A model generated the notes under the pieces. The model made no database searches and was not told the DNA's origin. It saw only the letters and a program-made list of their open reading frames with translations. A program made the position numbers and the translations under genes. Of a DNA stretch of 64,000 nucleotides, positions 1 through 64,000 are shown piece by piece (the first letter of the stretch is position 1; every line of letters begins with the position of its first letter). The stretch comes from an uncultured Colwellia sp. (GTDB taxonomy: Bacteria; Pseudomonadota; Gammaproteobacteria; Enterobacterales; Alteromonadaceae), in assembly GCA_913063325.1 (NCBI GenBank), contig CAJXYE010000001.1, forward strand, positions 62,001 to 126,000. Reading direction: 5' to 3'.

Positions 1-494
1 AAATACAGTATGAACTGAGTAATTGAGGCGAGCATAAACGATACGGCTACCCCAGCGAGTAAAAGCTGTTCCATGCGTTGTAGTACTTTAGCAATAAAAA
101 CTACTATGATGACTGAAAACAAAGCCCCTAGAAATGCAGCTAAAGGTAAGGCAATAGTAAGATTATCAGCCAGAGTTATATTGGCGATTGTAGCGCCTAA
201 ACCTGCGCCGGAAACAATACCAAACAAATATGGATCGGCAAGTGGGTTACGTGTAGTGTTTTGTAAAATAGCACCGGCAATTGCTAAGCCCATTCCCGCG
301 ACTAGTGCGACTAATACTCTTGGAATACGTACTTGCCATATAACCACATTTGCTATCGGATTTTGGCAAGTACTTACAAGGCAGGTTAGTAATTCTGATG
401 AGTCGATATCAGCAGGGCCAAAGGTTATGGCCACCATTGCAGATAAAATGACTAAAGCGGTTAATGCTAACAAAATGGTAGAAACTTTATTCAT
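1..494 (-). CDS. btuC: Cobalamin-type ABC transporter permease (BtuC/FecCD family), 3' part outside window
   Basis: The reverse strand reads open from an ATG at 494 to the window edge and gives about 164 residues of a FecCD-family inner-membrane permease. Visible are an N-terminal membrane segment (residues 5-25), the family motif RIPRVLVALVAGMGLAIAGA around residue 57, and the conserved NPLADPYLFG stretch that follows. Further hydrophobic segments come next. The start overlaps the end of the upstream ATPase gene by 8 bases, so the two are translationally coupled. A cobalamin riboswitch in front of the pair makes vitamin B12, or another corrinoid, the likely substrate. The family also carries haem and siderophores, so the riboswitch decides the assignment. 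The C-terminal half lies beyond the window. Confidence 0.85.
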   Translation of the reverse strand, partial: MNKVSTILLALTALVILSAMVAITFGPADIDSSELLTCLVSTCQNPIANVVIWQVRIPRVLVALVAGMGLAIAGAILQNTTRNPLADPYLFGIVSGAGLGATIANITLADNLTIALPLAAFLGALFSVIIVVFIAKVLQRMEQLLLAGVAVSFMLASITQFILY

Positions 495-1317
495 CAAACG
501 ACTCCGAAACATGACTATTTTGTTCAGTGTCATCTTTCAAATAGAAAGATACTTGAATAGCGCCAGTTATCGCATCAATGCTTTGCTGACACGGTAAACC
601 AAATACTTGGCTCAATTGCTTAGGTGTCAGTACTTCTTCGGGGCTGCCATCACAAATGAGCTGTCCTTGATTTAATAATAGTAGTCGTTGGCAGTATAAA
701 CTGGCCAAATTAAGATCATGAACGGTCATAATGACAGTGATATTTAGTTTGTTCACTAATTGCAAAACTTGATGTTGATAATAAACATCTAAATGATTGG
801 TTGGCTCATCTAAGATCAAAATTTGACTAGCCTGTACTAGCGCTCTGGCAATTAATACCCGTTGTTGTTCGCCGCCAGATAACTGGTTAAAGTGATCATG
901 TAGAGCATGGTCTAAGCCCACTTTTTTAAGTGCTAAACTAATTTGAGCTTTGTCGTGATCGCTGTCTAGTGAAAAGAGTGTTTTGTGCGGCAGTAAGCCC
1001 ATCTTCATAACATCTTGCACTGATAAGGCAAAAATACTGTCGCTCTTTTGCATTACCACAGCAAAGTGCTGAGCAATTTCTTTGGCGCTAAATTGTGTAA
1101 TAGCACGATTTTTTAACTGTATGTTACCGGTAATTTGAGAATTATTGAGGATATTCGCTTGATTAGTTAAACAACGCAGCAGGCTAGTTTTACCAGCGCC
1201 GTTTGGACCAATAATGCCGATCACTTCACCCTTGCGAACATTGAAGTTAATGTCTTGTAAGATGATTTTATTTTGAACCTGCCAGCGAAGCTGAGAGATA
1301 GTGATAAGTGTCGACAT
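487..1317 (-). CDS. btuD: Cobalamin-type ABC transporter ATP-binding protein
   Basis: This is a 276-residue ABC ATPase that would power import of corrinoids through the BtuC-like permease encoded just after it. Walker A is GPNGAGKTS near residue 38, the signature is QLSGGEQQR, and Walker B is ILILDEPTNHLD, followed by the switch histidine in MTVHDLN. This is the FecE/BtuD type of cytoplasmic subunit. I place the start at the ATG at 1317. A GTG at 1341 is in frame but has no ribosome binding site and lies inside a hairpin of the leader. The riboswitch at 1366-1482 controls the unit. A BtuF-type binding protein is not seen here and may lie beyond the left edge. Confidence 0.88.
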   Translation of the reverse strand: MSTLITISQLRWQVQNKIILQDINFNVRKGEVIGIIGPNGAGKTSLLRCLTNQANILNNSQITGNIQLKNRAITQFSAKEIAQHFAVVMQKSDSIFALSVQDVMKMGLLPHKTLFSLDSDHDKAQISLALKKVGLDHALHDHFNQLSGGEQQRVLIARALVQASQILILDEPTNHLDVYYQHQVLQLVNKLNITVIMTVHDLNLASLYCQRLLLLNQGQLICDGSPEEVLTPKQLSQVFGLPCQQSIDAITGAIQVSFYLKDDTEQNSHVSESFDE

Positions 1318-1324
1318 AAATAGA

Positions 1325-1482
1325 CTCGTGTTTTCCCGCACGGTGATTAATAAATATAAAAGATAGTTTCTTGGTTAGCTATCTGACTTTGAAATAATAT
1401 TTGATGTAAAAATAAATATCACTTCATTTACAGTTGCGGGTACAGTGATGGATTTACACCATCTTCATTAACACAAAGAAAC
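1325..1482 (-). ncRNA. Cobalamin (B12) riboswitch upstream of btuD-btuC
   Basis: On the reverse strand the leader contains the hallmark core CCCGCAACTGTAA, preceded by GGTGTAAATCC. It also has a diverged B12 box (AGTCAGATAGCTAACCAAG). A seven-base closing stem pairs GTTTCTT with AAGAAAC (forward positions 1476-1482 and 1366-1372). Between the aptamer and the btuD start, CGTG and CACG can form a small hairpin (about 1325-1345), likely part of the expression platform. In this RNA family bound adenosylcobalamin lowers expression of uptake genes. The aptamer match is clear by eye; the control mechanism is inferred. Confidence 0.88.
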
Positions 1483-1656
1483 CTTTAAGAGGGAGATTCT
1501 ATATTGATTCAATAATATTAGCAAACTTTAGATGTTTAGATGGCTATTTGTTGTGCTTTTCTTCTATTGTACTTTAGTGCTTTGAGTTAATAGCTATAAT
1601 TATGAACTCATCATAAAATGAATGATTTAGTCAAAAATAGAGTTAAAATAAATAAT

Positions 1657-1677
1657 GTAAATGACAATGATTTTCAC
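1657..1677 (+). promoter_or_regulatory. Candidate Fur box upstream of the bacterioferritin pair
   Basis: The sequence AATGACAATGATTTTC (1660-1675) matches about 13 of 16 central positions of the Fur consensus, and it lies about 125 bases before the first bacterioferritin start. The rest of the stretch from 1490 to 1799 shows no other gene. Fur control of bfr genes can be direct or indirect, so the direction of regulation cannot be read from the sequence. Confidence 0.45.
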
Positions 1678-1799
1678 TTAAAAAAGAAATACTTAGTAAC
1701 AGTAAGTTTTCATAATAATTCGATAAATCTTTATCCTTCTACTAGTCTTTAAGGCAACTGAATATCAGTTTTTATTAATCGATTATGTTGGGGTGTAAG

Positions 1800-2285
1800 A
1801 TGAAAGGTAATGCAAAGGTTATAGCAAGCCTAAATGGCTTATTACACAATGAGTTAGCAGCTGTAGATCAATATTTCACTCATTCTAGAATGTATCAAGA
1901 CTGGGGGTTAGATAAATTATTTGATCAACTAGATCATGAAATGCAAGAAGAGATCACACATGCTGATGCGTTAATAAAGCGTATATTATTTCTTGAAGGA
2001 ACCCCTAATTTATCTGATCGACGTGACCTTCTCATTGGTAACGATGTGCCAAGCATGCTCAAGAATGATCTCATTCTTGAAATGGAAGTGGTTGCGGCAC
2101 TAAAAGAAACTATCACCTTATGTGAAAGTGAAGGGGACTTTCAAAGTCGAGAAATATTAGAGAAACTTCTAGAAGATACGGAAGAAGATCATGTTTATTG
2201 GCTGGAAAAACAGCTAGGACTTATTGATAAAATAGGACTTCAAAACTATATACAATCACATATGGGCCAACACCTGCCAGGATAA
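1800..2285 (+). CDS. bfr: Bacterioferritin, ferroxidase-competent subunit
   Basis: This 161-residue four-helix-bundle protein would assemble into the 24-subunit iron storage cage. All six di-iron ferroxidase ligands are present when aligned by eye to E. coli Bfr: Glu18, Glu51, His54, Glu94, Glu127 and His130. The haem-ligating methionine at position 52 is replaced by isoleucine. I chose the ATG at 1800 over the in-frame ATG at 1785, because MKGN matches the usual Bfr start and also that of the neighbour, and because GGGGTGTAAG precedes it. A second bfr gene follows 11 bases later and has the opposite set of residues, so the two products probably co-assemble, as known for paired bacterioferritins in Neisseria and Pseudomonas. 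Confidence 0.93.
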   Translation: MKGNAKVIASLNGLLHNELAAVDQYFTHSRMYQDWGLDKLFDQLDHEMQEEITHADALIKRILFLEGTPNLSDRRDLLIGNDVPSMLKNDLILEMEVVAALKETITLCESEGDFQSREILEKLLEDTEEDHVYWLEKQLGLIDKIGLQNYIQSHMGQHLPG

Positions 2286-2296
2286 GGGGAGTTAAA

Positions 2297-2764
2297 ATGA
2301 AAGGTAACAAACAAGTTATTACATTACTCAATAGTGTCTTGGCAATTGAGTTAATCGCCATTAATCAATATTTTTTACATGCTCGCATGCATAAAAATTG
2401 GGGCTTGGATAAGCTAAATAAAGCCGATTATAAAATGTCTATTGAAAAAATGAAACAAGCGGATGACTTAATTGAACGTATTTTGTTTTTAGAAGGACTT
2501 CCCAATTTACAAGATTTAGGACGTTTACACATAGGTGAGCATACAGTAGAAATGTTGCAATCGAATATGGATTTAGAACATGTTTCTCGTAAGGCTTTGC
2601 AAACACTTATTGTTGAGAGTGAGAAGTTACAAGATTACATCAGCAGAGATTTAGCGGAAGACTTACTAGAGAATGTAGAAGAGCAAATTGACTGGATTGA
2701 GTCTCAACAATATATAATTGACCACGCAGGCATTGAAAATTACCTACAGTCTATGATGAGTTGA
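2297..2764 (+). CDS. bfr: Bacterioferritin, haem-binding subunit with degenerate ferroxidase centre
   Basis: This 155-residue bacterioferritin is very close to the E. coli protein over helix A (INQYFLHARM) and the ILFLEGLPNLQDLG segment. It keeps the haem ligand Met52, but ferroxidase ligand 51 is Lys, 54 is Gln and 130 is Gln; Glu18, Glu94 and Glu127 remain. It can therefore be expected to bind haem at the subunit interface but not to oxidise iron on its own. It follows the ferroxidase-competent bfr by 11 bases, with a strong AGGGGAG ribosome binding site, and is surely co-transcribed. The likely role is the haem-bearing subunit that receives electrons from the Bfd ferredoxin encoded convergently just downstream. 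Confidence 0.93.
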   Translation: MKGNKQVITLLNSVLAIELIAINQYFLHARMHKNWGLDKLNKADYKMSIEKMKQADDLIERILFLEGLPNLQDLGRLHIGEHTVEMLQSNMDLEHVSRKALQTLIVESEKLQDYISRDLAEDLLENVEEQIDWIESQQYIIDHAGIENYLQSMMS

Positions 2765-2788
2765 TTTTACTTATTGAGCTGATATAGA

Positions 2789-2835
2789 GTAGCCTGGCTT
2801 TTACACCGACAATATAAGGTTAAAGCCTAAGCTAC
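2789..2835. terminator. Bidirectional hairpin between bfr and bfd
   Basis: GTAGCCTGGCTTTTA and TAAAGCCTAAGCTAC form an interrupted stem around a roughly 17-base loop between the two convergent genes. The right arm covers the last codons of bfd. There is no long T run on either side, so termination strength is uncertain. Confidence 0.45.
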
Positions 2836-3021
2836 TTGCGGCTGTGCTTCAGCGATTTGTAGTAATTTTCTGTTGAGAACGCGTTTAGTACACTGGCAGC
2901 ACTTACCGCATTGTGATCCTACACTAAGTGTTTTAGTAAGTTCTTTCATCGTCTCTGCGCCATTATCTATAGCAGATTCTATTTGTGTATCGGTCACACC
3001 ATGGCAAATACAAACGTACAT
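2827..3021 (-). CDS. bfd: Bacterioferritin-associated ferredoxin
   Basis: This 64-residue protein has the BFD-type [2Fe-2S] ligand pattern, with Cys4 and Cys6 in VCICHGVTD and Cys38 and Cys41 in GSQCGKCCQC. Bfd docks on bacterioferritin near the haem and passes electrons that reduce stored ferric iron for release. The gene faces the two bfr genes, and its promoter region contains a good Fur box (3077-3095). It would therefore be expressed under iron limitation, when stored iron must be mobilised. The length is typical. The first ten residues match the usual MYVCICHGVT start, so the start is secure. Confidence 0.93.
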   Translation of the reverse strand: MYVCICHGVTDTQIESAIDNGAETMKELTKTLSVGSQCGKCCQCTKRVLNRKLLQIAEAQPQVA

Positions 3022-3076
3022 ACAAGCAGCTCTTTAGTTGAAAAATAACTTCAAATTAATGATGCTTATAATAACC

Positions 3077-3095
3077 TTAATGATAACGATTATCA
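3077..3095 (-). promoter_or_regulatory. Fur box upstream of bfd
   Basis: AATGATAACGATTATC (3079-3094) matches 14 of 16 central positions of the Fur operator and sits about 56 bases upstream of the bfd start. Iron-repressed bfd is established in other proteobacteria. Confidence 0.7.
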
Positions 3096-3174
3096 ATAGT
3101 ATTGTTTTCTAATGAAATTAGGGACTTACTTTATTTTCACTTTTTCTACTTCTGGAAGAGAGCCTTTTAGAAGG

Positions 3175-4071
3175 TTATTTTGTGTTATTGGTTTTACTTT
3201 CGGTGATAAAAGCTTTGTTAATGATAGGCCAATTTTTTACCTGCTGGTTAAAAAATCCGGAGTCTTGAAAAGCTTTAGTTATAGTGCCGCGTTGCCTGAG
3301 TATTGTCAGACCTTTTTGTAAAGCAATGAAGGTCTCTTTTCCTTTTGGGTGTTTTTTAGAAACAACAAAATGTCTACTATCGTTCAATGCGACTTTAACT
3401 CCTTTAATAGCGGTTATCTCGTATCCATTGCCTTTATAGGTAAAAGGTTGAGCTGAGGTAAAGGGAGCCAACATAATATCAACCCATTGCAAACTGACCA
3501 GTTTTGCCATTGAAAGCCACTCTTCTTCGTGGGCTAACGTTTTAGGGGATAATTGAGAAACAGTCTGCCAGTCAACATGCCAATTTTTATTAGAAATAAT
3601 AGAAAGTTTCTTTAAATCGCTTAAGTTTTTAGTTGCTAAGGCTTTGTCGTTTTTTATTGAAGTATACATACCAGCCCAATACTCTCCCTTTCTGATAATG
3701 GCATCTGATACATAGACATCGTTAGCTATTTTACTGATATGAGAAAGCCATAAAGAATCAAAAGTAATCAGTAATAAACCTGACTGTAAAAGTTTTATAT
3801 TTCTTGCGTCATAATTACCTAGGGTAAAGGTAAATTCAAGCGTTGATCCACCTAAGGCAAGTGCTTTTTGTACTAAGATAAACTCTACTACGTCTCTGTG
3901 TGAGTTCGGCCCGGAGAAGTTTTCAATATTTACTATTTTTTGCTCGCCAATTAGCTCTAGTGCGTGATGGTAAACATCTGTTTCTACAGTGATAGGTATT
4001 TTAGCCGGAGAAGACCATACAAGACATGTAGGGAGGATGTAGCTAATAAAAAGATATAAACAGCTACGCAT
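3175..4071 (-). CDS. Periplasmic solute-binding-protein-like protein, function unknown
   Basis: The product has 298 residues and begins with a signal peptide (MRSCLYLFISYILPTCLVWS). After it comes a lobe that resembles the bacterial extracellular solute-binding protein family 3 fold, as seen in orphan binding-protein-like proteins of Alteromonadales. No transporter permease or ATPase lies beside it, so it may act as a lone sensor or enzyme-like domain rather than as part of an importer. A clear terminator-like hairpin at 4132-4157 lies upstream and separates it from the repeat beyond. The gene ends 80 bases before the bfd regulatory region. I do not recognise a precise family member and assign no substrate. 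Confidence 0.6.
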   Translation of the reverse strand: MRSCLYLFISYILPTCLVWSSPAKIPITVETDVYHHALELIGEQKIVNIENFSGPNSHRDVVEFILVQKALALGGSTLEFTFTLGNYDARNIKLLQSGLLLITFDSLWLSHISKIANDVYVSDAIIRKGEYWAGMYTSIKNDKALATKNLSDLKKLSIISNKNWHVDWQTVSQLSPKTLAHEEEWLSMAKLVSLQWVDIMLAPFTSAQPFTYKGNGYEITAIKGVKVALNDSRHFVVSKKHPKGKETFIALQKGLTILRQRGTITKAFQDSGFFNQQVKNWPIINKAFITESKTNNTK

Positions 4072-4131
4072 AGAGGCGCCTAATCTAAGTTTGTTCGATT
4101 AAGTATAGTAGCTGTTTCTTTTAGGTGTAAT

Positions 4132-4157
4132 AAAAAAGGAGCCTAAGCTCCTTTTTG
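4132..4157. terminator. Rho-independent-type hairpin
   Basis: AAAAAGGAGC and GCTCCTTTTT form a perfect ten-base stem around a four-base loop, with A and T runs on both sides, so it could act in either direction. No gene runs into it from the left. It may end transcription coming from the M13 peptidase on the reverse strand. Confidence 0.7.
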
Positions 4158-4179
4158 TCATCGTATACTTAAGGTATTA

Positions 4180-4445
4180 ATACCAAGTTGATTAAGTTCT
4201 TTCCCACTCAGCGAGAATTAAAAGGCTTAGAGGCAAGGCATTGATTGAAGAGAATGGTTATTCCCTTATCAAAATCAATAACGAAGCATGTAAGCCTTTT
4301 AAACTCGCCCTTTGGGAGCTTGCTCGATGCCCACTAACGTCGTTACATTTATTTGATTTAGAATGACTAGACCGAAACAAATTTGCCTTGTTATTGAACA
4401 TCGAGCATAGCTCTGAGTTGGGAAGAAATTTAATCAAATTGGTAT
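4180..4445. repeat. 266-bp element with imperfect terminal inverted repeats (MITE-like)
   Basis: The left end ATACCAAGTTGATTAAGTTC and the right end GAAATTTAATCAAATTGGTAT are inverted copies of each other, with continued pairing inward (CCCACTCAG against CTGAGTTGGG). The element fills the gap between the peptidase and the binding-protein-like gene and has no open reading frame of its own. An internal 50-base stretch (about 4230-4285) is closely similar to the reverse complement of a stretch in a second 266-bp element at 26245-26510. The inverted ends and multiple copies suggest a non-autonomous mobile repeat. Confidence 0.7.
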
Positions 4446-4447
4446 AA

Positions 4448-6511
4448 CTACCAAATCTTAACGCGATTTTCTGGTGCTATATACATAGCATCGCCTTCTT
4501 TAACATCAAATGCATCGTAGAATTCATTCATGTTTGAAAGTGAGCCCAGTGCACGGAATTCCGCAGGGGAGTGTGGGTCTGTTGCAACTCGATTACGCAT
4601 CGACTTTTCAACAATCTTAGCACGCCAAATTTGTGCGTAACCCATAAAGAATCGTTGATCGCCAGTTAAGCCATCAATAACGGGTGCATCTTTACCATTT
4701 AAAGAAGCTCTATAGGCTTTATACGCAATAGTCACACCTGATAAATCACCTATGTTCTCACCTAAGGTTAATTTACCATTTACTGTTAAGTCCTCAAAAA
4801 CGTGATATTCATCATATTGTTCGACTAATGCTTTAGTTCGGCTTGAAAACTCAGCTAAATCTTGCTCAGTCCACCAGTTACGTAAGTTACCTTTAGCATC
4901 ATATTTACTGCCTTGATCATCAAAGCCATGGCCCATTTCATGACCAATTACTGCACCAATGCCACCGTAGTTAACCGCATCATCTGCTTTCATATTAAAG
5001 AAAGGAGCTTGTAAAATTGCAGCAGGGAAAACAATTTCATTAACCGTAGGGTTATAATAAGCATTAACCGTTTGTGGTGTCATGCCCCATTCCCAGTTTT
5101 TAATTGGACCACCAAGCTTTGAAACTTCTTTATCATGAGACAGGCGTGAAGAACGTAGAATGTTACCGACTAAATCACTCGCATCAATACTAAGTCCCGA
5201 GTAATCTTCCCATCTATCAGGGTAACCAATCTTAGGAGTAAAAGCGGCTAACTTAACATGTGCTGCTTTTTTGGTATCTGCAGACATCCATTCAAGATCG
5301 TCAATGCTATTGCCATAAGATGAACGTAGGTTTTCAACTAACTGACTCATGCGTGATTTAGCTTGTGGGGTAAAGTGGCGACTAACATATACCTTGCCAA
5401 TGACTTCACCTAAATTACTATTAACCACACCTACGCCACGTTTCCATTGTGGACGTTGTTCTTTACGACCGCTTAATTGTTTTGAATAAAAGTCAAAGTT
5501 TTCATTATCTATATCAGTAGTTAAGTAACCTGAAAAATGACTTAAACTATGAAATGTTAGATAAGTTTGCCAATCAGTTAATGACGTTTTTGCAAATATA
5601 TCACCAAAACCAGTAACAAAATCAGGTTGATTAATTATGATGTCTTTTTGTGAGGCAACACCTTGAGCGGCAAGATACGCTGACCAATCAAAAGCACTTG
5701 TTAATTCATTTAATTGATTAACAGCAAATTTATTGTAACGTTTTACACTGTCTCGGCTTTGTACTTTTGTCCAGTGAAATTTCGCCAACTGTGTTTCTAT
5801 ATCCATAATTGTTTGTGCAGCTTGTTTACCATTTTTAAGGCCAGCTAAATCAAACATTTTTTCAATATGGGCAGTGTAACCAGCGCGTAATTTACTATAA
5901 CGCTCTGTTTCATTGAAGTAATAATCTTTGTCAGGTAAGCCTAAACCACTTTGCCAAATATGCGTTGCATAACTGCTAGAGTCTTTTGCATCAACGCTTA
6001 TGTAAAACGCTAAAGGACTACCAACACCTACGGCTTGATATTTACCAAAAAAGGCGGCTAATTCTGACTTATTATCAAGCTTGTTAATCGCATCAAAAAT
6101 TGGCTGGATAGGTTGAGTACCTAAATTATTACGTTTTTCAGTATCCATATATGAGCGAAAGATATCTGCTACTTTTTGCTCATCAGTACCATTTTTTAGG
6201 TTTTTAGTTGCAGCAAGCTCTTCTATAATAGCTTTTACGTCATCATCGGCTTTGTCACGTAAATCATAAAATGAACCAATAGCGGTTTTATCGCCTGGGA
6301 TATCGTGGCTTTTTAACCAGTTACCATTTACATAACGATAGAAGTTATCTTGTGGGCGAATGCTGTTGTCTAAATTTGCTTTTTCAATACCTGAAGCTAG
6401 CACCGTTTTTTGAGTCACTAATGGTGCGTTATTGCTGCTATCCGCTTGAGTTGTACAACCAGTCATTAGCAATAAAGATGAACATATTGCACTAGTAATA
6501 ATTGCTTTCAT
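4448..6511 (-). CDS. M13 (neprilysin/PepO-type) zinc metallopeptidase, lipoprotein
   Basis: This 687-residue protein starts with a lipoprotein signal peptide ending in the lipobox LMTGC, so it is anchored in the envelope, most likely facing the periplasm. The M13 zinc site is complete: VIGHEMGHGFDDQG carries HExxH, and GENIGDLSGV carries the third ligand Glu and the supporting Asp. The NAYYNP and FPAAILQ segments that line the substrate cleft in neprilysin-like enzymes are also present. Family members cleave oligopeptides at the amino side of hydrophobic residues. The gene stands alone, with a 280-base upstream gap in which I see no further gene and no clear operator. Confidence 0.92.
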   Translation of the reverse strand: MKAIITSAICSSLLLMTGCTTQADSSNNAPLVTQKTVLASGIEKANLDNSIRPQDNFYRYVNGNWLKSHDIPGDKTAIGSFYDLRDKADDDVKAIIEELAATKNLKNGTDEQKVADIFRSYMDTEKRNNLGTQPIQPIFDAINKLDNKSELAAFFGKYQAVGVGSPLAFYISVDAKDSSSYATHIWQSGLGLPDKDYYFNETERYSKLRAGYTAHIEKMFDLAGLKNGKQAAQTIMDIETQLAKFHWTKVQSRDSVKRYNKFAVNQLNELTSAFDWSAYLAAQGVASQKDIIINQPDFVTGFGDIFAKTSLTDWQTYLTFHSLSHFSGYLTTDIDNENFDFYSKQLSGRKEQRPQWKRGVGVVNSNLGEVIGKVYVSRHFTPQAKSRMSQLVENLRSSYGNSIDDLEWMSADTKKAAHVKLAAFTPKIGYPDRWEDYSGLSIDASDLVGNILRSSRLSHDKEVSKLGGPIKNWEWGMTPQTVNAYYNPTVNEIVFPAAILQAPFFNMKADDAVNYGGIGAVIGHEMGHGFDDQGSKYDAKGNLRNWWTEQDLAEFSSRTKALVEQYDEYHVFEDLTVNGKLTLGENIGDLSGVTIAYKAYRASLNGKDAPVIDGLTGDQRFFMGYAQIWRAKIVEKSMRNRVATDPHSPAEFRALGSLSNMNEFYDAFDVKEGDAMYIAPENRVKIW

Positions 6512-6769
6512 GAAGTTTCCTTGTCAATAACTCACCGAGTGAGCATTGAAGAATTTGAAGTATAAATAATTTTATATTTTTAAGCATGCTATTACGCACG
6601 ATTGCTCGATTCTACGGGGTATTTCGAAGGATTTCTAGCACGTGAAACATCTGTTTACATTTTTGTTTCAATTTGAAATGTGAGCCAAAAACATTAATTA
6701 ATGATGAGTATAGCCAATACCTTGAACTTACTGGGTTAACAAGGTATTAACAATTAATGGGGCGCTGGT

Positions 6770-6795
6770 AACTTACTAAGCAGGCTCAGTAAGTT
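6770..6795 (-). terminator. Hairpin at the end of the ThrE-like gene
   Basis: AACTTACT and AGTAAGTT form an eight-base stem around a ten-base loop that begins at the stop codon of the exporter gene on the reverse strand. There is no strong T run, so the call is tentative. Confidence 0.35.
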
Positions 6796-8020
6796 ATAAG
6801 GTTTTACCATGGGGCAATACTGCATTAGAGAAAATAATACCGGCGACCAGGGACATAAAGATTAAGAATGTTTGTGAGCCTAAATCAGGTACGTTCAACA
6901 TATTCTGCCCAGATATAGCACTATTTAAACCAATATAGACTTTTGACCCAGGTACAAGCACAACTAAACCAAGCAATCTTACAATACTTGAGGGTAAGTT
7001 CATCAAACGGGAGAATAAATTACTGTATAAGCCCAGTGCAAATGCACCGACAAAGGCACCCAAAGCCACGCCTAAGTAATTACTTGCCCAAATACTCACG
7101 CCAAAAGCAAGATAACCCGCAATCATACCCCAAGGTGCATCCTTTAATCTGACTTTGAACAGAATAACTAGGCTTGCTGATAAGGTTGTAACGGCAAGCC
7201 ATGAGGTCCATACCGGCATGGTATCAGGGGGAACAAATACAGCTTGCCCCCATAATAGGTTACCAAGTGTCATGCCTAATACCGCACCAAAATAGAGTTT
7301 AAACAGAACCATTATACCGTCCATGATACGTGCAGTTCCTGACATTAAATGTCGTGCCGCAAGTTCTGATAAACCCACAGTTAATGATAAGCCAGGAATA
7401 AAAACAATGATGCTCGAGAGAATAACCATGGGGATATTAATACTGGGATCAAACATAGATATTGCTGAGGCGAGTAATGAGGCTGATATTGCTGATATAG
7501 GCTCTAGTAAATCGGACATACGTCGAGATTTTTCTGCCCATAATACAAACATAAAGGTAACCCAGCCCAAAATGGCCGACCAAAATACATCGTGCCAACT
7601 GGTATGCATTAACATAGCAAAAGCACCGCTAGATGCGCCAAAAGCTAAAAAGGATAAAAATGTGCCGTAAGGAGCTGGTTTATTTTTTACTTCAGCTAAA
7701 CGCTCAATGGCTTCATCAAGAGTACGTTGGCCATTAATCAGTTCATCAACAAGTTCATCTATACGTGCTAAAGAGCCGAGATCAATATCACCAGGAGTTA
7801 CCCGTACTAAATGATTATATTGCTGATCATCTTCATCATCAGATAAAATAAAAGTTAATGCGGTAGGTGTTATGATAAATGAAGCACGAATATCGAGAAA
7901 TTTAGCAATAGATAAGAGGTTGTCTTCTAGGCGATAAGCAGTAGAGCCTAACTTATGTAAAGCTTTGCCTAATTTTATGATAAAGCGACGTTTTTGGTAG
8001 AAATTATCGGTTTGTTGCAT
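6794..8020 (-). CDS. ThrE-family threonine/serine exporter-like membrane protein
   Basis: This 408-residue inner-membrane protein has the two-part layout of the ThrE family. A cytoplasmic N-terminal domain (residues 1-135, DUF1212 type, with LGKALHKLGSTAYRLEDNL at the front) is followed by about ten hydrophobic segments to the end. In this single chain the large and small modules, which other bacteria encode as two proteins, are fused. Family members export threonine and serine. The substrate here is inferred only from the family. The gene is monocistronic and starts with an ATG at 8020. Confidence 0.85.
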   Translation of the reverse strand: MQQTDNFYQKRRFIIKLGKALHKLGSTAYRLEDNLLSIAKFLDIRASFIITPTALTFILSDDEDDQQYNHLVRVTPGDIDLGSLARIDELVDELINGQRTLDEAIERLAEVKNKPAPYGTFLSFLAFGASSGAFAMLMHTSWHDVFWSAILGWVTFMFVLWAEKSRRMSDLLEPISAISASLLASAISMFDPSINIPMVILSSIIVFIPGLSLTVGLSELAARHLMSGTARIMDGIMVLFKLYFGAVLGMTLGNLLWGQAVFVPPDTMPVWTSWLAVTTLSASLVILFKVRLKDAPWGMIAGYLAFGVSIWASNYLGVALGAFVGAFALGLYSNLFSRLMNLPSSIVRLLGLVVLVPGSKVYIGLNSAISGQNMLNVPDLGSQTFLIFMSLVAGIIFSNAVLPHGKTL

Positions 8021-8120
8021 TGCTATGTAAAATGGTAAGTTGCACTGTTTGCTATGTTAATCGATTTTGCCAAAACTGGGTATAAAAAATTACTTAAAAA
8101 ATAAATAAAAGAGAAAAAAA

Positions 8121-8294
8121 ATGACATTAATAATTATTTTAATCTGTGTTTTTTTAGCCGTTTTTTTAATGGTAACTTTAGGGGCGAAATTTGGTAAACC
8201 CATGACGGATGAACAGCAAGGGAAATATAGTAAAGTCATTACCGTTTTAGTATTTATCGCAATAGTCGGTGCAATTATCAAAACAATCCTTTAA
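8121..8294 (+). CDS. Small two-helix membrane protein
   Basis: A 57-residue frame begins MTLIIILICVFLAVFLMVTL, continues with a short polar loop containing GAKFGKPMTDEQQGKY, and ends with a second hydrophobic helix. The reading frame is clean, an AGAG-type ribosome binding site lies nine bases upstream, and the layout of two helices with a conserved-looking charged loop is typical of real small membrane proteins. It sits between the divergent ThrE-like gene and the class II aldolase gene. I do not recognise the family, and no function is assigned. Confidence 0.65.
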   Translation: MTLIIILICVFLAVFLMVTLGAKFGKPMTDEQQGKYSKVITVLVFIAIVGAIIKTIL

Positions 8295-8378
8295 ACAGCA
8301 TCAAACGACTTTATTGCCTATTAATCATCAGGTAAAATCTAGGTATTAAAGTTAATTTCATCGACAAAGAGAGCCCAA

Positions 8379-9149
8379 ATGCAGCAACTGCCTAAACTCA
8401 ATTTAAAAGACCAAGTATCAGCCCAAGAGTGGCAAATTCGCGTTGACTTAGCGGCATGTTATCGGTTGTTGCAAATGCACGGCTGGGATGATCTTATTCA
8501 CACCCATATCTCTGCGCGTATTCCAGGTACTGAACATATTTTGATCAATGCATTTGGTTTAGCTTTTGAAGAGATAACCGCATCAAATTTAGTTAAAATT
8601 GATATCGACGGTAATATCATTGATAAAAATAGCCCGTTTGAAATAAACCCCGCTGGTTTTACTATCCATAGTGCAGTACATGAAGTACGCCATGATGATA
8701 TCTGTGCATTACATATTCACACCAATGAAACAATTGCCGTAGCCAGCGTTGAGGAGGGCTTGTTACCCTTAAGCCAGTACTCAATGTTTGCCTTAGCATC
8801 AATGAGTTATCATGGTTATGAAGGCTTGGCTGTGAATGACGAAGAAAAGCTTAGGTTGCAAAGTGACTTAGGCGAGGCAAACTTTATGTTATTACGAAAT
8901 CATGGTGCCTTAACCATGGGCAAAACCATAGGTGATGCTTTTATGCATATGTATGATTTAACACGAGCCTGTGAAATACAGCTACAAGTTATGGCTACAG
9001 GTATGAAACCTATTTATGCCCCGCAAAGTATTATTGATGGCATTAAAGCGCAAGCTAATATTGTGCATGATGGTGAAACTGGCGGCCAAAAAGCATGGCC
9101 AGCGATGCTACGTAGAGTCCACCGCAAGTATCCCAACTTCGATCAGTAG
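8379..9149 (+). CDS. Class II aldolase/adducin-family protein
   Basis: The product has 256 residues and the full class II aldolase fold. IHTHISARIPG is near residue 46, the metal-binding histidine pair is in ALHIHTNE near residue 110, and a third histidine lies in LLRNHGALTMG. Known members are zinc-dependent fuculose- or ribulose-phosphate aldolases and epimerases, but many are of unknown activity. An enolase-superfamily sugar-acid dehydratase follows on the same strand about 210 bases later, and a lactonase-like amidohydrolase and an SDR lie convergently beyond. Aldol cleavage of a keto-deoxy sugar acid is therefore a reasonable inference, not a demonstrated role. Confidence 0.82.
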   Translation: MQQLPKLNLKDQVSAQEWQIRVDLAACYRLLQMHGWDDLIHTHISARIPGTEHILINAFGLAFEEITASNLVKIDIDGNIIDKNSPFEINPAGFTIHSAVHEVRHDDICALHIHTNETIAVASVEEGLLPLSQYSMFALASMSYHGYEGLAVNDEEKLRLQSDLGEANFMLLRNHGALTMGKTIGDAFMHMYDLTRACEIQLQVMATGMKPIYAPQSIIDGIKAQANIVHDGETGGQKAWPAMLRRVHRKYPNFDQ

Positions 9150-9362
9150 TCACGTTCTTTTTGCTGTATCGCTAAATTTATTCGTCAAATGTACTCATTG
9201 ACTAACGTCAACTCCGTGCTTTTTCCTTTAACTTGAGCGATACATAGTCAAGAAAGGTGACTACTCTTTTGTGCATAATTATAAGATTTAACAAAAATAT
9301 GAAATCGAGAGTTAGCTAAACAGATAGTTAACTTAATAAAGAATTAATTAGTCGAGAAAAAT

Positions 9363-10538
9363 ATGAAGATTACTCACGTTGAAATTTTTGATATTGAATG
9401 TCCAAAGCGAGCTGGTTGGAACCCTGTTTTTGTCCGTATACATACTGATGAAGGCATTACTGGTGTCGGTGAAGCGGGTTTAGCTTATGACTGGGGTCAT
9501 AGCGCAGCAGCAGCCATGGTTAAAGAAATTAGTGAAGCGGTATTGATTGGTTTTAACCCTTTTAATACTGAGTTGTTATGGTCGCGCATGTTACGTGAAA
9601 GCTTTTGGGGCTTAGGCGGCGGACCTGTTTTATATTCTGCGATGAGCGCTATTGATACCGCGCTGTGGGATATTAAAGGTAAAGCTTTAGGTGTGCCGGT
9701 TTACCAATTACTTGGCGGTAAAGTAAATGATAAGTTACGTACCTATGCTAGCCAATTACAGTTTGATTGGGACACTGAAATCAAAAAACTCATTGAGCCA
9801 GAGCAATATGCTGAAGCGGCATTAAAAGCTGTAGCTGAAGGTTATGATGCCGTTAAGGTTGATCCTATTGTATATAATGCAGATGGCAGCTCTTCTTTTG
9901 ATCGCACTAAATTATTTACTAAACCGCAAATGCGTTTATTTGGCAATAGATTACGTGCTATTCGTGATGCGGTAGGTGAAGATGTTGATATTATTTTTGA
10001 ATCTCATTCATTAATGGGCGCAGCCTCAGCAATACAAATGGGCAGAATTGTTGAAGAAGTTGGCTGTATGATGTACGAAGAGCCGGTTAACTATTTAAAC
10101 CCAGCAGTGCATAAGAAAGTATCTGATAACGTTAATGTACCTATTGCTGGTGGTGAGCGTTTGTATCATAGGTGGGATGTAAGACCTTACTTTGAAGATC
10201 AAAGCATTGATGTTTTACAACCTGATGTTGGCTTATGTGGTGGTTTCACTGAGTCGAAAAAGGTCTGTGATTATGCTGATGTTTACGATATTCGTATACA
10301 GGCACACGTATGTGGCGGTCCTGTTGCCACGGCAGCATCATTGCACTTAGAAACAGCTATTCCGAATTTCTTAATTCATGAGCATCATACCTATGCTACT
10401 AAAGACTGGAACAGAGAGTTGTGTTTACAAGACCCACAGCCAGTTGATGGTATCTTTCAAGTGACAGAAGTGCCGGGTATCGGCATTGAACTTAACGATG
10501 CGATTGTGAAAAAATCACCACACGTTACTGTCAAATAG
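9363..10538 (+). CDS. Enolase-superfamily sugar-acid dehydratase (DgoD-like)
   Basis: This 391-residue mandelate racemase/muconate lactonizing enzyme relative is most like D-galactonate dehydratase around GERLYHRWDV. Metal ligands can be placed at Glu213 (in FESHS), Glu239 or Glu240 (YEEPV) and Glu265 (GGERL). The histidine after the first ligand (His215) and the histidine in QAHVCGGP (His315) match the acid/base pair of DgoD. It should remove water from an aldonic acid to give a 2-keto-3-deoxy acid. The exact sugar is not readable from sequence: galactonate, fuconate and others are possible. Neighbouring aldolase, lactonase and dehydrogenase genes support a non-phosphorylating sugar oxidation route. 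Confidence 0.85.
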   Translation: MKITHVEIFDIECPKRAGWNPVFVRIHTDEGITGVGEAGLAYDWGHSAAAAMVKEISEAVLIGFNPFNTELLWSRMLRESFWGLGGGPVLYSAMSAIDTALWDIKGKALGVPVYQLLGGKVNDKLRTYASQLQFDWDTEIKKLIEPEQYAEAALKAVAEGYDAVKVDPIVYNADGSSSFDRTKLFTKPQMRLFGNRLRAIRDAVGEDVDIIFESHSLMGAASAIQMGRIVEEVGCMMYEEPVNYLNPAVHKKVSDNVNVPIAGGERLYHRWDVRPYFEDQSIDVLQPDVGLCGGFTESKKVCDYADVYDIRIQAHVCGGPVATAASLHLETAIPNFLIHEHHTYATKDWNRELCLQDPQPVDGIFQVTEVPGIGIELNDAIVKKSPHVTVK

Positions 10539-10575
10539 ATAGTTAAATAAAAAGTTAAGTAGCCAGCTTTATCTA

Positions 10576-11577
10576 CTAACGTATAGCGTTAGACAGTTGA
10601 TAAATACGAAGCGCATTGTGATAAAGCAATGCGTTTTTTTCATTTTCATTACACTGCTTTATTACCTCAGATCCAAGAATATCCAGCCAATAGTTTTCAT
10701 AGTCTTTATTGCTTAACTCATTCTCGATATTACTACTGACCTTAGTCTCTACTTTACTCCCTGGCTTATTACCTAATTTTTTACCTAGTAAACACAACGG
10801 AAAGTTACTGGCTAGCATCACTCGCTCAACTGAAAAAGTTTTAAGGCAAAAGCTTGTTATTTTCGAAAACCACGACATTTTATATTGTCGGTCTTGCATC
10901 TCCCATCCTGAACATTTAATGAATACATTCGGATACTTGGCAATTTCAGTTATATGCTGCTGCCATAAACTCCAAGCATCACGGTTAATGTCTTTAGAGG
11001 ATGCTTTAGGAGGGAAACCAGCATGATTGATGATAAAACGAAGTTGACTATTATTAGCGATGGTTTGTATTAATAACGGCATAACGTTAATCGCACTTTC
11101 ATCAGCCAATGGTAACTGCAGCTCAAAAATAAAGTCGGTCACTTCATTTAGGCTAGCGAAATTTTGCTGTGAATTTTGATTGGCTAAAATAGTATAAGCT
11201 TGCTCATCAAAAATATGGCGAGCGCCAATCAAACTTTGACACAGCTGTAACCTTTTTAAGCTTGCTTGGAAGTACTCAGGTATTGCTAATAAATCTATAC
11301 TGGCTATCGTTCTATTACTTTGACAATCCAAACTTTCGATATATTCAAGTTCGCGCCAAGGTTGAGTGTTATCAAAACCTGCTTCAATATGAATAAAGCC
11401 GGATAAATTAATTTTATTATTAACCAGCAAGGAATTATTTATTTCATCAATAGAAAAGTCCTGTTGGATAATCGACTTATCTGACCAAAAAGGCGGGTTT
11501 TGTGTTTTAAGCCAATGATAATCGCCACGTGAACGATTAAATAAATGTAGATGTGGGTCAATAATATTAACGGTCAT
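10576..11577 (-). CDS. Amidohydrolase-2 family protein, probable sugar lactone hydrolase
   Basis: This 333-residue TIM-barrel hydrolase of the COG3618 group begins with the DPHLHLF metal motif at residues 7-13 and carries IINHAGFPPK and LASNFPLC further on. Relatives open sugar lactones such as fuconolactone. It is followed by an SDR-dehydrogenase-like gene upstream on the same strand (41 bases away), so both are likely transcribed together. An SDR would make the lactone and this enzyme would hydrolyse it to the aldonate for the dehydratase encoded convergently. The pathway order is inferred from families. The insert around SKVETKVSSNIENELSNKD near residue 285 is unusually polar. Confidence 0.8.
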   Translation of the reverse strand: MTVNIIDPHLHLFNRSRGDYHWLKTQNPPFWSDKSIIQQDFSIDEINNSLLVNNKINLSGFIHIEAGFDNTQPWRELEYIESLDCQSNRTIASIDLLAIPEYFQASLKRLQLCQSLIGARHIFDEQAYTILANQNSQQNFASLNEVTDFIFELQLPLADESAINVMPLLIQTIANNSQLRFIINHAGFPPKASSKDINRDAWSLWQQHITEIAKYPNVFIKCSGWEMQDRQYKMSWFSKITSFCLKTFSVERVMLASNFPLCLLGKKLGNKPGSKVETKVSSNIENELSNKDYENYWLDILGSEVIKQCNENEKNALLYHNALRIYQLSNAIR

Positions 11578-11618
11578 AGCGCTTAACTCTTATATATTTA
11601 GTCCTTTAACAAAGAAGA

Positions 11619-12344
11619 TTACTGCGCGGTATAACCGCCATCAATCACTTGTAAACTACCCGTGATAAACTTGGCTTTATCGGAAGCTAGAAACAGTACT
11701 AACTCAGCGACTTCTTCAGGCTGACCTAAGCGTTGCAACGGCTGTAATTTAGCTTCATCTTGATGTACTTCATTTAAATCAGCACCTGATTTTTGGCAAT
11801 AGTTATCAATTGCTTGATGATACAAAGGGGTTTCAATAGTGCCAGGGCAAACGGCATTAGCACGAATATTAAAAGCGGCATAATCAAGTGCAGTTGTTTT
11901 TGCTATAGAAGCTAAGGCACTTTTACTTAAGTTATAGGCAAAGGAATTATGCTTGGCAATCAACGCTTGATCAGAAGCCATCAATAAAATTGCGCCATTA
12001 TTATTCGCTTTCATTGAGGGTAATACGGCTTTTATAGCAGCATAGGCCCCCTTAACATTAATGTTAAATACTTTATCTAAATCGGCTTCACTGGTATTTT
12101 CAATATTGGCCGAGAAATGGATACCAGCATTTGAAACTAAAACATCTATGGTATGTTGTTTAGCTATCTCATTAATTATCTCGGTAACTTGGCTAACGTT
12201 AGTCACATCACATTGGCGAAAGTCACCAACTATAGAAGGAGATAAATCTAAATTAAAGACTAGGTAATTATTATCGACAAATAATTTTACAATGCTTAAG
12301 CCAATACCTGAGCTACCACCAGTGATCACACACACTTTTTTCAT
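11619..12344 (-). CDS. Short-chain dehydrogenase/reductase, probable sugar dehydrogenase
   Basis: This 241-residue classical SDR has the cofactor motif TGGSSGIG at residues 8-15, the VSNAGIH segment near 90, the catalytic serine in LLMASDQ, and the YxxxK pair in FAYNLSKSA. An aspartate (NLDLS) after the second strand points to NAD rather than NADP. It precedes and is probably co-transcribed with the lactonase-like amidohydrolase. Oxidation of a free sugar such as L-fucose to its lactone is the likely role by context, but SDR substrates cannot be read from sequence alone. Confidence 0.82.
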   Translation of the reverse strand: MKKVCVITGGSSGIGLSIVKLFVDNNYLVFNLDLSPSIVGDFRQCDVTNVSQVTEIINEIAKQHTIDVLVSNAGIHFSANIENTSEADLDKVFNINVKGAYAAIKAVLPSMKANNNGAILLMASDQALIAKHNSFAYNLSKSALASIAKTTALDYAAFNIRANAVCPGTIETPLYHQAIDNYCQKSGADLNEVHQDEAKLQPLQRLGQPEEVAELVLFLASDKAKFITGSLQVIDGGYTAQ

Positions 12345-12504
12345 TTAATTTACCCAATTAACGTAATTATAATAAATGATACCTGTAAGCTTAGTTAACT
12401 TCCATAAAGTTCAGCTTCATTATGATTCGCTCCAATGACTTCTTTGTATAGTTTGAATGATAATGAGTATATAATATTGGCAATTAGATTAATGAGGTTT
12501 ATCC

Positions 12505-12975
12505 ATGAAAGCTTGTGGCGTAGAAATTAAAAGTAATGATGCAATAATTTGTATCATGTCAAAAGAAAACAACTTGTATGACATCCCGCATACCCGTGTA
12601 CAAAAAATTAGTCTTGATAACGCTGGCGATGCAGAAGAAGTCAAAAAGTTTCAATTTACTTTTGCCAAGTTGATGGAAGATTACCAAGTTACTCATGTAC
12701 AAATTAAAGGTCGAGCTTTAAAAGGGAAATTTTCCGGCGGACCTATTGGTTTTAAAATTGAAGCAGCAATTCAATTGATCAGCGATTTAGACGTTGAAAT
12801 ATTGTCAGGTAGTTTTATTAAGAAAGAACTATCAAAAAGTCAAATTGATATAGATTTTCGTGATACTGGTTTAAAGCAATATCAAGAAGAAGCGTTTACC
12901 ACTGTATTTGCTTATTTAGAGTCTCAAAATAATGCTTATAGAGTACCAACTGAAAATAATAATCAAGCTGATTAA
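12505..12975 (+). CDS. DUF3010 family protein
   Basis: This 156-residue protein matches the DUF3010 family of Vibrio, Shewanella and relatives. It shows the typical start MKACGVEIKSNDAIICIMS, a central KFQFTFAKLMEDY and the GKFSGGPIGFKIEAAIQLI segment. It has no signal peptide and no membrane segment. The function of the family is unknown; the fold recalls RNase H-like nuclease domains, but I see no proof of activity. The gene is single, with an ATGAGG-type site before the start and a strong terminator downstream at 13054-13088. Confidence 0.85.
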   Translation: MKACGVEIKSNDAIICIMSKENNLYDIPHTRVQKISLDNAGDAEEVKKFQFTFAKLMEDYQVTHVQIKGRALKGKFSGGPIGFKIEAAIQLISDLDVEILSGSFIKKELSKSQIDIDFRDTGLKQYQEEAFTTVFAYLESQNNAYRVPTENNNQAD

Positions 12976-13053
12976 ATATTATCGAGCTGTAATTCGTTTA
13001 CACTTGAAGTAACTCACTTTCAAAGTGAGTACTGATAAAAATATGTTGAATAT

Positions 13054-13088
13054 AAAAGCTTAGTGATTAAAGTCACTAAGCTTTTTTT
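13054..13088 (+). terminator. Rho-independent terminator after the DUF3010 gene
   Basis: AAAAGCTTAGTGA and TCACTAAGCTTTT form a perfect 13-base stem followed by a T run. A second small palindrome (CACTTTCAAAGTG, about 13017-13029) lies just before it. Confidence 0.85.
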
Positions 13089-13247
13089 ATTATATACATA
13101 GCTAATAACGATACATTTAGTTATTAGCAGGTAACTACTTTATCTATGATAGAGCTAGGCTTTCCTAAGGTTGATAGTATAAAACAATGGGCTACGTGTA
13201 ACTGTATGGAGATGAGCAACTAATTGTCTTAAGCCATTAGTTACTTC
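13089..13247 (+). other. Gap between two terminators, possible small RNA
   Basis: About 160 bases lie between the DUF3010 terminator and a second perfect terminator at 13248-13275, with no recognised gene in between. A 25-codon frame (13146-13223) exists but has no convincing ribosome binding site. A terminator that ends no known gene is a common sign of a small RNA. I see no clear promoter and give low confidence. Confidence 0.3.
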
Positions 13248-13275
13248 AAAAGGAACGAAATTCGTTCCTTTTTTT
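13248..13275 (+). terminator. Orphan Rho-independent terminator
   Basis: AAAGGAACGAA and TTCGTTCCTTT form a perfect 11-base stem with a one-base centre and a following T run. It sits 115 bases before the acyl-CoA dehydrogenase and more than 150 bases after the previous terminator. Confidence 0.8.
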
Positions 13276-13313
13276 ATTTCTGCTATTTAAAAACTGTTCA
13301 TAACATGATTTAA

Positions 13314-13329
13314 TCAAACACTTGTTTGA
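13314..13329 (+). promoter_or_regulatory. PsrA-type operator upstream of the acyl-CoA dehydrogenase
   Basis: TCAAACACTTGTTTGA is a perfect palindrome of the form CAAAC-N4-GTTTG, which is the recognition pattern known for the fatty-acid-responsive TetR regulator PsrA in Pseudomonas and Shewanella. It lies about 60 bases before the gene start. A very similar site occurs at 63817-63834. Confidence 0.65.
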
Positions 13330-13390
13330 AAGTGTAGACGTCAGACCAGTTTGTCTTATCAAACCAAAAAATTAACCATTGGAGAATGTC

Positions 13391-15187
13391 ATGCCAGAGT
13401 ACAAAGCACCGATCAGAGATATTAAGTTTGTTATGCAAGAGTTGTTTGATTGCGATAATCATTATCAAAAATTAGGTTATGAAGACGCTAGTTTAGATAT
13501 GGTTGATGCAATTATCAACGAGGCGGCAAAATTCACTGAGCAAGTTATTGCCCCTATCAATCAAAGTGGCGATGAACAAGGCTGTACTTGGAATGATGGT
13601 GAGGTTACAACACCTGACGGCTTTAAAGAAGCTTATCAGCAATATGTTGAAGGCGGCTGGCCAACATTAGCGCAAAATGTAGACTTTGGTGGACAAGGTT
13701 TACCACATTCACTCAATACCGCAATTACAGAGCTTTTCTCTAGTGCTAATCATAGCTTTGCTATGTACCCAGGTTTAAGTCATGGCGCGTTAGCGACCAT
13801 TGAAGCTCATGGCAGTGAGCAACAAAAAAATCAGTTTATACCTAAGTTAGTTGAAGGTAGTTGGACTGGCACAATGTGCTTAACTGAAGCACATTGTGGT
13901 ACAGATTTAGGCATGTTGCGCACTAAAGCCGAGTTAAATGATGACGGTAGTTACTCGTTAACAGGCTCAAAAATATTTATTTCTGCAGGTGAACATGATT
14001 TATCCGACAATATTGTCCATATTGTTATCGCAAGGATCCCAGGCTCTCCACAAGGCAGCAAAGGTATTTCGCTATTCATAGTGCCTAAATTTAATATTAC
14101 CGATGATGGTGCTATTAGTGATCGTAATGCCGTTTCTTGTGGTTCAATTGAACATAAGATGGGTATCAATGCTAATGCAACGTGTGTGATCAATTTTGAT
14201 GGCGCTAAAGGCTATTTAATTGGTGAAATAAACCGCGGTTTAAATTGCATGTTTACCTTTATGAATGTTGCCCGTTTAGGTGTGGCTACTGAAGGCGTTG
14301 CAGCAGCAGAAGCATCTTTTCAAGGCGCATTAGCTTATGCAAAAGATAGACTACAGATGCGCTCTTTATCAGGCGTAAAGAACCCTGACGGCCCAGCAGA
14401 TGCAATCATAGTGCACCCAGATGTTCGTCGTATGCTGTTAACACAAAAATCTATTGCAGAAGGTGGTCGAGCACTCATTGCCTATTTAGCGCAGTTAGTT
14501 GATATCGGTCATGCTAGTACCTGTGAAGAAGAAAAAGCTGCAGCAGAAACAAAACTCGCTTTATTAACACCTATTGCCAAAGCTTTCCTTACTGAATTAG
14601 GTTTAGAGTGTACTAGCCATGGCGTACAAGTTTTTGGTGGTCACGGCTTCATTAAAGAGTGGGGCATGGAACAGCTAATGCGCGATACTAAAATTAGTTG
14701 TTTATATGAAGGCACTACGGGTATTCAAGCCTTAGATTTATTGGCTCGAAAAATATTAGGCTCTAAAGGTAAAATCCTTAAAGCGTTTGGTAGTGAAGTA
14801 ACCAAGTTTTGTTTAGAGAATGCTGAAGACGACGCTATGCAAGAGTTCATCCAACCAATTATGAGCTTTGGTGGCGATTGGCAAAAAATGACAGAAAAAG
14901 TCGGTGAAAAGGCGATGCAAAATCCAGACGAGATTGGTGCAGCCTCGGTTGATTATTTGATGTACTCAGGTTATTTAACGCTGGCGTATTTCTGGGCAAA
15001 AATGGCGAAAGTTGCACAAGATAAACTTAGCCAGGGCACTGATGAAGAAGCCTTTTATCAAGCGAAGATTAAAACAGCACGTTTTTACTTTCAACGTATA
15101 TTACCTAGAGCGAAAGGGCATGCCGCTTGTGTTGAAAATGGTGGTGAATCAATGATGGCACTTGATGCTGACGATTTTTCTTTCTAA
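13391..15187 (+). CDS. Acyl-CoA dehydrogenase with C-terminal extension (DmdC/FadE-like)
   Basis: This 598-residue FAD enzyme is longer than the usual 380-residue acyl-CoA dehydrogenases and carries the C-terminal extension seen in DmdC-like and long-chain family members. Visible are MCLTEAHCGTDLG for flavin and substrate binding, GGHGFIKEWGMEQLMRD, and the catalytic-base region CLYEGTTGIQALDL. It would oxidise acyl-CoA to the 2-enoyl-CoA in fatty acid or methylthiopropionate-type catabolism. I chose the ATG at 13391 because a GGAG site lies six bases upstream; an in-frame TTG at 13379 lacks one. The PsrA-type operator in front suggests induction by fatty acids and makes a beta-oxidation role the more likely one. 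Confidence 0.88.
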   Translation: MPEYKAPIRDIKFVMQELFDCDNHYQKLGYEDASLDMVDAIINEAAKFTEQVIAPINQSGDEQGCTWNDGEVTTPDGFKEAYQQYVEGGWPTLAQNVDFGGQGLPHSLNTAITELFSSANHSFAMYPGLSHGALATIEAHGSEQQKNQFIPKLVEGSWTGTMCLTEAHCGTDLGMLRTKAELNDDGSYSLTGSKIFISAGEHDLSDNIVHIVIARIPGSPQGSKGISLFIVPKFNITDDGAISDRNAVSCGSIEHKMGINANATCVINFDGAKGYLIGEINRGLNCMFTFMNVARLGVATEGVAAAEASFQGALAYAKDRLQMRSLSGVKNPDGPADAIIVHPDVRRMLLTQKSIAEGGRALIAYLAQLVDIGHASTCEEEKAAAETKLALLTPIAKAFLTELGLECTSHGVQVFGGHGFIKEWGMEQLMRDTKISCLYEGTTGIQALDLLARKILGSKGKILKAFGSEVTKFCLENAEDDAMQEFIQPIMSFGGDWQKMTEKVGEKAMQNPDEIGAASVDYLMYSGYLTLAYFWAKMAKVAQDKLSQGTDEEAFYQAKIKTARFYFQRILPRAKGHAACVENGGESMMALDADDFSF

Positions 15188-15240
15188 GTACTTTCTTCCT
15201 AAGTATTAAGTCTGATTAGTTTTCGCTGTCTAATTAATAT

Positions 15241-15277
15241 AAAGGCGCTTATCGAATAATTCGATAAGCGCCTTTTT
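15241..15277. terminator. Bidirectional terminator between convergent genes
   Basis: AAAGGCGCTTATCGAA and TTCGATAAGCGCCTTT form a perfect 16-base stem with a T run, serving the acyl-CoA dehydrogenase and possibly also the convergent peptidase. Confidence 0.88.
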
Positions 15278-15312
15278 GTTTATACAATCTTGTTTAAAAT
15301 GTATTTAGACCA

Positions 15313-17007
15313 TTAAAGACCTAATACTTGTTTACCTTGCTTGAACACTATATCTACAGGAATACTAGCCGCTTCTAAGCGGGCTAAATCAGCAGCAAGT
15401 GTTTCACCAATAACGCCACTCTCTTTCACTAAACTATCAACACCTTGATAATCACCATTACCTTGTAATGTTAGGATCAGTTTAGATAATGAGTCTATTG
15501 AAGCGGTCATTTTATCAACATTAATGCTATATAAACCTTGCTCATTACGTGTGAATGCACCGTTTTCTTGGAAGTAATTAAAACGTACCATGTTGGCTTT
15601 ACCGTGTGCTGAACTTGCGCCAAAACGAATTGAGCGGAAAATTCCAGCCATAAAGGTGGTGTAATAATCTTCTAAGGTACCGTCAGTGATTGCGCCTTTA
15701 TCAAGTAACTGGCGAATCATATATAAACCAAGAATATCAGCTTTGCCTTCTTCTAGTGCAGAGGCATGCTCTTTTAATGCTTGGCGAACGGGACCTAGAC
15801 CATTAAGGGTGTTTTTAATGCCTAGGCCATGAGCAACTTCATGAAACATAGTATTAGCGAAGAAACCAGTGAAGGTTACGTTTTTACGTTGTTCAGGCAC
15901 AATTAGCGTATCAGCAATAGGTAACATAATGGCATCAAACTTTGCACGCATGGCATTTTTCAACTGTAAGCGTCTAGTGCCTTTTTTAAGCTGTACTTCC
16001 TCATCATTGGGTAAGTTAATTGCAATCGTTTTACTACCCGCATTTGAGTGACCGGCATAATAAATAACGTCATAGGCATTTAGGTCAGCATCAGATCCTG
16101 GTACTTCAGCTTTATATTTCTTGGCTACCGGTAGGCCTTTTTGTAACTCAGGTAAAAATTGTGCGTATTTAGCCAACTTTTCACTCCAACTTTGATCCTT
16201 AATTAATACATAAGATTCAAAAGCTGCACGATAGCCATAGAGTTGGTCTTCATAGCTCTCTATAGGACCAATAACCACATCAATAGGGTTATTCTTCATA
16301 TCCATCCAAACAAAGTCTGATGCTTGGTATTCATCCGTACGCAATGCTTGTGCGCGCATCGTTAAATAATTAGAAAATTCTTTATCATCGGCAAATTTTG
16401 ATGCTTCATCAAGAATTGCCGCTGCGCGGTTCATTTTGTCATGATAAATTTCAGAGTAAGACACGCTCATTAACTTGCCTTCATTATCACGACGAACAAC
16501 AGAGTAAAGACCCTTTTTATCGCTAAAGTCACTTTGCTCAAATTCAGCTTTAGTCATATCTGCTGGATAAAACTCAGCACCATGAGCTTTTGCTTTAGTT
16601 TGCGTTAAAAATATCTTATCACCATCAAGACGGTCCCAAGGACCATAGTTTATTTCAGCAAAACGTCTTACATTCTCATCACTAATACTGGCTAAAAAGC
16701 TTTCTTTATCTTGCGAGTAAGCTTGCAGCCAAAACAAATCGTCCATAATTTTAGAGGCGTCAATGAGCAGGACTAACATCTGTTTTTGATTAGCTGATAA
16801 ATGACTTAAATCAGCGGTAAGCGTCACTTCTTTGTATATATTTAAACGGCTTTCAAAACCAGCGAGTAGTTCGGGTTGGCTTGCTTGTAGATGTTTTTCA
16901 CTATCTTTGCTTACAGAGCTATTTTCTGAGGTATTGTTACACGCTGTTAATGTGGCACTCGCAAGTAACACTACCGCGGCTATTTTTGTTAGTTTTAATG
17001 CTTTCAT
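15313..17007 (-). CDS. M49-like (dipeptidyl-peptidase III type) metallopeptidase, lipoprotein
   Basis: The product has 564 residues and begins with a signal peptide ending in the lipobox TLTAC, so it is membrane anchored. Around residue 390 it has TMFHEVAHGLGIKNT and about 35 residues later EEGKADILGLY. This pairing of zinc motif and Glu-Glu-x-x-x-Asp helix is that of family M49. Classic DPP III enzymes have HExxxH, whereas here the motif reads HEVAH (HExxH), one residue shorter, as in several bacterial relatives. The likely role is peptide trimming in the periplasm. It stands alone between the acyl-CoA dehydrogenase and rpsT, and the reading frame is intact. Confidence 0.78.
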   Translation of the reverse strand: MKALKLTKIAAVVLLASATLTACNNTSENSSVSKDSEKHLQASQPELLAGFESRLNIYKEVTLTADLSHLSANQKQMLVLLIDASKIMDDLFWLQAYSQDKESFLASISDENVRRFAEINYGPWDRLDGDKIFLTQTKAKAHGAEFYPADMTKAEFEQSDFSDKKGLYSVVRRDNEGKLMSVSYSEIYHDKMNRAAAILDEASKFADDKEFSNYLTMRAQALRTDEYQASDFVWMDMKNNPIDVVIGPIESYEDQLYGYRAAFESYVLIKDQSWSEKLAKYAQFLPELQKGLPVAKKYKAEVPGSDADLNAYDVIYYAGHSNAGSKTIAINLPNDEEVQLKKGTRRLQLKNAMRAKFDAIMLPIADTLIVPEQRKNVTFTGFFANTMFHEVAHGLGIKNTLNGLGPVRQALKEHASALEEGKADILGLYMIRQLLDKGAITDGTLEDYYTTFMAGIFRSIRFGASSAHGKANMVRFNYFQENGAFTRNEQGLYSINVDKMTASIDSLSKLILTLQGNGDYQGVDSLVKESGVIGETLAADLARLEAASIPVDIVFKQGKQVLGL

Positions 17008-17162
17008 AGGGTATCTCTATAGATAAGTTGCCTAGAGACTAAGAAAAAACATGCTCAAGTGCAATAGCAGGTAGTAAGAAAAGTTGATGAGTACTGTAAA
17101 GAAAATAATTTGTTCTAAGCAAGTGATAAATAGTGGAATATGGCTATAAAAAATGGGCATAA

Positions 17163-17186
17163 AAAAACCGACAAAAGTCGGTTTTT
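17163..17186 (-). terminator. Rho-independent terminator of rpsT
   Basis: On the reverse strand AAAAACCGAC and GTCGGTTTTT form a ten-base stem around AAAA-type loop bases with a T run, 63 bases past the rpsT stop. Confidence 0.8.
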
Positions 17187-17249
17187 AAATGATTCACATA
17201 GAAAACTACATGAAGATCATTTCATAAAAGAATACAGTGAAAGCAAAAA

Positions 17250-17510
17250 TTAAAGTGCTTTGATTGCTGCATTCAAACGGCTCTTAGAACGAGCTGCTTT
17301 GTTTTTATGAATAAGACCTTTACTTGCGTAACGATCTAAAATTGGTGTAGCAGCAGCAAATTCTTTTGTTGCTACTTCTTTGTCACCAGATTCAATTGCT
17401 GCTAATACTTTTTTAAGTAAAGTACGCATCATTGAACGACGACTTGCATTGTGTTGACGGCGCTTTTCAGATTGTCCTGCGCGCTTCTTAGCTTGCTTTG
17501 AGTTAGCCAA
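17250..17510 (-). CDS. rpsT: 30S ribosomal protein S20
   Basis: This 86-residue, strongly basic protein begins [20 protein letters not shown] and contains [12 protein letters not shown] near the end, both diagnostic of S20. It binds 16S rRNA early in 30S assembly. It is encoded divergently from murJ, an arrangement conserved in gammaproteobacteria. An AGGAGATCACC-type ribosome binding site precedes the ATG, and the leader of about 300 bases between the two divergent genes contains no other gene. In E. coli this protein represses its own translation; I cannot see that here directly. Confidence 0.97.
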
Positions 17511-17822
17511 GGTGATCTCCTAAAAGATTGATTATAAGCTTAAATTTAAGGCGACGAAATATGCCTTTTTTTTCGCTGGTTGTCAAATGTTTTAACTGTT
17601 TAATTTTATCTTAAGGATAAAAAAGCAATTAAAAAAGAATATGGTTGATGTTTACGACTAAAGATCAGTCGATAGAACAAATCATGTTGTGAACAGAGCT
17701 AAGTATACATTGTTTAAATAACTAAAATCATCACATAATACATATTATTTATTTTTAGGTTACTTTCGTATGCAAGTAACTTTGGTTATACAGCCAAAAC
17801 ACACTAGGTATGGAGATTTTTT

Positions 17823-19424
17823 TTGAGCAAAAAGTTAATTAAATCAGGGCTGATTGTTAGCGTTATGACACTGATTTCTCGGGTATTAGGTTTAGTGCGT
17901 GATGTTGTTATTGCAAATGTCATGGGAACAGGTGTGATGGCTGATGTATTTTTATTCGCCAATAAAATCCCTAATTTTTTAAGAAGACTGTTTGCAGAAG
18001 GAGCATTTGCACAAGCATTTGTACCAGTGTTAAGTGAATTTCAAGTTAAAGATGAGCATGATGCACAAGAAAAGTCAGAGAAAAATAATCACGACCAAAC
18101 GCGTTTATTAATCGCACAAGTATCCGGCACCCTAGGCGTAATTATTACCGGAGTAACCTTATTTGGTATGTTGGCGTCACCGCTATTTGTGATGCTTTTT
18201 GGTTTTGGTTGGTTTGTTGATTGGTTTAATGATGCCCCAGGTGGAGAGAAGTTCACCTTGGCAAGTAACCTTCTCAGTATCACTTTTCCTTATTTATGGT
18301 TTATCAGTTTTGCTGCACTTTCAGGAGCAATTCTTAATACCATGGGACGCTTTGCCGTCGCCGCTTTCACGCCTGTATTGCTCAATATTGCTATTATCAG
18401 CATGGCGATTTACGGGGCTCCTTATACGGAAAGTCCGGCTCATTCCTTAGCTTGGGGGGTGTTTTTAGGTGGTCTGATCCAATTTATCTTTCAAATCCCT
18501 TTTTTGTACAAAGCAGGCATGTTAGTTAAACCAACATGGGCTTGGCATAGTGAAGGTGTTAGTAAAATCCGTAAATTGATTGTGCCAGCATTATTTGGCG
18601 TATCAGTGACTCAAATTAATTTATTACTTGATACGTTAATCGCGAGTTTCTTAATTACAGGGTCAATCAGTTGGCTTTATTATGCTGACAGGTTACTTGA
18701 ATTTCCTTTGGGTTTATTTGGTATTGGCATCGCTACAGTGGTATTGCCGAGTTTGGCAAAACTGCACAGTAAAAATAATCCTGCTGAGTTTAGCGCGACT
18801 CTTGATTGGGGAATTAGGGTCATCAGTCTATTTGGTTGGCCAGCACTTGCGGGTTTAATGGTACTAGCACAACCCATTATTATGGTGCTATTTATGCGAG
18901 GTGAATTTAGTCAAGATGATGTAATGCAAGTATCTATGGCACTTTTCGCTTATTTATCAGGCTTACTCAGCTTCATGTTTATAAAAATATTAGCGCCAGG
19001 GTATTATGCTCGTCAAGACACAAAAACACCGGTGAAAATTGGCATTAAAGCCATGGTGGCTAATATGGTTTTCAATTTAATGCTGGCACCCTTTTTAGGT
19101 TATGTAGGTCTTGCATTGGCAACGACACTTTCAGCCACATTGAATGCTTGGTTATTATACCGTGGTTTAAAAGCTCAAGGTGTTTATGAGTTATCAGTTA
19201 AAACACTCACTTTTATTGGTAAATTAGTGCTTAGTGCAGGTGTTATGGCTTTAGTCGTTTATCAGTTATCCAGTGACTTTGATGTTTGGTTAACGATGAG
19301 TTTCTTTGAACAAGTACAGCAACTAACTCTATGTATTATTGCGGGTGTTGCTAGCTATCTGGTCATGATTATTTTGTTAGGCGTACGATTAAATGACTTT
19401 AAAGTAATTAAGGGTGAAAAATAA
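17823..19424 (+). CDS. murJ: Lipid II flippase MurJ
   Basis: The product has 533 residues with about 14 membrane helices and moves lipid II across the inner membrane for cell wall synthesis. The N-terminal stretch SRVLGLVRDVVIANVMGTG and the NKIPNFLRRLFAEGAF motif are the conserved MurJ signature with its essential arginines. The start is a TTG at 17823, nine bases after a GGAG ribosome binding site, and the protein then begins MSKKLIKSG. It heads the conserved order murJ-ribF-ileS-lspA-fkpB. The C-terminal pair of extra helices is present. Confidence 0.96.
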   Translation: MSKKLIKSGLIVSVMTLISRVLGLVRDVVIANVMGTGVMADVFLFANKIPNFLRRLFAEGAFAQAFVPVLSEFQVKDEHDAQEKSEKNNHDQTRLLIAQVSGTLGVIITGVTLFGMLASPLFVMLFGFGWFVDWFNDAPGGEKFTLASNLLSITFPYLWFISFAALSGAILNTMGRFAVAAFTPVLLNIAIISMAIYGAPYTESPAHSLAWGVFLGGLIQFIFQIPFLYKAGMLVKPTWAWHSEGVSKIRKLIVPALFGVSVTQINLLLDTLIASFLITGSISWLYYADRLLEFPLGLFGIGIATVVLPSLAKLHSKNNPAEFSATLDWGIRVISLFGWPALAGLMVLAQPIIMVLFMRGEFSQDDVMQVSMALFAYLSGLLSFMFIKILAPGYYARQDTKTPVKIGIKAMVANMVFNLMLAPFLGYVGLALATTLSATLNAWLLYRGLKAQGVYELSVKTLTFIGKLVLSAGVMALVVYQLSSDFDVWLTMSFFEQVQQLTLCIIAGVASYLVMIILLGVRLNDFKVIKGEK

Positions 19425-19581
19425 GCGTAAATAAAGTGTTTACCCTGCTGATTATTCGCGCCCGCTGGTATATAATTTCCCGATTTATTTTATGCGAATG
19501 TCAAAGTTGATATTCGTTGTGGCTTAGTTAATGGCTTTTTTGAGTCATTTAGTGTGATAGTGAAGGGCAGAATAGTAGCTG

Positions 19582-20502
19582 ATGCAGTTAGTTCGCGGTA
19601 TACATAATATTCAATTAAAAGATCATGGTTGTGTATTAACGATTGGTAATTTTGATGGTGTGCATTTAGGGCACCAGCAAGTAATTAAGGCCTTAGTAAG
19701 TAAAGCTAAAGCATTAAATAGTGTTGCAGCCGTTTTAGTTTTTGAACCACAACCACAAGAGCTTTTTTCGCCTGAAACTGCGCCTGCTCGATTATGCCGT
19801 TTACGTGATAAATATAATTTATTAGCACAACTAGGCGTACAGCGACTAATTTGTGTCAACTTTTCCGTAAAGTTTGCTAATCAAAGTGCTCAGCATTTTA
19901 TAGAACATTTATTGGTTAATAAATTAGGAATAAAGCACCTTATTGTCGGTGATGATTTTCATTTTGGTAAAAATCGTACTGGTAACTTCTCCATGTTATG
20001 TCAAGCCGGAGAGAAGTATGGTTTCGACGTTTCGGATACCACAAGTTATAAAATGGCCGATTGCCGCATTAGTTCCACCGTTATTCGTCAAGCATTAGAG
20101 CAAGACGATCTCGTGACAGTGAAACAGATGTTAGGTCGAGAATACTCGATAATTGGTCGGGTATTTCATGGTGATAAACGTGGTCGCCAATTGGGTTTTC
20201 CAACCGCCAATGTATTGCTTAAAAGGCGTGTGTCACCGCTAAGTGGTGTTTTTGCCGTGATGGTAAATACCAACATGGGCCAATTTAAAGGTGTTGCTAA
20301 TATTGGTGCTAGGCCGACCATTAATGGCGTTAGGCAGCAACTCGAAGTACATATTTTTGATTTTGATGAAAGCTTGTACGGACAATGCATTGAAGTGATA
20401 GTGAAGAAAAAACTTCGCCCAGTGATCAAGTTCGACAGCCTTGAAGCGCTAACTGCGCAAATTCATCAAGATAGTGAACAAGCAAAACAAGTATTAGCAT
20501 AA
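19582..20502 (+). CDS. ribF: Bifunctional riboflavin kinase/FAD synthetase
   Basis: This 306-residue enzyme turns riboflavin into FMN and then FAD. The N-terminal adenylyltransferase half has GNFDGVHLGHQQVI with the nucleotide-binding HxGH near residue 28 and a later STVIRQAL. The C-terminal kinase half has GRQLGFPTANV and the GVANIGARPT strand. The length is standard. It lies between murJ and ileS, as in most gammaproteobacteria, with 140 to 160 bases on either side. No riboswitch-like sequence for FMN was seen upstream. Confidence 0.97.
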   Translation: MQLVRGIHNIQLKDHGCVLTIGNFDGVHLGHQQVIKALVSKAKALNSVAAVLVFEPQPQELFSPETAPARLCRLRDKYNLLAQLGVQRLICVNFSVKFANQSAQHFIEHLLVNKLGIKHLIVGDDFHFGKNRTGNFSMLCQAGEKYGFDVSDTTSYKMADCRISSTVIRQALEQDDLVTVKQMLGREYSIIGRVFHGDKRGRQLGFPTANVLLKRRVSPLSGVFAVMVNTNMGQFKGVANIGARPTINGVRQQLEVHIFDFDESLYGQCIEVIVKKKLRPVIKFDSLEALTAQIHQDSEQAKQVLA

Positions 20503-20641
20503 GGTTTTAAACGTAAGACTTTATACCCGCTCTACTTGAGATAAAGAAAAATAAACCAATCAAATAAACAGTTATAAATCGGGTTGATATTTATAGCGTT
20601 TTGTTAAATGTATCAGCCAACATAAACGGATAATGATTTAA

Positions 20642-23503
20642 ATGAGTGATTACAAACAGACCTTGAACTTACCTGCCACCTCTTTCGCTATGAAAGGTAA
20701 TATGGCTAACCGTGAACCTAACATGCTCAAAGATTGGGCTGCTAAAGATCTTTATGGCAAAATTCGTGAAGCCAAGAAAGGTAAAAAGTCATTTATTCTG
20801 CATGATGGCCCTCCTTATGCCAACGGTAATATTCACTTAGGCCATGCGGTTAATAAAATCTTAAAAGATATTATTGTTAAATCAAAAAACTTATCTGATT
20901 TCAACTCGCCTTTCGTCCCAGGTTGGGATTGTCACGGTTTACCGATTGAATTAATGGTTGAGAAAAAAGTCGGCAAACCAGGTCATAAGATCAGCGCTAG
21001 CGATTTCCGTCAAAAATGTCGTGAATATGCGGCTAAGCAAGTTAATGGTCAACGTGAAGATTTTAAACGTTTAGGTATTTTCGCGGATTGGGAAAAACCT
21101 TACTTAACTATGGATTTTGGTACTGAAGCCAATATTATCCGTTCGTTAGGTAAAATTGCTGAAAATGGACATTTACATCAAGGTTTTAAACCTGTGCATT
21201 GGTGTACTGATTGTGGTTCGTCTTTGGCTGAAGCTGAAGTTGAATATAAAGATAAACAATCACCAGCAATTGATGTGAAATTTGTTATTAGCGACGAATC
21301 CGTAGCAGATAAATTTTCTCACCCTGAAGGCCATAAAGGCGAAGGTGAAATCGGCGCTGTTATTTGGACAACAACACCTTGGACACTTCCTGCTAACCGT
21401 GCAATAGCAGTAAATGCTGATGTTGAATACACCTTAGTTCAATGTGAGCAGGAAGGTAAAAAACAACGTTTAATTATTGCTTCTGATTTAGTTACTACCT
21501 GTATGGATCGTTTCGGCTTTGATAAATACCATGCATTAGGTTTCTGTAAGGGTCAGGATTTAGAGCTAGTACAGTGTCAACATCCATTCTATGACTTTAC
21601 TGTTCCTGTTGTTTTAGGTGAACATGTTACGACTGAATCTGGTACTGGTTGTGTGCATACTGCGCCAGGTCATGGTGTAGAAGATTTTGTTGTTGGTAAA
21701 TTATATGACTTAGAAGTAGCTAACCCTGTTGGCGCTAACGGCGTATACCTTGAAGATACGCCATTACTTGCCGGCCAACATGTATTTAAAGCCAATGCTA
21801 GTGTGGTTGACTTGTTAAAAGAAAACGGTGCTTTAGTACATCATCATGCGTTAGACCATTCTTACCCGCATTGTTGGAGACATAAAACACCATTGATTTT
21901 CCGTGCTACGCCGCAGTGGTTTATCAGCATGGATAAAAAAGGTTTACGTCAAGATTCATTAAACGAAATCGAAAAAACGCAGTGGATCCCTGATTGGGGT
22001 CAACGTCGTATTGAATCTATGGTTGAAGGTCGTCCAGATTGGTGTATTTCACGTCAACGTACGTGGGGCGTGCCTATGGCATTATTCATTCATCAAGATT
22101 CGGGTGCATTACATCCTCGTAGCATTGAGCTTATTGAAGAAGTAGCCCTGCGCGTTGAAAAAGAAGGTATCCAAGCATGGTTCGATTTAGAGCCAAGTGA
22201 ATTGATTGGTGATGACGCTAACGAATACATTAAAGTACCAGATACCTTAGATGTATGGTTTGATTCAGGTACTACCCATGAATCAGTTGTCAAAGCGCGT
22301 GAAGAATTTGACGGCATTGCTGACTTATATCTTGAAGGCTCAGATCAACATCGTGGTTGGTTTATGTCATCAATGATTTCATCAGTAGCAATGAATGGTG
22401 AAGCGCCATATAAACAAGTACTTACTCACGGTTTTGTGGTTGACGCTAAAGGTCACAAAATGTCTAAGTCGTTAGGTAATGTGATTACGCCAAAAGAAAT
22501 TACTAACAACTTAGGTGCTGATATTTTACGTTTGTGGACAGCATCAGTTAACTACACGCAAGAAATAACTGCGGGTGATGAAATTTTCAAACGTCAAGCC
22601 GATGCATATCGTCGTATTCGTAATACATCACGTTTCTTATTATCTAACTTAACCGGTTTTGAGCCAGCTAATCACATGGTAGCGGTTGAAGATATGGTTG
22701 CCCTTGACCGCTGGGTTATCGATAAAGCAGCACGTCTACAAGAAGAAATTATTGCTGCTTATGATGAGTATGAGTTCCATGTAGTTGTTCATAAATTAAT
22801 GAACTTCTGTACTAACGAGCTTGGTGGCTTCTACTTAGATATCATCAAAGATAGACAATACACAGCGAAGAGCGATTCAAATGCACGCCGTTCATGTCAA
22901 ACAGCCATGTACTTAATTGCTGAAGCAATGACAGCATGGATGGCACCAATCTTATCATTTACTGCACAAGAAATTTGGCAAGCGCTACCTGCTCCTGCAA
23001 ATGGCGAACGTGATGAGTTTGTTTTCACTGGTGTTTGGTTTGATGGCCTCACTAAACAAGAAGCTAAGCAAGAAGAAAGCACTGATTCAGTAGAAGAGCT
23101 TGGCAATGAATACTGGACTGAACTACTGACTGTTCGTGGTGAAGTAAACAAAGCGTTAGAGCAAGCAAGAAAGGATAAGTCTGTTGGTAAAGCACTAGAA
23201 GCACAGGTTACTTTATTCGCAACTAGCGATTTAGCCGCTAAATTAGCTAAATTGGGCGATGAACTTCGTTTTGTTTTAATTACCTCTAAAGCGACCATTG
23301 AAACAGTAACAATGGCACCAGAAAATGCGCTTGAAACTGAGATTGAAGGTTTATGGTTAACGGTTGCTCCAGCTGAAGGCGAAAAATGTGAGCGTTGTTG
23401 GCATGTAACTACAGACATTGGCACAAGCGAAGTACATCCAACATTATGTGGTCGTTGTATCACTAATATTGATGGTGCTGGTGAAACGAGACAATTTGCT
23501 TAA
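20642..23503 (+). CDS. ileS: Isoleucyl-tRNA synthetase
   Basis: This 953-residue class I aminoacyl-tRNA synthetase charges tRNA-Ile. It shows the HIGH-type motif HLGHAVNK near residue 66, [10 protein letters not shown] in the catalytic core, the editing-domain threonine-rich segment ([13 protein letters not shown]), KMSKSLGN near residue 605, and a C-terminal zinc site with CERCWHV and LCGRC. The length and domain order match the bacterial type 1 enzyme that lacks mupirocin resistance features. The ATG at 20642 is followed by the usual [11 protein letters not shown]. Confidence 0.98.
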
Positions 23504-23547
23504 GTTAACTTAAGTAAATTCAGTTAAGTTCTCTAAAGTTAAACTCC

Positions 23548-23590
23548 TTAAGCGACTACACATATTTATGTCTAGTCGCTTAATTTATTG
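23548..23590 (+). terminator. Hairpin between ileS and lspA
   Basis: TTAAGCGACTA and TAGTCGCTTAA form an 11-base stem around a 14-base loop. The following bases are AT-rich but not a clean T run, so partial termination or RNA processing is as likely as full termination. Confidence 0.5.
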
Positions 23591-23609
23591 TAAATGGGAA
23601 TTGTCATAA

Positions 23610-24164
23610 GTGAAAAAATTATTTAGCGAAACAGGCTTGAGTTGGTTATGGTTAACCTTGTTATGTTTAATCATTGATCAAGTCACTAAGCACTGGGTTG
23701 CCGGTACGTTTGATTACCGTGAAAGTCTTGCTGTATTACCCTTCTTCAATCTCACCTATGTGCATAATACGGGAGCAGCTTTTAGTTTTTTAGCTGACCA
23801 AGGTGGCTGGCAACGCTGGTTTTTCACTGCCATTGCCAGTATCGCCAGTATCGTTTTTCTCGTTTGGATGGCAAAAACACCTAAACAGCAGCGATTATTA
23901 AGTATTGCTTTTGCATTAATCTTAAGTGGCGCGGTAGGTAACTTAATAGATAGAGCATTATTTGGTTATGTTATCGACTTTCTCGATTTTCACTGGGCTG
24001 GCTATCACTTTGCCGCATTTAATATTGCCGATTCGGTTATTTTTATTGGCGCTGCATTAATGATTTTTGAATCCTTCACGAATAAAGAAGGTGATAAAGA
24101 GGCTAATCAAGAAGATCAGAATGATAAACAAAAAAATAAAACAAATAAGGTAGAGAGTGAATAA
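23610..24164 (+). CDS. lspA: Lipoprotein signal peptidase (signal peptidase II)
   Basis: This 184-residue inner-membrane aspartyl protease removes the signal peptide from prolipoproteins. Four membrane helices are visible, and the two catalytic aspartates sit in GNLIDR and FNIADS. The start is GTG at 23610. The last 25 residues form a strongly charged Glu/Asp/Lys/Asn tail that is longer than in E. coli. The stop overlaps the fkpB start by one base. Several lipoproteins in this window would be substrates, including the secretin, the two peptidases and the right-edge lipase. Confidence 0.96.
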   Translation: MKKLFSETGLSWLWLTLLCLIIDQVTKHWVAGTFDYRESLAVLPFFNLTYVHNTGAAFSFLADQGGWQRWFFTAIASIASIVFLVWMAKTPKQQRLLSIAFALILSGAVGNLIDRALFGYVIDFLDFHWAGYHFAAFNIADSVIFIGAALMIFESFTNKEGDKEANQEDQNDKQKNKTNKVESE

Positions 24165-24607
24165 TGACTGATTCAACACAAACGCAGATTCAAAGTGACT
24201 CAAGTATTCTTGTTCATATTACCATGAAGTTAAGTGACGGCTCTGCTGCTGACAGTACTAAGGTTAACAACAAACCAGCTAAAATCATCATGGGCGATAA
24301 CAGTATTTCTCCTGCTTTTGAAGCCGAGCTTATTGGTATGGCTAAAGGTGATTCAAGAGAGTTTACCTTAGAAGCTAAAGATTCATTTGGCGAATCAAAT
24401 CCAGACAATATCCATTATATGGGACTTGATAAGTTTTCGGCTGAAGTACCTGCAAAGGTCGGTAATATCATTACTTTTACTCAACCAGGTGGTGATTTAC
24501 CCGGTATGATTAAAGAAATTAATGGTGATTCAGTGACTATTGATTTTAATCATCCGTTAGCAGGTCAAACAGTAACGTTTGTGATTGATCTTGTAGATAT
24601 TATTTAA
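24164..24607 (+). CDS. fkpB: FKBP-type peptidyl-prolyl isomerase SlpA/FkpB
   Basis: This 147-residue protein is an SlyD-like FKBP with an inserted chaperone flap. The segments LVHITMKLSDGSAADST, SPAFEAELIGMAKGDSREF and INGDSVTIDFNHPLAGQTV are typical. It isomerises prolyl bonds in the cytoplasm. It overlaps lspA by one base. In E. coli and many relatives ispH follows at once; here the next gene is tsaB, after a 200-base gap filled by a palindromic repeat. Confidence 0.94.
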   Translation: MTDSTQTQIQSDSSILVHITMKLSDGSAADSTKVNNKPAKIIMGDNSISPAFEAELIGMAKGDSREFTLEAKDSFGESNPDNIHYMGLDKFSAEVPAKVGNIITFTQPGGDLPGMIKEINGDSVTIDFNHPLAGQTVTFVIDLVDII

Positions 24608-24621
24608 ACTATCAATATTAA

Positions 24622-24737
24622 CATGCCTATGTAGTTTACTCAGAACTATTTGTAAACGTCATCTTCGAAGTCTCTGATCGAAGATCCATTGATCTTTATA
24701 CACTGGATGACGATCCTGAGGCAAGTGCATAGGCGTG
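24622..24737. repeat. Nested inverted repeat between fkpB and tsaB
   Basis: The outer arms CATGCCTATG and CATAGGCGTG pair, then CTCAG with CTGAG, then CGTCATC with GATGACG, and inside is a hairpin of CTTCGA and TCGAAG. The inner part has the same CGTC-plus-hairpin plan as the REP units elsewhere in the window but a different stem sequence. It fills most of the 200-base gap. Confidence 0.6.
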
Positions 24738-24810
24738 AAAATTAATGTTCAGTAGACCTTAATCAGAAGGTCATTAAAGATAATTAAAAGATAAGTAAAA
24801 GGTAACTATA

Positions 24811-25554
24811 GTGAATTATTTGGCTCTTGATGCTTCAACAGAAGCATGTTCAGTAGCGTTACAAGCTAACGGAAAAGTGTACTCCCGTTATGAACTTTGC
24901 CCTCAATCGCACAGTTTACACTTACTGCCGATGATAGATGCAGTACTTTGTGAAGCAGGTATAAAACTAGCCGAGCTTGATGGCCTTATTTTTGGTCAAG
25001 GACCGGGCAGTTTTACCGGTGTTCGCATTGGTGTTGGTGTAGCTCAAGGTTTGGCTTTTTCGGCTAATTTACCAGTGGTAGGTGTTTCTAGCTTACAGGC
25101 TATGGCGCAACAGGCTTATATCAAACACGACGAAAAGAACGTTATTGCCGCAATAGATGCGCGTATGGCTGAAGTTTACAATGGCTATTTCGAGCTTGAT
25201 GAAAATGGAATTATGCAAGCACAACAACCTGAAGCCGTAACACCGCCAGAGCATTTGGCAGCTCACCTTTCACCAGTAGTTACTGAGGCTTTTTATGCTG
25301 TTGGTACAGGTTGGGATGCGTACCCTGAAAAGCTAAGTGAAAAGCTAAGTGAAAAGCTAAGTGAAAACTCAGGTGAGCAATTATTAGCATTGAGAAGTAA
25401 TGCAGCAAGTCCAGAGATATTGTTCCCTACCGCCGAAGCTATGTTGGCCATTGGCAAGGTAAAATTAGCCCAAGGGCAGGGTGTATCGGCAGAACATGCT
25501 CAACCAGTATACGTTCGAGATACAGTTTCTTGGAAAAAGCTTCCAGGGAAATAA
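24811..25554 (+). CDS. tsaB: tRNA threonylcarbamoyladenosine biosynthesis protein TsaB
   Basis: This 247-residue ASKHA-fold protein has LALDASTEACSVAL at the start and the FGQGPGSFTGVRIGVG signature near residue 62. TsaB is the inactive partner that scaffolds TsaD and TsaE in forming t6A37 on tRNAs. The GTG start at 24811 follows AAAGG by nine bases. Near residues 173-188 the protein carries the repeat KLSE three times, coded by a 12-base tandem repeat (25327-25374). It is absent from typical homologues and sits in a surface loop region. Confidence 0.94.
   Translation: MNYLALDASTEACSVALQANGKVYSRYELCPQSHSLHLLPMIDAVLCEAGIKLAELDGLIFGQGPGSFTGVRIGVGVAQGLAFSANLPVVGVSSLQAMAQQAYIKHDEKNVIAAIDARMAEVYNGYFELDENGIMQAQQPEAVTPPEHLAAHLSPVVTEAFYAVGTGWDAYPEKLSEKLSEKLSENSGEQLLALRSNAASPEILFPTAEAMLAIGKVKLAQGQGVSAEHAQPVYVRDTVSWKKLPGK
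25327..25374 (+). repeat. In-frame 12-bp tandem repeat inside tsaB
   Basis: GAAAAGCTAAGT is repeated three times exactly and a fourth time with changes. Each unit codes for the same four residues in frame, so slippage would lengthen or shorten the loop without breaking the gene. Confidence 0.9.
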
Positions 25555-25566
25555 GGGCAGAATATT

Positions 25567-26253
25567 ATGGAAAACTCTTTAAAAGGTAAGCCAGCCAGCT
25601 TTTGGCAGAAATATCAGTTATATTTTCTTCTGGTTGCTGCCGTTATTATCAGACAGATCCCCATCGTTTCAATTCCACTTAAGTGGCTTGAGACCTATTT
25701 TCATGAAATTAGCCATGGTATTGCTGCATTGCTTACCGGTGGTGAAATCATCAATATTCAACTGTTTGCTACGGGCGCCGGTCTATGTACTACTCAAGGT
25801 GGCATAAGTTTCTTTATTACCTTCTTTGGTTATGCTGGTGCAACGCTGTGGGGCTGGTTAATATTCAAGTTGGCGAATAGTCACCAACGTACAGCACAGA
25901 TTTTTTCTGGCGTGATGATCGTTTTACTGCTTACTTCAATCGTCTTGTGGGCACGAGATCTACTTACTATGATTATTATCGCAAGCTTAGCGGTGATGTT
26001 TGTATTCACGGTAAAAATGCGTAAATTATATTATCTACAACTGTTGTTGAAGTTCTTTGGTTTAAGTATTTTATTAAATAGTTTGTTTAGTCCAACCTAC
26101 TTATTTGATGGTCGTGATTTAGGTGATGGTGCCGCTTTAGCATCAATGACCATGGTGCCTGAGTTAGTTTGGGTATTATTATGGTGCGTATTGGCGATTG
26201 TTGTCTTGTACTCATTGATTAAGAGTAATAAGAGTCTTCACTCTTATACCTAA
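25567..26253 (+). CDS. M50-like membrane metalloprotease family protein
   Basis: The product has 228 residues and six or so hydrophobic segments. The motif ETYFHEISHGIAALLTGGEI near residue 42 contains HEISH (HExxH) in a membrane helix, followed by a glycine-rich turn, as in small M50B-type site-2 protease relatives. Proteolysis within the membrane is the family role, but many such proteins are uncharacterised. It is 12 bases after tsaB and probably co-transcribed. Its stop codon lies inside the left terminal repeat of the 266-bp element that follows, so the last residues may have been changed by that insertion. Confidence 0.72.
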   Translation: MENSLKGKPASFWQKYQLYFLLVAAVIIRQIPIVSIPLKWLETYFHEISHGIAALLTGGEIINIQLFATGAGLCTTQGGISFFITFFGYAGATLWGWLIFKLANSHQRTAQIFSGVMIVLLLTSIVLWARDLLTMIIIASLAVMFVFTVKMRKLYYLQLLLKFFGLSILLNSLFSPTYLFDGRDLGDGAALASMTMVPELVWVLLWCVLAIVVLYSLIKSNKSLHSYT

Positions 26254-26510
26254 GCGACTTCAAAATGCTCGTTTCAGGACGTATGAGCTATTCAGGATCA
26301 AGGCGTGTATTTTATTAATGGTTATTCCCTTAATGAACTACATAACGATGAACCTGATTTGCTCAGACGTCCCAGAGTGGCTGGTTTAGAAACGCTTTAT
26401 ACATCGTTATTGATTTCGACAATAGAATAACTATTATCTTCAATCAATGCTTTGCCTAAAGGCGTTTCTATTTCCAGCTGAATCCTGCATTTTGAAGTGG
26501 CTTGGGTATA
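26245..26510. repeat. Second 266-bp element with terminal inverted repeats (MITE-like)
   Basis: The left end TATACCTAAGCGACTTCAAA and the right end TTTGAAGTGGCTTGGGTATA are inverted copies. On the reverse strand an internal stretch (about 26395-26450) is closely similar to that of the element at 4180-4445, while the terminal arms differ between the two. Both measure 266 bases. It overlaps the last codons and the stop codon of the upstream protease gene and ends 57 bases before the hydrolase. Confidence 0.72.
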
Positions 26511-26567
26511 AATATAATTTAACGTGAGTTTGTGACTTCGAAGCTGCAATCTAAAAGGTAGAATGCT

Positions 26568-27494
26568 ATGACCGATAACAAAGAAATTGAAGAGCTTAGC
26601 TATCAATTAGATGACTTAACACTTACAGCATTAGCTTGTGGGGATAAAAACCATCAACCAGTGTTATGTTTACATGGTTACTTGGATAATGCAGCAAGCT
26701 TTGTACCTTTAATGCAACAAATAGAGAAAGAAAATCAATCACTGTCTAATAGGCGAATTATCGCGTTAGATTGGCCAGGCCACGGTCACTCAGATCACCG
26801 AAGTGTTGGCTCTCACTACCATTTCTTTGACTACGTGAGTGATTTGTTTGATTTATTCTCGCACAATAATTGGCAGTCAATCGACATCGTAGCTCACTCT
26901 ATGGGAGCAATGATTGCTAGTGCATTCGCTGCCGCTTTTCCAGAAAAAGTAAAGTCACTAACGTTAATTGACTCCTTTGGTTTCATTTGTGCTCCAGCAG
27001 AGCAAGCGACTAATCAGCTTCGAAAAGGCATATTGAGTCGGGTGAAAACGGTTAAGTCTAGTCGAACTTTTACTGAAGAAATGGCGGTAAAAGCACGACT
27101 GCATGTTTCTGACTTAACTGAGGAACATGCACAGCTAATTGTAAAGAGATCATTAATTGAAGTTACAACTAAACTAAACAGTGCAGAAGCAGAGAATAAC
27201 GATAGCGCTTCATACCGTTGGCGTTCCGATCCGAGTTTACGAACACTTTCACTTTATCGCCTAACCTTAGTACAAGCACAACAGTTGTTTAGCGATATAA
27301 AATGCCCCTTACAATTGATCTATGGTGATAAAGGTATGGAAATGGTAACAACAGGACTGGAAGACTTCTCTGCCACTGTTGATAACCTGACAATGACAAA
27401 ACTTGCCGGTGGTCACCATGTTCATATGGAGCAAACGGAAGAATGTTCATCTTTACTGAGACATTTTTTCAGTAAAATTCAAACAAGCGTTTAA
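26568..27494 (+). CDS. Alpha/beta hydrolase
   Basis: The product has 308 residues and a canonical alpha/beta hydrolase fold. VLCLHGYLDNAASF forms the oxyanion region, VAHSMGAMIAS carries the nucleophile serine, and the acid is likely the aspartate in LIYGDKG. The catalytic histidine is in AGGHHVHME near the end. It has no signal peptide, so it is cytoplasmic. In Shewanella and relatives the order tsaB, hydrolase, fadD is common, which suggests esterase or thioesterase activity linked to lipid metabolism. The substrate is not known. Confidence 0.88.
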   Translation: MTDNKEIEELSYQLDDLTLTALACGDKNHQPVLCLHGYLDNAASFVPLMQQIEKENQSLSNRRIIALDWPGHGHSDHRSVGSHYHFFDYVSDLFDLFSHNNWQSIDIVAHSMGAMIASAFAAAFPEKVKSLTLIDSFGFICAPAEQATNQLRKGILSRVKTVKSSRTFTEEMAVKARLHVSDLTEEHAQLIVKRSLIEVTTKLNSAEAENNDSASYRWRSDPSLRTLSLYRLTLVQAQQLFSDIKCPLQLIYGDKGMEMVTTGLEDFSATVDNLTMTKLAGGHHVHMEQTEECSSLLRHFFSKIQTSV

Positions 27495-27496
27495 AT
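27479..27496 (+). promoter_or_regulatory. Possible weak PsrA-type site upstream of fadD
   Basis: TTCAAACAAGCGTTTAAA overlaps the end of the hydrolase gene and resembles the CAAAC-N4-GTTTG operator with one mismatch. fadD is a known PsrA target elsewhere, which is the only reason to list it. Confidence 0.35.
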
Positions 27497-27611
27497 TTGT
27501 GGCGCATTGCCCCAAAATTTGATAAAACAGTATGATTGAAATAAGCGTTGCTGAAAATAAAGTCATTATTAAAAAATATAGCAACATAATCACCTATTGA
27601 GGAAAGTCGTT

Positions 27612-29267
27612 GTGGAAAAAATTTGGTTAGAGAAAAGTTATCCTAGTGATGTGCCGTTTGAAATAGATGCAGATAAATATCCATCTATTGTGGCTATGTT
27701 CACAAAGTATTCTACAAAATTTAGTGATAAAACAGCTTTCATTAATATGGGCGCTTCAATTACTTATGAAGAGCTAAATGTTCAAGCAACCGCTTTTGCT
27801 GCTTACTTGCAGCAAGACTTAGGTTTAGTAAAAGGCGATAAATTCGCGATTATGGTGCCAAACTGCTTACAGTATCCTATCGCATTATTCGGTGCACTAT
27901 TAGCGGGCCTTACAGTGGTTAACGTTAACCCACTTTACACTGCGCGTGAGTTAGAGCACCAGTTAAAAGATTCAGATACTAAAGCAATGTTAATTATTGA
28001 AAACTTTGCTCAAACCCTTGAGAAAGTGATTGATAAAACAGCAGTAAAACATGTCATTATGACATCGCTAGGTGATCGCTTAGGCTTAGTGAAAGGTACC
28101 GTGGTAAATTGTGTCGTTAAATACGTTAAAAAAATGGTACCTGCTTTTAATTTGCCCCATGCAGTACGTTTTAACACGGCATTATCGCGAGGCTTAGGAC
28201 TTAAATTGTCGCCAGTAACGCTGTGCGGTGATGATCTTGCTTTCTTACAATATACCGGTGGCACAACTGGTTTATCAAAAGGTGCTATGTTAACCCACCG
28301 TAATATGGTTGCAAACTTACAACAAGCTAAAGCGGCTATTTGTCCTTTACTTGAAGAAGGCGGAGAGTTGGTGGTAACCGCTTTACCGCTTTATCATATC
28401 TTTGCCTTAACAGCGAATTGCTTAACCTTCTACACCATGGGTGGTACTAATTTATTAATCACCAACCCAAGAGATATGCCAAACTTTGTCAAAGAGTTAT
28501 CAAAGTATCCATTTACCGCAATAACCGGCGTAAATACCTTATTTAATGGTTTATTGAATACACCAGGTTTTAATGACCTTAATTTTAGTACCTTAAAAAT
28601 GTCTCTTGGCGGCGGTATGGCAGTTCAACGTCCAGTTGCAGAGCGTTGGCAACAAGTGACAGGTACTCGCTTGTTAGAAGGTTATGGTTTGACTGAATGT
28701 GCACCTTTAGTGACATTAAGCCCTCACAATCAGGTTGCCTATGACGGTACTATTGGTCTTCCAGCATCTTCAACTGATGTTAAAATCATGCGTGAAGATG
28801 GCAGTACTGCAGATATTGGTGAGTCTGGTGAGATGTGTGTAAAAGGGCCTCAGGTAATGAAAGGCTACTATAATTGTCCAGAAGCAACCGCTGAAGTATT
28901 AAAAGATGGCTGGTTTGCTACCGGTGATATCGCCATGATGAACGACCAAGGTTTCTTTACTATTGTTGATCGTAAAAAAGACATGATTATCGTCTCTGGC
29001 TTTAATGTTTATCCGAATGAAATTGAAGAAGTACTTGCCATGCATGACGGCGTTTTAGAATCTGCAGCTATTGGTGTTCCTCATGAGGTTTCAGGTGAAA
29101 TAGTCAAAATCTTTGTAGTGAAAAAATCAGATGATTTAGATGAAGAGTCTTTGATAAAGCATTGTCGCGAAAACTTAACTAATTATAAAGTGCCAAAAAT
29201 AGTTGAATTTCGTAATGAATTACCTAAAACCAATGTGGGAAAAATCTTAAGACGTGAATTGAGGTAA
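27612..29267 (+). CDS. fadD: Long-chain fatty acid-CoA ligase
   Basis: This 551-residue AMP-forming enzyme activates fatty acids to acyl-CoA at the inner membrane. It has the phosphate-binding loop [18 protein letters not shown] near residue 215, [21 protein letters not shown], and the C-terminal lysine in [13 protein letters not shown] place the start at the GTG at 27612, seven bases after TGAGGAAAG, because [18 protein letters not shown] then lines up with E. coli FadD. A TTG at 27597 is in frame but overlaps the ribosome binding site. REP arrays follow directly. Confidence 0.95.
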
Positions 29268-29271
29268 TTTG

Positions 29272-29662
29272 ATCGTCATCCTGAACATTCCGAAACCGTC
29301 ATCCCGAACTCGTTTCGGGATCTCATGAGTGCGGCTTCTACCGTTTGAGGTACACCGTCATCCCTAACCCGTCATCCTGAATTTATTTCAGGATCAGGAT
29401 CTAGATCTTGTGAGTGAGGCACTTACTGCTTGAGGTACTGAACAACTTCAGCATAACGGGGGACATTCGTCATCCCTAACACTGTCATCCTGAATTTATT
29501 TCAGGATCTAGATCTCATGAGTATGGCTCATACTGCTTGAGGTGCTGAAACGAGTTCAGCATGACGAGGACATCCGTCATCCAGAACTCCGTCATCCTGA
29601 ATTTATTTCAGGATCTCATGCGTGTGGCTTCTAATGACGGTAGTGGTTCAGCATCACGTACT
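29272..29662. repeat. REP-like repeat array 1 (after fadD)
   Basis: The whole 470-base gap is made of repeated units. One hairpin has the form GTCATCCTGAA-TTTA-TTTCAGGATC. A spacer of about 35 bases follows, then a second hairpin GTGCTGAAACGAGTTCAGCA ending in TGACG. First hairpins lie near 29297, 29371, 29483 and 29591, and second hairpins near 29436 and 29540. The copy at 29297 has CCCGAA against TTCGGG, a paired change that keeps the stem. No gene is seen in it. Confidence 0.88.
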
Positions 29663-29745
29663 TCATCTCCAGAATATGCTCGTCAAGTTTAGCGAATATG
29701 ATAAACTTAATTTAATTCCAGATGATTTAAAGTAAGTTGTTAACT

Positions 29746-30156
29746 ATGGTCAGTTCACTGCAAAGTCGATTAAAACAAACCATTGTAAGTTTGCTTACAG
29801 CTAAACTGGCTGATGTTGGTATTAGTACTAAAATAGTTTACTTATTTGGCTCTTATGCTTCGGGTACCGCGACTAGCGAAAGCGATATTGATATCGCTGT
29901 GCTTGGTAATAAAAAAACCCCATCATTAGCAAGATGGAAAATACAATCTGAACTTGCAGATGCACTCGGTTTCGATGTTGATTTAGTTGATTTACTTTGT
30001 GCGTCAACTGTCATGCAAAACCAAATAATTCACCATGGCCTTTGTCTTTATGAAACTGAGAATTCAGCGGCTCTTTTTGAAATGCAAATAATGTCAATGT
30101 ATCAACATTTGAATGATGAACGAGCTGACATTTTAGCTCAATTTATAAAGGGTTAG
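29746..30156 (+). CDS. mntA: MntA-type minimal nucleotidyltransferase antitoxin
   Basis: This 136-residue nucleotidyltransferase has the motif GSYASGTATSESDIDIAV (GSxxxG with a paired-aspartate SDxD) and a later aspartate in DVDLVDL. It pairs with the HEPN gene that follows seven bases later. In MntA-HepT systems the enzyme silences the HEPN RNase toxin by adding AMP to a tyrosine near its active site. I chose the ATG at 29746 over the TTG at 29737 because of the AAAGTAAG sequence upstream. The pair is bounded by REP arrays and is probably an acquired module. Confidence 0.87.
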   Translation: MVSSLQSRLKQTIVSLLTAKLADVGISTKIVYLFGSYASGTATSESDIDIAVLGNKKTPSLARWKIQSELADALGFDVDLVDLLCASTVMQNQIIHHGLCLYETENSAALFEMQIMSMYQHLNDERADILAQFIKG

Positions 30157-30162
30157 TAAATT

Positions 30163-30573
30163 ATGGATGATGTTGTTATTAATAAATTGGCGACAATTGA
30201 GCGATGTTTGGTGCGAATTAAAGAGGTATACCAACAGGCTGGTGATCAATTTATGTCTGATTATACTCGCCAAGACTCGATTATATTAAACTTACAAAGA
30301 GCCTGTGAAGCGGCAATTGATTTAGCCAATTATATTAATAAATTAAAAAAACTGGGTATACCACAAAGTAGCAGAGACAGTTTTGAACTGTTGCAAAGAG
30401 CCGGTTTGTTACCACTAGAGATCAGTGATAACTTGAAAAAAATGGTAGGTTTGAGAAATATTGCAGTACATGACTACCAAGAGCTCAATCTTGATATTGT
30501 TAAATTTGTTGTTGAAAACCACCTAGTTGATTTTCAGCATTTTGGTAAAGCAATTAAGTCCTTATTACTTTAG
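30163..30573 (+). CDS. hepT: HepT-type HEPN RNase toxin
   Basis: This 136-residue all-helical HEPN protein (DUF86/HepT family) carries the active-site motif RNIAVHDY, that is Arg-x4-His-x-Tyr, at about residues 102-109. The tyrosine is the residue modified by the partner nucleotidyltransferase in studied systems. It acts as an RNase that stops growth when not neutralised. It is translated just after mntA with an RBS-like GGGTTAG overlap and ends just before the second REP array. Confidence 0.87.
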   Translation: MDDVVINKLATIERCLVRIKEVYQQAGDQFMSDYTRQDSIILNLQRACEAAIDLANYINKLKKLGIPQSSRDSFELLQRAGLLPLEISDNLKKMVGLRNIAVHDYQELNLDIVKFVVENHLVDFQHFGKAIKSLLL

Positions 30574-30582
30574 TGTTTTACT

Positions 30583-30873
30583 CGTCATCCTGACAGGGAC
30601 TTCGTCATCCCTAAGTCGTCATCCTGAATTTATTTCAGGATCCCATGAGTGAGGCACTTACTGCTTGAGGTGCTATCCGTCACCCTGAATTTATTTCAGG
30701 ATCTCATGCGTGTGGCACATACTGCTTGAGGTGCTGAAACAAGTTCAGCATGACACCATCGTCATCCTGAATTTATTTCAGGATCTAGATCTCTTGAGTG
30801 TGGCACTTACTGCCTGAGGTGCTGAAACAAGTTCAGCATGACACCATCGTCATCCCGAACTCGTTTCGGGATC
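30583..30873. repeat. REP-like repeat array 2
   Basis: The array has the same two-hairpin units, with first hairpins near 30618, 30679, 30760 and 30847 and second hairpins near 30728 and 30818. The copy at 30847 again shows the CCCGAA/TTCGGG stem variant. The array fills the gap between hepT and the GIY-YIG gene. Confidence 0.88.
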
Positions 30874-30915
30874 TCATGAGTGTGGTGTTTTTTAAACTTA
30901 CAAAAGGATTTTGTA

Positions 30916-31200
30916 ATGAAAGAGCCGTGTATCTATATCCTCACCAATAAACCATTGGGAACACTGTATATTGGTGTATCAAGTAATTTAATTCAAAGAA
31001 TAGCGCAACATCAACAAGGCACATTCAAAGGCTTTAGCCATAAATATAACCTGAAGCAGCTTGTTTATTATGAGCAATTTGATTGTATGGATGATGCAAT
31101 CTATCGCGAGAAACAGCTAAAAAATTGGCATAGACAATGGAAAGTGAACTTGATCACTGAGTTTAATCCCCAGTGGCAAGATTTAAGTGATTGTTTATGA
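30916..31200 (+). CDS. GIY-YIG family nuclease
   Basis: This 94-residue single-domain GIY-YIG protein shows CIYILTN and LYIGVSSNLIQRI for the two conserved strands, with the catalytic arginine following, then HQQGTFKGF, and the metal-binding glutamate in YREKQLK. I start it at the ATG at 30916, nine bases after AAAGGA; the frame is open further upstream but into the repeat. Members of this small UvrC-like family are common in marine bacteria and their function is mostly unknown. Here the gene lies between two arrays of the same REP repeat with no partner gene, so a link to repeat spread or repair can be proposed but not shown. Confidence 0.85.
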   Translation: MKEPCIYILTNKPLGTLYIGVSSNLIQRIAQHQQGTFKGFSHKYNLKQLVYYEQFDCMDDAIYREKQLKNWHRQWKVNLITEFNPQWQDLSDCL

Positions 31201-31204
31201 ATGT

Positions 31205-31545
31205 GGCATCCCGAATCCGTCATCCTGAATTCATTTCAGGATCTCATGAGTGCGGCACCTGCTGCTTGAGGTGCTGAAACGAGTTCAGCATGACATTATC
31301 GTCATCCCAAACTCCCACCCTGAACACGTCATCCTGAATTTATTTCAGGATCCCATGACTGTGGCACTTCCTGCTTGAGGTGCTGAAACGAGTTCAGCAT
31401 GACGTTGTAGTTCAGCATGACATTATCGTCATCCCAAACTCCCACCCTGAACACGTCATCCTGAATTTATTTCGGGATCTCATACGTGTGGCACTTGCTG
31501 CTTGAGTTGCTGAAACAAGTTCAGCATGGTGCAGATGATTCAACA
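31205..31545. repeat. REP-like repeat array 3
   Basis: At least three copies of the first hairpin (near 31219, 31328 and 31455) and several of the second (near 31268, 31378 and 31505) precede gspG. A 60-base segment is duplicated within the array. The copy near 31455 has CCTGAA paired with TTCGGG, an intermediate with a G-T wobble. The promoter of the secretion operon must lie in the 120 bases after it. Confidence 0.87.
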
Positions 31546-31668
31546 TAACAGTACTGGTTCAGCCTGAGGGAAAGTTTTACAATTTCAGTTATCTTTTGTT
31601 ATCGACAGCAATAGCTTATCTTGCTAACATCCCGAGCAATTATTTTATTCACAATACTGCAAAATCTT

Positions 31669-32064
31669 ATGCGCAAAAATCATGGTTTTACGATGATCGA
31701 ATTACTCATCGTTATTGTTATTTTAGGTTTGTTAGCTTCATTAGTTGCTCCTAAGTTTTTCTCACAACTAAGCACTGCCGAGCGAGGCATTGCGTCAGCA
31801 CAAATGAATGCTTTTGAAACTGCGCTTGATACTTACCGATTAGATATGGGCAGCTATCCAGAAAAGTTAGAGCAACTTCGCAGCGGTGACCAACCTCGCT
31901 GGGACGGTCCTTACCTCCCTAAAGCTATTCCGATGGACCCTTGGGGAAATCCTTATATCTACACCACCCCAGGTGAAGAGGGAAACCCTTACAAAATTCA
32001 ATCGTATGGCGCTGATGGTAAACAAGGCGGCACTGATAATAATGAAGACATTATTCATAAATAA
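31669..32064 (+). CDS. gspG: Major pseudopilin, GspG-like
   Basis: This 131-residue type II secretion pseudopilin has a short leader MRKNHG, the prepilin cleavage site before FTMIELLIVIVILGLL, and glutamate at mature position 5. The C-terminal loop has DPWGNPY and the Asp-rich calcium site GADGKQGGTDNNED, both typical of GspG. I use the ATG at 31669, which gives a leader of normal length; the frame upstream adds 16 residues unlike any leader. It opens an operon of eleven genes running to 42314 and would form the body of the pseudopilus in the periplasm. Confidence 0.93.
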   Translation: MRKNHGFTMIELLIVIVILGLLASLVAPKFFSQLSTAERGIASAQMNAFETALDTYRLDMGSYPEKLEQLRSGDQPRWDGPYLPKAIPMDPWGNPYIYTTPGEEGNPYKIQSYGADGKQGGTDNNEDIIHK

Positions 32065-32141
32065 TCTCTGAATAATGGCGGCCAGAAAAACGTGAGTAAG
32101 CTAAGTAAGCAAGTTAAACAAATTAAGCAAATAAGCAATCT

Positions 32142-33794
32142 ATGCAATTAAGCGAATTATTAGTTGAGCAGTTTCAAATAACTGCTCAAGATTTATCAAA
32201 AGCTGAAAGTTACCAAAAACGTTTTGGTGGCCGTTTAGAGCAAATTCTTGTCAACATGGGCAGCTTGCCTGATGATCAAATCGCTCAACTTTACAGTGAC
32301 TATTTACAGTTACCGCTGTTGCAGTTAGAGCAGTTTCTCGATATTGAATTACCTCAAATTGATGATGAAGCATTAGCACTTTTATTAACTAATCAGTGGG
32401 TTCCTTTAGTCGTAGACGGAAATAATTGGCAATTTGCTTGCCGCTTCCCACTTGATTTAACTGTTAATGAATGGTTATCTCAACAAGATATACAGCCAAC
32501 AGTTTTCCTTGCCAATGAATCAGATATTCAAGCGTTAACGGCAAAGTTCGAACAAAATAATACCAATGAAGAAGAACATGAACTTGTTGGTGATGAAGAA
32601 GAGCGCTTACGTGAACTAGCTAGTGAAGCGCCAACGGTTAACCTGCTTAATTCTTTAATTACACGAGCGCTACGTCAAGGGGCATCCGATATGCATCTTG
32701 AACCTTATCAAGGTCGCTATCGCGCGCGATTTCGTGTTGATGGTGTTTTGCATGAAGCTGAAATGTTATCACCGCGCATGCAGTTACCCATTGTTACTCG
32801 CCTTAAGATCTTGTCCGGCATGGATATTGCTGAAAAACGTCGTCCACAAGATGGCAAAATAGAAATGAAAATTGCCAACCAAGAACTTGATATTCGAGTG
32901 TCGGCACTGCCGCTTAATGATGGCGAATCCATGGTGATGCGTTTTTTACGTAAAGATAACGTGCAATACGATATGTCGGTATTGGGATTATCCAGTGATA
33001 TTGAAGCCTTGATCCGAGAAGATATTAAAACTACCTCAGGCGTTGTTTTACTAACAGGCCCAACTGGCTCGGGTAAAACCACCACACTTTATACTTTTTT
33101 AAATGCATTAAATGATGATGATGTAAAAATCATTACCCTGGAAGATCCCGTTGAATATCAATTACCCGGTATCAATCAGGTGCAAGTTAACAGTGATATA
33201 GGTTTTGATTTCTCTGCTGGTTTACGTTCAATTGTTCGACAAGATCCTGACATTATCATGTTAGGTGAAATTCGAGATAAAGAAACCGCTCAAATTGCAT
33301 TACAGTCAGCACTAACAGGTCATTTAGTTTTCTCAACCGTGCATACTAATGATGCAGCCAGTGCTTATACGCGTTTGCTTGATTTAGGCGTAGAAGAGTT
33401 TTTGCTTAACGCCGCTTTGGTTTCTATTGTCGCACAACGTTTAGCGCGTAAAATTTGTCAGCATTGTTCAGTGCCTGCAGCAGATGCAGAGCAACTTATT
33501 GAAAAGTATCAACTACAAGACCTAGCTGATAAATTTGATTTAGCTGAAATTAAGCTGAGCAAAGGTACCGGTTGTGATAAGTGCGGCAATTCAGGCTACA
33601 AAGGCCGTATGGCAGTAATTGAATATTTAAACTGTGATGATGCTATCAAAGCGATGCCAAAAGATTCTGATTTTATTCCTAAAGCCAAACTGCATAATAA
33701 AGAGTTAAATCGACGTACTTTACTGGAAGATGGTTTTTATAAAGCAATTTTAGGTTTAACAACCATTGACGAAGTGGTTCGGATAGCAGGTTAA
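32142..33794 (+). CDS. gspE: Type II secretion assembly ATPase, GspE-like
   Basis: This 550-residue cytoplasmic ATPase powers the pseudopilus. It has an N-terminal N1E-type domain (residues 1-140), then GPTGSGKTTTLYT (Walker A, about residue 307), DPDIIMLGEIRD (Walker B) and TGHLVFSTVHTND (His box). A tetracysteine zinc site follows, with KICQHC and CDKCG. The stop overlaps the gspF start by one base. All catalytic motifs are intact. A type IV pilus PilB is the alternative by family, but the neighbours favour type II secretion. Confidence 0.93.
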   Translation: MQLSELLVEQFQITAQDLSKAESYQKRFGGRLEQILVNMGSLPDDQIAQLYSDYLQLPLLQLEQFLDIELPQIDDEALALLLTNQWVPLVVDGNNWQFACRFPLDLTVNEWLSQQDIQPTVFLANESDIQALTAKFEQNNTNEEEHELVGDEEERLRELASEAPTVNLLNSLITRALRQGASDMHLEPYQGRYRARFRVDGVLHEAEMLSPRMQLPIVTRLKILSGMDIAEKRRPQDGKIEMKIANQELDIRVSALPLNDGESMVMRFLRKDNVQYDMSVLGLSSDIEALIREDIKTTSGVVLLTGPTGSGKTTTLYTFLNALNDDDVKIITLEDPVEYQLPGINQVQVNSDIGFDFSAGLRSIVRQDPDIIMLGEIRDKETAQIALQSALTGHLVFSTVHTNDAASAYTRLLDLGVEEFLLNAALVSIVAQRLARKICQHCSVPAADAEQLIEKYQLQDLADKFDLAEIKLSKGTGCDKCGNSGYKGRMAVIEYLNCDDAIKAMPKDSDFIPKAKLHNKELNRRTLLEDGFYKAILGLTTIDEVVRIAG

Positions 33795-34996
33795 TGGCAA
33801 CTTACCTTTATAAAGCTTATGATAAATCGGGCGCTAAAACTGATGGGCAAATAGAAGCCAATGATCAGGTCATCGCTTTAGCCGAGCTTAAAAAACAAGG
33901 TTTATTGCCCAGCGAAATTAAAGAGTTTAAAGTCGCAGGTAATAGCGCTTTCAGCTTTAATCAAAAAGTATCACTAAGCGAACTCGAGTTTTTAACAGCA
34001 GAACTTAGCTTATTGCTTGAATCGGGTGTCCGCATCGATAAAGGCATCGATATAATCAAACGCACTAAAGCAAAACCGGCTTTAGCTAAATTACTGACTG
34101 ATATCAGCAATGGTATAAAAAAAGGTCAAAGTTTATCGGAGGCCTTTCGTGAGCACGATGATGTTTTTGACAACCTTTATTGTAACTTAATCGAGTTAGG
34201 TGAAGCCTCAGGTAACTTAAGTGAAATTTTTGCTGATTTAGCTAAAGATTTAAAATTTAAACGTGAACTGCAACGTAAAATAATTAGCTCATTGGCTTAT
34301 CCTTTAGTGATATTTTTTGTTTGTATTTTAAGTATATTCTTCATTTTTAATTTTATTATTCCAAAAATGTCGGCAATGTTTACTGACGTAGAAGCACTAC
34401 CTTGGTATACAAGCGCCATGTTGACCACAAGTGAATGGATGATAAATTACCAAGGTTTCTTAATCATAGGCATTATCCTCTCAATCATTGGTTTAATTAA
34501 GGCCAGTAAGCAACCAGCTTTTGTGCAATGGTGGCAAAATACCAGCTTAAAACTCCCTGTCATTGGCCATGCGGTTAAAACTGTTGAGCGTATTCGCTTT
34601 AATAGCGGTCTAGCTATGATGGTAAAAGCTGGCGTGCCAATTGACAAAGCACTTGGTTTATCTGCAGGTAATATTAAAAATCACACTTTAAGACGCGAAA
34701 TGGACATTGCTAAAAATAAAGTAAAAGCTGGTAGTGCGTTAACACCTGCGTTAAAACAAACCTCAATCTACCCAGATTTCTTTATTTCCTTATTAGAGGT
34801 AGGTGAAGAGTCAGGTAATTTAGAGCGCGTTTTTGATGAAATAGCCAACCGTTCACGCCAAGAATTTGAAAGTTGGACTGAGCGCATGACCACCTTACTT
34901 GAACCTTTAATGATTTTATTTATGGGCGGTTTCGTTGGAGGAGTGGTTGTAGTAATGCTGCTTAGTATGGTCTCTATTAATGAGATAGGGATGTAA
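33794..34996 (+). CDS. gspF: Type II secretion inner-membrane platform protein, GspF-like
   Basis: This 400-residue protein has the two repeated cytoplasmic T2SSF domains. The first has ELSLLLESGVRIDKGIDI, GQSLSEAF and NLIELGEASGNL. The second has LAMMVKAGVPIDKAL and LEVGEESGNLERVF. Three membrane helices lie near residues 170, 220 and 375. It couples the ATPase to pseudopilin insertion. The gene overlaps gspE by one base. A hairpin of ATTCCCGA and TCGGGAAT at 35016-35040 follows in the gap before the next gene. Confidence 0.92.
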   Translation: MATYLYKAYDKSGAKTDGQIEANDQVIALAELKKQGLLPSEIKEFKVAGNSAFSFNQKVSLSELEFLTAELSLLLESGVRIDKGIDIIKRTKAKPALAKLLTDISNGIKKGQSLSEAFREHDDVFDNLYCNLIELGEASGNLSEIFADLAKDLKFKRELQRKIISSLAYPLVIFFVCILSIFFIFNFIIPKMSAMFTDVEALPWYTSAMLTTSEWMINYQGFLIIGIILSIIGLIKASKQPAFVQWWQNTSLKLPVIGHAVKTVERIRFNSGLAMMVKAGVPIDKALGLSAGNIKNHTLRREMDIAKNKVKAGSALTPALKQTSIYPDFFISLLEVGEESGNLERVFDEIANRSRQEFESWTERMTTLLEPLMILFMGGFVGGVVVVMLLSMVSINEIGM

Positions 34997-35015
34997 CCCC
35001 GATGCTAATTATGTC

Positions 35016-35040
35016 ATTCCCGAAGTGTCATGTCGGGAAT
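35016..35040. repeat. Small inverted repeat inside the secretion operon
   Basis: ATTCCCGA and TCGGGAAT form an eight-base stem around a nine-base loop in the 124-base gap after gspF. It may be a diverged REP hairpin or a site of RNA processing in the operon. Confidence 0.45.
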
Positions 35041-35120
35041 CTATGTCAATTAATAGCTAGACCGTCAATGAAAACACCATGAGGATATCTGGTGCTGAAT
35101 AATTATAAGCGTAATACCTA

Positions 35121-35594
35121 ATGAATATACATCAGGTTAAAGATAGTGGTTTCACCTTAATTGAGTTAATGGTGGTGATGTCAATCGTGGCATTGCTAAT
35201 GACGATGGTCGGGCCATTAGCAATTAATGCGGTTGACAAAGCGAATGCGAAACAAGAAATGTTAACCATGAAAAATTGGTTAAGAAAAATTAGCTATCGT
35301 GCTTTTACTACCGGTAATAGCTATCAATTAAAATTAGCCGGCAAGAAAGCAGAGCTTTTTCTTACGTTAAATAATAACATTCGAGAAGATGAACGACCAA
35401 ACTCAGCATTAATTACTCATAATTTTGAAACATTATTTTTTCAACCGCAAATACTCACTTATAGCGCTAAAGGTTTTGTTAGCCCAACCTTTGTTGAAGG
35501 TACTTATCGTGATAAGAAATTGCAATTAGATTTGAATGCCTGGGTAAATGGAGCAACACCAGTAGTTGAAATTATGAGAACAATAACACCATGA
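35121..35594 (+). CDS. gspH: Minor pseudopilin, GspH-like
   Basis: The product has 157 residues with a leader MNIHQVKDSG, cleavage before FTLIELMVVMSIVALLMTM, and Glu at mature position 5. The rest has no strong motif but is predicted to be mostly beta, as in GspH. Position in the operon, just before three further minor pseudopilins, gives the assignment; sequence similarity alone says only type IV-like pilin. It overlaps the next gene by four bases (ATGA). Confidence 0.8.
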   Translation: MNIHQVKDSGFTLIELMVVMSIVALLMTMVGPLAINAVDKANAKQEMLTMKNWLRKISYRAFTTGNSYQLKLAGKKAELFLTLNNNIREDERPNSALITHNFETLFFQPQILTYSAKGFVSPTFVEGTYRDKKLQLDLNAWVNGATPVVEIMRTITP

Positions 35595-36049
35595 AAAAAC
35601 TCGCTACATCATCACGCGTTTCAACTGGTAGGAACTCAGGGTTCACCTTAATTGAGGTCATGGTTGCTTCAGTGATTCTATTTTCAGTTATTGCTACTGT
35701 TTCGATGATATATAGCGGTGCTTTTATTAGTAGCGAAAAAGCCAATAATCATATTAATCTTTCTGCGGTTTTACCATCTGTACTTGCCACAATCCGGCAA
35801 GATATTCGCTCGCAAGGAAACGTTAATATTTCTCAACTTAAGCAACAATCTTCAACTTGGCAAGTTAATTACCATTGGCAAGCAGATTTAATAGAACAAA
35901 AATCAGCACCAGAAAAGTTTGATGTTGATTCGGGAAAACTTGTCACACCTCCAGCAAAATATAAATTATGGCAAGTGGTATTAATACTTGAACGAAATGG
36001 TGTAACTAAACAATACCAGTTTAATGAACTAAGTTGGACCGATGAATAA
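35591..36049 (+). CDS. gspI: Minor pseudopilin, GspI-like
   Basis: The product has 152 residues with a 17-residue leader ending SG before FTLIEVMVASVILFSVIATV. The GspI-like VMVA pattern after Glu5 favours GspI, which nucleates the tip complex with GspJ and GspK. It overlaps gspH by four bases and gspJ by eight. The C-terminal half is diverged from canonical GspI. Confidence 0.75.
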   Translation: MKKLATSSRVSTGRNSGFTLIEVMVASVILFSVIATVSMIYSGAFISSEKANNHINLSAVLPSVLATIRQDIRSQGNVNISQLKQQSSTWQVNYHWQADLIEQKSAPEKFDVDSGKLVTPPAKYKLWQVVLILERNGVTKQYQFNELSWTDE

Positions 36050-36761
36050 GTTGAAGACAAATCACTCAAGAATGCTGACAAAATCAATTCATCATAGCGG
36101 TTTTACCCTTATAGAGTTGATGATTTCAATCTCTATATTGAGCTTATTGCTTTTTACTGGCTCTTATACCTACAGTTTAATGTCTGAGCGGTGGAATAAA
36201 GAATTAGGTCAGTTTGCTAAATCAGCACAAAATGGTAAACATTTATTGGTGTTACAACGAATGCTTGAGGGTGTGCAAACGTTCGTTGTGGTTGATGAAG
36301 AGCAAAAGCCTTCTTTTTTCTTTATAGGTGATAAAAATAGCCTACTTGCCGTTAGTCGATCAGGGCTTTTTAGTGACGATTATCCTGAAATATTTCGTTT
36401 AACTACAATAGAAAAAGAAAACGGTAAAGTTGATTTGTTTTATCAATCATTATCTACTCAAAATTTTTTACTTACGGGTACAAATCAAAACATCGAATTT
36501 ACCAAACAACTAATACTTTTTTCAGATTTAGATCGCGTGAGTTTTAACTATTTTGGCTGGTCCAGTTTTATTGATAAAAATTTAGAAAGTGACGAAAAAA
36601 AACACAAACAATGGTTTGAACGGTTTTCAGGTATTGATAATCAAATTATGCCGGAAGTGTTTAATCTTACATTAGTCAATTCTGGACAAGAACTGAGCTT
36701 CTCTATACCTTTAGATACAAACTCTGAACGCTGGTTATCACCTTATATGGGGGATAACTAA
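36042..36761 (+). CDS. gspJ: Minor pseudopilin, GspJ-like
   Basis: The product has 239 residues with a leader ending HSG before FTLIELMISISILSLLLFTG. GspJ proteins are the larger of the two small tip pseudopilins and lie between gspI and gspK, as here. It overlaps gspI by eight bases and gspK by one base. The body lacks other recognisable motifs, so the name rests on length and order. Confidence 0.75.
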   Translation: MNKLKTNHSRMLTKSIHHSGFTLIELMISISILSLLLFTGSYTYSLMSERWNKELGQFAKSAQNGKHLLVLQRMLEGVQTFVVVDEEQKPSFFFIGDKNSLLAVSRSGLFSDDYPEIFRLTTIEKENGKVDLFYQSLSTQNFLLTGTNQNIEFTKQLILFSDLDRVSFNYFGWSSFIDKNLESDEKKHKQWFERFSGIDNQIMPEVFNLTLVNSGQELSFSIPLDTNSERWLSPYMGDN

Positions 36762-37714
36762 TGTCATTGTTGAGCCAATACTCTTATCTACCTCAAAAAC
36801 AGCAAGGTATTGCCTTAATTCAAGTCCTATTGATAACTGCAATATTATCGATTTTGGCGGTTTATTTAACTAACACAGCAAAAGAACAAGTGAAAATAGC
36901 ACAATGGACTAATGATAAATCACAGGCATTAGTCAATTTACATAGTGCTGAAGCACGATTGATTTTTAGTTTGTTAACACAACGAAAAATAGTCACATCA
37001 CAAAATAACGCTAATGGTAAAAGTAACGCAGTAGGGGATATTTTAGGGAGTAGTGTAGAGAGCATAACTCAGCGCTGGAATTTTTTCGCCAAGCCATTTT
37101 ATCTATCTGAGCAAGTAATGGTAGCTATTCAAGATCAGGCTGGACTGGTACATGCGCAATATCCTGACCGAGATGTTTTGGATAAACTGTTTGTTGAGCA
37201 AGGGCTGGGTATGGTAGAGGTGAATGAACTTATTGATAACTTGTTAGATTGGCAGGATCTTGATAGTATCTCCCGAGCTAATGGTGCAGAGACGTCAGCT
37301 TATGCGGGGTTAATTCGTAATGGTGCTATACCAGATGTACATGATTTTAGTTTTATTAAAAAAATAACGCCTGAGCTGCTTGAGTTATTACTAAAAACCA
37401 CCACTATCTATCGGCAAGGTCCGTTTAACCCAACCAATGTACCAACTGAGCTTTTGTATGCACTCACTAACGAAAATGTAGCAAAGCAGGTCATATTGTT
37501 AAGAGAGAATGGCCAATTAACAAAAACAAATTTTAGCCAGTTAACGGGTATCGTTGAAGATGATGATACTTTTTTTTATCCATCTAACTTCTTATCAATA
37601 AAATTAACCAGTAAAGTTGGTGAGTCGAAAGTACAAAAAGAAATGACAATACAAGTAATACCTTATGCAAAGGCTGATCAGTCACCTATTAATTTTTTTT
37701 CTAATCGTGGTTAA
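36761..37714 (+). CDS. gspK: Tip pseudopilin, GspK-like
   Basis: This 317-residue protein has a leader of about 18 residues ending QQ before GIALIQVLLITAILSILAVY. The usual Glu5 is replaced, which is characteristic of GspK, the capping tip subunit. The large middle domain has helical segments (GMVEVNELIDNLLDWQD, DVHDFSFIKKITPELLELL) of the alpha-domain type found in GspK. It overlaps gspJ by one base and precedes gspL by three. Confidence 0.82.
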   Translation: MSLLSQYSYLPQKQQGIALIQVLLITAILSILAVYLTNTAKEQVKIAQWTNDKSQALVNLHSAEARLIFSLLTQRKIVTSQNNANGKSNAVGDILGSSVESITQRWNFFAKPFYLSEQVMVAIQDQAGLVHAQYPDRDVLDKLFVEQGLGMVEVNELIDNLLDWQDLDSISRANGAETSAYAGLIRNGAIPDVHDFSFIKKITPELLELLLKTTTIYRQGPFNPTNVPTELLYALTNENVAKQVILLRENGQLTKTNFSQLTGIVEDDDTFFYPSNFLSIKLTSKVGESKVQKEMTIQVIPYAKADQSPINFFSNRG

Positions 37715-37717
37715 ATT

Positions 37718-38971
37718 GTGAAAACAGAATCTTTATTATCAAACGATGCCGCTGAAATACAACAAAGTTTACTCACTAATACTTTGCCTAAAAGCTTCAA
37801 ACAATTATTATCTACCTTTGGCGGTTATTATAACGGTCAAATGTACCGTTTTTCTTTAGATGCCGAGCAAAAATTAACCTTACAGCTGGTAAAGCAAAAT
37901 GATTTTTCGGCGCTAATCGTTATTGTGGCTCGTCAATTTTATCACGAGCAAGCCAAAACTTATCCGATTGAAAATAAAACTGAGCTTAAAAAGCTATTGG
38001 CGTTAGAATTTTCTGACAACGAAAATACCTATTATCACTTGTGGGGATATAAAGAAGGTACGAGCCAAGTCAATATTTGGCAATATAATCTACAAGTACC
38101 CTCAGCGTTGTTGAAATTGCCAGAGACATTACTACTCGCATTAACCGCCAAAGAAAACCAAGTTATTGAAATAAATAATAGCGAGCATAAAAAACAGTCA
38201 CTATTCGTCGGCCGCTCTGGTGATTTAATTTATTCGATAATAAAAAACTCAGTGATCAACTCAAGTCAGCTGTTTGCCATGTCGATAGGTATTGGAAAAA
38301 CGCCACAAGACCGTATTGTTGCAGTAAATGATAACGCTGAACAACTAGCGAGTGGCATAAAGCAATTGTCTTTGCCAATTATTAGCGCTTTTATTCAAAA
38401 GCCTAAAGTCGAAAGTAGACTACAACTATTAAAAAACATCGCCTTGCCATTTTTTATCGTTCTGGGTCTTTATTTTTCTGCAAGCAGTGTTTTTTTAACG
38501 TACAAACAACAGAACTTACAGCAAAGTTTAGCGAGTCAAAGCAGTGAAGTTTCAGTTGCGTTAGAGCGACAGCAAGCTTTTGATCAGCAACTGACACGGT
38601 ATTCACAACTACAAACGTTTTTAAGTAGTCAGCAAGCTAGTTCGCCCTTATGGTTCGTGATGGCCGATTTATTCCCCCAAGCAAAATTTACCAATATTCG
38701 TATTGCGGCTAACCGTTTTGTTATTAGAGGTTCTACCGAAAAAGCGACTGACTTGCTTGAACTACTGAGTAACATGCCGCAAGTAATCGATGCAAAATTT
38801 GACTTTCCTACCAGAAATAGCCGGAATCAAGAAGTATTCGTTATTAGTTTTAACTTATTACCGTTACAAGATGAAAGCGAAGCGATAAAGTTGGCAAATG
38901 GGCTAATGTCTAACAAGGCAAACAGTAAGACAAACAATGTAATACAGAACAAGGAACGTAATAATGGCTGA
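37718..38971 (+). CDS. gspL: Type II secretion protein, GspL-like
   Basis: The product has 417 residues with a large cytoplasmic N-terminal domain (1-235), one membrane helix near 240-260 (LPFFIVLGLYFSASSVF), and a periplasmic C-terminal domain with a coiled-coil stretch and ferredoxin-like end. This is the GspL or PilM-PilN-type layout that links the ATPase to the platform. The N-terminal domain is diverged, so actin-like motifs are not clear. The start is GTG at 37718, and the end overlaps gspM by eight bases. Confidence 0.78.
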   Translation: MKTESLLSNDAAEIQQSLLTNTLPKSFKQLLSTFGGYYNGQMYRFSLDAEQKLTLQLVKQNDFSALIVIVARQFYHEQAKTYPIENKTELKKLLALEFSDNENTYYHLWGYKEGTSQVNIWQYNLQVPSALLKLPETLLLALTAKENQVIEINNSEHKKQSLFVGRSGDLIYSIIKNSVINSSQLFAMSIGIGKTPQDRIVAVNDNAEQLASGIKQLSLPIISAFIQKPKVESRLQLLKNIALPFFIVLGLYFSASSVFLTYKQQNLQQSLASQSSEVSVALERQQAFDQQLTRYSQLQTFLSSQQASSPLWFVMADLFPQAKFTNIRIAANRFVIRGSTEKATDLLELLSNMPQVIDAKFDFPTRNSRNQEVFVISFNLLPLQDESEAIKLANGLMSNKANSKTNNVIQNKERNNG

Positions 38972-39560
38972 ACTTAAACAACATGCTTGGTTATTGTCCC
39001 TAGTCGCAATATTGATTATTGCTAAATTTATTGTTGTCCCGGTATTTGACTGGCAAGCCGAAATATTGGCTGAAATAACTTTATTAGAAAAACAACAAAG
39101 TAAAATAACGAAAGTATTAGGACAGAAAAATAATACTACTAGTGCAAATAGTGGGTTAATGGCGGCATTAAAACAGGCAGAAGGCTTGTTCTTTCCGTTT
39201 AAAACAGAAACCAGTTTTAAATTAACCCAACAGAAAATGTTAGAAGTTCTATTGGCTAAATATGATATAAGATCGCAACATATAGGCTGGCAAACAGCAA
39301 CAAACTTTAAAGAGCTGGCAGTGATACGTTACCCAATACAATTACGCTTCACGGGTAAAACCAAAGATGTCATTGATTTTATGGTGGCACTAGAAGCTAA
39401 AAATGAACTTATAGAAATTAACGATTTTAATTTGTCACTAAAAAGGCAATCAGAACAACGCTTAGGTAATATCAATGGTCGGTTGACTTTACATTTTTTT
39501 GTTAATGAAGCAGCAATGAATATTTCTCAAGAAAGTACGGTAAGTGGGGAATCATCATAA
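38964..39560 (+). CDS. gspM: Type II secretion protein, GspM-like
   Basis: The product has 198 residues with a short cytoplasmic tail, one membrane helix (residues 7-26), a coiled coil (LEKQQSKITKVLG) and a periplasmic ferredoxin-like domain, the layout of GspM and PilO. It overlaps both neighbours (gspL by eight bases, the next gene by one). It would stabilise GspL in the inner membrane. Confidence 0.75.
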   Translation: MAELKQHAWLLSLVAILIIAKFIVVPVFDWQAEILAEITLLEKQQSKITKVLGQKNNTTSANSGLMAALKQAEGLFFPFKTETSFKLTQQKMLEVLLAKYDIRSQHIGWQTATNFKELAVIRYPIQLRFTGKTKDVIDFMVALEAKNELIEINDFNLSLKRQSEQRLGNINGRLTLHFFVNEAAMNISQESTVSGESS

Positions 39561-40108
39561 TGGTAACGGAATTTAAAAGACTATTAAGCAATAAGTTGAG
39601 TATTGCTGTTATGGCATTAACTTTATTTTGGTTAATTGCAGATGGTACAACTCGTTTAACCTCACAAAATATAGTTCATAAGCAAAGTGATGAGCTAACT
39701 GAGATAACTCCGCTAGTGTTTCCTCAATTAACGACTAATCTAGTTGAGCAATTAAATTCAGCGTACCAACAATATAACGTTGATAAAGACCCCCTCTTAG
39801 ACTCGCAAACAGGTTTGTCAGCAGCAGAGCAAGCTAAACAGCAAGGTGAATTAACTTCTGTTTTTATCGATGATAATAAATTAGAACTTAAAGCCATTAT
39901 TGTAAACAAAGGCATAAACCAGAATGATGCCGATACCAAAGCTTTAATATTAACTAGTAAGATTAAATCTGGTGAGCAACAAATTGAAAAGTTTAATAAT
40001 AACAGCCAAGTATACGGTTATCTCTTAGTTATAAAAAACAATACTCAAGTGATATTAACTAAGCAACAGCCACAAGGGTTACAAAAAATAATATTGACTA
40101 TGTATTAA
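39560..40108 (+). CDS. Short GspC/PilP-like inner-membrane protein
   Basis: The product has 182 residues with one membrane helix near the N-terminus (IAVMALTLFWLIAD). A periplasmic region ends in a small beta domain around LKAIIVN, KALILTSK, YGYLLVIKNNTQVIL and GLQKIILTMY. This pattern recalls the homology region of GspC and PilP, which contacts the secretin. There is no PDZ domain, and gspC normally opens the operon rather than sitting before the secretin. I infer that it does GspC's job of joining the inner-membrane platform to GspD. The family is not recognised with certainty. Confidence 0.6.
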   Translation: MVTEFKRLLSNKLSIAVMALTLFWLIADGTTRLTSQNIVHKQSDELTEITPLVFPQLTTNLVEQLNSAYQQYNVDKDPLLDSQTGLSAAEQAKQQGELTSVFIDDNKLELKAIIVNKGINQNDADTKALILTSKIKSGEQQIEKFNNNSQVYGYLLVIKNNTQVILTKQQPQGLQKIILTMY

Positions 40109-40220
40109 AGACAGCTTTTTGAAAAGTAAAAGCGAAAATAAAAGTGTCAGGCAGTAGGGGAAAGTGGTAAAACGTTTACCTGATCTAAAACTTACAGCGC
40201 TAACTATTAAAAATAACTAA

Positions 40221-42314
40221 ATGAAAAAAATAACTCCAATGACTCAAATAAAAAACTTCAGCCTCGGCTTTATTATCGCAATAACCTTAAGTGCTTGCGC
40301 CAGCAACTCGGAAGATAAATTTACCCCGAATAAATCCTATTTGCAACAACCAACGGCGGAACAAGGTGAGTCAAAAGTTAACAAGCTAAGCATTATTAAC
40401 GCTGACTCTTTGACCACAACGCAACAAAGTGAAGAGTCGTTAGGTATGACCTACCTAAGTCCGTTAGCGAGCCAAACAAGTAATACTAAAAAAACGGTAA
40501 ACCTGACTGAAAAATTTAGTGATAGTAAGTTAGTGCAGTTAACTGCAGATAACTTACCATTAAAAGACTATCTGCATTACGTCATGGGCGACTTACTTGG
40601 CTTGAGCTATATCTTGGGGGAGAAAGTACAGGCGGACAATAAAGCGGTTACCTTGAACCTGCAACAAGATATTAGTCAGCGTAAATTATTCACCGTCAGT
40701 GAAGGTTTATTAGCTGAGCGTGGTTATGTCATTCGTTTAGATGACGGTATTTATTATATTCACCAAGCGGAGGGAACCGGCGCTAAAGGCGAAGTGGCTT
40801 ACGGTTATGGTAATAAAGTTGAGAATGTTCCTAATACCTCTTTAAATATTATTCAATTCGTTCCTTTTGTTTATGGTTATCAAGGGCAGTTGCAGCGTTC
40901 TATTACAGCATTGGCTTCGGTTAAGGTGACGGCGGACATAGCTCGTAGTTTGTTTATTATCAAAGGCAAACAGCGAGAAGTTATTAAAGCCCTCGATTTT
41001 ATTGCTTTGATGGATACGCCTGCTCTACGAGATAGACAAATAGGCGTATTTAAAACAACCTATATATCAACCGATGAAGTTAAAGATAAACTGCCAAAAT
41101 TACTGCTTCAAGAGGGGTTGTCAGTCTCGGCTGAACTACAAGCCAATAAAGCGGTTTCTTTAGTTACCTTAGACAGAACAGGTACCATTGTATTTTTTGC
41201 CAATAGCAAAAGTGTACTCGAAAGAGTTAATTTTTGGTTGTTGCAATTAGATCAGCCTCCTAGTGGTACTCAGTTACAATACTTTATTTATAACCCTCAA
41301 TATTCTCGGGCCACAGATCTTGGCGAAAGCTTAAATTTACTTATTGGTGGCAGTGCTAGTTCAATACCATCGTCAACAACTTCTGCCGCGTCTCAGAATA
41401 ATAAATCCTCTTCGGCCACTAAAAGTAATAGCCGCAATAAAGCTTTTGCGGTATCTAATGACAATATGAGCTTGGTGGTTGATGTACGAGCCAATGCTTT
41501 AATTTTCCATACTACAGGTGACGAATATCGTGATTTATTGCCATTGATTAAACGTTTAGATGTAATGCCCAAGCAAGTGATTCTTGAAATGATGATAGCT
41601 GAGGTAACCTTAACGGATTCCTTTAAACAGGGCGTTGATTTTGTATTGACTAATCAAGGGGGGGCTGCACAAATAGGTGGCTTTAACTTAAGCAGCGGTA
41701 GTGGTGGACTAACCTATTTGTTATCCGGTAGCCAAGGCTCATTGACTTTTAATTTATTACAATCGAATACCAATGTGAATGTATTATCTCGACCAACGCT
41801 ATTGGTTAGAGATGGGGTAACCGCAAGTATTACCGTCGGTGATGATATTCCAACCGTAGGTGAAATTATTACCGACCCAGTAAATGGCAGTCAAACCTCG
41901 GTAGTTTACCGTAAAACGGGAGTGGAGCTAAGTGTAACGCCCACCATTAATGCCCGTGGTGTGGTGATTATGGAAATTGAGCAAAAAATTAGTAATCAAA
42001 CGGCGGGTGATGAATCGGTTGCCGGCTCTCCTATTATTTTTGAACGCGGAATTTCAACCGAAGTGGTGGCTGAAAGCGGCCAAACCATCGTATTGGGTGG
42101 TTTAATTAGTGAGAATAGAACGAAAAATAAGCGCAGTGTACCGTTCTTTTCCAGTATCCCTTTCTTAGGTAATTTATTTAACGCCGAAGATGATACCAAA
42201 AATAAAACTGAATTGGTGGTTTTAGTTACGCCAAGAATCATCGAGTCCTCAGATGAATGGGAAGAGGTTAAAGCAAAGTTTACCGCTCAATTCGACTCTT
42301 TGAGTATAGAGTAA
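40221..42314 (+). CDS. gspD: Secretin, GspD-like lipoprotein
   Basis: This 697-residue outer-membrane secretin has a lipobox-like signal (ITLSACASNS), N-terminal N0/N1 domains (NLPLKDYLHYV near residue 112), and a Ser/Asn-rich linker around 380-410. The C-terminal secretin domain shows VNVLSRPTLLVRDG, ITVGDDIPTVG and GISTEVVAESGQTIVLGGL. The fold ends with KTELVVLVTPRII. Secretins of this type form the 15-fold outer-membrane gate. Being a lipoprotein it could reach the outer membrane without a pilotin. It ends the operon after a 112-base gap. Confidence 0.92.
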   Translation: MKKITPMTQIKNFSLGFIIAITLSACASNSEDKFTPNKSYLQQPTAEQGESKVNKLSIINADSLTTTQQSEESLGMTYLSPLASQTSNTKKTVNLTEKFSDSKLVQLTADNLPLKDYLHYVMGDLLGLSYILGEKVQADNKAVTLNLQQDISQRKLFTVSEGLLAERGYVIRLDDGIYYIHQAEGTGAKGEVAYGYGNKVENVPNTSLNIIQFVPFVYGYQGQLQRSITALASVKVTADIARSLFIIKGKQREVIKALDFIALMDTPALRDRQIGVFKTTYISTDEVKDKLPKLLLQEGLSVSAELQANKAVSLVTLDRTGTIVFFANSKSVLERVNFWLLQLDQPPSGTQLQYFIYNPQYSRATDLGESLNLLIGGSASSIPSSTTSAASQNNKSSSATKSNSRNKAFAVSNDNMSLVVDVRANALIFHTTGDEYRDLLPLIKRLDVMPKQVILEMMIAEVTLTDSFKQGVDFVLTNQGGAAQIGGFNLSSGSGGLTYLLSGSQGSLTFNLLQSNTNVNVLSRPTLLVRDGVTASITVGDDIPTVGEIITDPVNGSQTSVVYRKTGVELSVTPTINARGVVIMEIEQKISNQTAGDESVAGSPIIFERGISTEVVAESGQTIVLGGLISENRTKNKRSVPFFSSIPFLGNLFNAEDDTKNKTELVVLVTPRIIESSDEWEEVKAKFTAQFDSLSIE

Positions 42315-42484
42315 TAGCGATTTCTCAATTGGATAAATTTATTCAATAATAACAACTTATTTTAGAACTAAATTAATGGTTGAATTGGCTTTAAATCTAG
42401 GGTAAATTTTTATCGGTCATTTAGTTGTAAAAGTGGTTTTGCACAAAAAACACCCAAGTATTTGTTTTTTATTTATATTGGGGC

Positions 42485-42512
42485 TTGACAAGTGGGAATC
42501 ACTGGGTAAACT
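42485..42512 (+). promoter_or_regulatory. Sigma-70-type promoter with a long leader for the surface protein gene
   Basis: TTGACA at 42485-42490 is an exact -35 box, with TAAACT at 42507-42512 as a -10 after 16 bases. The leader of about 110 bases contains a hairpin of GTCGC and GCGAC (42527-42540) and a second one pairing CATGAAA with TTTCATG close to the start. A strong AAAGGA lies before the ATG. A long structured leader is common for very abundant proteins. The gap from 42315 to 42627 holds no gene. Confidence 0.6.
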
Positions 42513-42627
42513 ATTGGACGTTAGAAGTCGCTTTGGCGACGGCCTAAGTGTTATATAACGTAATAAAAAACCATGAAAGTTGAAAAAATTCAGCTCTCAT
42601 ATTTCATGAAATAAAGGATATTTAAAA

Positions 42628-44151
42628 ATGTTTAAAAAAACTCTATTAGCATTAGCTTTAACAACTGCTGCTACTGCAAATGCTGGTGTAATTGCACTTA
42701 CTAACTCTACAGGTACAAGTTCTGTAATCGCTACTGTATCTACTTGTGATGGCGCTTCTACTGGTACAGTAGGTACAATCTGTGTTGCCTCTGAAACAGC
42801 TATTCTTGCGGAAGCGGGTCAATCAACTCCAGTTCCTTTTGATTTTAATGATGGTGTTAACTATCATAATACCGATGGTGCAGGTACTTTGATTCAATAT
42901 GATCCAGCGTCAACTGTTCCAGTAGGTGCACGTCTTACCTTTACCTTGGCTGACGGTTATTTTGCTGATGCAAACTATGATTTAGTTCTTGCTACTAATG
43001 CTGCTACTGTAGTGGCTTCTTTAGCCAATGTGATTAAAGATGCCGATGATAATGTTACTGCAATTGAATTGACAATTGGTGTTCAATTAGCTGGTGGTAC
43101 TACTTATAACCTTTCAAATGGTGCCGGCGCTGCCGCTGCAGCTGATGAATCTGTAGCTATTGATACTATATCAATTGAACTTAAAAATGGCACTGCTGCT
43201 GGCGGTACTGTTGCAATAAGTGCAACTGCTCGTGATAATTTAGGCAACTTGTCTTCAGCAGCTGCACCTGCTATCAAGCTTTTACAATTCGAAAAGCAAT
43301 TTGTTAAAGCAACTGCTTTTGCTGCCGATAACGCGGTTGTTGATGTAGCTCAATTACGTAAAGATTTTGATACTACAGATGCTGCTGATACAACGGGTGG
43401 TGATTTAAATACTACAACTAACCTTACTATGGATATTACAGATAATGTTGCTACATTAGATGTTGCTGTTGCTGCGGCTTCTGTAACTGTTGCTCCAACA
43501 GTAACTGATACAGGTAGTTTTGCTGGCATTAACCATTCAACTACAGTTACTACTGGCTTAACGAATGCTGCTACATCACAACTTGATGGCGTAGATCTTG
43601 TTCAAAACACAACGGATCTAACTAAAGCGACTGTACCTGCTGTAGCTGGAACAACTGCTTTTGATTCTGGCTTAGTTTTAGAAATCAATAACGATGATGC
43701 TCAAAATACACGTACAGTTTCTGTAAGTTCAGTACTTGATCTTACAGCAGCTAACGCAGCATTTGTTGGTGAAACTATCGATTTCGGTACGGTAACAACA
43801 TTCTCATTAAATGGTAAAAATGCACAAGTACCATATATGCCTTTCGGCGATAATACTCAAATCATCTTACGTGCGACAAATACAAGCACTCAAACAGGTG
43901 ACTTAAGTGTTCGTTACATGGAAGAAGGTTCACAAACTACATGGAAAGATCTTGGTGTAGTTGGTACTGTTACTCCTGGTGTTAATAACATTGCTGATGT
44001 TATTCTAGCTGCAATTAAATCTGATTCTGGTTTAACTAAAGGTAAATTAGCTTTAGATATTACAGTTAACGCTCCTTCTGCTAACGTTAACTTCTATGCT
44101 GCATACAAAGTTGTTTCAGAAATGGACCGTGGTTTCGTAGGTAACTTCTAA
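42628..44151 (+). CDS. Abundant secreted Ala/Thr-rich protein, possible S-layer (Slr4-like) subunit
   Basis: The product has 507 residues with a signal peptide MFKKTLLALALTTAATANA. The mature part is rich in Ala, Thr, Val, Asp and Gly, strongly acidic, with short beta-strand-like repeats and no membrane anchor. Only two cysteines (40 and 52) occur. Codons are strongly biased to GCT, GGT, ACT and GTT, which is usual for highly expressed genes. It has its own promoter and terminator and lies just after a type II secretion operon. The marine S-layer protein Slr4 of Pseudoalteromonas has the same kind of composition and length. Homology is my inference from memory and needs a database check. It could also be another secreted matrix protein. 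Confidence 0.6.
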   Translation: MFKKTLLALALTTAATANAGVIALTNSTGTSSVIATVSTCDGASTGTVGTICVASETAILAEAGQSTPVPFDFNDGVNYHNTDGAGTLIQYDPASTVPVGARLTFTLADGYFADANYDLVLATNAATVVASLANVIKDADDNVTAIELTIGVQLAGGTTYNLSNGAGAAAAADESVAIDTISIELKNGTAAGGTVAISATARDNLGNLSSAAAPAIKLLQFEKQFVKATAFAADNAVVDVAQLRKDFDTTDAADTTGGDLNTTTNLTMDITDNVATLDVAVAAASVTVAPTVTDTGSFAGINHSTTVTTGLTNAATSQLDGVDLVQNTTDLTKATVPAVAGTTAFDSGLVLEINNDDAQNTRTVSVSSVLDLTAANAAFVGETIDFGTVTTFSLNGKNAQVPYMPFGDNTQIILRATNTSTQTGDLSVRYMEEGSQTTWKDLGVVGTVTPGVNNIADVILAAIKSDSGLTKGKLALDITVNAPSANVNFYAAYKVVSEMDRGFVGNF

Positions 44152-44180
44152 TCTAATGACTCATTAGTTATATGATTAAT

Positions 44181-44211
44181 AAAAAGCGAGCCTCGGCTCG
44201 CTTTTTTTATA
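44181..44211 (+). terminator. Strong Rho-independent terminator of the surface protein gene
   Basis: AAAAAGCGAGCC and GGCTCGCTTTTT form a 12-base stem around a short loop followed by seven T, about 30 bases past the stop codon. Confidence 0.9.
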
Positions 44212-44216
44212 TTAAA

Positions 44217-44446
44217 TAAATATCTAGGACACCTATAGTTGTTTGAAAACTCCCATCTCCCTACTACAGTCAAATAAAGTCAAATAAAGTTAAGTAACTT
44301 CTTAATGACGAGTAATTGTCATGACTACAGCAAGAAAGCAATTGATCTGTTTAGCTGAACCCTCTTATTTCCACTGTATTTCACGTTGAAAAATAACTAG
44401 GTCACCCATAGTTATTTGAATATCTCAATCTCTCTACTAAAGTAAC
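44217..44446 (+). repeat. Direct repeat pair around the transposase 5' end
   Basis: Positions 44217-44272 and 44391-44446 are about 55-base direct copies of each other (for example CACCTATAGTTGTTTGAA against CACCCATAGTTATTTGAA). The first lies in the transposase leader and the second just after its first 22 codons, which points to a duplication or nested insertion. Confidence 0.7.
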
Positions 44447-45365
44447 TATCCTTGATGAATAGAGCTGCTTTGACTGTCTTGTTGAACTCGGCCTCCTGAA
44501 CTCGTAAGCCTGAATATATTTCAGGATCTAGCTCTAATGTGTGTGGCACTTGTCGCTTGAGATACTGAAACAACTTCAGTATGACGTTATTTTTACTCCC
44601 CTGAGCGTTACGCTGCGTCTATGCGATTATGAGTAATCATGCATATATGGTGTTATTTATAGATGAAACATCGGCACGCGATTGGTCAATAGTGGAAGTT
44701 CTTCAGCGCAGGCACGCTTTATTCAAAGGAACTTTACTCAGTCAATAATATTGGACTGGTGAACCCATAGCGGCTTAATGAATGCTGTCATTAAATGACA
44801 CTGTGGAACAATATAGCAGTCGGCTGATGGATATAAGATGGTTTATGCGCTTATTTAATGAAAATATCGCTATAAAGGCTATTAAAGAAGATCACGTACG
44901 GGATGATTCTGGGAAGGACGCTTTAAGTCACAAGCGTAGCTTGATGAAGCTGCACTTGCCGCTTGTATGGCCTATGTTGATTTAAATCCCGTGAGAGCAA
45001 ATATAGCCAAAACCCCTGAAGGATCAGACTATACCAGTGTAAAACAACGGGTGGCGTAAGCAAAAAAGGCACAACAAGCAAGTAACCTATTGTCCTTGAT
45101 TGGTAATCCCCGACGAGATATGCCAAAAGGACTACCTTTTGAGTTAAAAGATTACCTAGAATTAATTCAACTTACTGACCGTTGTATTTGTGTGGATAAG
45201 ACTGGTTATATTGATGCGATACAGACATCGCTATTAACGCGATTAAATATTGGTTCGAAAAATTGGCTGACGTTAAGTAAAGGATTAAGAAAACTATTTC
45301 ATGGAGCAGTTGGACATGAAACAGCTTTAACTTATTATTGCCAATACCATAAGTTAAAACGGTGA
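44321..45365 (+). pseudogene. Decayed REP-associated Y1 (RAYT) transposase
   Basis: The 5' end (44321-44388) codes for MTTARKQLICLAEPSYFHCI, the usual start of this transposase group. It is then interrupted by about 260 bases that include a REP unit. The rest resumes at 44650 with VLFIDETSARDWS, GEPIA and RLMDIRWFMRLFNENIA. A frameshift near 44900 leads to WEGRFKSQA, then LDEAALAACMAYVDLNPVRA and KTPEGSDYTSVKQR, ending at 45365. In-frame stops lie at 44746, 44776, 44779, 44937 and 45057. RAYT enzymes are known to move REP hairpins. REP units flank this copy on both sides, so it was probably the mobiliser of the repeats in this genome, now dead at this site. Confidence 0.85.
44500..44641 (+). 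repeat. REP-like unit inside the transposase pseudogene
   Basis: One two-hairpin unit, with TATTTCAGGATC for the first and ATACTGAA/TTCAGTAT (44562-44582) for the second, continues into a stretch ending GATTATGAGTAATCAT. The second hairpin shows a paired change from GC to AT compared with the common form. The unit plus its 60-base tail is repeated at 45464-45597. Confidence 0.8.
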
Positions 45366-45463
45366 CAAAACTTATGGTGCTGTGAAAAATTACTGGCTTA
45401 ATCTTCGCTGCTTGAGTGGTAATTTGTGATTTTTACTGATCTAGCTGACTAAGTTACTGAACT

Positions 45464-45597
45464 CGTCATCCTGAATTTATTTCAGGATCTAATGCGTGTG
45501 GCACTTTTGCCTGAGGTGCTGAAACGAGTTCAGCATGACGCTATTTGTTACTCACATGAGTATTACGCAGAACCAATTGATTATGAGTAATCATACG
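45464..45597 (+). repeat. REP-like unit downstream of the transposase pseudogene
   Basis: This is a full two-hairpin unit (45464-45541) followed by the same roughly 60-base tail (TTACTCACATGAGTATTACG to GATTATGAGTAATCAT) as the copy at 44500-44641, in the same orientation. The two copies bracket the main part of the pseudogene. The remaining gap up to 45682 holds no gene. Confidence 0.8.
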
Positions 45598-45682
45598 TTT
45601 TTTCTGCTTTTTGCTAGGAATTACCCCAGCGCTAGCGTAAAATAAAACGGTTATATAACAATAAATAAGTATCGTTTACCTT

Positions 45683-46990
45683 ATGAAAATTGCCGTATTC
45701 GTTGATAAATTCCCCGTACGCTCGCAAACTTTTGTCATTAATCAAGTGCTTGGTTTATTGCAATTAGGTGCTGATGTCACTGTGTTAGCCTTAGCCAGTG
45801 AAACTCAGCACAGTAAAGCTGAGCTTGATGCCATACATCCTAATTTAAGCCAAAGAACTGTTTTTTTATTGTCTGAGATATCTTCCCCCTACGCTAAGTT
45901 GGTATCACGAGTCTTGAGCCTTGTGTCTGGTTTGTTAAGGGTAAAAACCAGGAAAAGAGTTACTACTGCGCTGCAAAAAAAGTTTGGTCATCAGGCTAAA
46001 AGCCTACTACTGGCGGCCATTGCCAGTAAGTTCTCAACGCCATTATCTTTTGATGTCATCTTATGTCATTTTGGTCAAAATGGTGTTGTTGCCAATAAGT
46101 TACGTGAAATCGGTGTACTTGAAGGTAAAGTTACCACCATATTTCACGGTTTTGATATTTCAGCTAAATCGGCTTTAGCAAAACATCAACTTGATTATAA
46201 AGCATTGTTTGCACAAACAGAGTTGATGCTGCCGATAAGCGATAAATGGAAGAATAAACTGATAACCCTTGGCTGTAAGCAAGAGAAAATAACGGTTCAT
46301 AGGATGGGTATTGATTTAGGGCTTTTTGAGTTTGCTTATCAACCGAAACTGAAACCGAAACCTGAAGCATCTCTCACTCAACCTCAATTGCTGGATCTTG
46401 AAGCCCAACCCTTTAACAATAAATGTTTAACCTTATTTACTGTGGCACGTTTTTCAGAAAAAAAGGGTCTTGAGTATGCTATTCGCGCGTTAACGCACTT
46501 ACCTGAAGAGGTTAATTGTCATTATTTTATTGGTGGTTTTGGCGAGTTAGAGCAAAGTTTAAAGCAACTTGTCATTGAGTTAAATTTAACGAATAAAGTA
46601 ACCTTTTTAGGCCCTTTAACGTCGATCGAAGTAAAGAATCATATGCAAACCGCTGATGTATTTATTCAGCCGAGTATAACGGCTGATAATGGTGATATGG
46701 AAGGCGTACCTGTGGCCATAATGGAAGCTATGGCTGTTGGTGTGCCAGTAATATCGACATTCCATAGTGGTATACCGGAATTGATAACCCATAATGAACA
46801 TGGCTTATTAGCCAAGGAAAGAGATACGCGAGCATTGGCTGATAATATTAGCTGCCTTTATCGAGACGATGGAAACTTGGCTACTAAGTTTCGTCAAAAC
46901 GCGCGTTTACGAATTGAAGCAATAGCCGATGTAGACAAACTAAACCAAGGTTTACTTGAGCTGCTGACCGCTTTGGTCAATAAGCGCTAG
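45683..46990 (+). CDS. Glycosyltransferase family 4 (WcaL-like)
   Basis: This 435-residue GT4 enzyme is similar in layout to WcaL/AmsK-type exopolysaccharide transferases. The start KIAVFVDKFPVRSQTFVINQ is typical of that subgroup. The C-terminal nucleotide-sugar half has FTVARFSEKKGLEYAIRA and DMEGVPVAIMEAMAVGVPVI with the family's Glu-x7-Glu motif. It is cytoplasmic and adds a sugar to a lipid-linked repeat unit. It opens the polysaccharide cluster running to 58892. A short run of proline-lysine pairs (KLKPKPE) near residue 225 is unusual. Confidence 0.87.
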   Translation: MKIAVFVDKFPVRSQTFVINQVLGLLQLGADVTVLALASETQHSKAELDAIHPNLSQRTVFLLSEISSPYAKLVSRVLSLVSGLLRVKTRKRVTTALQKKFGHQAKSLLLAAIASKFSTPLSFDVILCHFGQNGVVANKLREIGVLEGKVTTIFHGFDISAKSALAKHQLDYKALFAQTELMLPISDKWKNKLITLGCKQEKITVHRMGIDLGLFEFAYQPKLKPKPEASLTQPQLLDLEAQPFNNKCLTLFTVARFSEKKGLEYAIRALTHLPEEVNCHYFIGGFGELEQSLKQLVIELNLTNKVTFLGPLTSIEVKNHMQTADVFIQPSITADNGDMEGVPVAIMEAMAVGVPVISTFHSGIPELITHNEHGLLAKERDTRALADNISCLYRDDGNLATKFRQNARLRIEAIADVDKLNQGLLELLTALVNKR

Positions 46991-47053
46991 TCAATATTGA
47001 CAATAGAAGTATGCCTTCCAAGTAGACAGTAAATAAAGGAAAGGGATTGACCT

Positions 47054-48124
47054 TTGAAACTCGACCAGCCAAAAGTTGTAACCTTTGATGTTACTTACCG
47101 ATGTAGCCTTGCTTGCAATATGTGCCAAACAAAATGGTATCAGCAAGATGACCGTTTTAATTCAACGTTGTCAAAAGAGCAGATAATTCAAACCGCCAAA
47201 AGGCTTAATGTGGAAGAAGGGGCGACTTTCTTTCGCTTTTTGGGCGCTGAGCCACTTTTGCACCCTGATATTTTTGAAATTATTAGCGAGGTGTCGAAAA
47301 TAGGTAAAACATGGTTAACAACCAATGGCACGTTAATCACTGATAAAGTCGCTAACCAGTTGGTGACGTCAGGTTTGACTGATTTATGTGTGTCTTATCA
47401 TTCACCCAATGAGCACTATACGGGGGTGTCAGCAGAGAAAATAACAACAAGAACCATTAAAGGTGTTCAAGCAATAGAGTCAGCCAAGCAGCTTTTATCA
47501 CGATCTTTAAACGTAACTGTCACTAATGTTATAACGCCTGCTAATTATACCAACTTGCAAGCGGTGGTAAATCTATTTCATGGCTTGGATGTAAAGTTAG
47601 AGTTTTTTGCTGTGCACTCGATGCGTTCTCATTTGAATAATAGTTACTGGAATGGTCAAAAAGCTGAGTATTTAGGGCCAAATATTGATGAACCAAAAAT
47701 GTTGAACCTATGGCAAAAAATGGTGTTTCGTTATCAGTTGCAAAAAATACGGGCTAAATATAAACGTGCTGGTATTAGGCTACTTTATTTTATAACCAGC
47801 CAATTAGTTTATCTCTATGAAGAATTACAGGCCATGTTGGTCTATACACCTTGCACTAAGCCAACCCAACGAATTGGTGTTAGAGCGGATGGTAAAATAT
47901 TTGCCTGTGAATTTTTAAAAACGATTGATATGGGCAGTATAACAGATGACAATCTTTGGAATACCGCTAAGCGCGAACAGTTAGTAGTATTAACGCAAAG
48001 TGCCAAACTTGAGATATGCCGTCAGTGTAATCGACAGTCACTATACCGACCTCACGTTTGGCCGCTTCGTTTTGTTCATAAGCTCTCAGCTATATTTAGT
48101 CGCGTAGTTAGCTTTACTAAATAA
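47054..48124 (+). CDS. Radical SAM protein with SPASM-like C-terminus
   Basis: The product has 356 residues. DVTYRCSLACNMCQTKW near residue 15 holds the CxxxCxxC cluster ligands. FRFLGAEPLLHPD follows, and near the C-terminus further cysteines appear in YTPCTKP, KIFACEF and LEICRQCN, as in SPASM-type auxiliary cluster domains. The start is TTG at 47054 after AAAGGAAAGGG. Radical SAM proteins within polysaccharide clusters are known but rarely characterised; a sugar or peptide modification is possible. Its target is unknown. Confidence 0.8.
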   Translation: MKLDQPKVVTFDVTYRCSLACNMCQTKWYQQDDRFNSTLSKEQIIQTAKRLNVEEGATFFRFLGAEPLLHPDIFEIISEVSKIGKTWLTTNGTLITDKVANQLVTSGLTDLCVSYHSPNEHYTGVSAEKITTRTIKGVQAIESAKQLLSRSLNVTVTNVITPANYTNLQAVVNLFHGLDVKLEFFAVHSMRSHLNNSYWNGQKAEYLGPNIDEPKMLNLWQKMVFRYQLQKIRAKYKRAGIRLLYFITSQLVYLYEELQAMLVYTPCTKPTQRIGVRADGKIFACEFLKTIDMGSITDDNLWNTAKREQLVVLTQSAKLEICRQCNRQSLYRPHVWPLRFVHKLSAIFSRVVSFTK

Positions 48125-48225
48125 CAATTACTTCAATAGTTTTAGCAGTTTCAATCGTTGAATCTAGACTCAAATAAGTAAAAGCTTTATCCTATAGCGC
48201 ATCAATTGCTGCTAGTGTCTCTTTA

Positions 48226-48945
48226 ATGATTTCTCATCAAGATAAATGTTTGTTTGTTCATATCCCTAAAGCTGCGGGACAAAGTGTTGAAAGTGTTTTT
48301 GTTGAACGGGCAGGACTCACTTGGCAAACGCGTGAGTTGTTATTGTTACGCCCTAACAAACAGCCAAAACTTGGCCCTCCTCGGTTGGCGCACTTAACTG
48401 CGAGTGAATATGTTGATTTAGGTTATCTATCGGCAGATGAATTTTCTCAATACTTTAAGTTTAGTTTCGTGAGAAATCCGTGGGCGAGGTTAGTCTCTGA
48501 GTATAATTACCGACGAGGCTTAGGCGATAAAGGCTATCAGTGTGACTTTAAGACCTTTCTTTTTCAGTGTTTTCCAACGGCACAGTGTGATGATTACACT
48601 TGTGGACAAGATTATTTTCGCCATGTTATGCCTCAGTGGCAGTTTCTGTTTGATGAACAAGGCAAGCAGCTAGTCGACTTTATTGGTAAGTTTGAATCGT
48701 TGCAAAACGATTTTGATACTGTTTGCCAGCAATTAGCGCTTGCGCCTATAACATTGCCCCATAAGAATAAAACACTCACGACGGGAATTAAGAAAAAACT
48801 GCAGCAAAAGCTAAAGCAATGGTTAACCATTGATAACAGTAAAGCACATTATAGTCATTATTATGATGCCGAGTCGGTAGCCTTTGTTCGAGAACTTTAT
48901 CAAAAAGATATTGAGCTGTTTGGCTATAGTTTTGAAAGCAACTAA
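48226..48945 (+). CDS. Sulfotransferase family 2 protein
   Basis: The product has 239 residues. LFVHIPKAAGQSVESVF forms the PAPS 5'-phosphosulfate loop, and FSFVRNPWARLVSEYNY is the 3'-phosphate-binding segment. This is the Sulfotransfer_2 type that sulfates carbohydrates. It suggests a sulfated surface polysaccharide, a common trait of marine bacteria. It lies between the radical SAM gene and a flippase gene. Confidence 0.84.
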   Translation: MISHQDKCLFVHIPKAAGQSVESVFVERAGLTWQTRELLLLRPNKQPKLGPPRLAHLTASEYVDLGYLSADEFSQYFKFSFVRNPWARLVSEYNYRRGLGDKGYQCDFKTFLFQCFPTAQCDDYTCGQDYFRHVMPQWQFLFDEQGKQLVDFIGKFESLQNDFDTVCQQLALAPITLPHKNKTLTTGIKKKLQQKLKQWLTIDNSKAHYSHYYDAESVAFVRELYQKDIELFGYSFESN

Positions 48946-48957
48946 AAATAGAAGGTG

Positions 48958-50319
48958 ATGTTAACTATCAATAAAATAAGAAATAAAATAAGAGCTTTTG
49001 CTGGTGATAATGATAATAAAGAAGTTGTTCAGTCTTCGGCAATCATTTTTATGCTCAAAGTTTTTTTTGCTTTGATTGGTTTTGTTATTAGCATTGTTAT
49101 AACCCGTTTTTTGAGCGTAGCTGATGCCGGTTATTATTTTTTTATGTTGGCTATGGTTGCCTTATTATCGTCCGTTAGCCGATTAGGCGTGGATAATGCC
49201 ATTGTTCGCTTTACTGCTGTGGCAAATAGTCAGCAAGATTTTAAAAAGATAAAAGCAATTAATGCCTTAAGTTTAAAGGTGGCTTTAGCTGGCTCTCTTT
49301 TTACATCGGTGGTTTTATGGCTTTTCTGTAAATTTGCTTACTCGTTTGTTTTTGAGGATGATGGTTATTTATTGCCCTTGCAATGGACTGTTTATATTGT
49401 GCCATTAATTAGTTGCTCCGTGGTCTATTCTCAGAGCTTTCAAGGTTTAAAAAAGGTTAAACTTTTTGCTTTGTTCAATGCTGTGGTGCGGCCTATCAAT
49501 CTATTTATTCTTGTAATAATTATTTTGACGACAGAAAAGTTGGTCTCAAATGCTGTATACGCCTCTTACTTTGTTGCGTCTTTACTGGCACTACTTTTGG
49601 CTTCACTGTTTTGGTATAGATGCATTAATGTAGTACAGCATGATTCAAAAGTGTTGGATCAGCAAGAAACTAGCGAAGACGTTATTTTAAATGATTTTCA
49701 AACTGACTTTTTTAAAAGTTGTCATTCGCTGTGGGCAATTGCGTGCTTAGCCATATTAATGGGGCAGGGGGCGCAGGTTTTATTAGGCGTGTTTGCTAGT
49801 GTAGAAGACGTTGCTCATTTTGCGGTCGCCAATCGCGTCGCAATGTTAATGTCATTCGTTCTATTGGCGGTTAATGGTATTTTGTCTCCTAAGTTTGCCG
49901 AGATTGCTGCTGAGAATGATAACCAGCGCTTACAAAAAATTTACCGTTCATCAACCAAAGTGATGTTGGTTATTACCAGCCCACTTTTAATTATTAGTTT
50001 TATTTTTGCACCTAGCATTCTGCTTCTTTTCGGTGAGCAATATCAGCAATCGAGTACTATTTTAAGGATATTGATAGCGGCTCAATTTGTTAAAGTCGTT
50101 GTAGGCTCTGTCGGTCAGTTACTTATTATGTCAGGCGCAGAACGAAGCCAAAAACATAACCTTGCCATCAGTGTATTTTTATTGACCATTGTATCCGTGG
50201 CTTTAATTCCTTTGTATGGTGCATTAGGGGCGGCTATTGCCGCTTTTATTGCGATATCGACAAACAATCTTTTAGGGTTATTTAAAGTTTTTAAGACGTT
50301 GAAAATTTCTCTTTTTTAA
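48958..50319 (+). CDS. Polysaccharide flippase (Wzx/PST family)
   Basis: This product of about 453 residues has 12 or so membrane helices (for example MLKVFFALIGFVISIVITRF near the start). Its arrangement is that of oligosaccharide flippases, which move lipid-linked repeat units to the periplasmic face. I use the ATG at 48958 after AGAAGGTG. A second flippase-like gene is found at 56476, so the cluster may build two glycans or one of the two has another role. Confidence 0.84.
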   Translation: MLTINKIRNKIRAFAGDNDNKEVVQSSAIIFMLKVFFALIGFVISIVITRFLSVADAGYYFFMLAMVALLSSVSRLGVDNAIVRFTAVANSQQDFKKIKAINALSLKVALAGSLFTSVVLWLFCKFAYSFVFEDDGYLLPLQWTVYIVPLISCSVVYSQSFQGLKKVKLFALFNAVVRPINLFILVIIILTTEKLVSNAVYASYFVASLLALLLASLFWYRCINVVQHDSKVLDQQETSEDVILNDFQTDFFKSCHSLWAIACLAILMGQGAQVLLGVFASVEDVAHFAVANRVAMLMSFVLLAVNGILSPKFAEIAAENDNQRLQKIYRSSTKVMLVITSPLLIISFIFAPSILLLFGEQYQQSSTILRILIAAQFVKVVVGSVGQLLIMSGAERSQKHNLAISVFLLTIVSVALIPLYGALGAAIAAFIAISTNNLLGLFKVFKTLKISLF

Positions 50320-50342
50320 CCAATGCATAAGGTAAATATCGG

Positions 50343-51149
50343 GTGTTGACTAAATTTTTACAAGGCATTAATAGGCGTCTAAATAGACATAAGCTATTAA
50401 TTGCGAAATACAGCTCACCTGAGACTGTTTTTATTTACCAAATGGGAAAAGTGGGTTCAACTACGTTGGAAAAGTCTTTGCCAAATGCGGTTCATGTTCA
50501 TGCTTTTTATAGTAAAAACCATAGCTGCCCCGTAAGGTTGCAAGGTTTAGCTAAATTTGGTCTAAAGCACTTTATTTATCGGGCAGAGCAGGAGATCGTT
50601 GATTACCTGCTACGCAGAGCGTTTAAACAACGTAAACACATCAAAGTTATTACTTTAGTTCGACAGCCCATGCGCCGAAATATCTCGATGTTTTTTCATG
50701 ATCTTGATGCTTATTTGTTTGCTGCTCATACCAATTGTTTGAATAGTCGTAATGCACCTTTGCCAACACGATTGCAAAGTAACAGTATTTTGTTGGATGT
50801 TTTTGACTGTGAGTTTGATCATAATTATGCGTTAAACTGGTTTGATATTGAGTTCCTCCCTATGACAGGGGTCGATGTGTATAAGCACCCATTTGATACT
50901 GACCAAGGTTATGGTTTGATTAAAGAACGTAAGGTCGAAGTATTGTGTCTTCGTACCGATAAACTATCAGGCAATGTTGATGTTTTAAGTGATTTTCTTG
51001 GTAAAGAAGTCGAGATTATTTCTGTAAACAAGGCTGATGATAAGTGGTACGGAGAGGTATACCAAAAGTTTGTGCAAGCATACAGCCCATCATTTGCCCG
51101 GGAACTTAAAATGAAACAAAGTAAGTTTGTTAAACACTTTTTTAGTTAA
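50343..51149 (+). CDS. Putative capsular polysaccharide synthesis/sulfotransferase-like protein (NKWYS type)
   Basis: This 268-residue protein has FIYQMGKVGSTTLEKSL near residue 30, resembling a phosphosulfate-binding loop, then VITLVRQPMRRNISMFFHD for the 3'-phosphate site. The C-terminal NKADDKWYGEVYQKF resembles the NKWYS family of putative capsule synthesis proteins. I think it is a second sulfotransferase-like enzyme of the cluster. The start is GTG or the next TTG; the sequence does not decide. Confidence 0.72.
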   Translation: MLTKFLQGINRRLNRHKLLIAKYSSPETVFIYQMGKVGSTTLEKSLPNAVHVHAFYSKNHSCPVRLQGLAKFGLKHFIYRAEQEIVDYLLRRAFKQRKHIKVITLVRQPMRRNISMFFHDLDAYLFAAHTNCLNSRNAPLPTRLQSNSILLDVFDCEFDHNYALNWFDIEFLPMTGVDVYKHPFDTDQGYGLIKERKVEVLCLRTDKLSGNVDVLSDFLGKEVEIISVNKADDKWYGEVYQKFVQAYSPSFARELKMKQSKFVKHFFS

Positions 51150-51153
51150 TTAG

Positions 51154-51218
51154 TGTGGCACTTGTTGTTTGAGGTGCTGAAACAAGTTCAGCAAGACGGT
51201 AGTGGTTCATCATGACAC
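51154..51218 (+). repeat. REP-like fragment
   Basis: The second-hairpin half of the REP unit (GAGGTGCTGAAACAAGTTCA) is recognisable just after the preceding gene, without the first half. The rest of the 229-base gap to 51378 holds the 15-base tandem repeat noted separately and no gene. Confidence 0.75.
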
Positions 51219-51240
51219 TGTTGTCATCTGTATGTATCAT

Positions 51241-51281
51241 TCACTATTAAGTTTATCACTATTAAGTTTATCACTATTAAT
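51241..51281 (+). repeat. 15-bp tandem repeat
   Basis: TCACTATTAAGTTTA is present twice exactly and a third time in part. It lies about 100 bases before a glycosyltransferase gene and could affect its expression by slippage, but nothing proves that. Confidence 0.75.
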
Positions 51282-51378
51282 AGGTTTCTAGTTTTGTTGC
51301 TTTAAGTTAGAATGTCGCTCTTTATAAACTTAGCGCCTTGAATGATAGAGTAGCGCCTTACCTTGGTTTTAAATTTAC

Positions 51379-52416
51379 TTGAATATCTTATTACTAACTA
51401 ATATGGGACGATCTGAGAGCGCACCTGACTCGGGGGGATTTATCAGACGCCAAATGTCAGCTATACAAGATATTTCTGGTGATGAATTAGCGCTAACTTA
51501 TTTCGAAATGCCAGCCAAGTCAATTACCGCCAATTCTCCTTTAAAGCGCTATTTGGGCTTTTTATCTGCCTTTGTTAAGCAGCATGTTTTCTCCAAAAAG
51601 ACATACACGGTTTTACATGTACACTTTTTTTTCCCTACTATTGTTCTCGCTATTGTCTATAAGGTATTTAGAAACCCTAAAGTAAAAATAGTCACTACTT
51701 TTCATGGTAATGATATCTATTATTATAAAAAATTTACTTGGTGGTATCGTTGGTGTTTTTCATTTGTTGACCACAGTGTTTTTGTCACAAAGAAGCTTAA
51801 AGAACATTTCTTTAAACAAGAGTTACCTCACACCATTTTATGTGCTGGCATGCTACCTATTTTTTCTAACAGCAAACCTAAAGACATAGTTAAAAAGTAC
51901 GACTTCATTTTTGTTGGGTCACTCGATAAAAATAAAGGTGCACTGCGTTTAAAAGAACTATTAGCAGCAATACCTGACTCATGTGCTGTTGCCGTTGTAG
52001 GTGCAGGCACGTATGAAGCGGAATTTAAAGCCTTGGCAAAAACAAAGCACATTGATTACTTTCATTTTTGCACCGCGCAGCAGTTGGTTGATTTATACCA
52101 TCAAACAAAGTGGTTAGTTAATTTAAGTTACAATGAATCCTTTGGCCTTGTTATCACTGAAGCATTAGCCTGTGGTTTGCCTGTATTAGCGACTGAAACC
52201 GATGGTTCATCAAGTCAAGTTCTTGATGGAGTAAATGGTTTTATAGTCGCTCAGAATGAGCAGTTAATAAGCTATATAGTCACTTTGTTAGCGGACACTA
52301 CGGAAAGTGCATATAAAGAGCTATCAGAAAATGCACAGCAAGGCAGTGAAAAATTTACCTTACCCTACGTTGCTAAAGAAATTAAAGATATTTATACCGA
52401 GGTAGCAAGTAAGTGA
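51379..52416 (+). CDS. Glycosyltransferase family 4
   Basis: This 345-residue GT4 enzyme begins MNILLLTNMGRSESAPDSGG, contains VTTFHGNDIYYYK, FIFVGSLDKNKGALRLKEL and YNESFGLVITEALACGLPVL with the Glu-x7-Glu motif. It acts in the cytoplasm on a lipid-linked acceptor. The start is TTG at 51379. Its stop overlaps the start of the WecG-like gene by four bases (GTGA), so the two are coupled. Confidence 0.86.
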   Translation: MNILLLTNMGRSESAPDSGGFIRRQMSAIQDISGDELALTYFEMPAKSITANSPLKRYLGFLSAFVKQHVFSKKTYTVLHVHFFFPTIVLAIVYKVFRNPKVKIVTTFHGNDIYYYKKFTWWYRWCFSFVDHSVFVTKKLKEHFFKQELPHTILCAGMLPIFSNSKPKDIVKKYDFIFVGSLDKNKGALRLKELLAAIPDSCAVAVVGAGTYEAEFKALAKTKHIDYFHFCTAQQLVDLYHQTKWLVNLSYNESFGLVITEALACGLPVLATETDGSSSQVLDGVNGFIVAQNEQLISYIVTLLADTTESAYKELSENAQQGSEKFTLPYVAKEIKDIYTEVASK

Positions 52417-53144
52417 CCGAGCATAATTTGACCGCTGTAAAAATCGCGGATATTCCAGTAAAACCATTTAAATCAATTGACCATGTTCTTGAGGTCATTT
52501 TTGATGATAACAATGATATTATTCCAGGTGTTGCTATTGCTATAAATCCTGAAAAAATATTGCAAAGCCTTGAGTCTGAACAAGTGAAGAGCATTTTGTT
52601 AGATGCAACAATCCCTTTTGCAGACGGTATTGGTGTGGTAAAGGCCGTAGAAAAGAAATCTGGTAGTAAACTTTCTCGAATTGCGGGTGCTGATTTATGG
52701 TTAGCCGTTATAAAAAAAGCCGCTTTACATAGTAACTCGGTATTTTTATTAGGTAGTAAGCCTGAGGTTCTTTCACAATGCGCTGAAAAACTAAGAGCAG
52801 AAACTAACGTGGTTATCGCGGGATTATGTGATGGTTACTTTAATGATCAAGATAAATTAATTAATGATATTCATCATAGTGGAGCAAATATTGTTATTGT
52901 TGCGCTAGGCTCACCGAAGCAAGAATTATTTATTCAAAGATGTAAAGAAAAGCACCCTAAGGCTTTTTATATGGGCGTTGGTGGTAGTTTTGATGTCTAT
53001 GTAGGTAACGTTACTCGAGCGCCTCAATTTTGGATTAATTTAAATCTAGAATGGTTTTACCGGTTAATATCTGAGCCAAAAAGAATCTTTAGGCAACTTA
53101 GGTTATTTAAGTTTATTTATTTATATTTATTTAATAAAATTTAA
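52413..53144 (+). CDS. WecG/TagA/CpsF-family glycosyltransferase
   Basis: This 243-residue GT26 enzyme has the conserved DATIPFADGIGVVKA region near residue 63, RIAGADLWLAVIKKA, FLLGSKPEVL, VALGSPKQELFI and a closing ISEPKRIFRQLRLF. Such enzymes add N-acetylmannosaminuronic acid or a related sugar to undecaprenyl-linked GlcNAc. GTG is the start, overlapping the previous gene. It suggests that the glycan starts on a GlcNAc-type lipid carrier made elsewhere by WecA. Confidence 0.9.
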   Translation: MTEHNLTAVKIADIPVKPFKSIDHVLEVIFDDNNDIIPGVAIAINPEKILQSLESEQVKSILLDATIPFADGIGVVKAVEKKSGSKLSRIAGADLWLAVIKKAALHSNSVFLLGSKPEVLSQCAEKLRAETNVVIAGLCDGYFNDQDKLINDIHHSGANIVIVALGSPKQELFIQRCKEKHPKAFYMGVGGSFDVYVGNVTRAPQFWINLNLEWFYRLISEPKRIFRQLRLFKFIYLYLFNKI

Positions 53145-53214
53145 TTTAAGTTTTGAACCATGATTTATAAAATAACATCCACTGTGATACTCAATATTAG
53201 GTTTGAAGTTAGCT

Positions 53215-54180
53215 ATGTACACTAAACCAGTTGGTATATATATGCCAACTCATAATAGAGTTGAGTTATTAAAAAAAGCTATCGAATCAGTGCAGACTCA
53301 AAGCTATCAAAATTTTAAGCTAGTTGTTGTTAATGATGGTTCTATAGACGGTACTCAAATATTCCTTGAGTCTTTAACTGACCCCCGAATTAGTTTTATT
53401 GAACATAAAAAGCCTATGGGGGCATGTCACTCACGCAATGCTGCAATTGCGAGTCTCGATACCGAACTTGTTACAGGTTTAGACGACGATGATGTTTTTT
53501 TACCGGATCGCCTTGCTGACTTGTTAAGTGTTTATAATGAAAAATATTCTTTTGTCTGTAGTGGTTATTTTTGGGATTATGGCGCTTATAAAAAAGCGTT
53601 ATTTACTAAAGATAGAGAGATTTCTTTATCAGACGCCTTTGACTTGAACCAATGCTCAAATCAAATTTTAGTTAACAGGCAACGGGTGTTAAATATTGCG
53701 GGGTTTGATGAAAATATCCCCGCGCTGCAAGATCATGATTTATGGGTACGTTTAATTAATAAGTTTGGCTCTGCTTTTCGTCTTGGTAAACCATCCTATA
53801 TTGTTAATGACGATCGCTCTTTTGAAAGAATTTCATCGGTTAAAAATAAACTGGATGCTATTGCGCTATTCGAGCAAAAGCATGGTGGTTTGATGTCAAA
53901 AAGAAATCAAGAAAATTTTATGTTTTATAAAATAAAAATTTCAGGTAGCTCTTTCAGCTTCTTAGATTTTGTTAAATCGGTGAGGTATGGATTATTTGGC
54001 TTAAAGAGCCGATTATATTTTTCAACATATTTCAAACATTTGTCAGAAACTAGACTGATTTATTTAAGAACGGGAAGTTTTTCTAAATTTTTTCTATCTC
54101 TTCTTAACACCATATTTACGATAAAAGAGTGGCTGGTTTTGATGTTGCTATTTTCTCTATTGTTATATTTTATTGGTTAA
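53215..54180 (+). CDS. Glycosyltransferase family 2
   Basis: This product of about 321 residues has the GT2 start IYMPTHNRVELLKKAIESVQ, VVVNDGSIDGTQIF, a DDDD metal motif in GLDDDDVFLP, and QDHDLWVRL. The C-terminal region is amphipathic and hydrophobic (IKEWLVLMLLFSLLLYFIG), which suggests membrane association. I take the ATG at 53215 after GAAG; an in-frame TTG at 53203 is possible. The reading frame is AT-rich like its neighbours to the right. Confidence 0.87.
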   Translation: MYTKPVGIYMPTHNRVELLKKAIESVQTQSYQNFKLVVVNDGSIDGTQIFLESLTDPRISFIEHKKPMGACHSRNAAIASLDTELVTGLDDDDVFLPDRLADLLSVYNEKYSFVCSGYFWDYGAYKKALFTKDREISLSDAFDLNQCSNQILVNRQRVLNIAGFDENIPALQDHDLWVRLINKFGSAFRLGKPSYIVNDDRSFERISSVKNKLDAIALFEQKHGGLMSKRNQENFMFYKIKISGSSFSFLDFVKSVRYGLFGLKSRLYFSTYFKHLSETRLIYLRTGSFSKFFLSLLNTIFTIKEWLVLMLLFSLLLYFIG

Positions 54181-54267
54181 TTAATACTTTTAGTAATTAA
54201 TATTTTAGTAAATAACATTCAAAATACGTCTTGATTTTAAAAATAGAAATAAAAAGGTTCTACATAA

Positions 54268-55158
54268 ATGCATACCATTACTCCCCGATTAATTTTAACT
54301 TGGTTTTTGAAAGATATATGGAAAATATTAATAATTTCTGTCTTTTTTGCTACCGTTTCTATTTTCTTTGCGCTGAGTTTACCTAATGTTTATTCATCCA
54401 AGGCTAAAGTTTCTTCAAACCTGTCAGACTCTAAGGGAATGAGTGGTGCACTTTCAGGTTTAGGTGGTTTGGCTTCTTTAGCTGGTGTATCTATTGGAGG
54501 AGGAGGGCTTTCACCTGAAGTATTAAAAGAAATGCTGTCTTCATCTTCTTTTCTTGCTTCATTTATAAAAAAATATCATATAGAAAAAGAAATTATTGCC
54601 GTCAAAAGTTTTGACCCCACGACAAACCAGTTTGGCTATGATGAAAAAATTTACAGTACTGTGAATGGTGAATGGGTTAGAGACTTTAAATTCCCGCAAA
54701 CTTTGGAGCCAAGTGGCGCTGAACTTGTCGAGAAATTTAAGCAATCATTTAGCGTTCAATATGATAGGAAAACTAAATTGATTACTATGTCTTTTAGCTC
54801 GATGTCACCAGCATTCTCCCAACAAACATTAGAAAATTTAGTGTTTCATTTTAATGACTATATGAAAAATAAAGATGTATCAGACTCCCTTTTAAGCGTC
54901 AAATATTTAAATGAGCAATTGGCTGTCGCTAAGTTTAAGGAAGTTGAACTTGCTATTCAGCAAATAATGGAAGAACAATATAAAAAATTGGCGCTAGCTC
55001 AAACGCGTGAAGAATATGCGTTGCGTTATATTGAATCACCTATGTTAGCAGTGAAAAAAAGCGGACCTAAAAGGGCAATAATTTGTCTTGCTATTACCAT
55101 GCTAGGATCTTTTTTCAGTGTCTTTCTTTGGTGGTCTATAAGAATACTTCGTTCTTGA
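54268..55158 (+). CDS. Chain-length determinant protein (Wzz/PCP type)
   Basis: This 296-residue inner-membrane protein has a first membrane helix at residues 20-40 (ILIISVFFATVSIFFALS) and a second at 275-295 near the end, with a periplasmic domain and coiled coil between. LSGLGGLASLAGVSIGGGG after the first helix is typical of Wzz proteins in O-antigen clusters. There is no tyrosine-kinase domain, so it sets O-antigen or capsule modal length without autokinase activity. It is next to the polymerase gene. Confidence 0.82.
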   Translation: MHTITPRLILTWFLKDIWKILIISVFFATVSIFFALSLPNVYSSKAKVSSNLSDSKGMSGALSGLGGLASLAGVSIGGGGLSPEVLKEMLSSSSFLASFIKKYHIEKEIIAVKSFDPTTNQFGYDEKIYSTVNGEWVRDFKFPQTLEPSGAELVEKFKQSFSVQYDRKTKLITMSFSSMSPAFSQQTLENLVFHFNDYMKNKDVSDSLLSVKYLNEQLAVAKFKEVELAIQQIMEEQYKKLALAQTREEYALRYIESPMLAVKKSGPKRAIICLAITMLGSFFSVFLWWSIRILRS

Positions 55159-55168
55159 TTATTGCCTT

Positions 55169-56449
55169 ATGAATATCATTGTAAATAAAATATTAAAGCT
55201 ATTTTCTTTTTACTGGTTATTGCTCGTTTTTGGAGTCTGCATCAGTTTATTTTTAATAGCTATATTGGTTAAATTATCTATTTTTGCGAGTTATATCGAT
55301 GAATTAATATTGTTTGGTATTCTGATTTATGGCGTAATTAAAAGTAGAACAGATAAAATAGTCCGAAATATTTTAATGTTATATTTTATGTTGTTTGCTG
55401 TATTCGTTCTTATGAGTTTTAACGCGTTTGCTACTAGAGGGCTTTTATCTGTTATTTTGCAGGTATTCATTCACTTAAAATATATGTTGCTCTTCATTTT
55501 TTGCTGGGGAGTATTAGGTGCAGACAACAGTTTTAAATTTGTTAAAATAATTTTAGCCACAACTGTTTTTTTCATGTTTATTAATTTACTTACCGGCGAT
55601 TTATTTAATGTCCTGTTTGATACCAAAGTTAATATGCGTTCGGGGGGAGTGAGGCCGATAGGGATACAGGCTGATACCGGGAGTTTAGGTACCACCTTTG
55701 CCTTGATTGGTTGTTTAATTATTTCTGGCTTAAAGTCGACCAATACTAATAATAATATTAAAGTAATATTATTATTAGTTATGGCTTTTTTAGTGTTAAT
55801 TGCAAGTACGAGAACAGCATTAATATTATTGCCTCTTGTTGTCATTTGGTGGTTAAGGGATTCGGTAAAATCTTTTGTTATTGCTTTCCTTTTGCTAGTT
55901 AGTTCTTTTTTTGTCATCCAATCGAGTAATTACATGGATGAAATTATAGCCATAACAATTGATAATGTTGAAGCAACAGTTGATGATCCCGTTGCCTCTT
56001 CATACATCAGAGGAATTATGATTTACTTTGCTTTTGAGCTAGCAGTTGATAGATTCCCATTAGGCACAGGTGCTGCAACTTATGGTACTGTTATGTCTGA
56101 TAATAGTGATGTTTATGCGGAAATAGGCTTGCAAAATAGCCGTTATTTTATTGAGAAAGATGGTATTTATGATAGTAATTTCGCTAGCTTGTTAGGTGAG
56201 TTTGGCTTTCTAGGTTTGTTGTTATATTTATTTGTGTTTTATAAAGTGATCCGTGCTCCTATGGCCTATTCTCGGCAAACTAATTCCGAGCCTGAATTCC
56301 GCTTTGTCTTATTTGGAGTCGTGTTTGCTTACGGAGTAACAACGCCAATTTTTATGAATACTTACCCAGCGTTTATACTGGTGTTGGTGATTGTTGCTTC
56401 TTACCATTCAAATTTATCAGTTGATAAGTTAATACAGGCAAAAAAATAG
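55169..56449 (+). CDS. O-antigen/exopolysaccharide polymerase, Wzy-like
   Basis: This 426-residue protein has about ten membrane helices and a large periplasmic loop between about residues 255 and 340 that includes GTGAATYGTVMSDNSD, the layout of Wzy polymerases and O-antigen ligases. Its place between the Wzz-like and flippase-like genes favours polymerase. Sequence conservation in this family is low, so this rests mainly on topology and context. It is very AT-rich. Confidence 0.74.
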   Translation: MNIIVNKILKLFSFYWLLLVFGVCISLFLIAILVKLSIFASYIDELILFGILIYGVIKSRTDKIVRNILMLYFMLFAVFVLMSFNAFATRGLLSVILQVFIHLKYMLLFIFCWGVLGADNSFKFVKIILATTVFFMFINLLTGDLFNVLFDTKVNMRSGGVRPIGIQADTGSLGTTFALIGCLIISGLKSTNTNNNIKVILLLVMAFLVLIASTRTALILLPLVVIWWLRDSVKSFVIAFLLLVSSFFVIQSSNYMDEIIAITIDNVEATVDDPVASSYIRGIMIYFAFELAVDRFPLGTGAATYGTVMSDNSDVYAEIGLQNSRYFIEKDGIYDSNFASLLGEFGFLGLLLYLFVFYKVIRAPMAYSRQTNSEPEFRFVLFGVVFAYGVTTPIFMNTYPAFILVLVIVASYHSNLSVDKLIQAKK

Positions 56450-56475
56450 CGTGATTTTTAATATGAGAGAGCTCA

Positions 56476-57807
56476 ATGCTATCAGCACTATCTAGGGTTT
56501 TAGAAAAACTTAACATTTTCTTTTTGTCGATAATGATTGCAACTACTTTAGGGGCTGAGTCGTTTGCGCATTTTGCTATTGCAATGTCTTATGCTTTGAT
56601 TTGTTTCTCTATTGTCGAAGTTGGCGGACAACAGCTGTATACATTTTTTAATGCAAACTTTGAACGTATATCTCCTGATAAACTAAATCTACTCAAAGTG
56701 TTTTTGTTTGCTTTATTACTGCCTAGCTTGTTTTTTATAGATTCATGGCAATTGGTAAGTTTGATAGCCTTAGGTTATTTATTTGAATCATTAAATAACT
56801 CTTATCGGTTTAAGATGTTTGAATTTGGTCATCATTCTATAGAAGCCCGAGTTTATCTTGGTGAACGACTGATAACTCTTTCCGCTATATTAACTGTTTA
56901 CGTCTTAAACTATTTTTCAGTGGGTGTTGTTATAGACCTTATTCCAATGTTTACCTTTGTTTTTTTAGTTAAGGTTTCATTTTTTATAGTGAATCGTTTT
57001 TTATCAAATAAAATCGCTGATAGTGCAACGACAAGTGTTCTGAGTAAGTATTTAAATTATGTTATAGAGGGAAAATATTTTATATTTTCGGCCTTTGTTG
57101 CCGCTTTATTTATGCAAATTGATATATTAATTTTTAGTTGGCTTGATGCTGGTGATGAAGACGTGGCACTTATCTCGGCGCTACTTAGGTTGGTTACCGC
57201 CACATTTTTTATTGCAACGGTATTTCAACAGTTTATATTACCAAAATTTCAGATGCTACTGGCAGATAACAAATACTTTTTTCAATATGAACGTTATGTG
57301 AGTTACTTTGCCTTTTTTCTAACGTTTGCGCTTATTGCCCTATGTGATGTTTATCTGTCGATATTCTTTGGTGTAAATATGCAAAAGGATTTAGAAGGGT
57401 TTAATGTGAGTTTACTGTTGTTACTTGTTTTTACAAGATTTACTCGCGATCCTGTTTCTCTTTATTTAGGGCAAACAGGTAAGAACAAGGTTAAAGTTAA
57501 AGTTATCACAATGTTATTACCTATTAAGGTCTTAGCTATTTATTTTGGCTATACACATTATGGCTTTTATGCTGCTATTTGCGTTATTGTGGTCTTTGAT
57601 TCCTTAATTTATTTATTGTTTAGGTATGTAACTCAATTTAAAGTTTTTGTTCCTAGTTATTGGCTAGGAGCCGCTCTATTAATTACTTTTATTTATATTA
57701 TTGAGTATCTTCCTCTTTCCGTCAGAATAGCTATTGCGCTAATCTGTCTTTTAAGTGCACTTATCATTTTTCCTAAAGTAACAAAACTCGGAGTTTCGTT
57801 TAAATGA
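56476..57807 (+). CDS. Second polysaccharide flippase-like membrane protein
   Basis: This 443-residue protein has about 12 membrane helices starting at IMIATTLGAESFAHFAIAMS, the topology of the polysaccharide transporter superfamily. It is not closely similar to the flippase at 48958. The stop overlaps the following pyruvyltransferase start by four bases (ATGA). It may flip a modified repeat unit or belong to a second glycan pathway in the same cluster. Confidence 0.7.
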   Translation: MLSALSRVLEKLNIFFLSIMIATTLGAESFAHFAIAMSYALICFSIVEVGGQQLYTFFNANFERISPDKLNLLKVFLFALLLPSLFFIDSWQLVSLIALGYLFESLNNSYRFKMFEFGHHSIEARVYLGERLITLSAILTVYVLNYFSVGVVIDLIPMFTFVFLVKVSFFIVNRFLSNKIADSATTSVLSKYLNYVIEGKYFIFSAFVAALFMQIDILIFSWLDAGDEDVALISALLRLVTATFFIATVFQQFILPKFQMLLADNKYFFQYERYVSYFAFFLTFALIALCDVYLSIFFGVNMQKDLEGFNVSLLLLLVFTRFTRDPVSLYLGQTGKNKVKVKVITMLLPIKVLAIYFGYTHYGFYAAICVIVVFDSLIYLLFRYVTQFKVFVPSYWLGAALLITFIYIIEYLPLSVRIAIALICLLSALIIFPKVTKLGVSFK

Positions 57808-58892
57808 AGTTACAGAAAAGAAAAAAAATTCTTTTTGTTAGACACTTTGGTCTGATCAGTAATTTAGGCGATCAGTTGATCTCTAAAGCAACTGAGGAGT
57901 ACCTTTTAGAGCTAAGTAACAGTGAAGAATTTCACTATACGACAGCCTCATTTGTTCCCTATACAAAATTTGGGAAATATAATTTTATTAATTTAGTAAA
58001 AGGATTTTTATTTAGCTTAAAACAAGCAATGAAAGCAGACCATATTGTTATTATTGGCGGAAATTTGATTATTCCCAATAATACTAAGTTTTCTTTATGT
58101 TTCTTTTTTTATTTTTTATTGTCTAAAATTTTCCAGACTAAATTTTCTACTTTTGGTGTTGGTGTTAGCCTGTCAAAAGGAAGTAAAACTTGGCGTAACT
58201 GGTTATACAAAAAGGCATTACTAGCAGCAGACTATATCGGTGTTAGGGATGAGCATAGTTTAAATGCTCTCCCAACGGTTATGGAAGACAGTAATTTCTT
58301 GTCAAAAGGAAATGTCCATTTATCCCATGACTGTGCTTTTTTGTTTAAAGATAAATATTTCTGTCAGACGAACGAAAGTAATAAGGTAGCGGTTATTCCT
58401 GTTAACTATCATTCTGCGACCTGTAATGAGAGTGTTATAGCTCTATCTGAATCTGAGTATTTGGATTTTCATGTAAACCTGATGTCAGCAATGATTAGTA
58501 AGGGAATGAAACCTTTTTTGTTGTGTACGGATAAGACAGATGAAATTTTTGCAGAGAAAATTAATCAAAAGCTTAATTTGAAAATAATTACACCAGAGTC
58601 GGTAGATGAGCTTTTTGTATTATTGAGTTCAGCCAATGTTGTCGCCGCACGAATGCATGGAATTATAGCCTCCTTACTTGCAGGACGTTTTGTGGTGGCT
58701 TTAAATTGGCAGCACAAAGTTAAATCATTATCAGAAAAAGAATTACTCTCATTCTCGTGTTTTGATTTTGAAGATAAAAGTATTACTTTGATTTTAGCTA
58801 AGTTAGCCGAATCGAATTCTATAAATAAGAGCGATATGTTAAAACTTACCGATGATTTATGTGCGGATTTGAAGACTGTTATTAAGCTATAA
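57804..58892 (+). CDS. Polysaccharide pyruvyltransferase family protein
   Basis: This 362-residue WcaK/CsaB-type enzyme has RHFGLISNLGDQLISKATEE at the start, IVIIGGNLIIPNN, GVGVSLSKGSKTW and VAARMHGIIASLLAGRFVV, the family's conserved His and Arg region. It attaches pyruvate as a ketal to a sugar and gives the polymer negative charge, consistent with the sulfotransferase-like genes upstream. The last 15 bases are duplicated directly after the stop (58875-58908). It ends the cluster. Confidence 0.85.
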   Translation: MKLQKRKKILFVRHFGLISNLGDQLISKATEEYLLELSNSEEFHYTTASFVPYTKFGKYNFINLVKGFLFSLKQAMKADHIVIIGGNLIIPNNTKFSLCFFFYFLLSKIFQTKFSTFGVGVSLSKGSKTWRNWLYKKALLAADYIGVRDEHSLNALPTVMEDSNFLSKGNVHLSHDCAFLFKDKYFCQTNESNKVAVIPVNYHSATCNESVIALSESEYLDFHVNLMSAMISKGMKPFLLCTDKTDEIFAEKINQKLNLKIITPESVDELFVLLSSANVVAARMHGIIASLLAGRFVVALNWQHKVKSLSEKELLSFSCFDFEDKSITLILAKLAESNSINKSDMLKLTDDLCADLKTVIKL

Positions 58893-58893
58893 T

Positions 58894-59516
58894 ACTGTTA
58901 TTAAGCTAGAAGGCTGTAAGCAATAGGAGAGATACCTCAACAAGGCCTAAACCACATCAGAGTTTTACTCAGTACTCGTGATGGTGAGCCTGTCACTTAT
59001 ATATTTGACTATGTCAGAAGCTCAATAAGTCATGAATCTGAATTGCTGTATCATTTTCCACCGAATAGTGAGGTGTCACACAGCTCTCTAGAAGACACTG
59101 TAACCTATAAATCAGGAAAGGAAGTGTCAATAGGGGGCTCGCGAACATGTCATTAACTAAACATTAGTACAATGGTTATGGAAGTGCTGCAGAGGGAAAT
59201 AGACAAGGGTGGGTATCACCCAAATATGCATTAGAAGTACCTGCTCCTGTGACCTCATATACTAGTGAAGGCAGTAACTATTGGTCATTGACAGAGATTA
59301 ATCAATGAAAGTAGAGTATGCTCAGTTAATTCCAATAGGTGGTGATAAATTTAATTTACGTTCAAATGAATTATCTGTAACTATTGATTTTTCTGAACCT
59401 GGTAACTCTTTAATATACTCGCGTAATTAGTGCTTTTCATCGATAATATTAATACAAGTTCGTGGTCAAAATTAATTGACCACGGTAAGAAAAGACAGGG
59501 AAATCTAATTCAAGAA
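58894..59516 (+). other. Gap with remnants of decayed coding sequence
   Basis: A direct duplication of ACTGTTATTAAGCTA opens the stretch. An open frame of 78 codons without a start (58920-59156) reads HIRVLLSTRDGEPVTYIFDY and onward. A second without a start (59168-59308) ends YWSLTEINQ, and a 41-codon frame (59305-59430, MKVEYAQLIPIGGDKFNLRS at the start) overlaps it by ATGA. Their amino-acid composition looks protein-like, so this may be a broken gene or genes, but I recognise no family. Confidence 0.4.
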
Positions 59517-62216
59517 TTAACCTGCAGCTTTTCGTCTAATACTAAATAGCACAAAGCAATAAAGTACTAGCCAAGCTAATGCTCCACCACTTGCTTTTTC
59601 AGCCTTAGGAGTAGAGGTTGAGATTGGAGTATCTGTATTTTTAATGATTATTGATATCGATTCTGTCACCGTTTGTTCTGAATCGCTCACATCTACTTCA
59701 AAGCTGTACGTTTCATTTTTTTCAACCTGTGGAGAAATGAAAATTAAAGACGTTTGAATATTTGATAAATCAATTGCAGTGCTGCCAGAGGTTTGTAGCC
59801 ATGTATAAGTTAATAAATCGTTTTCAGCATCACTAGCAGAGACCCTGATTGTAATTTCCTTTTCTTCCTCCACTTGTAAAGGAGCGACAATATTTACTAT
59901 AGGCTGATCATTGACTTCATCAACCTCAATAACCACAAGCATATTTTTAACTTCATTCTGCGCATTCTTAGCAGTGATATAAATTTTCTCTTGGCCACTG
60001 AACTCTTTAGCAGGCTCAAAGGTCATTGCTTGTTCATCAAAGGTGGTGATACCGTTACTACCACCTTTAGTAACACTCAGTTGGTTAAATTGAACATCAG
60101 CAACTAATTGAGTTTGTGCTATATTATCTTCTTTAATGTTCAATATTTGAAACTCTTCAAGCTCTTGTAAACTATAGATAAAAACACTACCGGAATAGTC
60201 TAATCCAATAAGAATATCACCAGACACTTGCATCTTCCAAAGCTCTTCTTCTATCACAATATCTTGTATGTGAACGATAGAACCATCGTCAAGTTCATTA
60301 TAAATTGCCAATGTAGAGCCATTTACGCCACTCCCCCAGCCAATAACAAAGTTCTTCCAAGTCTCAATACTGACTAAATTATAAAGGTTACGTGAGTAGA
60401 ATAAGTTATTTAATTCTGCAGCTAAAATACCATCATTAATGTTAATAAAGGTAAAACTGCCATCAATAAAACTAAACTGAAGAAATGTGCCGGTATTATT
60501 ATCTGCCACTAGAATAGTATTGTTAAATACATCTAAGTCAGATACATTCGCAGTTTCATTTTCATCTGAAATAGTTTCAATAACTGTTTCATGAATATAA
60601 ATAAAGTCACTTTTCTGCCATTTATTCTCATTAGTTTTTGTTATTGCAACAAGTAGATTATTTCCCAGTACAGCATAAACATTTTCACCATCACTGGTTA
60701 GATAATTAACACTCGTATTATTCGTTTTAACTAACGTTGAAAAGTCTAATATTTCGTACGCAGCAGGATTAGTAAAATCCTCAATGTTGACATACCATAG
60801 ATGACCATTCTTACCCGCTATAAAAATAGTGTTATTATTGATAATACATGGCGAAAAATTCATTCCACCATACACATTTGACGCCAAACCTATTCCTTGA
60901 TTGTAAACTGTTGCACCATCACTTTTTCTCATTTTCCAGAGGCGAAGCCCAAAGCCATATATATAATCTTCATCATCTACATAACAATAAGGTGCATTCC
61001 CGTGATTAGCGATTTTCTCTGGATTAACTGAAGAAATTTCATTATTGATCAATTGTTCAAGTTGATTATTGTCAATTTGATGTGCACCATCATTAACCGG
61101 AAATAACACACGGTCAGATAATATATTCAGCTTAAAAAGAGATGGGGGTAATAGTGTGTCTTTAATTAAATTGAGCTGCGATTTGTCTAGTGTATAGGCA
61201 CCTTTTTTTGATGAAGCGACATAAATGTTTTCATTGTTTATGTCTGCTTTACCGTAATAGCCACCAGCATTTTTTGTCGCTAATATCACTGGTGACTCAG
61301 GGGTGGAGAAATCGCTGATCATCAGAGATTCATTATATGTTATTAAAAATTTGTTATTACCAAGGTCGTAGAGTTGTTTTATTGTTTGTTGATATTTATT
61401 GTCAGTTTTTCCAAAGTCAGTATTAGCCAATAATACTGAATCATCGTTTATTATATCAACATAATAATAGCCAGAGTCGGTAAATCCAGACCAAGGTGCT
61501 GCAATAACTAATTTGTCGGTTACGGTGATATTGCGAATTCGCTTTGTGGCGGGCATTTTTATTCGTGATAGAAAGGTCAATTGTTCAAAGTTATTTTCTA
61601 TCGATAAATGCAATAAAGAATAAGAGTCAGATAGCCATACGTTATTATTATTAAAATCAATGTCATGTATTTGCAATATGTTAGCTGGCATTGCCCATTG
61701 AGAAACGAGTTGAGGTCTTTCAATATCTTCAATGTTGTACATATAAAGTTGACTAGAGGTATAAGGAGAGTTCCCAATCAGGGCTAACATATCATCCTTT
61801 ATTATAAATGTACTGGCTTTCGCGAAATGCAGATTTCCTTCAAAGCTAAGCGCTGCTAATTCAATTTCTTTAATTTTAAGTTTGCCATCATCCGTTAACG
61901 ACAAAATAACCAGCATACCTTTGCGAGATACAAAAGCGGCAGAGTTCTCTGATATTCTTTCAATAGAATCAGTTTCCCAAAAATCAATTTCTGTTTTAAT
62001 CGTGCTTTTAAGCTGCCATTGGGACTCTTTCTCTTCTAAAACATAGAAGCCACGAGAACTAGGACTATAACCGAGTATATGATTATTAATTTTGACTACG
62101 TCATGTAAAGGAGCGCTACCCCACTCAAATTCTTTATTGACGGTTAAATTATTGGCTGTAACTAGGTTTGTATAAAGGATGAAAATAAAAAAAGCTGTAA
62201 ATTTAGTGAAAGGCAT
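59517..62216 (-). CDS. Large secreted protein with beta-propeller-like repeats, Ig-like domains and GlyGly-CTERM-type tail
   Basis: The product of about 899 residues starts with a signal peptide (MPFTKFTAFFIFILYTNLVTA). The first 650 residues have repeated WD/LVIVD-like beta-propeller strands. Near the end are a DDE-like VDEVNDQPIVNIV segment and a PKD/cadherin-like domain with ASDAENDLLTYTWLQTSGS. The C-terminus, SGGALAWLVLYCFVLFSIRR, matches the GlyGly-CTERM sorting signal: a Gly-Gly turn, a membrane helix and Arg residues. Such proteins leave by type II secretion and are cut by rhombosortase, which links it to the operon at 31669-42314. I start it at 62216 after GGAG; the frame is open to 62234. 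Confidence 0.75.
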   Translation of the reverse strand: MPFTKFTAFFIFILYTNLVTANNLTVNKEFEWGSAPLHDVVKINNHILGYSPSSRGFYVLEEKESQWQLKSTIKTEIDFWETDSIERISENSAAFVSRKGMLVILSLTDDGKLKIKEIELAALSFEGNLHFAKASTFIIKDDMLALIGNSPYTSSQLYMYNIEDIERPQLVSQWAMPANILQIHDIDFNNNNVWLSDSYSLLHLSIENNFEQLTFLSRIKMPATKRIRNITVTDKLVIAAPWSGFTDSGYYYVDIINDDSVLLANTDFGKTDNKYQQTIKQLYDLGNNKFLITYNESLMISDFSTPESPVILATKNAGGYYGKADINNENIYVASSKKGAYTLDKSQLNLIKDTLLPPSLFKLNILSDRVLFPVNDGAHQIDNNQLEQLINNEISSVNPEKIANHGNAPYCYVDDEDYIYGFGLRLWKMRKSDGATVYNQGIGLASNVYGGMNFSPCIINNNTIFIAGKNGHLWYVNIEDFTNPAAYEILDFSTLVKTNNTSVNYLTSDGENVYAVLGNNLLVAITKTNENKWQKSDFIYIHETVIETISDENETANVSDLDVFNNTILVADNNTGTFLQFSFIDGSFTFININDGILAAELNNLFYSRNLYNLVSIETWKNFVIGWGSGVNGSTLAIYNELDDGSIVHIQDIVIEEELWKMQVSGDILIGLDYSGSVFIYSLQELEEFQILNIKEDNIAQTQLVADVQFNQLSVTKGGSNGITTFDEQAMTFEPAKEFSGQEKIYITAKNAQNEVKNMLVVIEVDEVNDQPIVNIVAPLQVEEEKEITIRVSASDAENDLLTYTWLQTSGSTAIDLSNIQTSLIFISPQVEKNETYSFEVDVSDSEQTVTESISIIIKNTDTPISTSTPKAEKASGGALAWLVLYCFVLFSIRRKAAG

Positions 62217-62450
62217 CGGTGCAATACACTCCATTGTAATGTTGATGAACGATACTTTACAGCATTAATATTAAATAGTAATTGATATTCCTGATCTAAT
62301 CTGAAAGTTTCACAGTAACAACTATTAGAATCTAAAATTCGAGGTGGTGTTTTTTAACATATTTTCCAAGCGATTGATAACTCAGCTGAAGAGTCTCCTC
62401 AAATGAAATTTGTTTACCCAATGCATCTTAATCCCAATGTACGCTAGCCC

Positions 62451-62540
62451 GTAAATCGCTTATTTGCTGATAAAAGTAATGTGTATTTAATAGAGCCAGC
62501 AGACTATTTAGCCTTTGTTCATTTAACAGGAAAATTGTAG
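62451..62540 (+). other. Possible gene remnant before REP array 4
   Basis: A 29-codon frame reads VNRLFADKSNVYLIEPADYL and ends in a stop, without a start codon. It looks like the tail of a lost gene. The surrounding sequence (62235-62600) holds nothing else that I can support. Confidence 0.25.
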
Positions 62541-62603
62541 AAGAGTTAGCTTGGTGTTTAAATTGATTGTGCTTTAGCGAATGAGGGTGACATTTACTGT
62601 TTG

Positions 62604-62873
62604 AGGATCTAGATCTAATGAGTGTGTTACTTGCTGTTTGAGGTGCTGAAACGAGTTCAGTATGACGGTGAGGACTCAGGATGACGAGAGGTAATCGTCA
62701 TCCTGAATTCGTTATCTTGGATTCGTCATCCTGAATTTATTTCAGGATCTCATTAAGTGTGTCTCTTGCTGTTTGAGGTGCTGAAACGAGTTCAGCATGA
62801 CGGAGGGATATTCGTCATCCCCAACTCTTCATCCTGAATTCGTCATCCTGAATTTATTTCAGGATCTATTGAG
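62604..62873. repeat. REP-like repeat array 4
   Basis: Second-type hairpins lie near 62641 and 62781 and first-type hairpins near 62727 and 62845, with shortened fragments between. The copy near 62641 pairs TGCTGAA with TTCAGTA, a wobble intermediate between the common form and the one at 44562. The array ends just before the stop codon of the YciK-like gene. Confidence 0.87.
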
Positions 62874-62881
62874 TGTGGCGA

Positions 62882-63619
62882 TTACTGAGCTTTTAGCGTT
62901 TGACCATTAATTTCGACACTGTCATCACTCATCAAATAAACGTATAAAGGCATGATATCTTCTGGATTCGCAAGCTTGTCTTTATCTTCAGCAGGGAAAG
63001 CACAAGAGCGCATGTTGGTATTTGTAGCGCCTGGGTTTATTGCGTTAGTACGTAAGTTTGTTCCTTCATATTCATCAGCAATAACTTGCATTAAACTTTC
63101 AGTAGCAAATTTTGAGATGCTGTATTGACCCCAATAAGCTCTACCTTTGCTGCCTACTCCTGAAGAGGTAAATACCAAGGAAGCGTTTGGTGCTAATAAT
63201 AGTGTTGGTATTAAGGTTTGAGCCAATAAAAGTTGTGCGGTTACGTTAACTTTCATTACGTCATTAAACACTTGCTCATGCATTTGAGTAAATGGTGTTA
63301 GTTCACCTAATACTGAAGCATTAAGTAATACACCGTCAAGCTTGCCAAATTGACTGGCAATGGTCGAAGACATATCAATATAGTTTTGCTTCGTTGCCCC
63401 TTTTAAATCCAGCGGGATAATTGCTGGCTCGCAAAGCTCTAGAGCCATAATCTCATCGTAGACAGCTTCTAGTTTACTTACTGTTTTACCCAATAGGATA
63501 ACAGTGGCGCCAAGTTTGGCATAAGTTAGTGCTGCTGCACGGCCAATACCAGCACCTGCACCAGTAACTAGAATGGTTTTGTTGTTTAAACAAGCTTCTT
63601 TTGTTGAGTAATTAAACAT
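62882..63619 (-). CDS. yciK: YciK-family SDR oxidoreductase
   Basis: This 245-residue classical SDR has TGAGAGIGRAAALTYAKLG near the start, the NASVLG segment, a serine in VFTSSGVGS and YSISKFATE as the YxxxK pair. The length, the MFNYSTKEACLNNKTILVTG start and the TNAINPGATNTNMRSCAFP region match YciK. I use the ATG at 63619; the frame is open 21 codons further but the extra residues are not SDR-like. The function of YciK is not firmly known. It is divergent from the lipoprotein gene at 63911. Confidence 0.85.
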   Translation of the reverse strand: MFNYSTKEACLNNKTILVTGAGAGIGRAAALTYAKLGATVILLGKTVSKLEAVYDEIMALELCEPAIIPLDLKGATKQNYIDMSSTIASQFGKLDGVLLNASVLGELTPFTQMHEQVFNDVMKVNVTAQLLLAQTLIPTLLLAPNASLVFTSSGVGSKGRAYWGQYSISKFATESLMQVIADEYEGTNLRTNAINPGATNTNMRSCAFPAEDKDKLANPEDIMPLYVYLMSDDSVEINGQTLKAQ

Positions 63620-63816
63620 AATAAGTTCTTTTAGCTGTGAATGAGAGAATTGCCTGTCTATTCTACGCGTTGGCATTTTCATTGACGAGTAAAAAGTTTA
63701 TTAACAGCACAAAACAGTGATAAACAATACAAAGAGGTACAAAATCATACAAAAAAGTAAAAAAATACTAGCACCTTGTGACATCTTACGGTAACTTTGA
63801 CTGGTCTAACGAGTTA

Positions 63817-63834
63817 TTCAAACGTTAGTTTGAA
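63817..63834 (+). promoter_or_regulatory. PsrA-type operator in front of the right-edge lipoprotein gene
   Basis: TTCAAACGTTAGTTTGAA is a near-perfect palindrome of the CAAAC-N4-GTTTG type, 77 bases before the lipoprotein start. It matches the operator before the acyl-CoA dehydrogenase at 13314. It lies in the divergent promoter region shared with the YciK-like gene. Confidence 0.68.
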
Positions 63835-63910
63835 CTCTTGTTTAAATACTGAAAGTAAAATAACTTTAAAAATATACATAATAAAAAATTAAGTCATTGG
63901 GGAATATTAC

Positions 63911-64000
63911 ATGAAAAAGCTAGCTCTCAGTCTCGCGATTATTAGTGCACTTGGCTTAAGTGCCTGTGATAGCGAAACAATCGAAGATGTACAACAAGAA
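63911..64000 (+). CDS. Lipoprotein N-terminus, probable VolA/Pla-1 family surface lipase (partial)
   Basis: Only 30 residues lie in the window: MKKLALSLAIISALGLSACD and the following SETIEDVQQE. The signal peptide ends in the lipobox LSAC. The residues just after the cysteine recall the start of VolA/Pla-1 type outer-membrane lysophospholipases of Vibrio and Shewanella. A GGGG-type ribosome binding site and a PsrA-type operator precede it, which suits a lipid-scavenging enzyme controlled by fatty acids. The catalytic part is beyond the window, so the name is tentative. Confidence 0.6.
   Translation, partial: MKKLALSLAIISALGLSACDSETIEDVQQE

Follow-up and report, generated by a model that had tools for sequence, protein, structure and literature searches.

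The stretch of DNA analysed here, referred to as the window, comprises 64,000 nucleotides from an uncultured Colwellia sp. and carries a compact operon of eleven type II secretion system (T2SS) genes followed by a gene for a candidate cargo protein (Table 1). An earlier note, made from the sequence alone, had claimed the order G-E-F-H-I-J-K-L-M-C-like-D followed by the cargo, with mostly overlapping or near-contiguous ends, and both points hold: the open reading frames were found where they had been placed, and inside the operon, adjacent genes overlap by at most 8 bases and are separated by at most 124. The last gene of the operon (D) is separated from the cargo gene by 313 bases.

Table 1. 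Coordinates in the window of the T2SS operon, the cargo gene and associated signals
Feature	Position	Strand	Evidence
gspG-like major pseudopilin	31669..32064	+	TIGR01710, 132.9 bits, above cut-off of 88.85
gspE-like assembly ATPase	32142..33794	+	TIGR02533, 510 bits, below cut-off of 630.25
gspF-like inner-membrane platform protein	33794..34996	+	TIGR02120, 313.8 bits, below cut-off of 424
gspH-like minor pseudopilin	35121..35594	+	N-methylation motif PF07963; weak TIGR01708
gspI-like minor pseudopilin	35591..36049	+	N-methylation motif PF07963; position
gspJ-like minor pseudopilin	36042..36761	+	N-methylation motif PF07963; position
gspK-like minor pseudopilin	36761..37714	+	PF21687, 38.1 bits, cut-off 26.2; NF037980, 60.4 bits, below 130
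gspL-position gene	37718..38971	+	Position only; kept in operon of relatives
gspM-like gene (XpsM type)	38964..39560	+	NF040576, 31.8 bits, below cut-off of 60
Short GspC/XpsN-position gene (C-like)	39560..40108	+	Position; 88% profile match to Aeromonas-type Orf2
gspD-like secretin with lipobox	40221..42314	+	PF00263, 146.2 bits, above cut-off; TIGR02517, 287.3 bits, below 351.35
Sigma-70-like promoter candidate for cargo	42485..42512	+	TTGACA-16-TAAACT, 10/12 matches
Slr4-family S-layer protein, 507 aa	42628..44151	+	PF19526, 90.7 bits, E 1.4e-25
Cargo C-terminal domain, residues 381-507, common to other cargo families	43768..44151	+	Profile searches
Intrinsic terminator 3' of cargo gene	44181..44206	+	11-pair stem and T run

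Secretin, ATPase, platform protein and major pseudopilin all occur in the one operon, the combination by which a T2SS was recognised here, with E and F under the equivalog cut-offs. Profile comparison matched the gspK-like product to canonical GspK (97.3%) and the M protein to that of an Aeromonas-type locus (91.6%, against 0.4% for canonical M). In the same comparison the C-like family resembled Orf2 of the Aeromonas-type Sps locus and was unmatched to canonical GspC (2.0%), and the gspL-position gene matched neither canonical GspL (0.1%) nor its Aeromonas-type counterpart (0.8%). As family-model searches also gave no match for either of these two genes, their names are to be taken as labels by position. 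The secretin has the lipobox LSAC, and its C26 is invariant in all 18 aligned secretins.

The suggestion that Slr4 was the nearest idea for the cargo was borne out by a family match which spans residues 122-501 and lies well over the cut-off of 25 bits. The protein shows 14-30% identity to 22 aligned relatives from the genus and order, and five metagenome proteins reach 50-74%. Its description as highly expressed-looking agrees with an effective number of codons of 31.5, compared to 37.9-53.9 for the eleven operon genes. The gene had also been credited with its own promoter and terminator, of which the terminator is convincing, but the promoter candidate belongs to a class of site that occurs at chance frequency (35 promoter-like sites observed, 41.0 in shuffles); terminator-like sites are likewise not above chance (9 observed, 9.9 in shuffles).

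A dedicated T2SS for Slr4 has already been proposed in print for Pseudoalteromonas tunicata (Ali et al. 2020, PMC7821379), where passages of the paper describe a T2SS operon that includes G, E, F, K and D and has an Slr4-family gene immediately after it, as in the window, and report the locus to be conserved in marine Gammaproteobacteria. According to the same passages the P. tunicata protein assembles into a square lattice, which disappears when the gene is deleted, and is also shed into the biofilm matrix. The window differs in its divergent 507-residue family member, the P. tunicata Slr4 being compared by description only. In Cognaticolwellia mytili, as presented in passages of the AnnoView paper (PMC11094555), T2SS genes again lie upstream of Slr4, with PF18765 and PF01934 genes inserted among the T2SS genes; in the window this pair lies upstream of gspG, at 29737-30573, and the window may come from that species or one close to it. 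The Aeromonas Sps/VapA locus, in excerpts of its description (PMC4413209), resembles the window in having the secretin last among the T2SS genes and the S-layer gene next, but its order is E-F-G-H-... rather than G-E-F-H-..., and it lies in an O-antigen cluster. One sampled locus (L070) is judged to be of this Aeromonas type by its gene order and because its E, F, G, H and M agree in length with the published table, although its D, L, Orf2 and cargo do not; its VapA-like cargo is over the Slr4 Pfam cut-off, at 56.7 bits. The S-layer gene of Paracidovorax/Delftia, NpdA, also adjoins a gsp cluster in the passages of PMC10765051, but the T2SSs beside sampled NpdA-like genes belong to another branch than that of the window.

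The T2SS of the window groups with the Aeromonas-type Sps genes, L070 included, in a clade of 25 of 39 rows (support 100/100), and the canonical gsp and methanotroph systems fall outside this Sps-type clade in the same 39-row tree. The rows are a selection, 57 in an earlier tree and 39 in the later one, and the 57-row tree came with warnings that the canonical and MSHA rows form two long branches that meet and that composition is uneven. A single origin of S-layer T2SSs that included those of NpdA was rejected on forcing one clade (AU test, p 0.000119, or 0.0001 when rounded), in a test for which three of the five NpdA rows were more than half empty and the grouping was chosen with knowledge of the first tree. 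NpdA-like matches occurred in 15 of the 369 genomes of the class sample, and where NpdA-like genes were followed, at nine places in six genomes, T2SS genes lay within the fetched stretch at four. The secretin-last order, which the earlier note had read, along with the cargo candidate next door, as a sign of a one-cargo system, was rejected as such. Methylococcaceae systems run E-F-G-H-I-J-K-L-M-N-D, and the open reading frames of at least 200 residues listed within 5 kb downstream of them look like housekeeping genes, including two that we take from their sequences to be rpiA-like and ilvA-like. Since these D-last systems have no obvious cargo downstream, the order is not by itself a one-cargo sign.

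An important consideration is whether Slr4 travels with the operon; homologues found mostly elsewhere, or a second complete operon carrying all export, had been named as outcomes that would speak against a one-cargo system. In a sample of 394 genomes, T2SS genes of this kind adjoin Slr4 in all 24 Slr4-positive genomes examined, among which no Slr4 match was seen away from such an operon, and Slr4 is present in every one of the 17 genomes that encode a secretin closely related to that of the window (at least 467 bits). A second T2SS operon does exist in the same genome (G000:C22:2009-13989), but nothing shows Slr4 to be carried by it, and because this operon is canonical, running C to N, it fits a division of labour. 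The canonical system could in principle export Slr4 instead, and the literature passages contain no secretin mutant of an Slr4 system. The idea of a one-cargo S-layer T2SS is thus supported as regards the Slr4 family and the linkage, but fails as regards gene order as its sign; that the system is dedicated, with export of Slr4 exclusive to it, is what we infer. Slr4 is not clearly present at 20 of the clade loci that were fetched; a neighbour that looks secreted lies at 18 of them, and no cargo was resolved at the other two (L080, L082).

Several of these neighbours share the C-terminal domain of the window's cargo, for which a structure model of residues 371-507 gave a mean pLDDT of 88.7. Profile alignment of two families, cargoA and cargoB, with Slr4 covers only the C-terminal tail. 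A search of the 394 genomes yielded 32 strong domain matches (E 3.2e-9 or better) in 28 genomes, all of them in fetched T2SS loci and none outside, and nine weaker matches (E 0.001-0.0084) that include the third Slr4 of one genome (G410). This search is partly circular, with 11 of the 26 profile rows taken from the sample's own loci and no fewer than three others from named copies of its genomes; less circular support comes from a search with an Slr4-only profile, the loci having been picked by secretin or Slr4, and from the lack of strong matches elsewhere. The T2SSs of 21 of the 28 domain-bearing genomes are rows of the clade in the 57-row tree, the other seven being placed by secretin score only. 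Window-like secretins occur in 43 genomes (E up to 1e-50, with two candidates scored in each), and 28 of these genomes have the domain. Of the remaining 15, six were fetched: G115 and G123 carry a further family, cargoC; G078 and G116 have giant neighbours; G381, with two loci, has a giant neighbour at one and no resolved cargo at the other; and in G060 too no cargo was resolved. Visual inspection had made cargoC (L081, L086) a plausible carrier, but its score in the profile test was 0.1-0.2% and domain sharing is therefore not claimed for it. The same test found no domain match in the three giant neighbours (L083, L084, L087) and no such C-terminal domain in NpdA-like proteins, whose 23-36% match lies at the N-terminal end and not the tail. 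The cargoA family numbers 183 proteins with E up to 0.001, the 120 matches listed including hypothetical proteins of Pseudoalteromonas, Shewanella, Thalassotalea and Colwellia; the T2SS beside cargoA genes was checked in six loci, and counts from the scan of named genomes refer to at least 79 loci. The sequences thus hint that several otherwise unlike candidate coat proteins beside such T2SSs share one tail domain, a sharing that we have not seen described and that is apparently new.

In the predicted structure, residues 381-507 share a beta-sandwich fold with the ASRT/ASRAH superfamily, small-molecule-binding proteins according to passages of PMC2739507, with Foldseek E-values of only about 0.01. 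Strand 2 of this superfamily ends in a near-invariant Asn, which is present here as N418, at the end of strand 410-418, and Asn occupies the position in 72 of 75 aligned rows. For the conserved Trp with which strand 1 starts in ASRT/ASRAH the picture is mixed: a Trp occurs in 19 of 23 Slr4 rows and in one of 16 other cargo rows, but in the domain model it precedes strand 1 by a few residues. Neither 1nc7 nor 2iia appeared in a PDB profile search with the domain, and ASRT was absent among the Pfam matches of 26 domain members. As there is no sequence-profile match, the domain is not filed as an ASRT/ASRAH member, and the resemblance is one of fold only.

The surface-layer interpretation of operon and cargo is supported by these observations, and we put the probability that the cargo is an Slr4-type S-layer protein exported by the adjoining T2SS at roughly 0.85. 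The 507-residue protein would cross the inner membrane via a Sec-type signal, read from the sequence by eye, and the separate T2SS encoded just upstream would take it from the periplasm to the outside by way of a lipidated secretin belonging to that system. The lattice that this species presumably forms would be built there by the variable N-terminal and middle part, residues 23-380 or thereabouts, and the conserved C-terminal domain would hold the subunit on the cell surface. Such a tether would most likely consist in the domain binding lipopolysaccharide or capsular sugar; sugar binding is put forward tentatively, at somewhat less than even odds, and it is just as conceivable that the domain serves the T2SS as a module for recognition or assembly. 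It also counts against the explanation that one linked family, cargoC, has no trace of the domain and that the ASRT fold match lacks sequence-profile backing.

It is rather unlikely, if worth serious attention, that the domain is an export signal or docking module recognised by this T2SS lineage and not a surface anchor. The confinement of all 32 strong matches (28 genomes) to T2SS loci, the restriction of the cargoA and cargoB alignments to the tail, and the lack of such a tail in NpdA-like proteins, which lie beside T2SSs of another branch, speak for it, but the cargoC systems fall inside the T2SS clade with a cargo that has no domain, the fold predicted for the domain is similar to that of proteins for which sugar binding has been proposed, and in older Aeromonas work a C-terminally truncated S-layer protein was reportedly exported but not anchored. 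T2SSs usually serve several enzymes and the related methanotroph D-last systems have no obvious cargo downstream, so that the operon might be a general second T2SS with many substrates, the adjoining Slr4 being one client among several; with a canonical T2SS present for that role, Slr4 beside T2SS genes in 24 of 24 Slr4-positive genomes examined and a secreted-looking neighbour at 18 of 20 clade loci without clear Slr4, this is improbable. There is also little likelihood that this member of the Slr4 family forms no lattice in this species and is instead secreted as an adhesin or a protein of the biofilm matrix. Its divergence, the metagenome proteins apart, and the shedding of Slr4 described for P. 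tunicata would suit such a role, but the P. tunicata family member makes a square lattice absent in the deletion (passages of PMC7821379), and both operon and codon bias fit mass production.

On a wider view, and with a little under an even chance of being right, one monophyletic T2SS lineage may be specialised for surface layers and serve exchangeable cargoes (Slr4, Aeromonas VapA and at least three unnamed families) that are unlike in much of the lattice part and share one C-terminal beta-sandwich domain, which would tie the layer to surface polysaccharide or act as a T2SS recognition module. Such a recognition module has long been sought, and to our knowledge both T2SS substrate recognition and the attachment of Gram-negative S-layers are open questions. 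With the cargo next door and a tail domain common to unlike cargoes, both could be tested by simple deletions. The pairing of Slr4 with a T2SS has already been published in related bacteria, and it is the shared tail domain that may be the new part; if it is true, S-layers not yet recognised would be predicted in cargoA-bearing bacteria.

An earlier note had read eleven genes of the window as a type II secretion system (T2SS) probably devoted to one surface-layer cargo, and all of them, together with the cargo gene, were found as ORFs where it had placed them. Profile searches of the operon match T2SS families for G, E, F, K and D. A motif marks H, I and J as pseudopilins; M resembles XpsM but scores below the cut-off, and for L and the C-like gene the labels follow position. 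The idea that the cargo is related to Slr4 was borne out by a Pfam Slr4 match over residues 122-501, and it does look highly expressed, with a codon bias much stronger than that of the operon genes. Its own terminator is convincing; as for its own promoter, the site is promoter-like, but such sites are not above chance frequency. The N-terminus of GspE falls just below the cut-off for an MshE-type c-di-GMP-binding domain.

Features discussed, with window coordinates unless a contig or locus is named
Feature	Location	Basis
T2SS operon	31669..42314 (+)	ORFs checked
GspE N-terminus, MshE-type domain	32142-32300	36.2 bits, cut-off 38
Cargo gene	42628..44151 (+)	ORF checked
MNT nucleotidyltransferase and HepT-like pair, upstream of operon	29737-30573	PF18765, PF01934
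Polysaccharide locus, 3' of cargo	45683-58892	
Wzx-like flippase	within 45683-58892	PF01943 profile match
Sulfotransferase	within 45683-58892	PF03567 profile match
NKWYS protein	within 45683-58892	PF10364 profile match
Wzz-like protein	within 45683-58892	score below cut-off
Glycosyltransferase-like and radical-SAM-like genes	within 45683-58892	reading of sequence
Canonical T2SS operon, own genome	C22:2009-13989	profiles and reading of ORFs
Slr4 gene of G090	L068:3365-4911	two ORFs
Second ORFs of cargoB loci	L074:1912-3318; L075:16750-18147; L079:304-849	C-terminal domain profile

Slr4 has been shown to form a square S-layer in P. tunicata, and its deletion removes that layer; the authors suggested that the T2SS operon immediately 5' of slr4 is a dedicated exporter (PMC7821379). 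The pairing is restated in AnnoView, which gives a Cognaticolwellia mytili locus with an MNT/HepT insertion (PMC11094555). The window holds a matching pair, and for this reason its species may be C. mytili itself or a near one. In a literature taking in few subscription journals, the one paper found to name both Slr4 and VapA treats them as separate in its accessible passages, and a dedicated T2SS, an S-layer and secretin phylogeny are joined by AnnoView only (PMC11094555).

The expectation that the cargo travels with the operon held in the genomes sampled. PF19526 is present in 7 of the 39 genomes taken from the genus and in 18 of the 394 from the order, which together make 24 distinct genomes, and in every one (24/24) the Slr4 gene is adjoined by T2SS genes, those visible being limited by the contig end to the C-like gene and D in G036, while the contig of G188 ends after D. 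The arrangement varies: in g61 H and I flank the secretin, and the upstream Slr4 gene is divergent; G267 (locus L070) has an Aeromonas-type gene order; and in G090 the Slr4 gene comes out as two ORFs and is therefore broken or misassembled. The window secretin scores at least 467 bits in 17 order genomes, all Slr4-positive, the eighteenth positive genome, G267, being outside this set. Among at least 79 named loci listed, which overlap in part with the sampled genomes, 35 have a secretin of at least 760 bits and 34 of these an adjoining Slr4 gene; the remaining one (L128) ends at a contig edge. Several Slr4 genes occur at L056 (three in tandem, G410), L107 and L111.

The second complete gsp operon that the earlier note had set against its own proposal does exist in the same genome, with D, E, F, G, H and K found by profile (G by TIGR01710), L by PF05134, and C, I, J, M and N assigned by reading of ORFs. 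A canonical system that keeps the general T2SS role does not refute the one-cargo reading. The genome has six secretins in all and one PF06750 prepilin peptidase.

Where a related secretin occurs without Slr4, its system adjoins another protein that looks secreted. The cargoA family (L071-L073, L119, L122, L126) has 581-596 residues, with four cysteines after residue 20 as counted in L071-L073. A DsbA-like lipoprotein adjoins it in five of six loci (L071, L072, L073, L122 and L126, of which L072 and L126 are one genome, the Pfam scan being run on the L072 copy only) and was not found beside cargoA of L119; this adjacency and the four cysteines suggest a private disulfide helper. Homologues of cargoA number 183 at E 0.001 or lower; the 120 listed include proteins with hypothetical-only names from Pseudoalteromonas, Shewanella, Colwellia and Vibrio, and 5 of the 120 have a precomputed Slr4 label. 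Other neighbours are cargoB (L074, L075, L078, L079, L085), cargoC (L081, L086) and single types (L076, L077, L121). Three cargoB loci hold a second ORF matching the C-terminal domain profile, secreted-looking in L074 and L075.

What several of these cargoes share is the tail, the last 127 residues (381-507 of the window cargo), in which pairwise identity among Slr4 proteins exceeds that of the remaining mature part. A tail profile built from Slr4 proteins alone was run on 4267 ORFs of the fetched loci. Beyond 64 clear Slr4 rows it had 17 matches at E 0.05 or lower: an Slr4 fragment and 16 secreted proteins adjoining T2SSs of the S-layer clade described below (15 distinct genomes), the previously overlooked L076 cargo among the 16. 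The match that follows (E 0.081) is unrelated. Profile comparison with Slr4 gave 98.2% for cargoA and 97.5% for cargoB over the tail alone, 95.9% for the VapA-like cargo over most of its length and a weak 61.6% for L077, with no tail match in cargoC, NpdA-like or giant proteins. In a partly circular search of the 394 genomes, the 32 strongest tail matches (28 genomes) all fell within fetched T2SS loci.

It is proposed that the cargo would be exported by the neighbouring T2SS, that its variable part would build the lattice and that the tail would tether it to polysaccharide. The main rival is that the tail is a T2SS recognition module. The tethering proposal draws on the polysaccharide genes downstream of the cargo; on the published Aeromonas S-layer secretion locus, which lies inside an O-antigen cluster (PMC4413209), as L070 does by reading; and on the O-antigen of homogeneous length that S-layered Aeromonas have in common, noted in a review that speculates about a link (PMC3658858).

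Trees inferred from E, F and D (FastTree and IQ-TREE quick on 57 rows, bootstrap on 39) place the Slr4, cargoA, cargoB, cargoC, VapA/Sps, L076, L077, L120 and L121 systems in one S-layer clade (FastTree 1.0 and SH-aLRT 99 on 57 rows, 100/100 on 39). Methanotroph, alphaproteobacterial and canonical systems fall outside, as do the operons of L083, L084 and L087, which adjoin giant ORFs of 1142-1421 residues. The L121 contig, whose cargo has the tail domain, is labelled a Deltaproteobacteria MAG, and its placement is possibly a transfer or a binning error. Five T2SSs adjoining NpdA-like genes lie in another branch, and forcing them into the S-layer clade was rejected by test, which suggests that T2SSs adjoining S-layer genes have had at least two origins.
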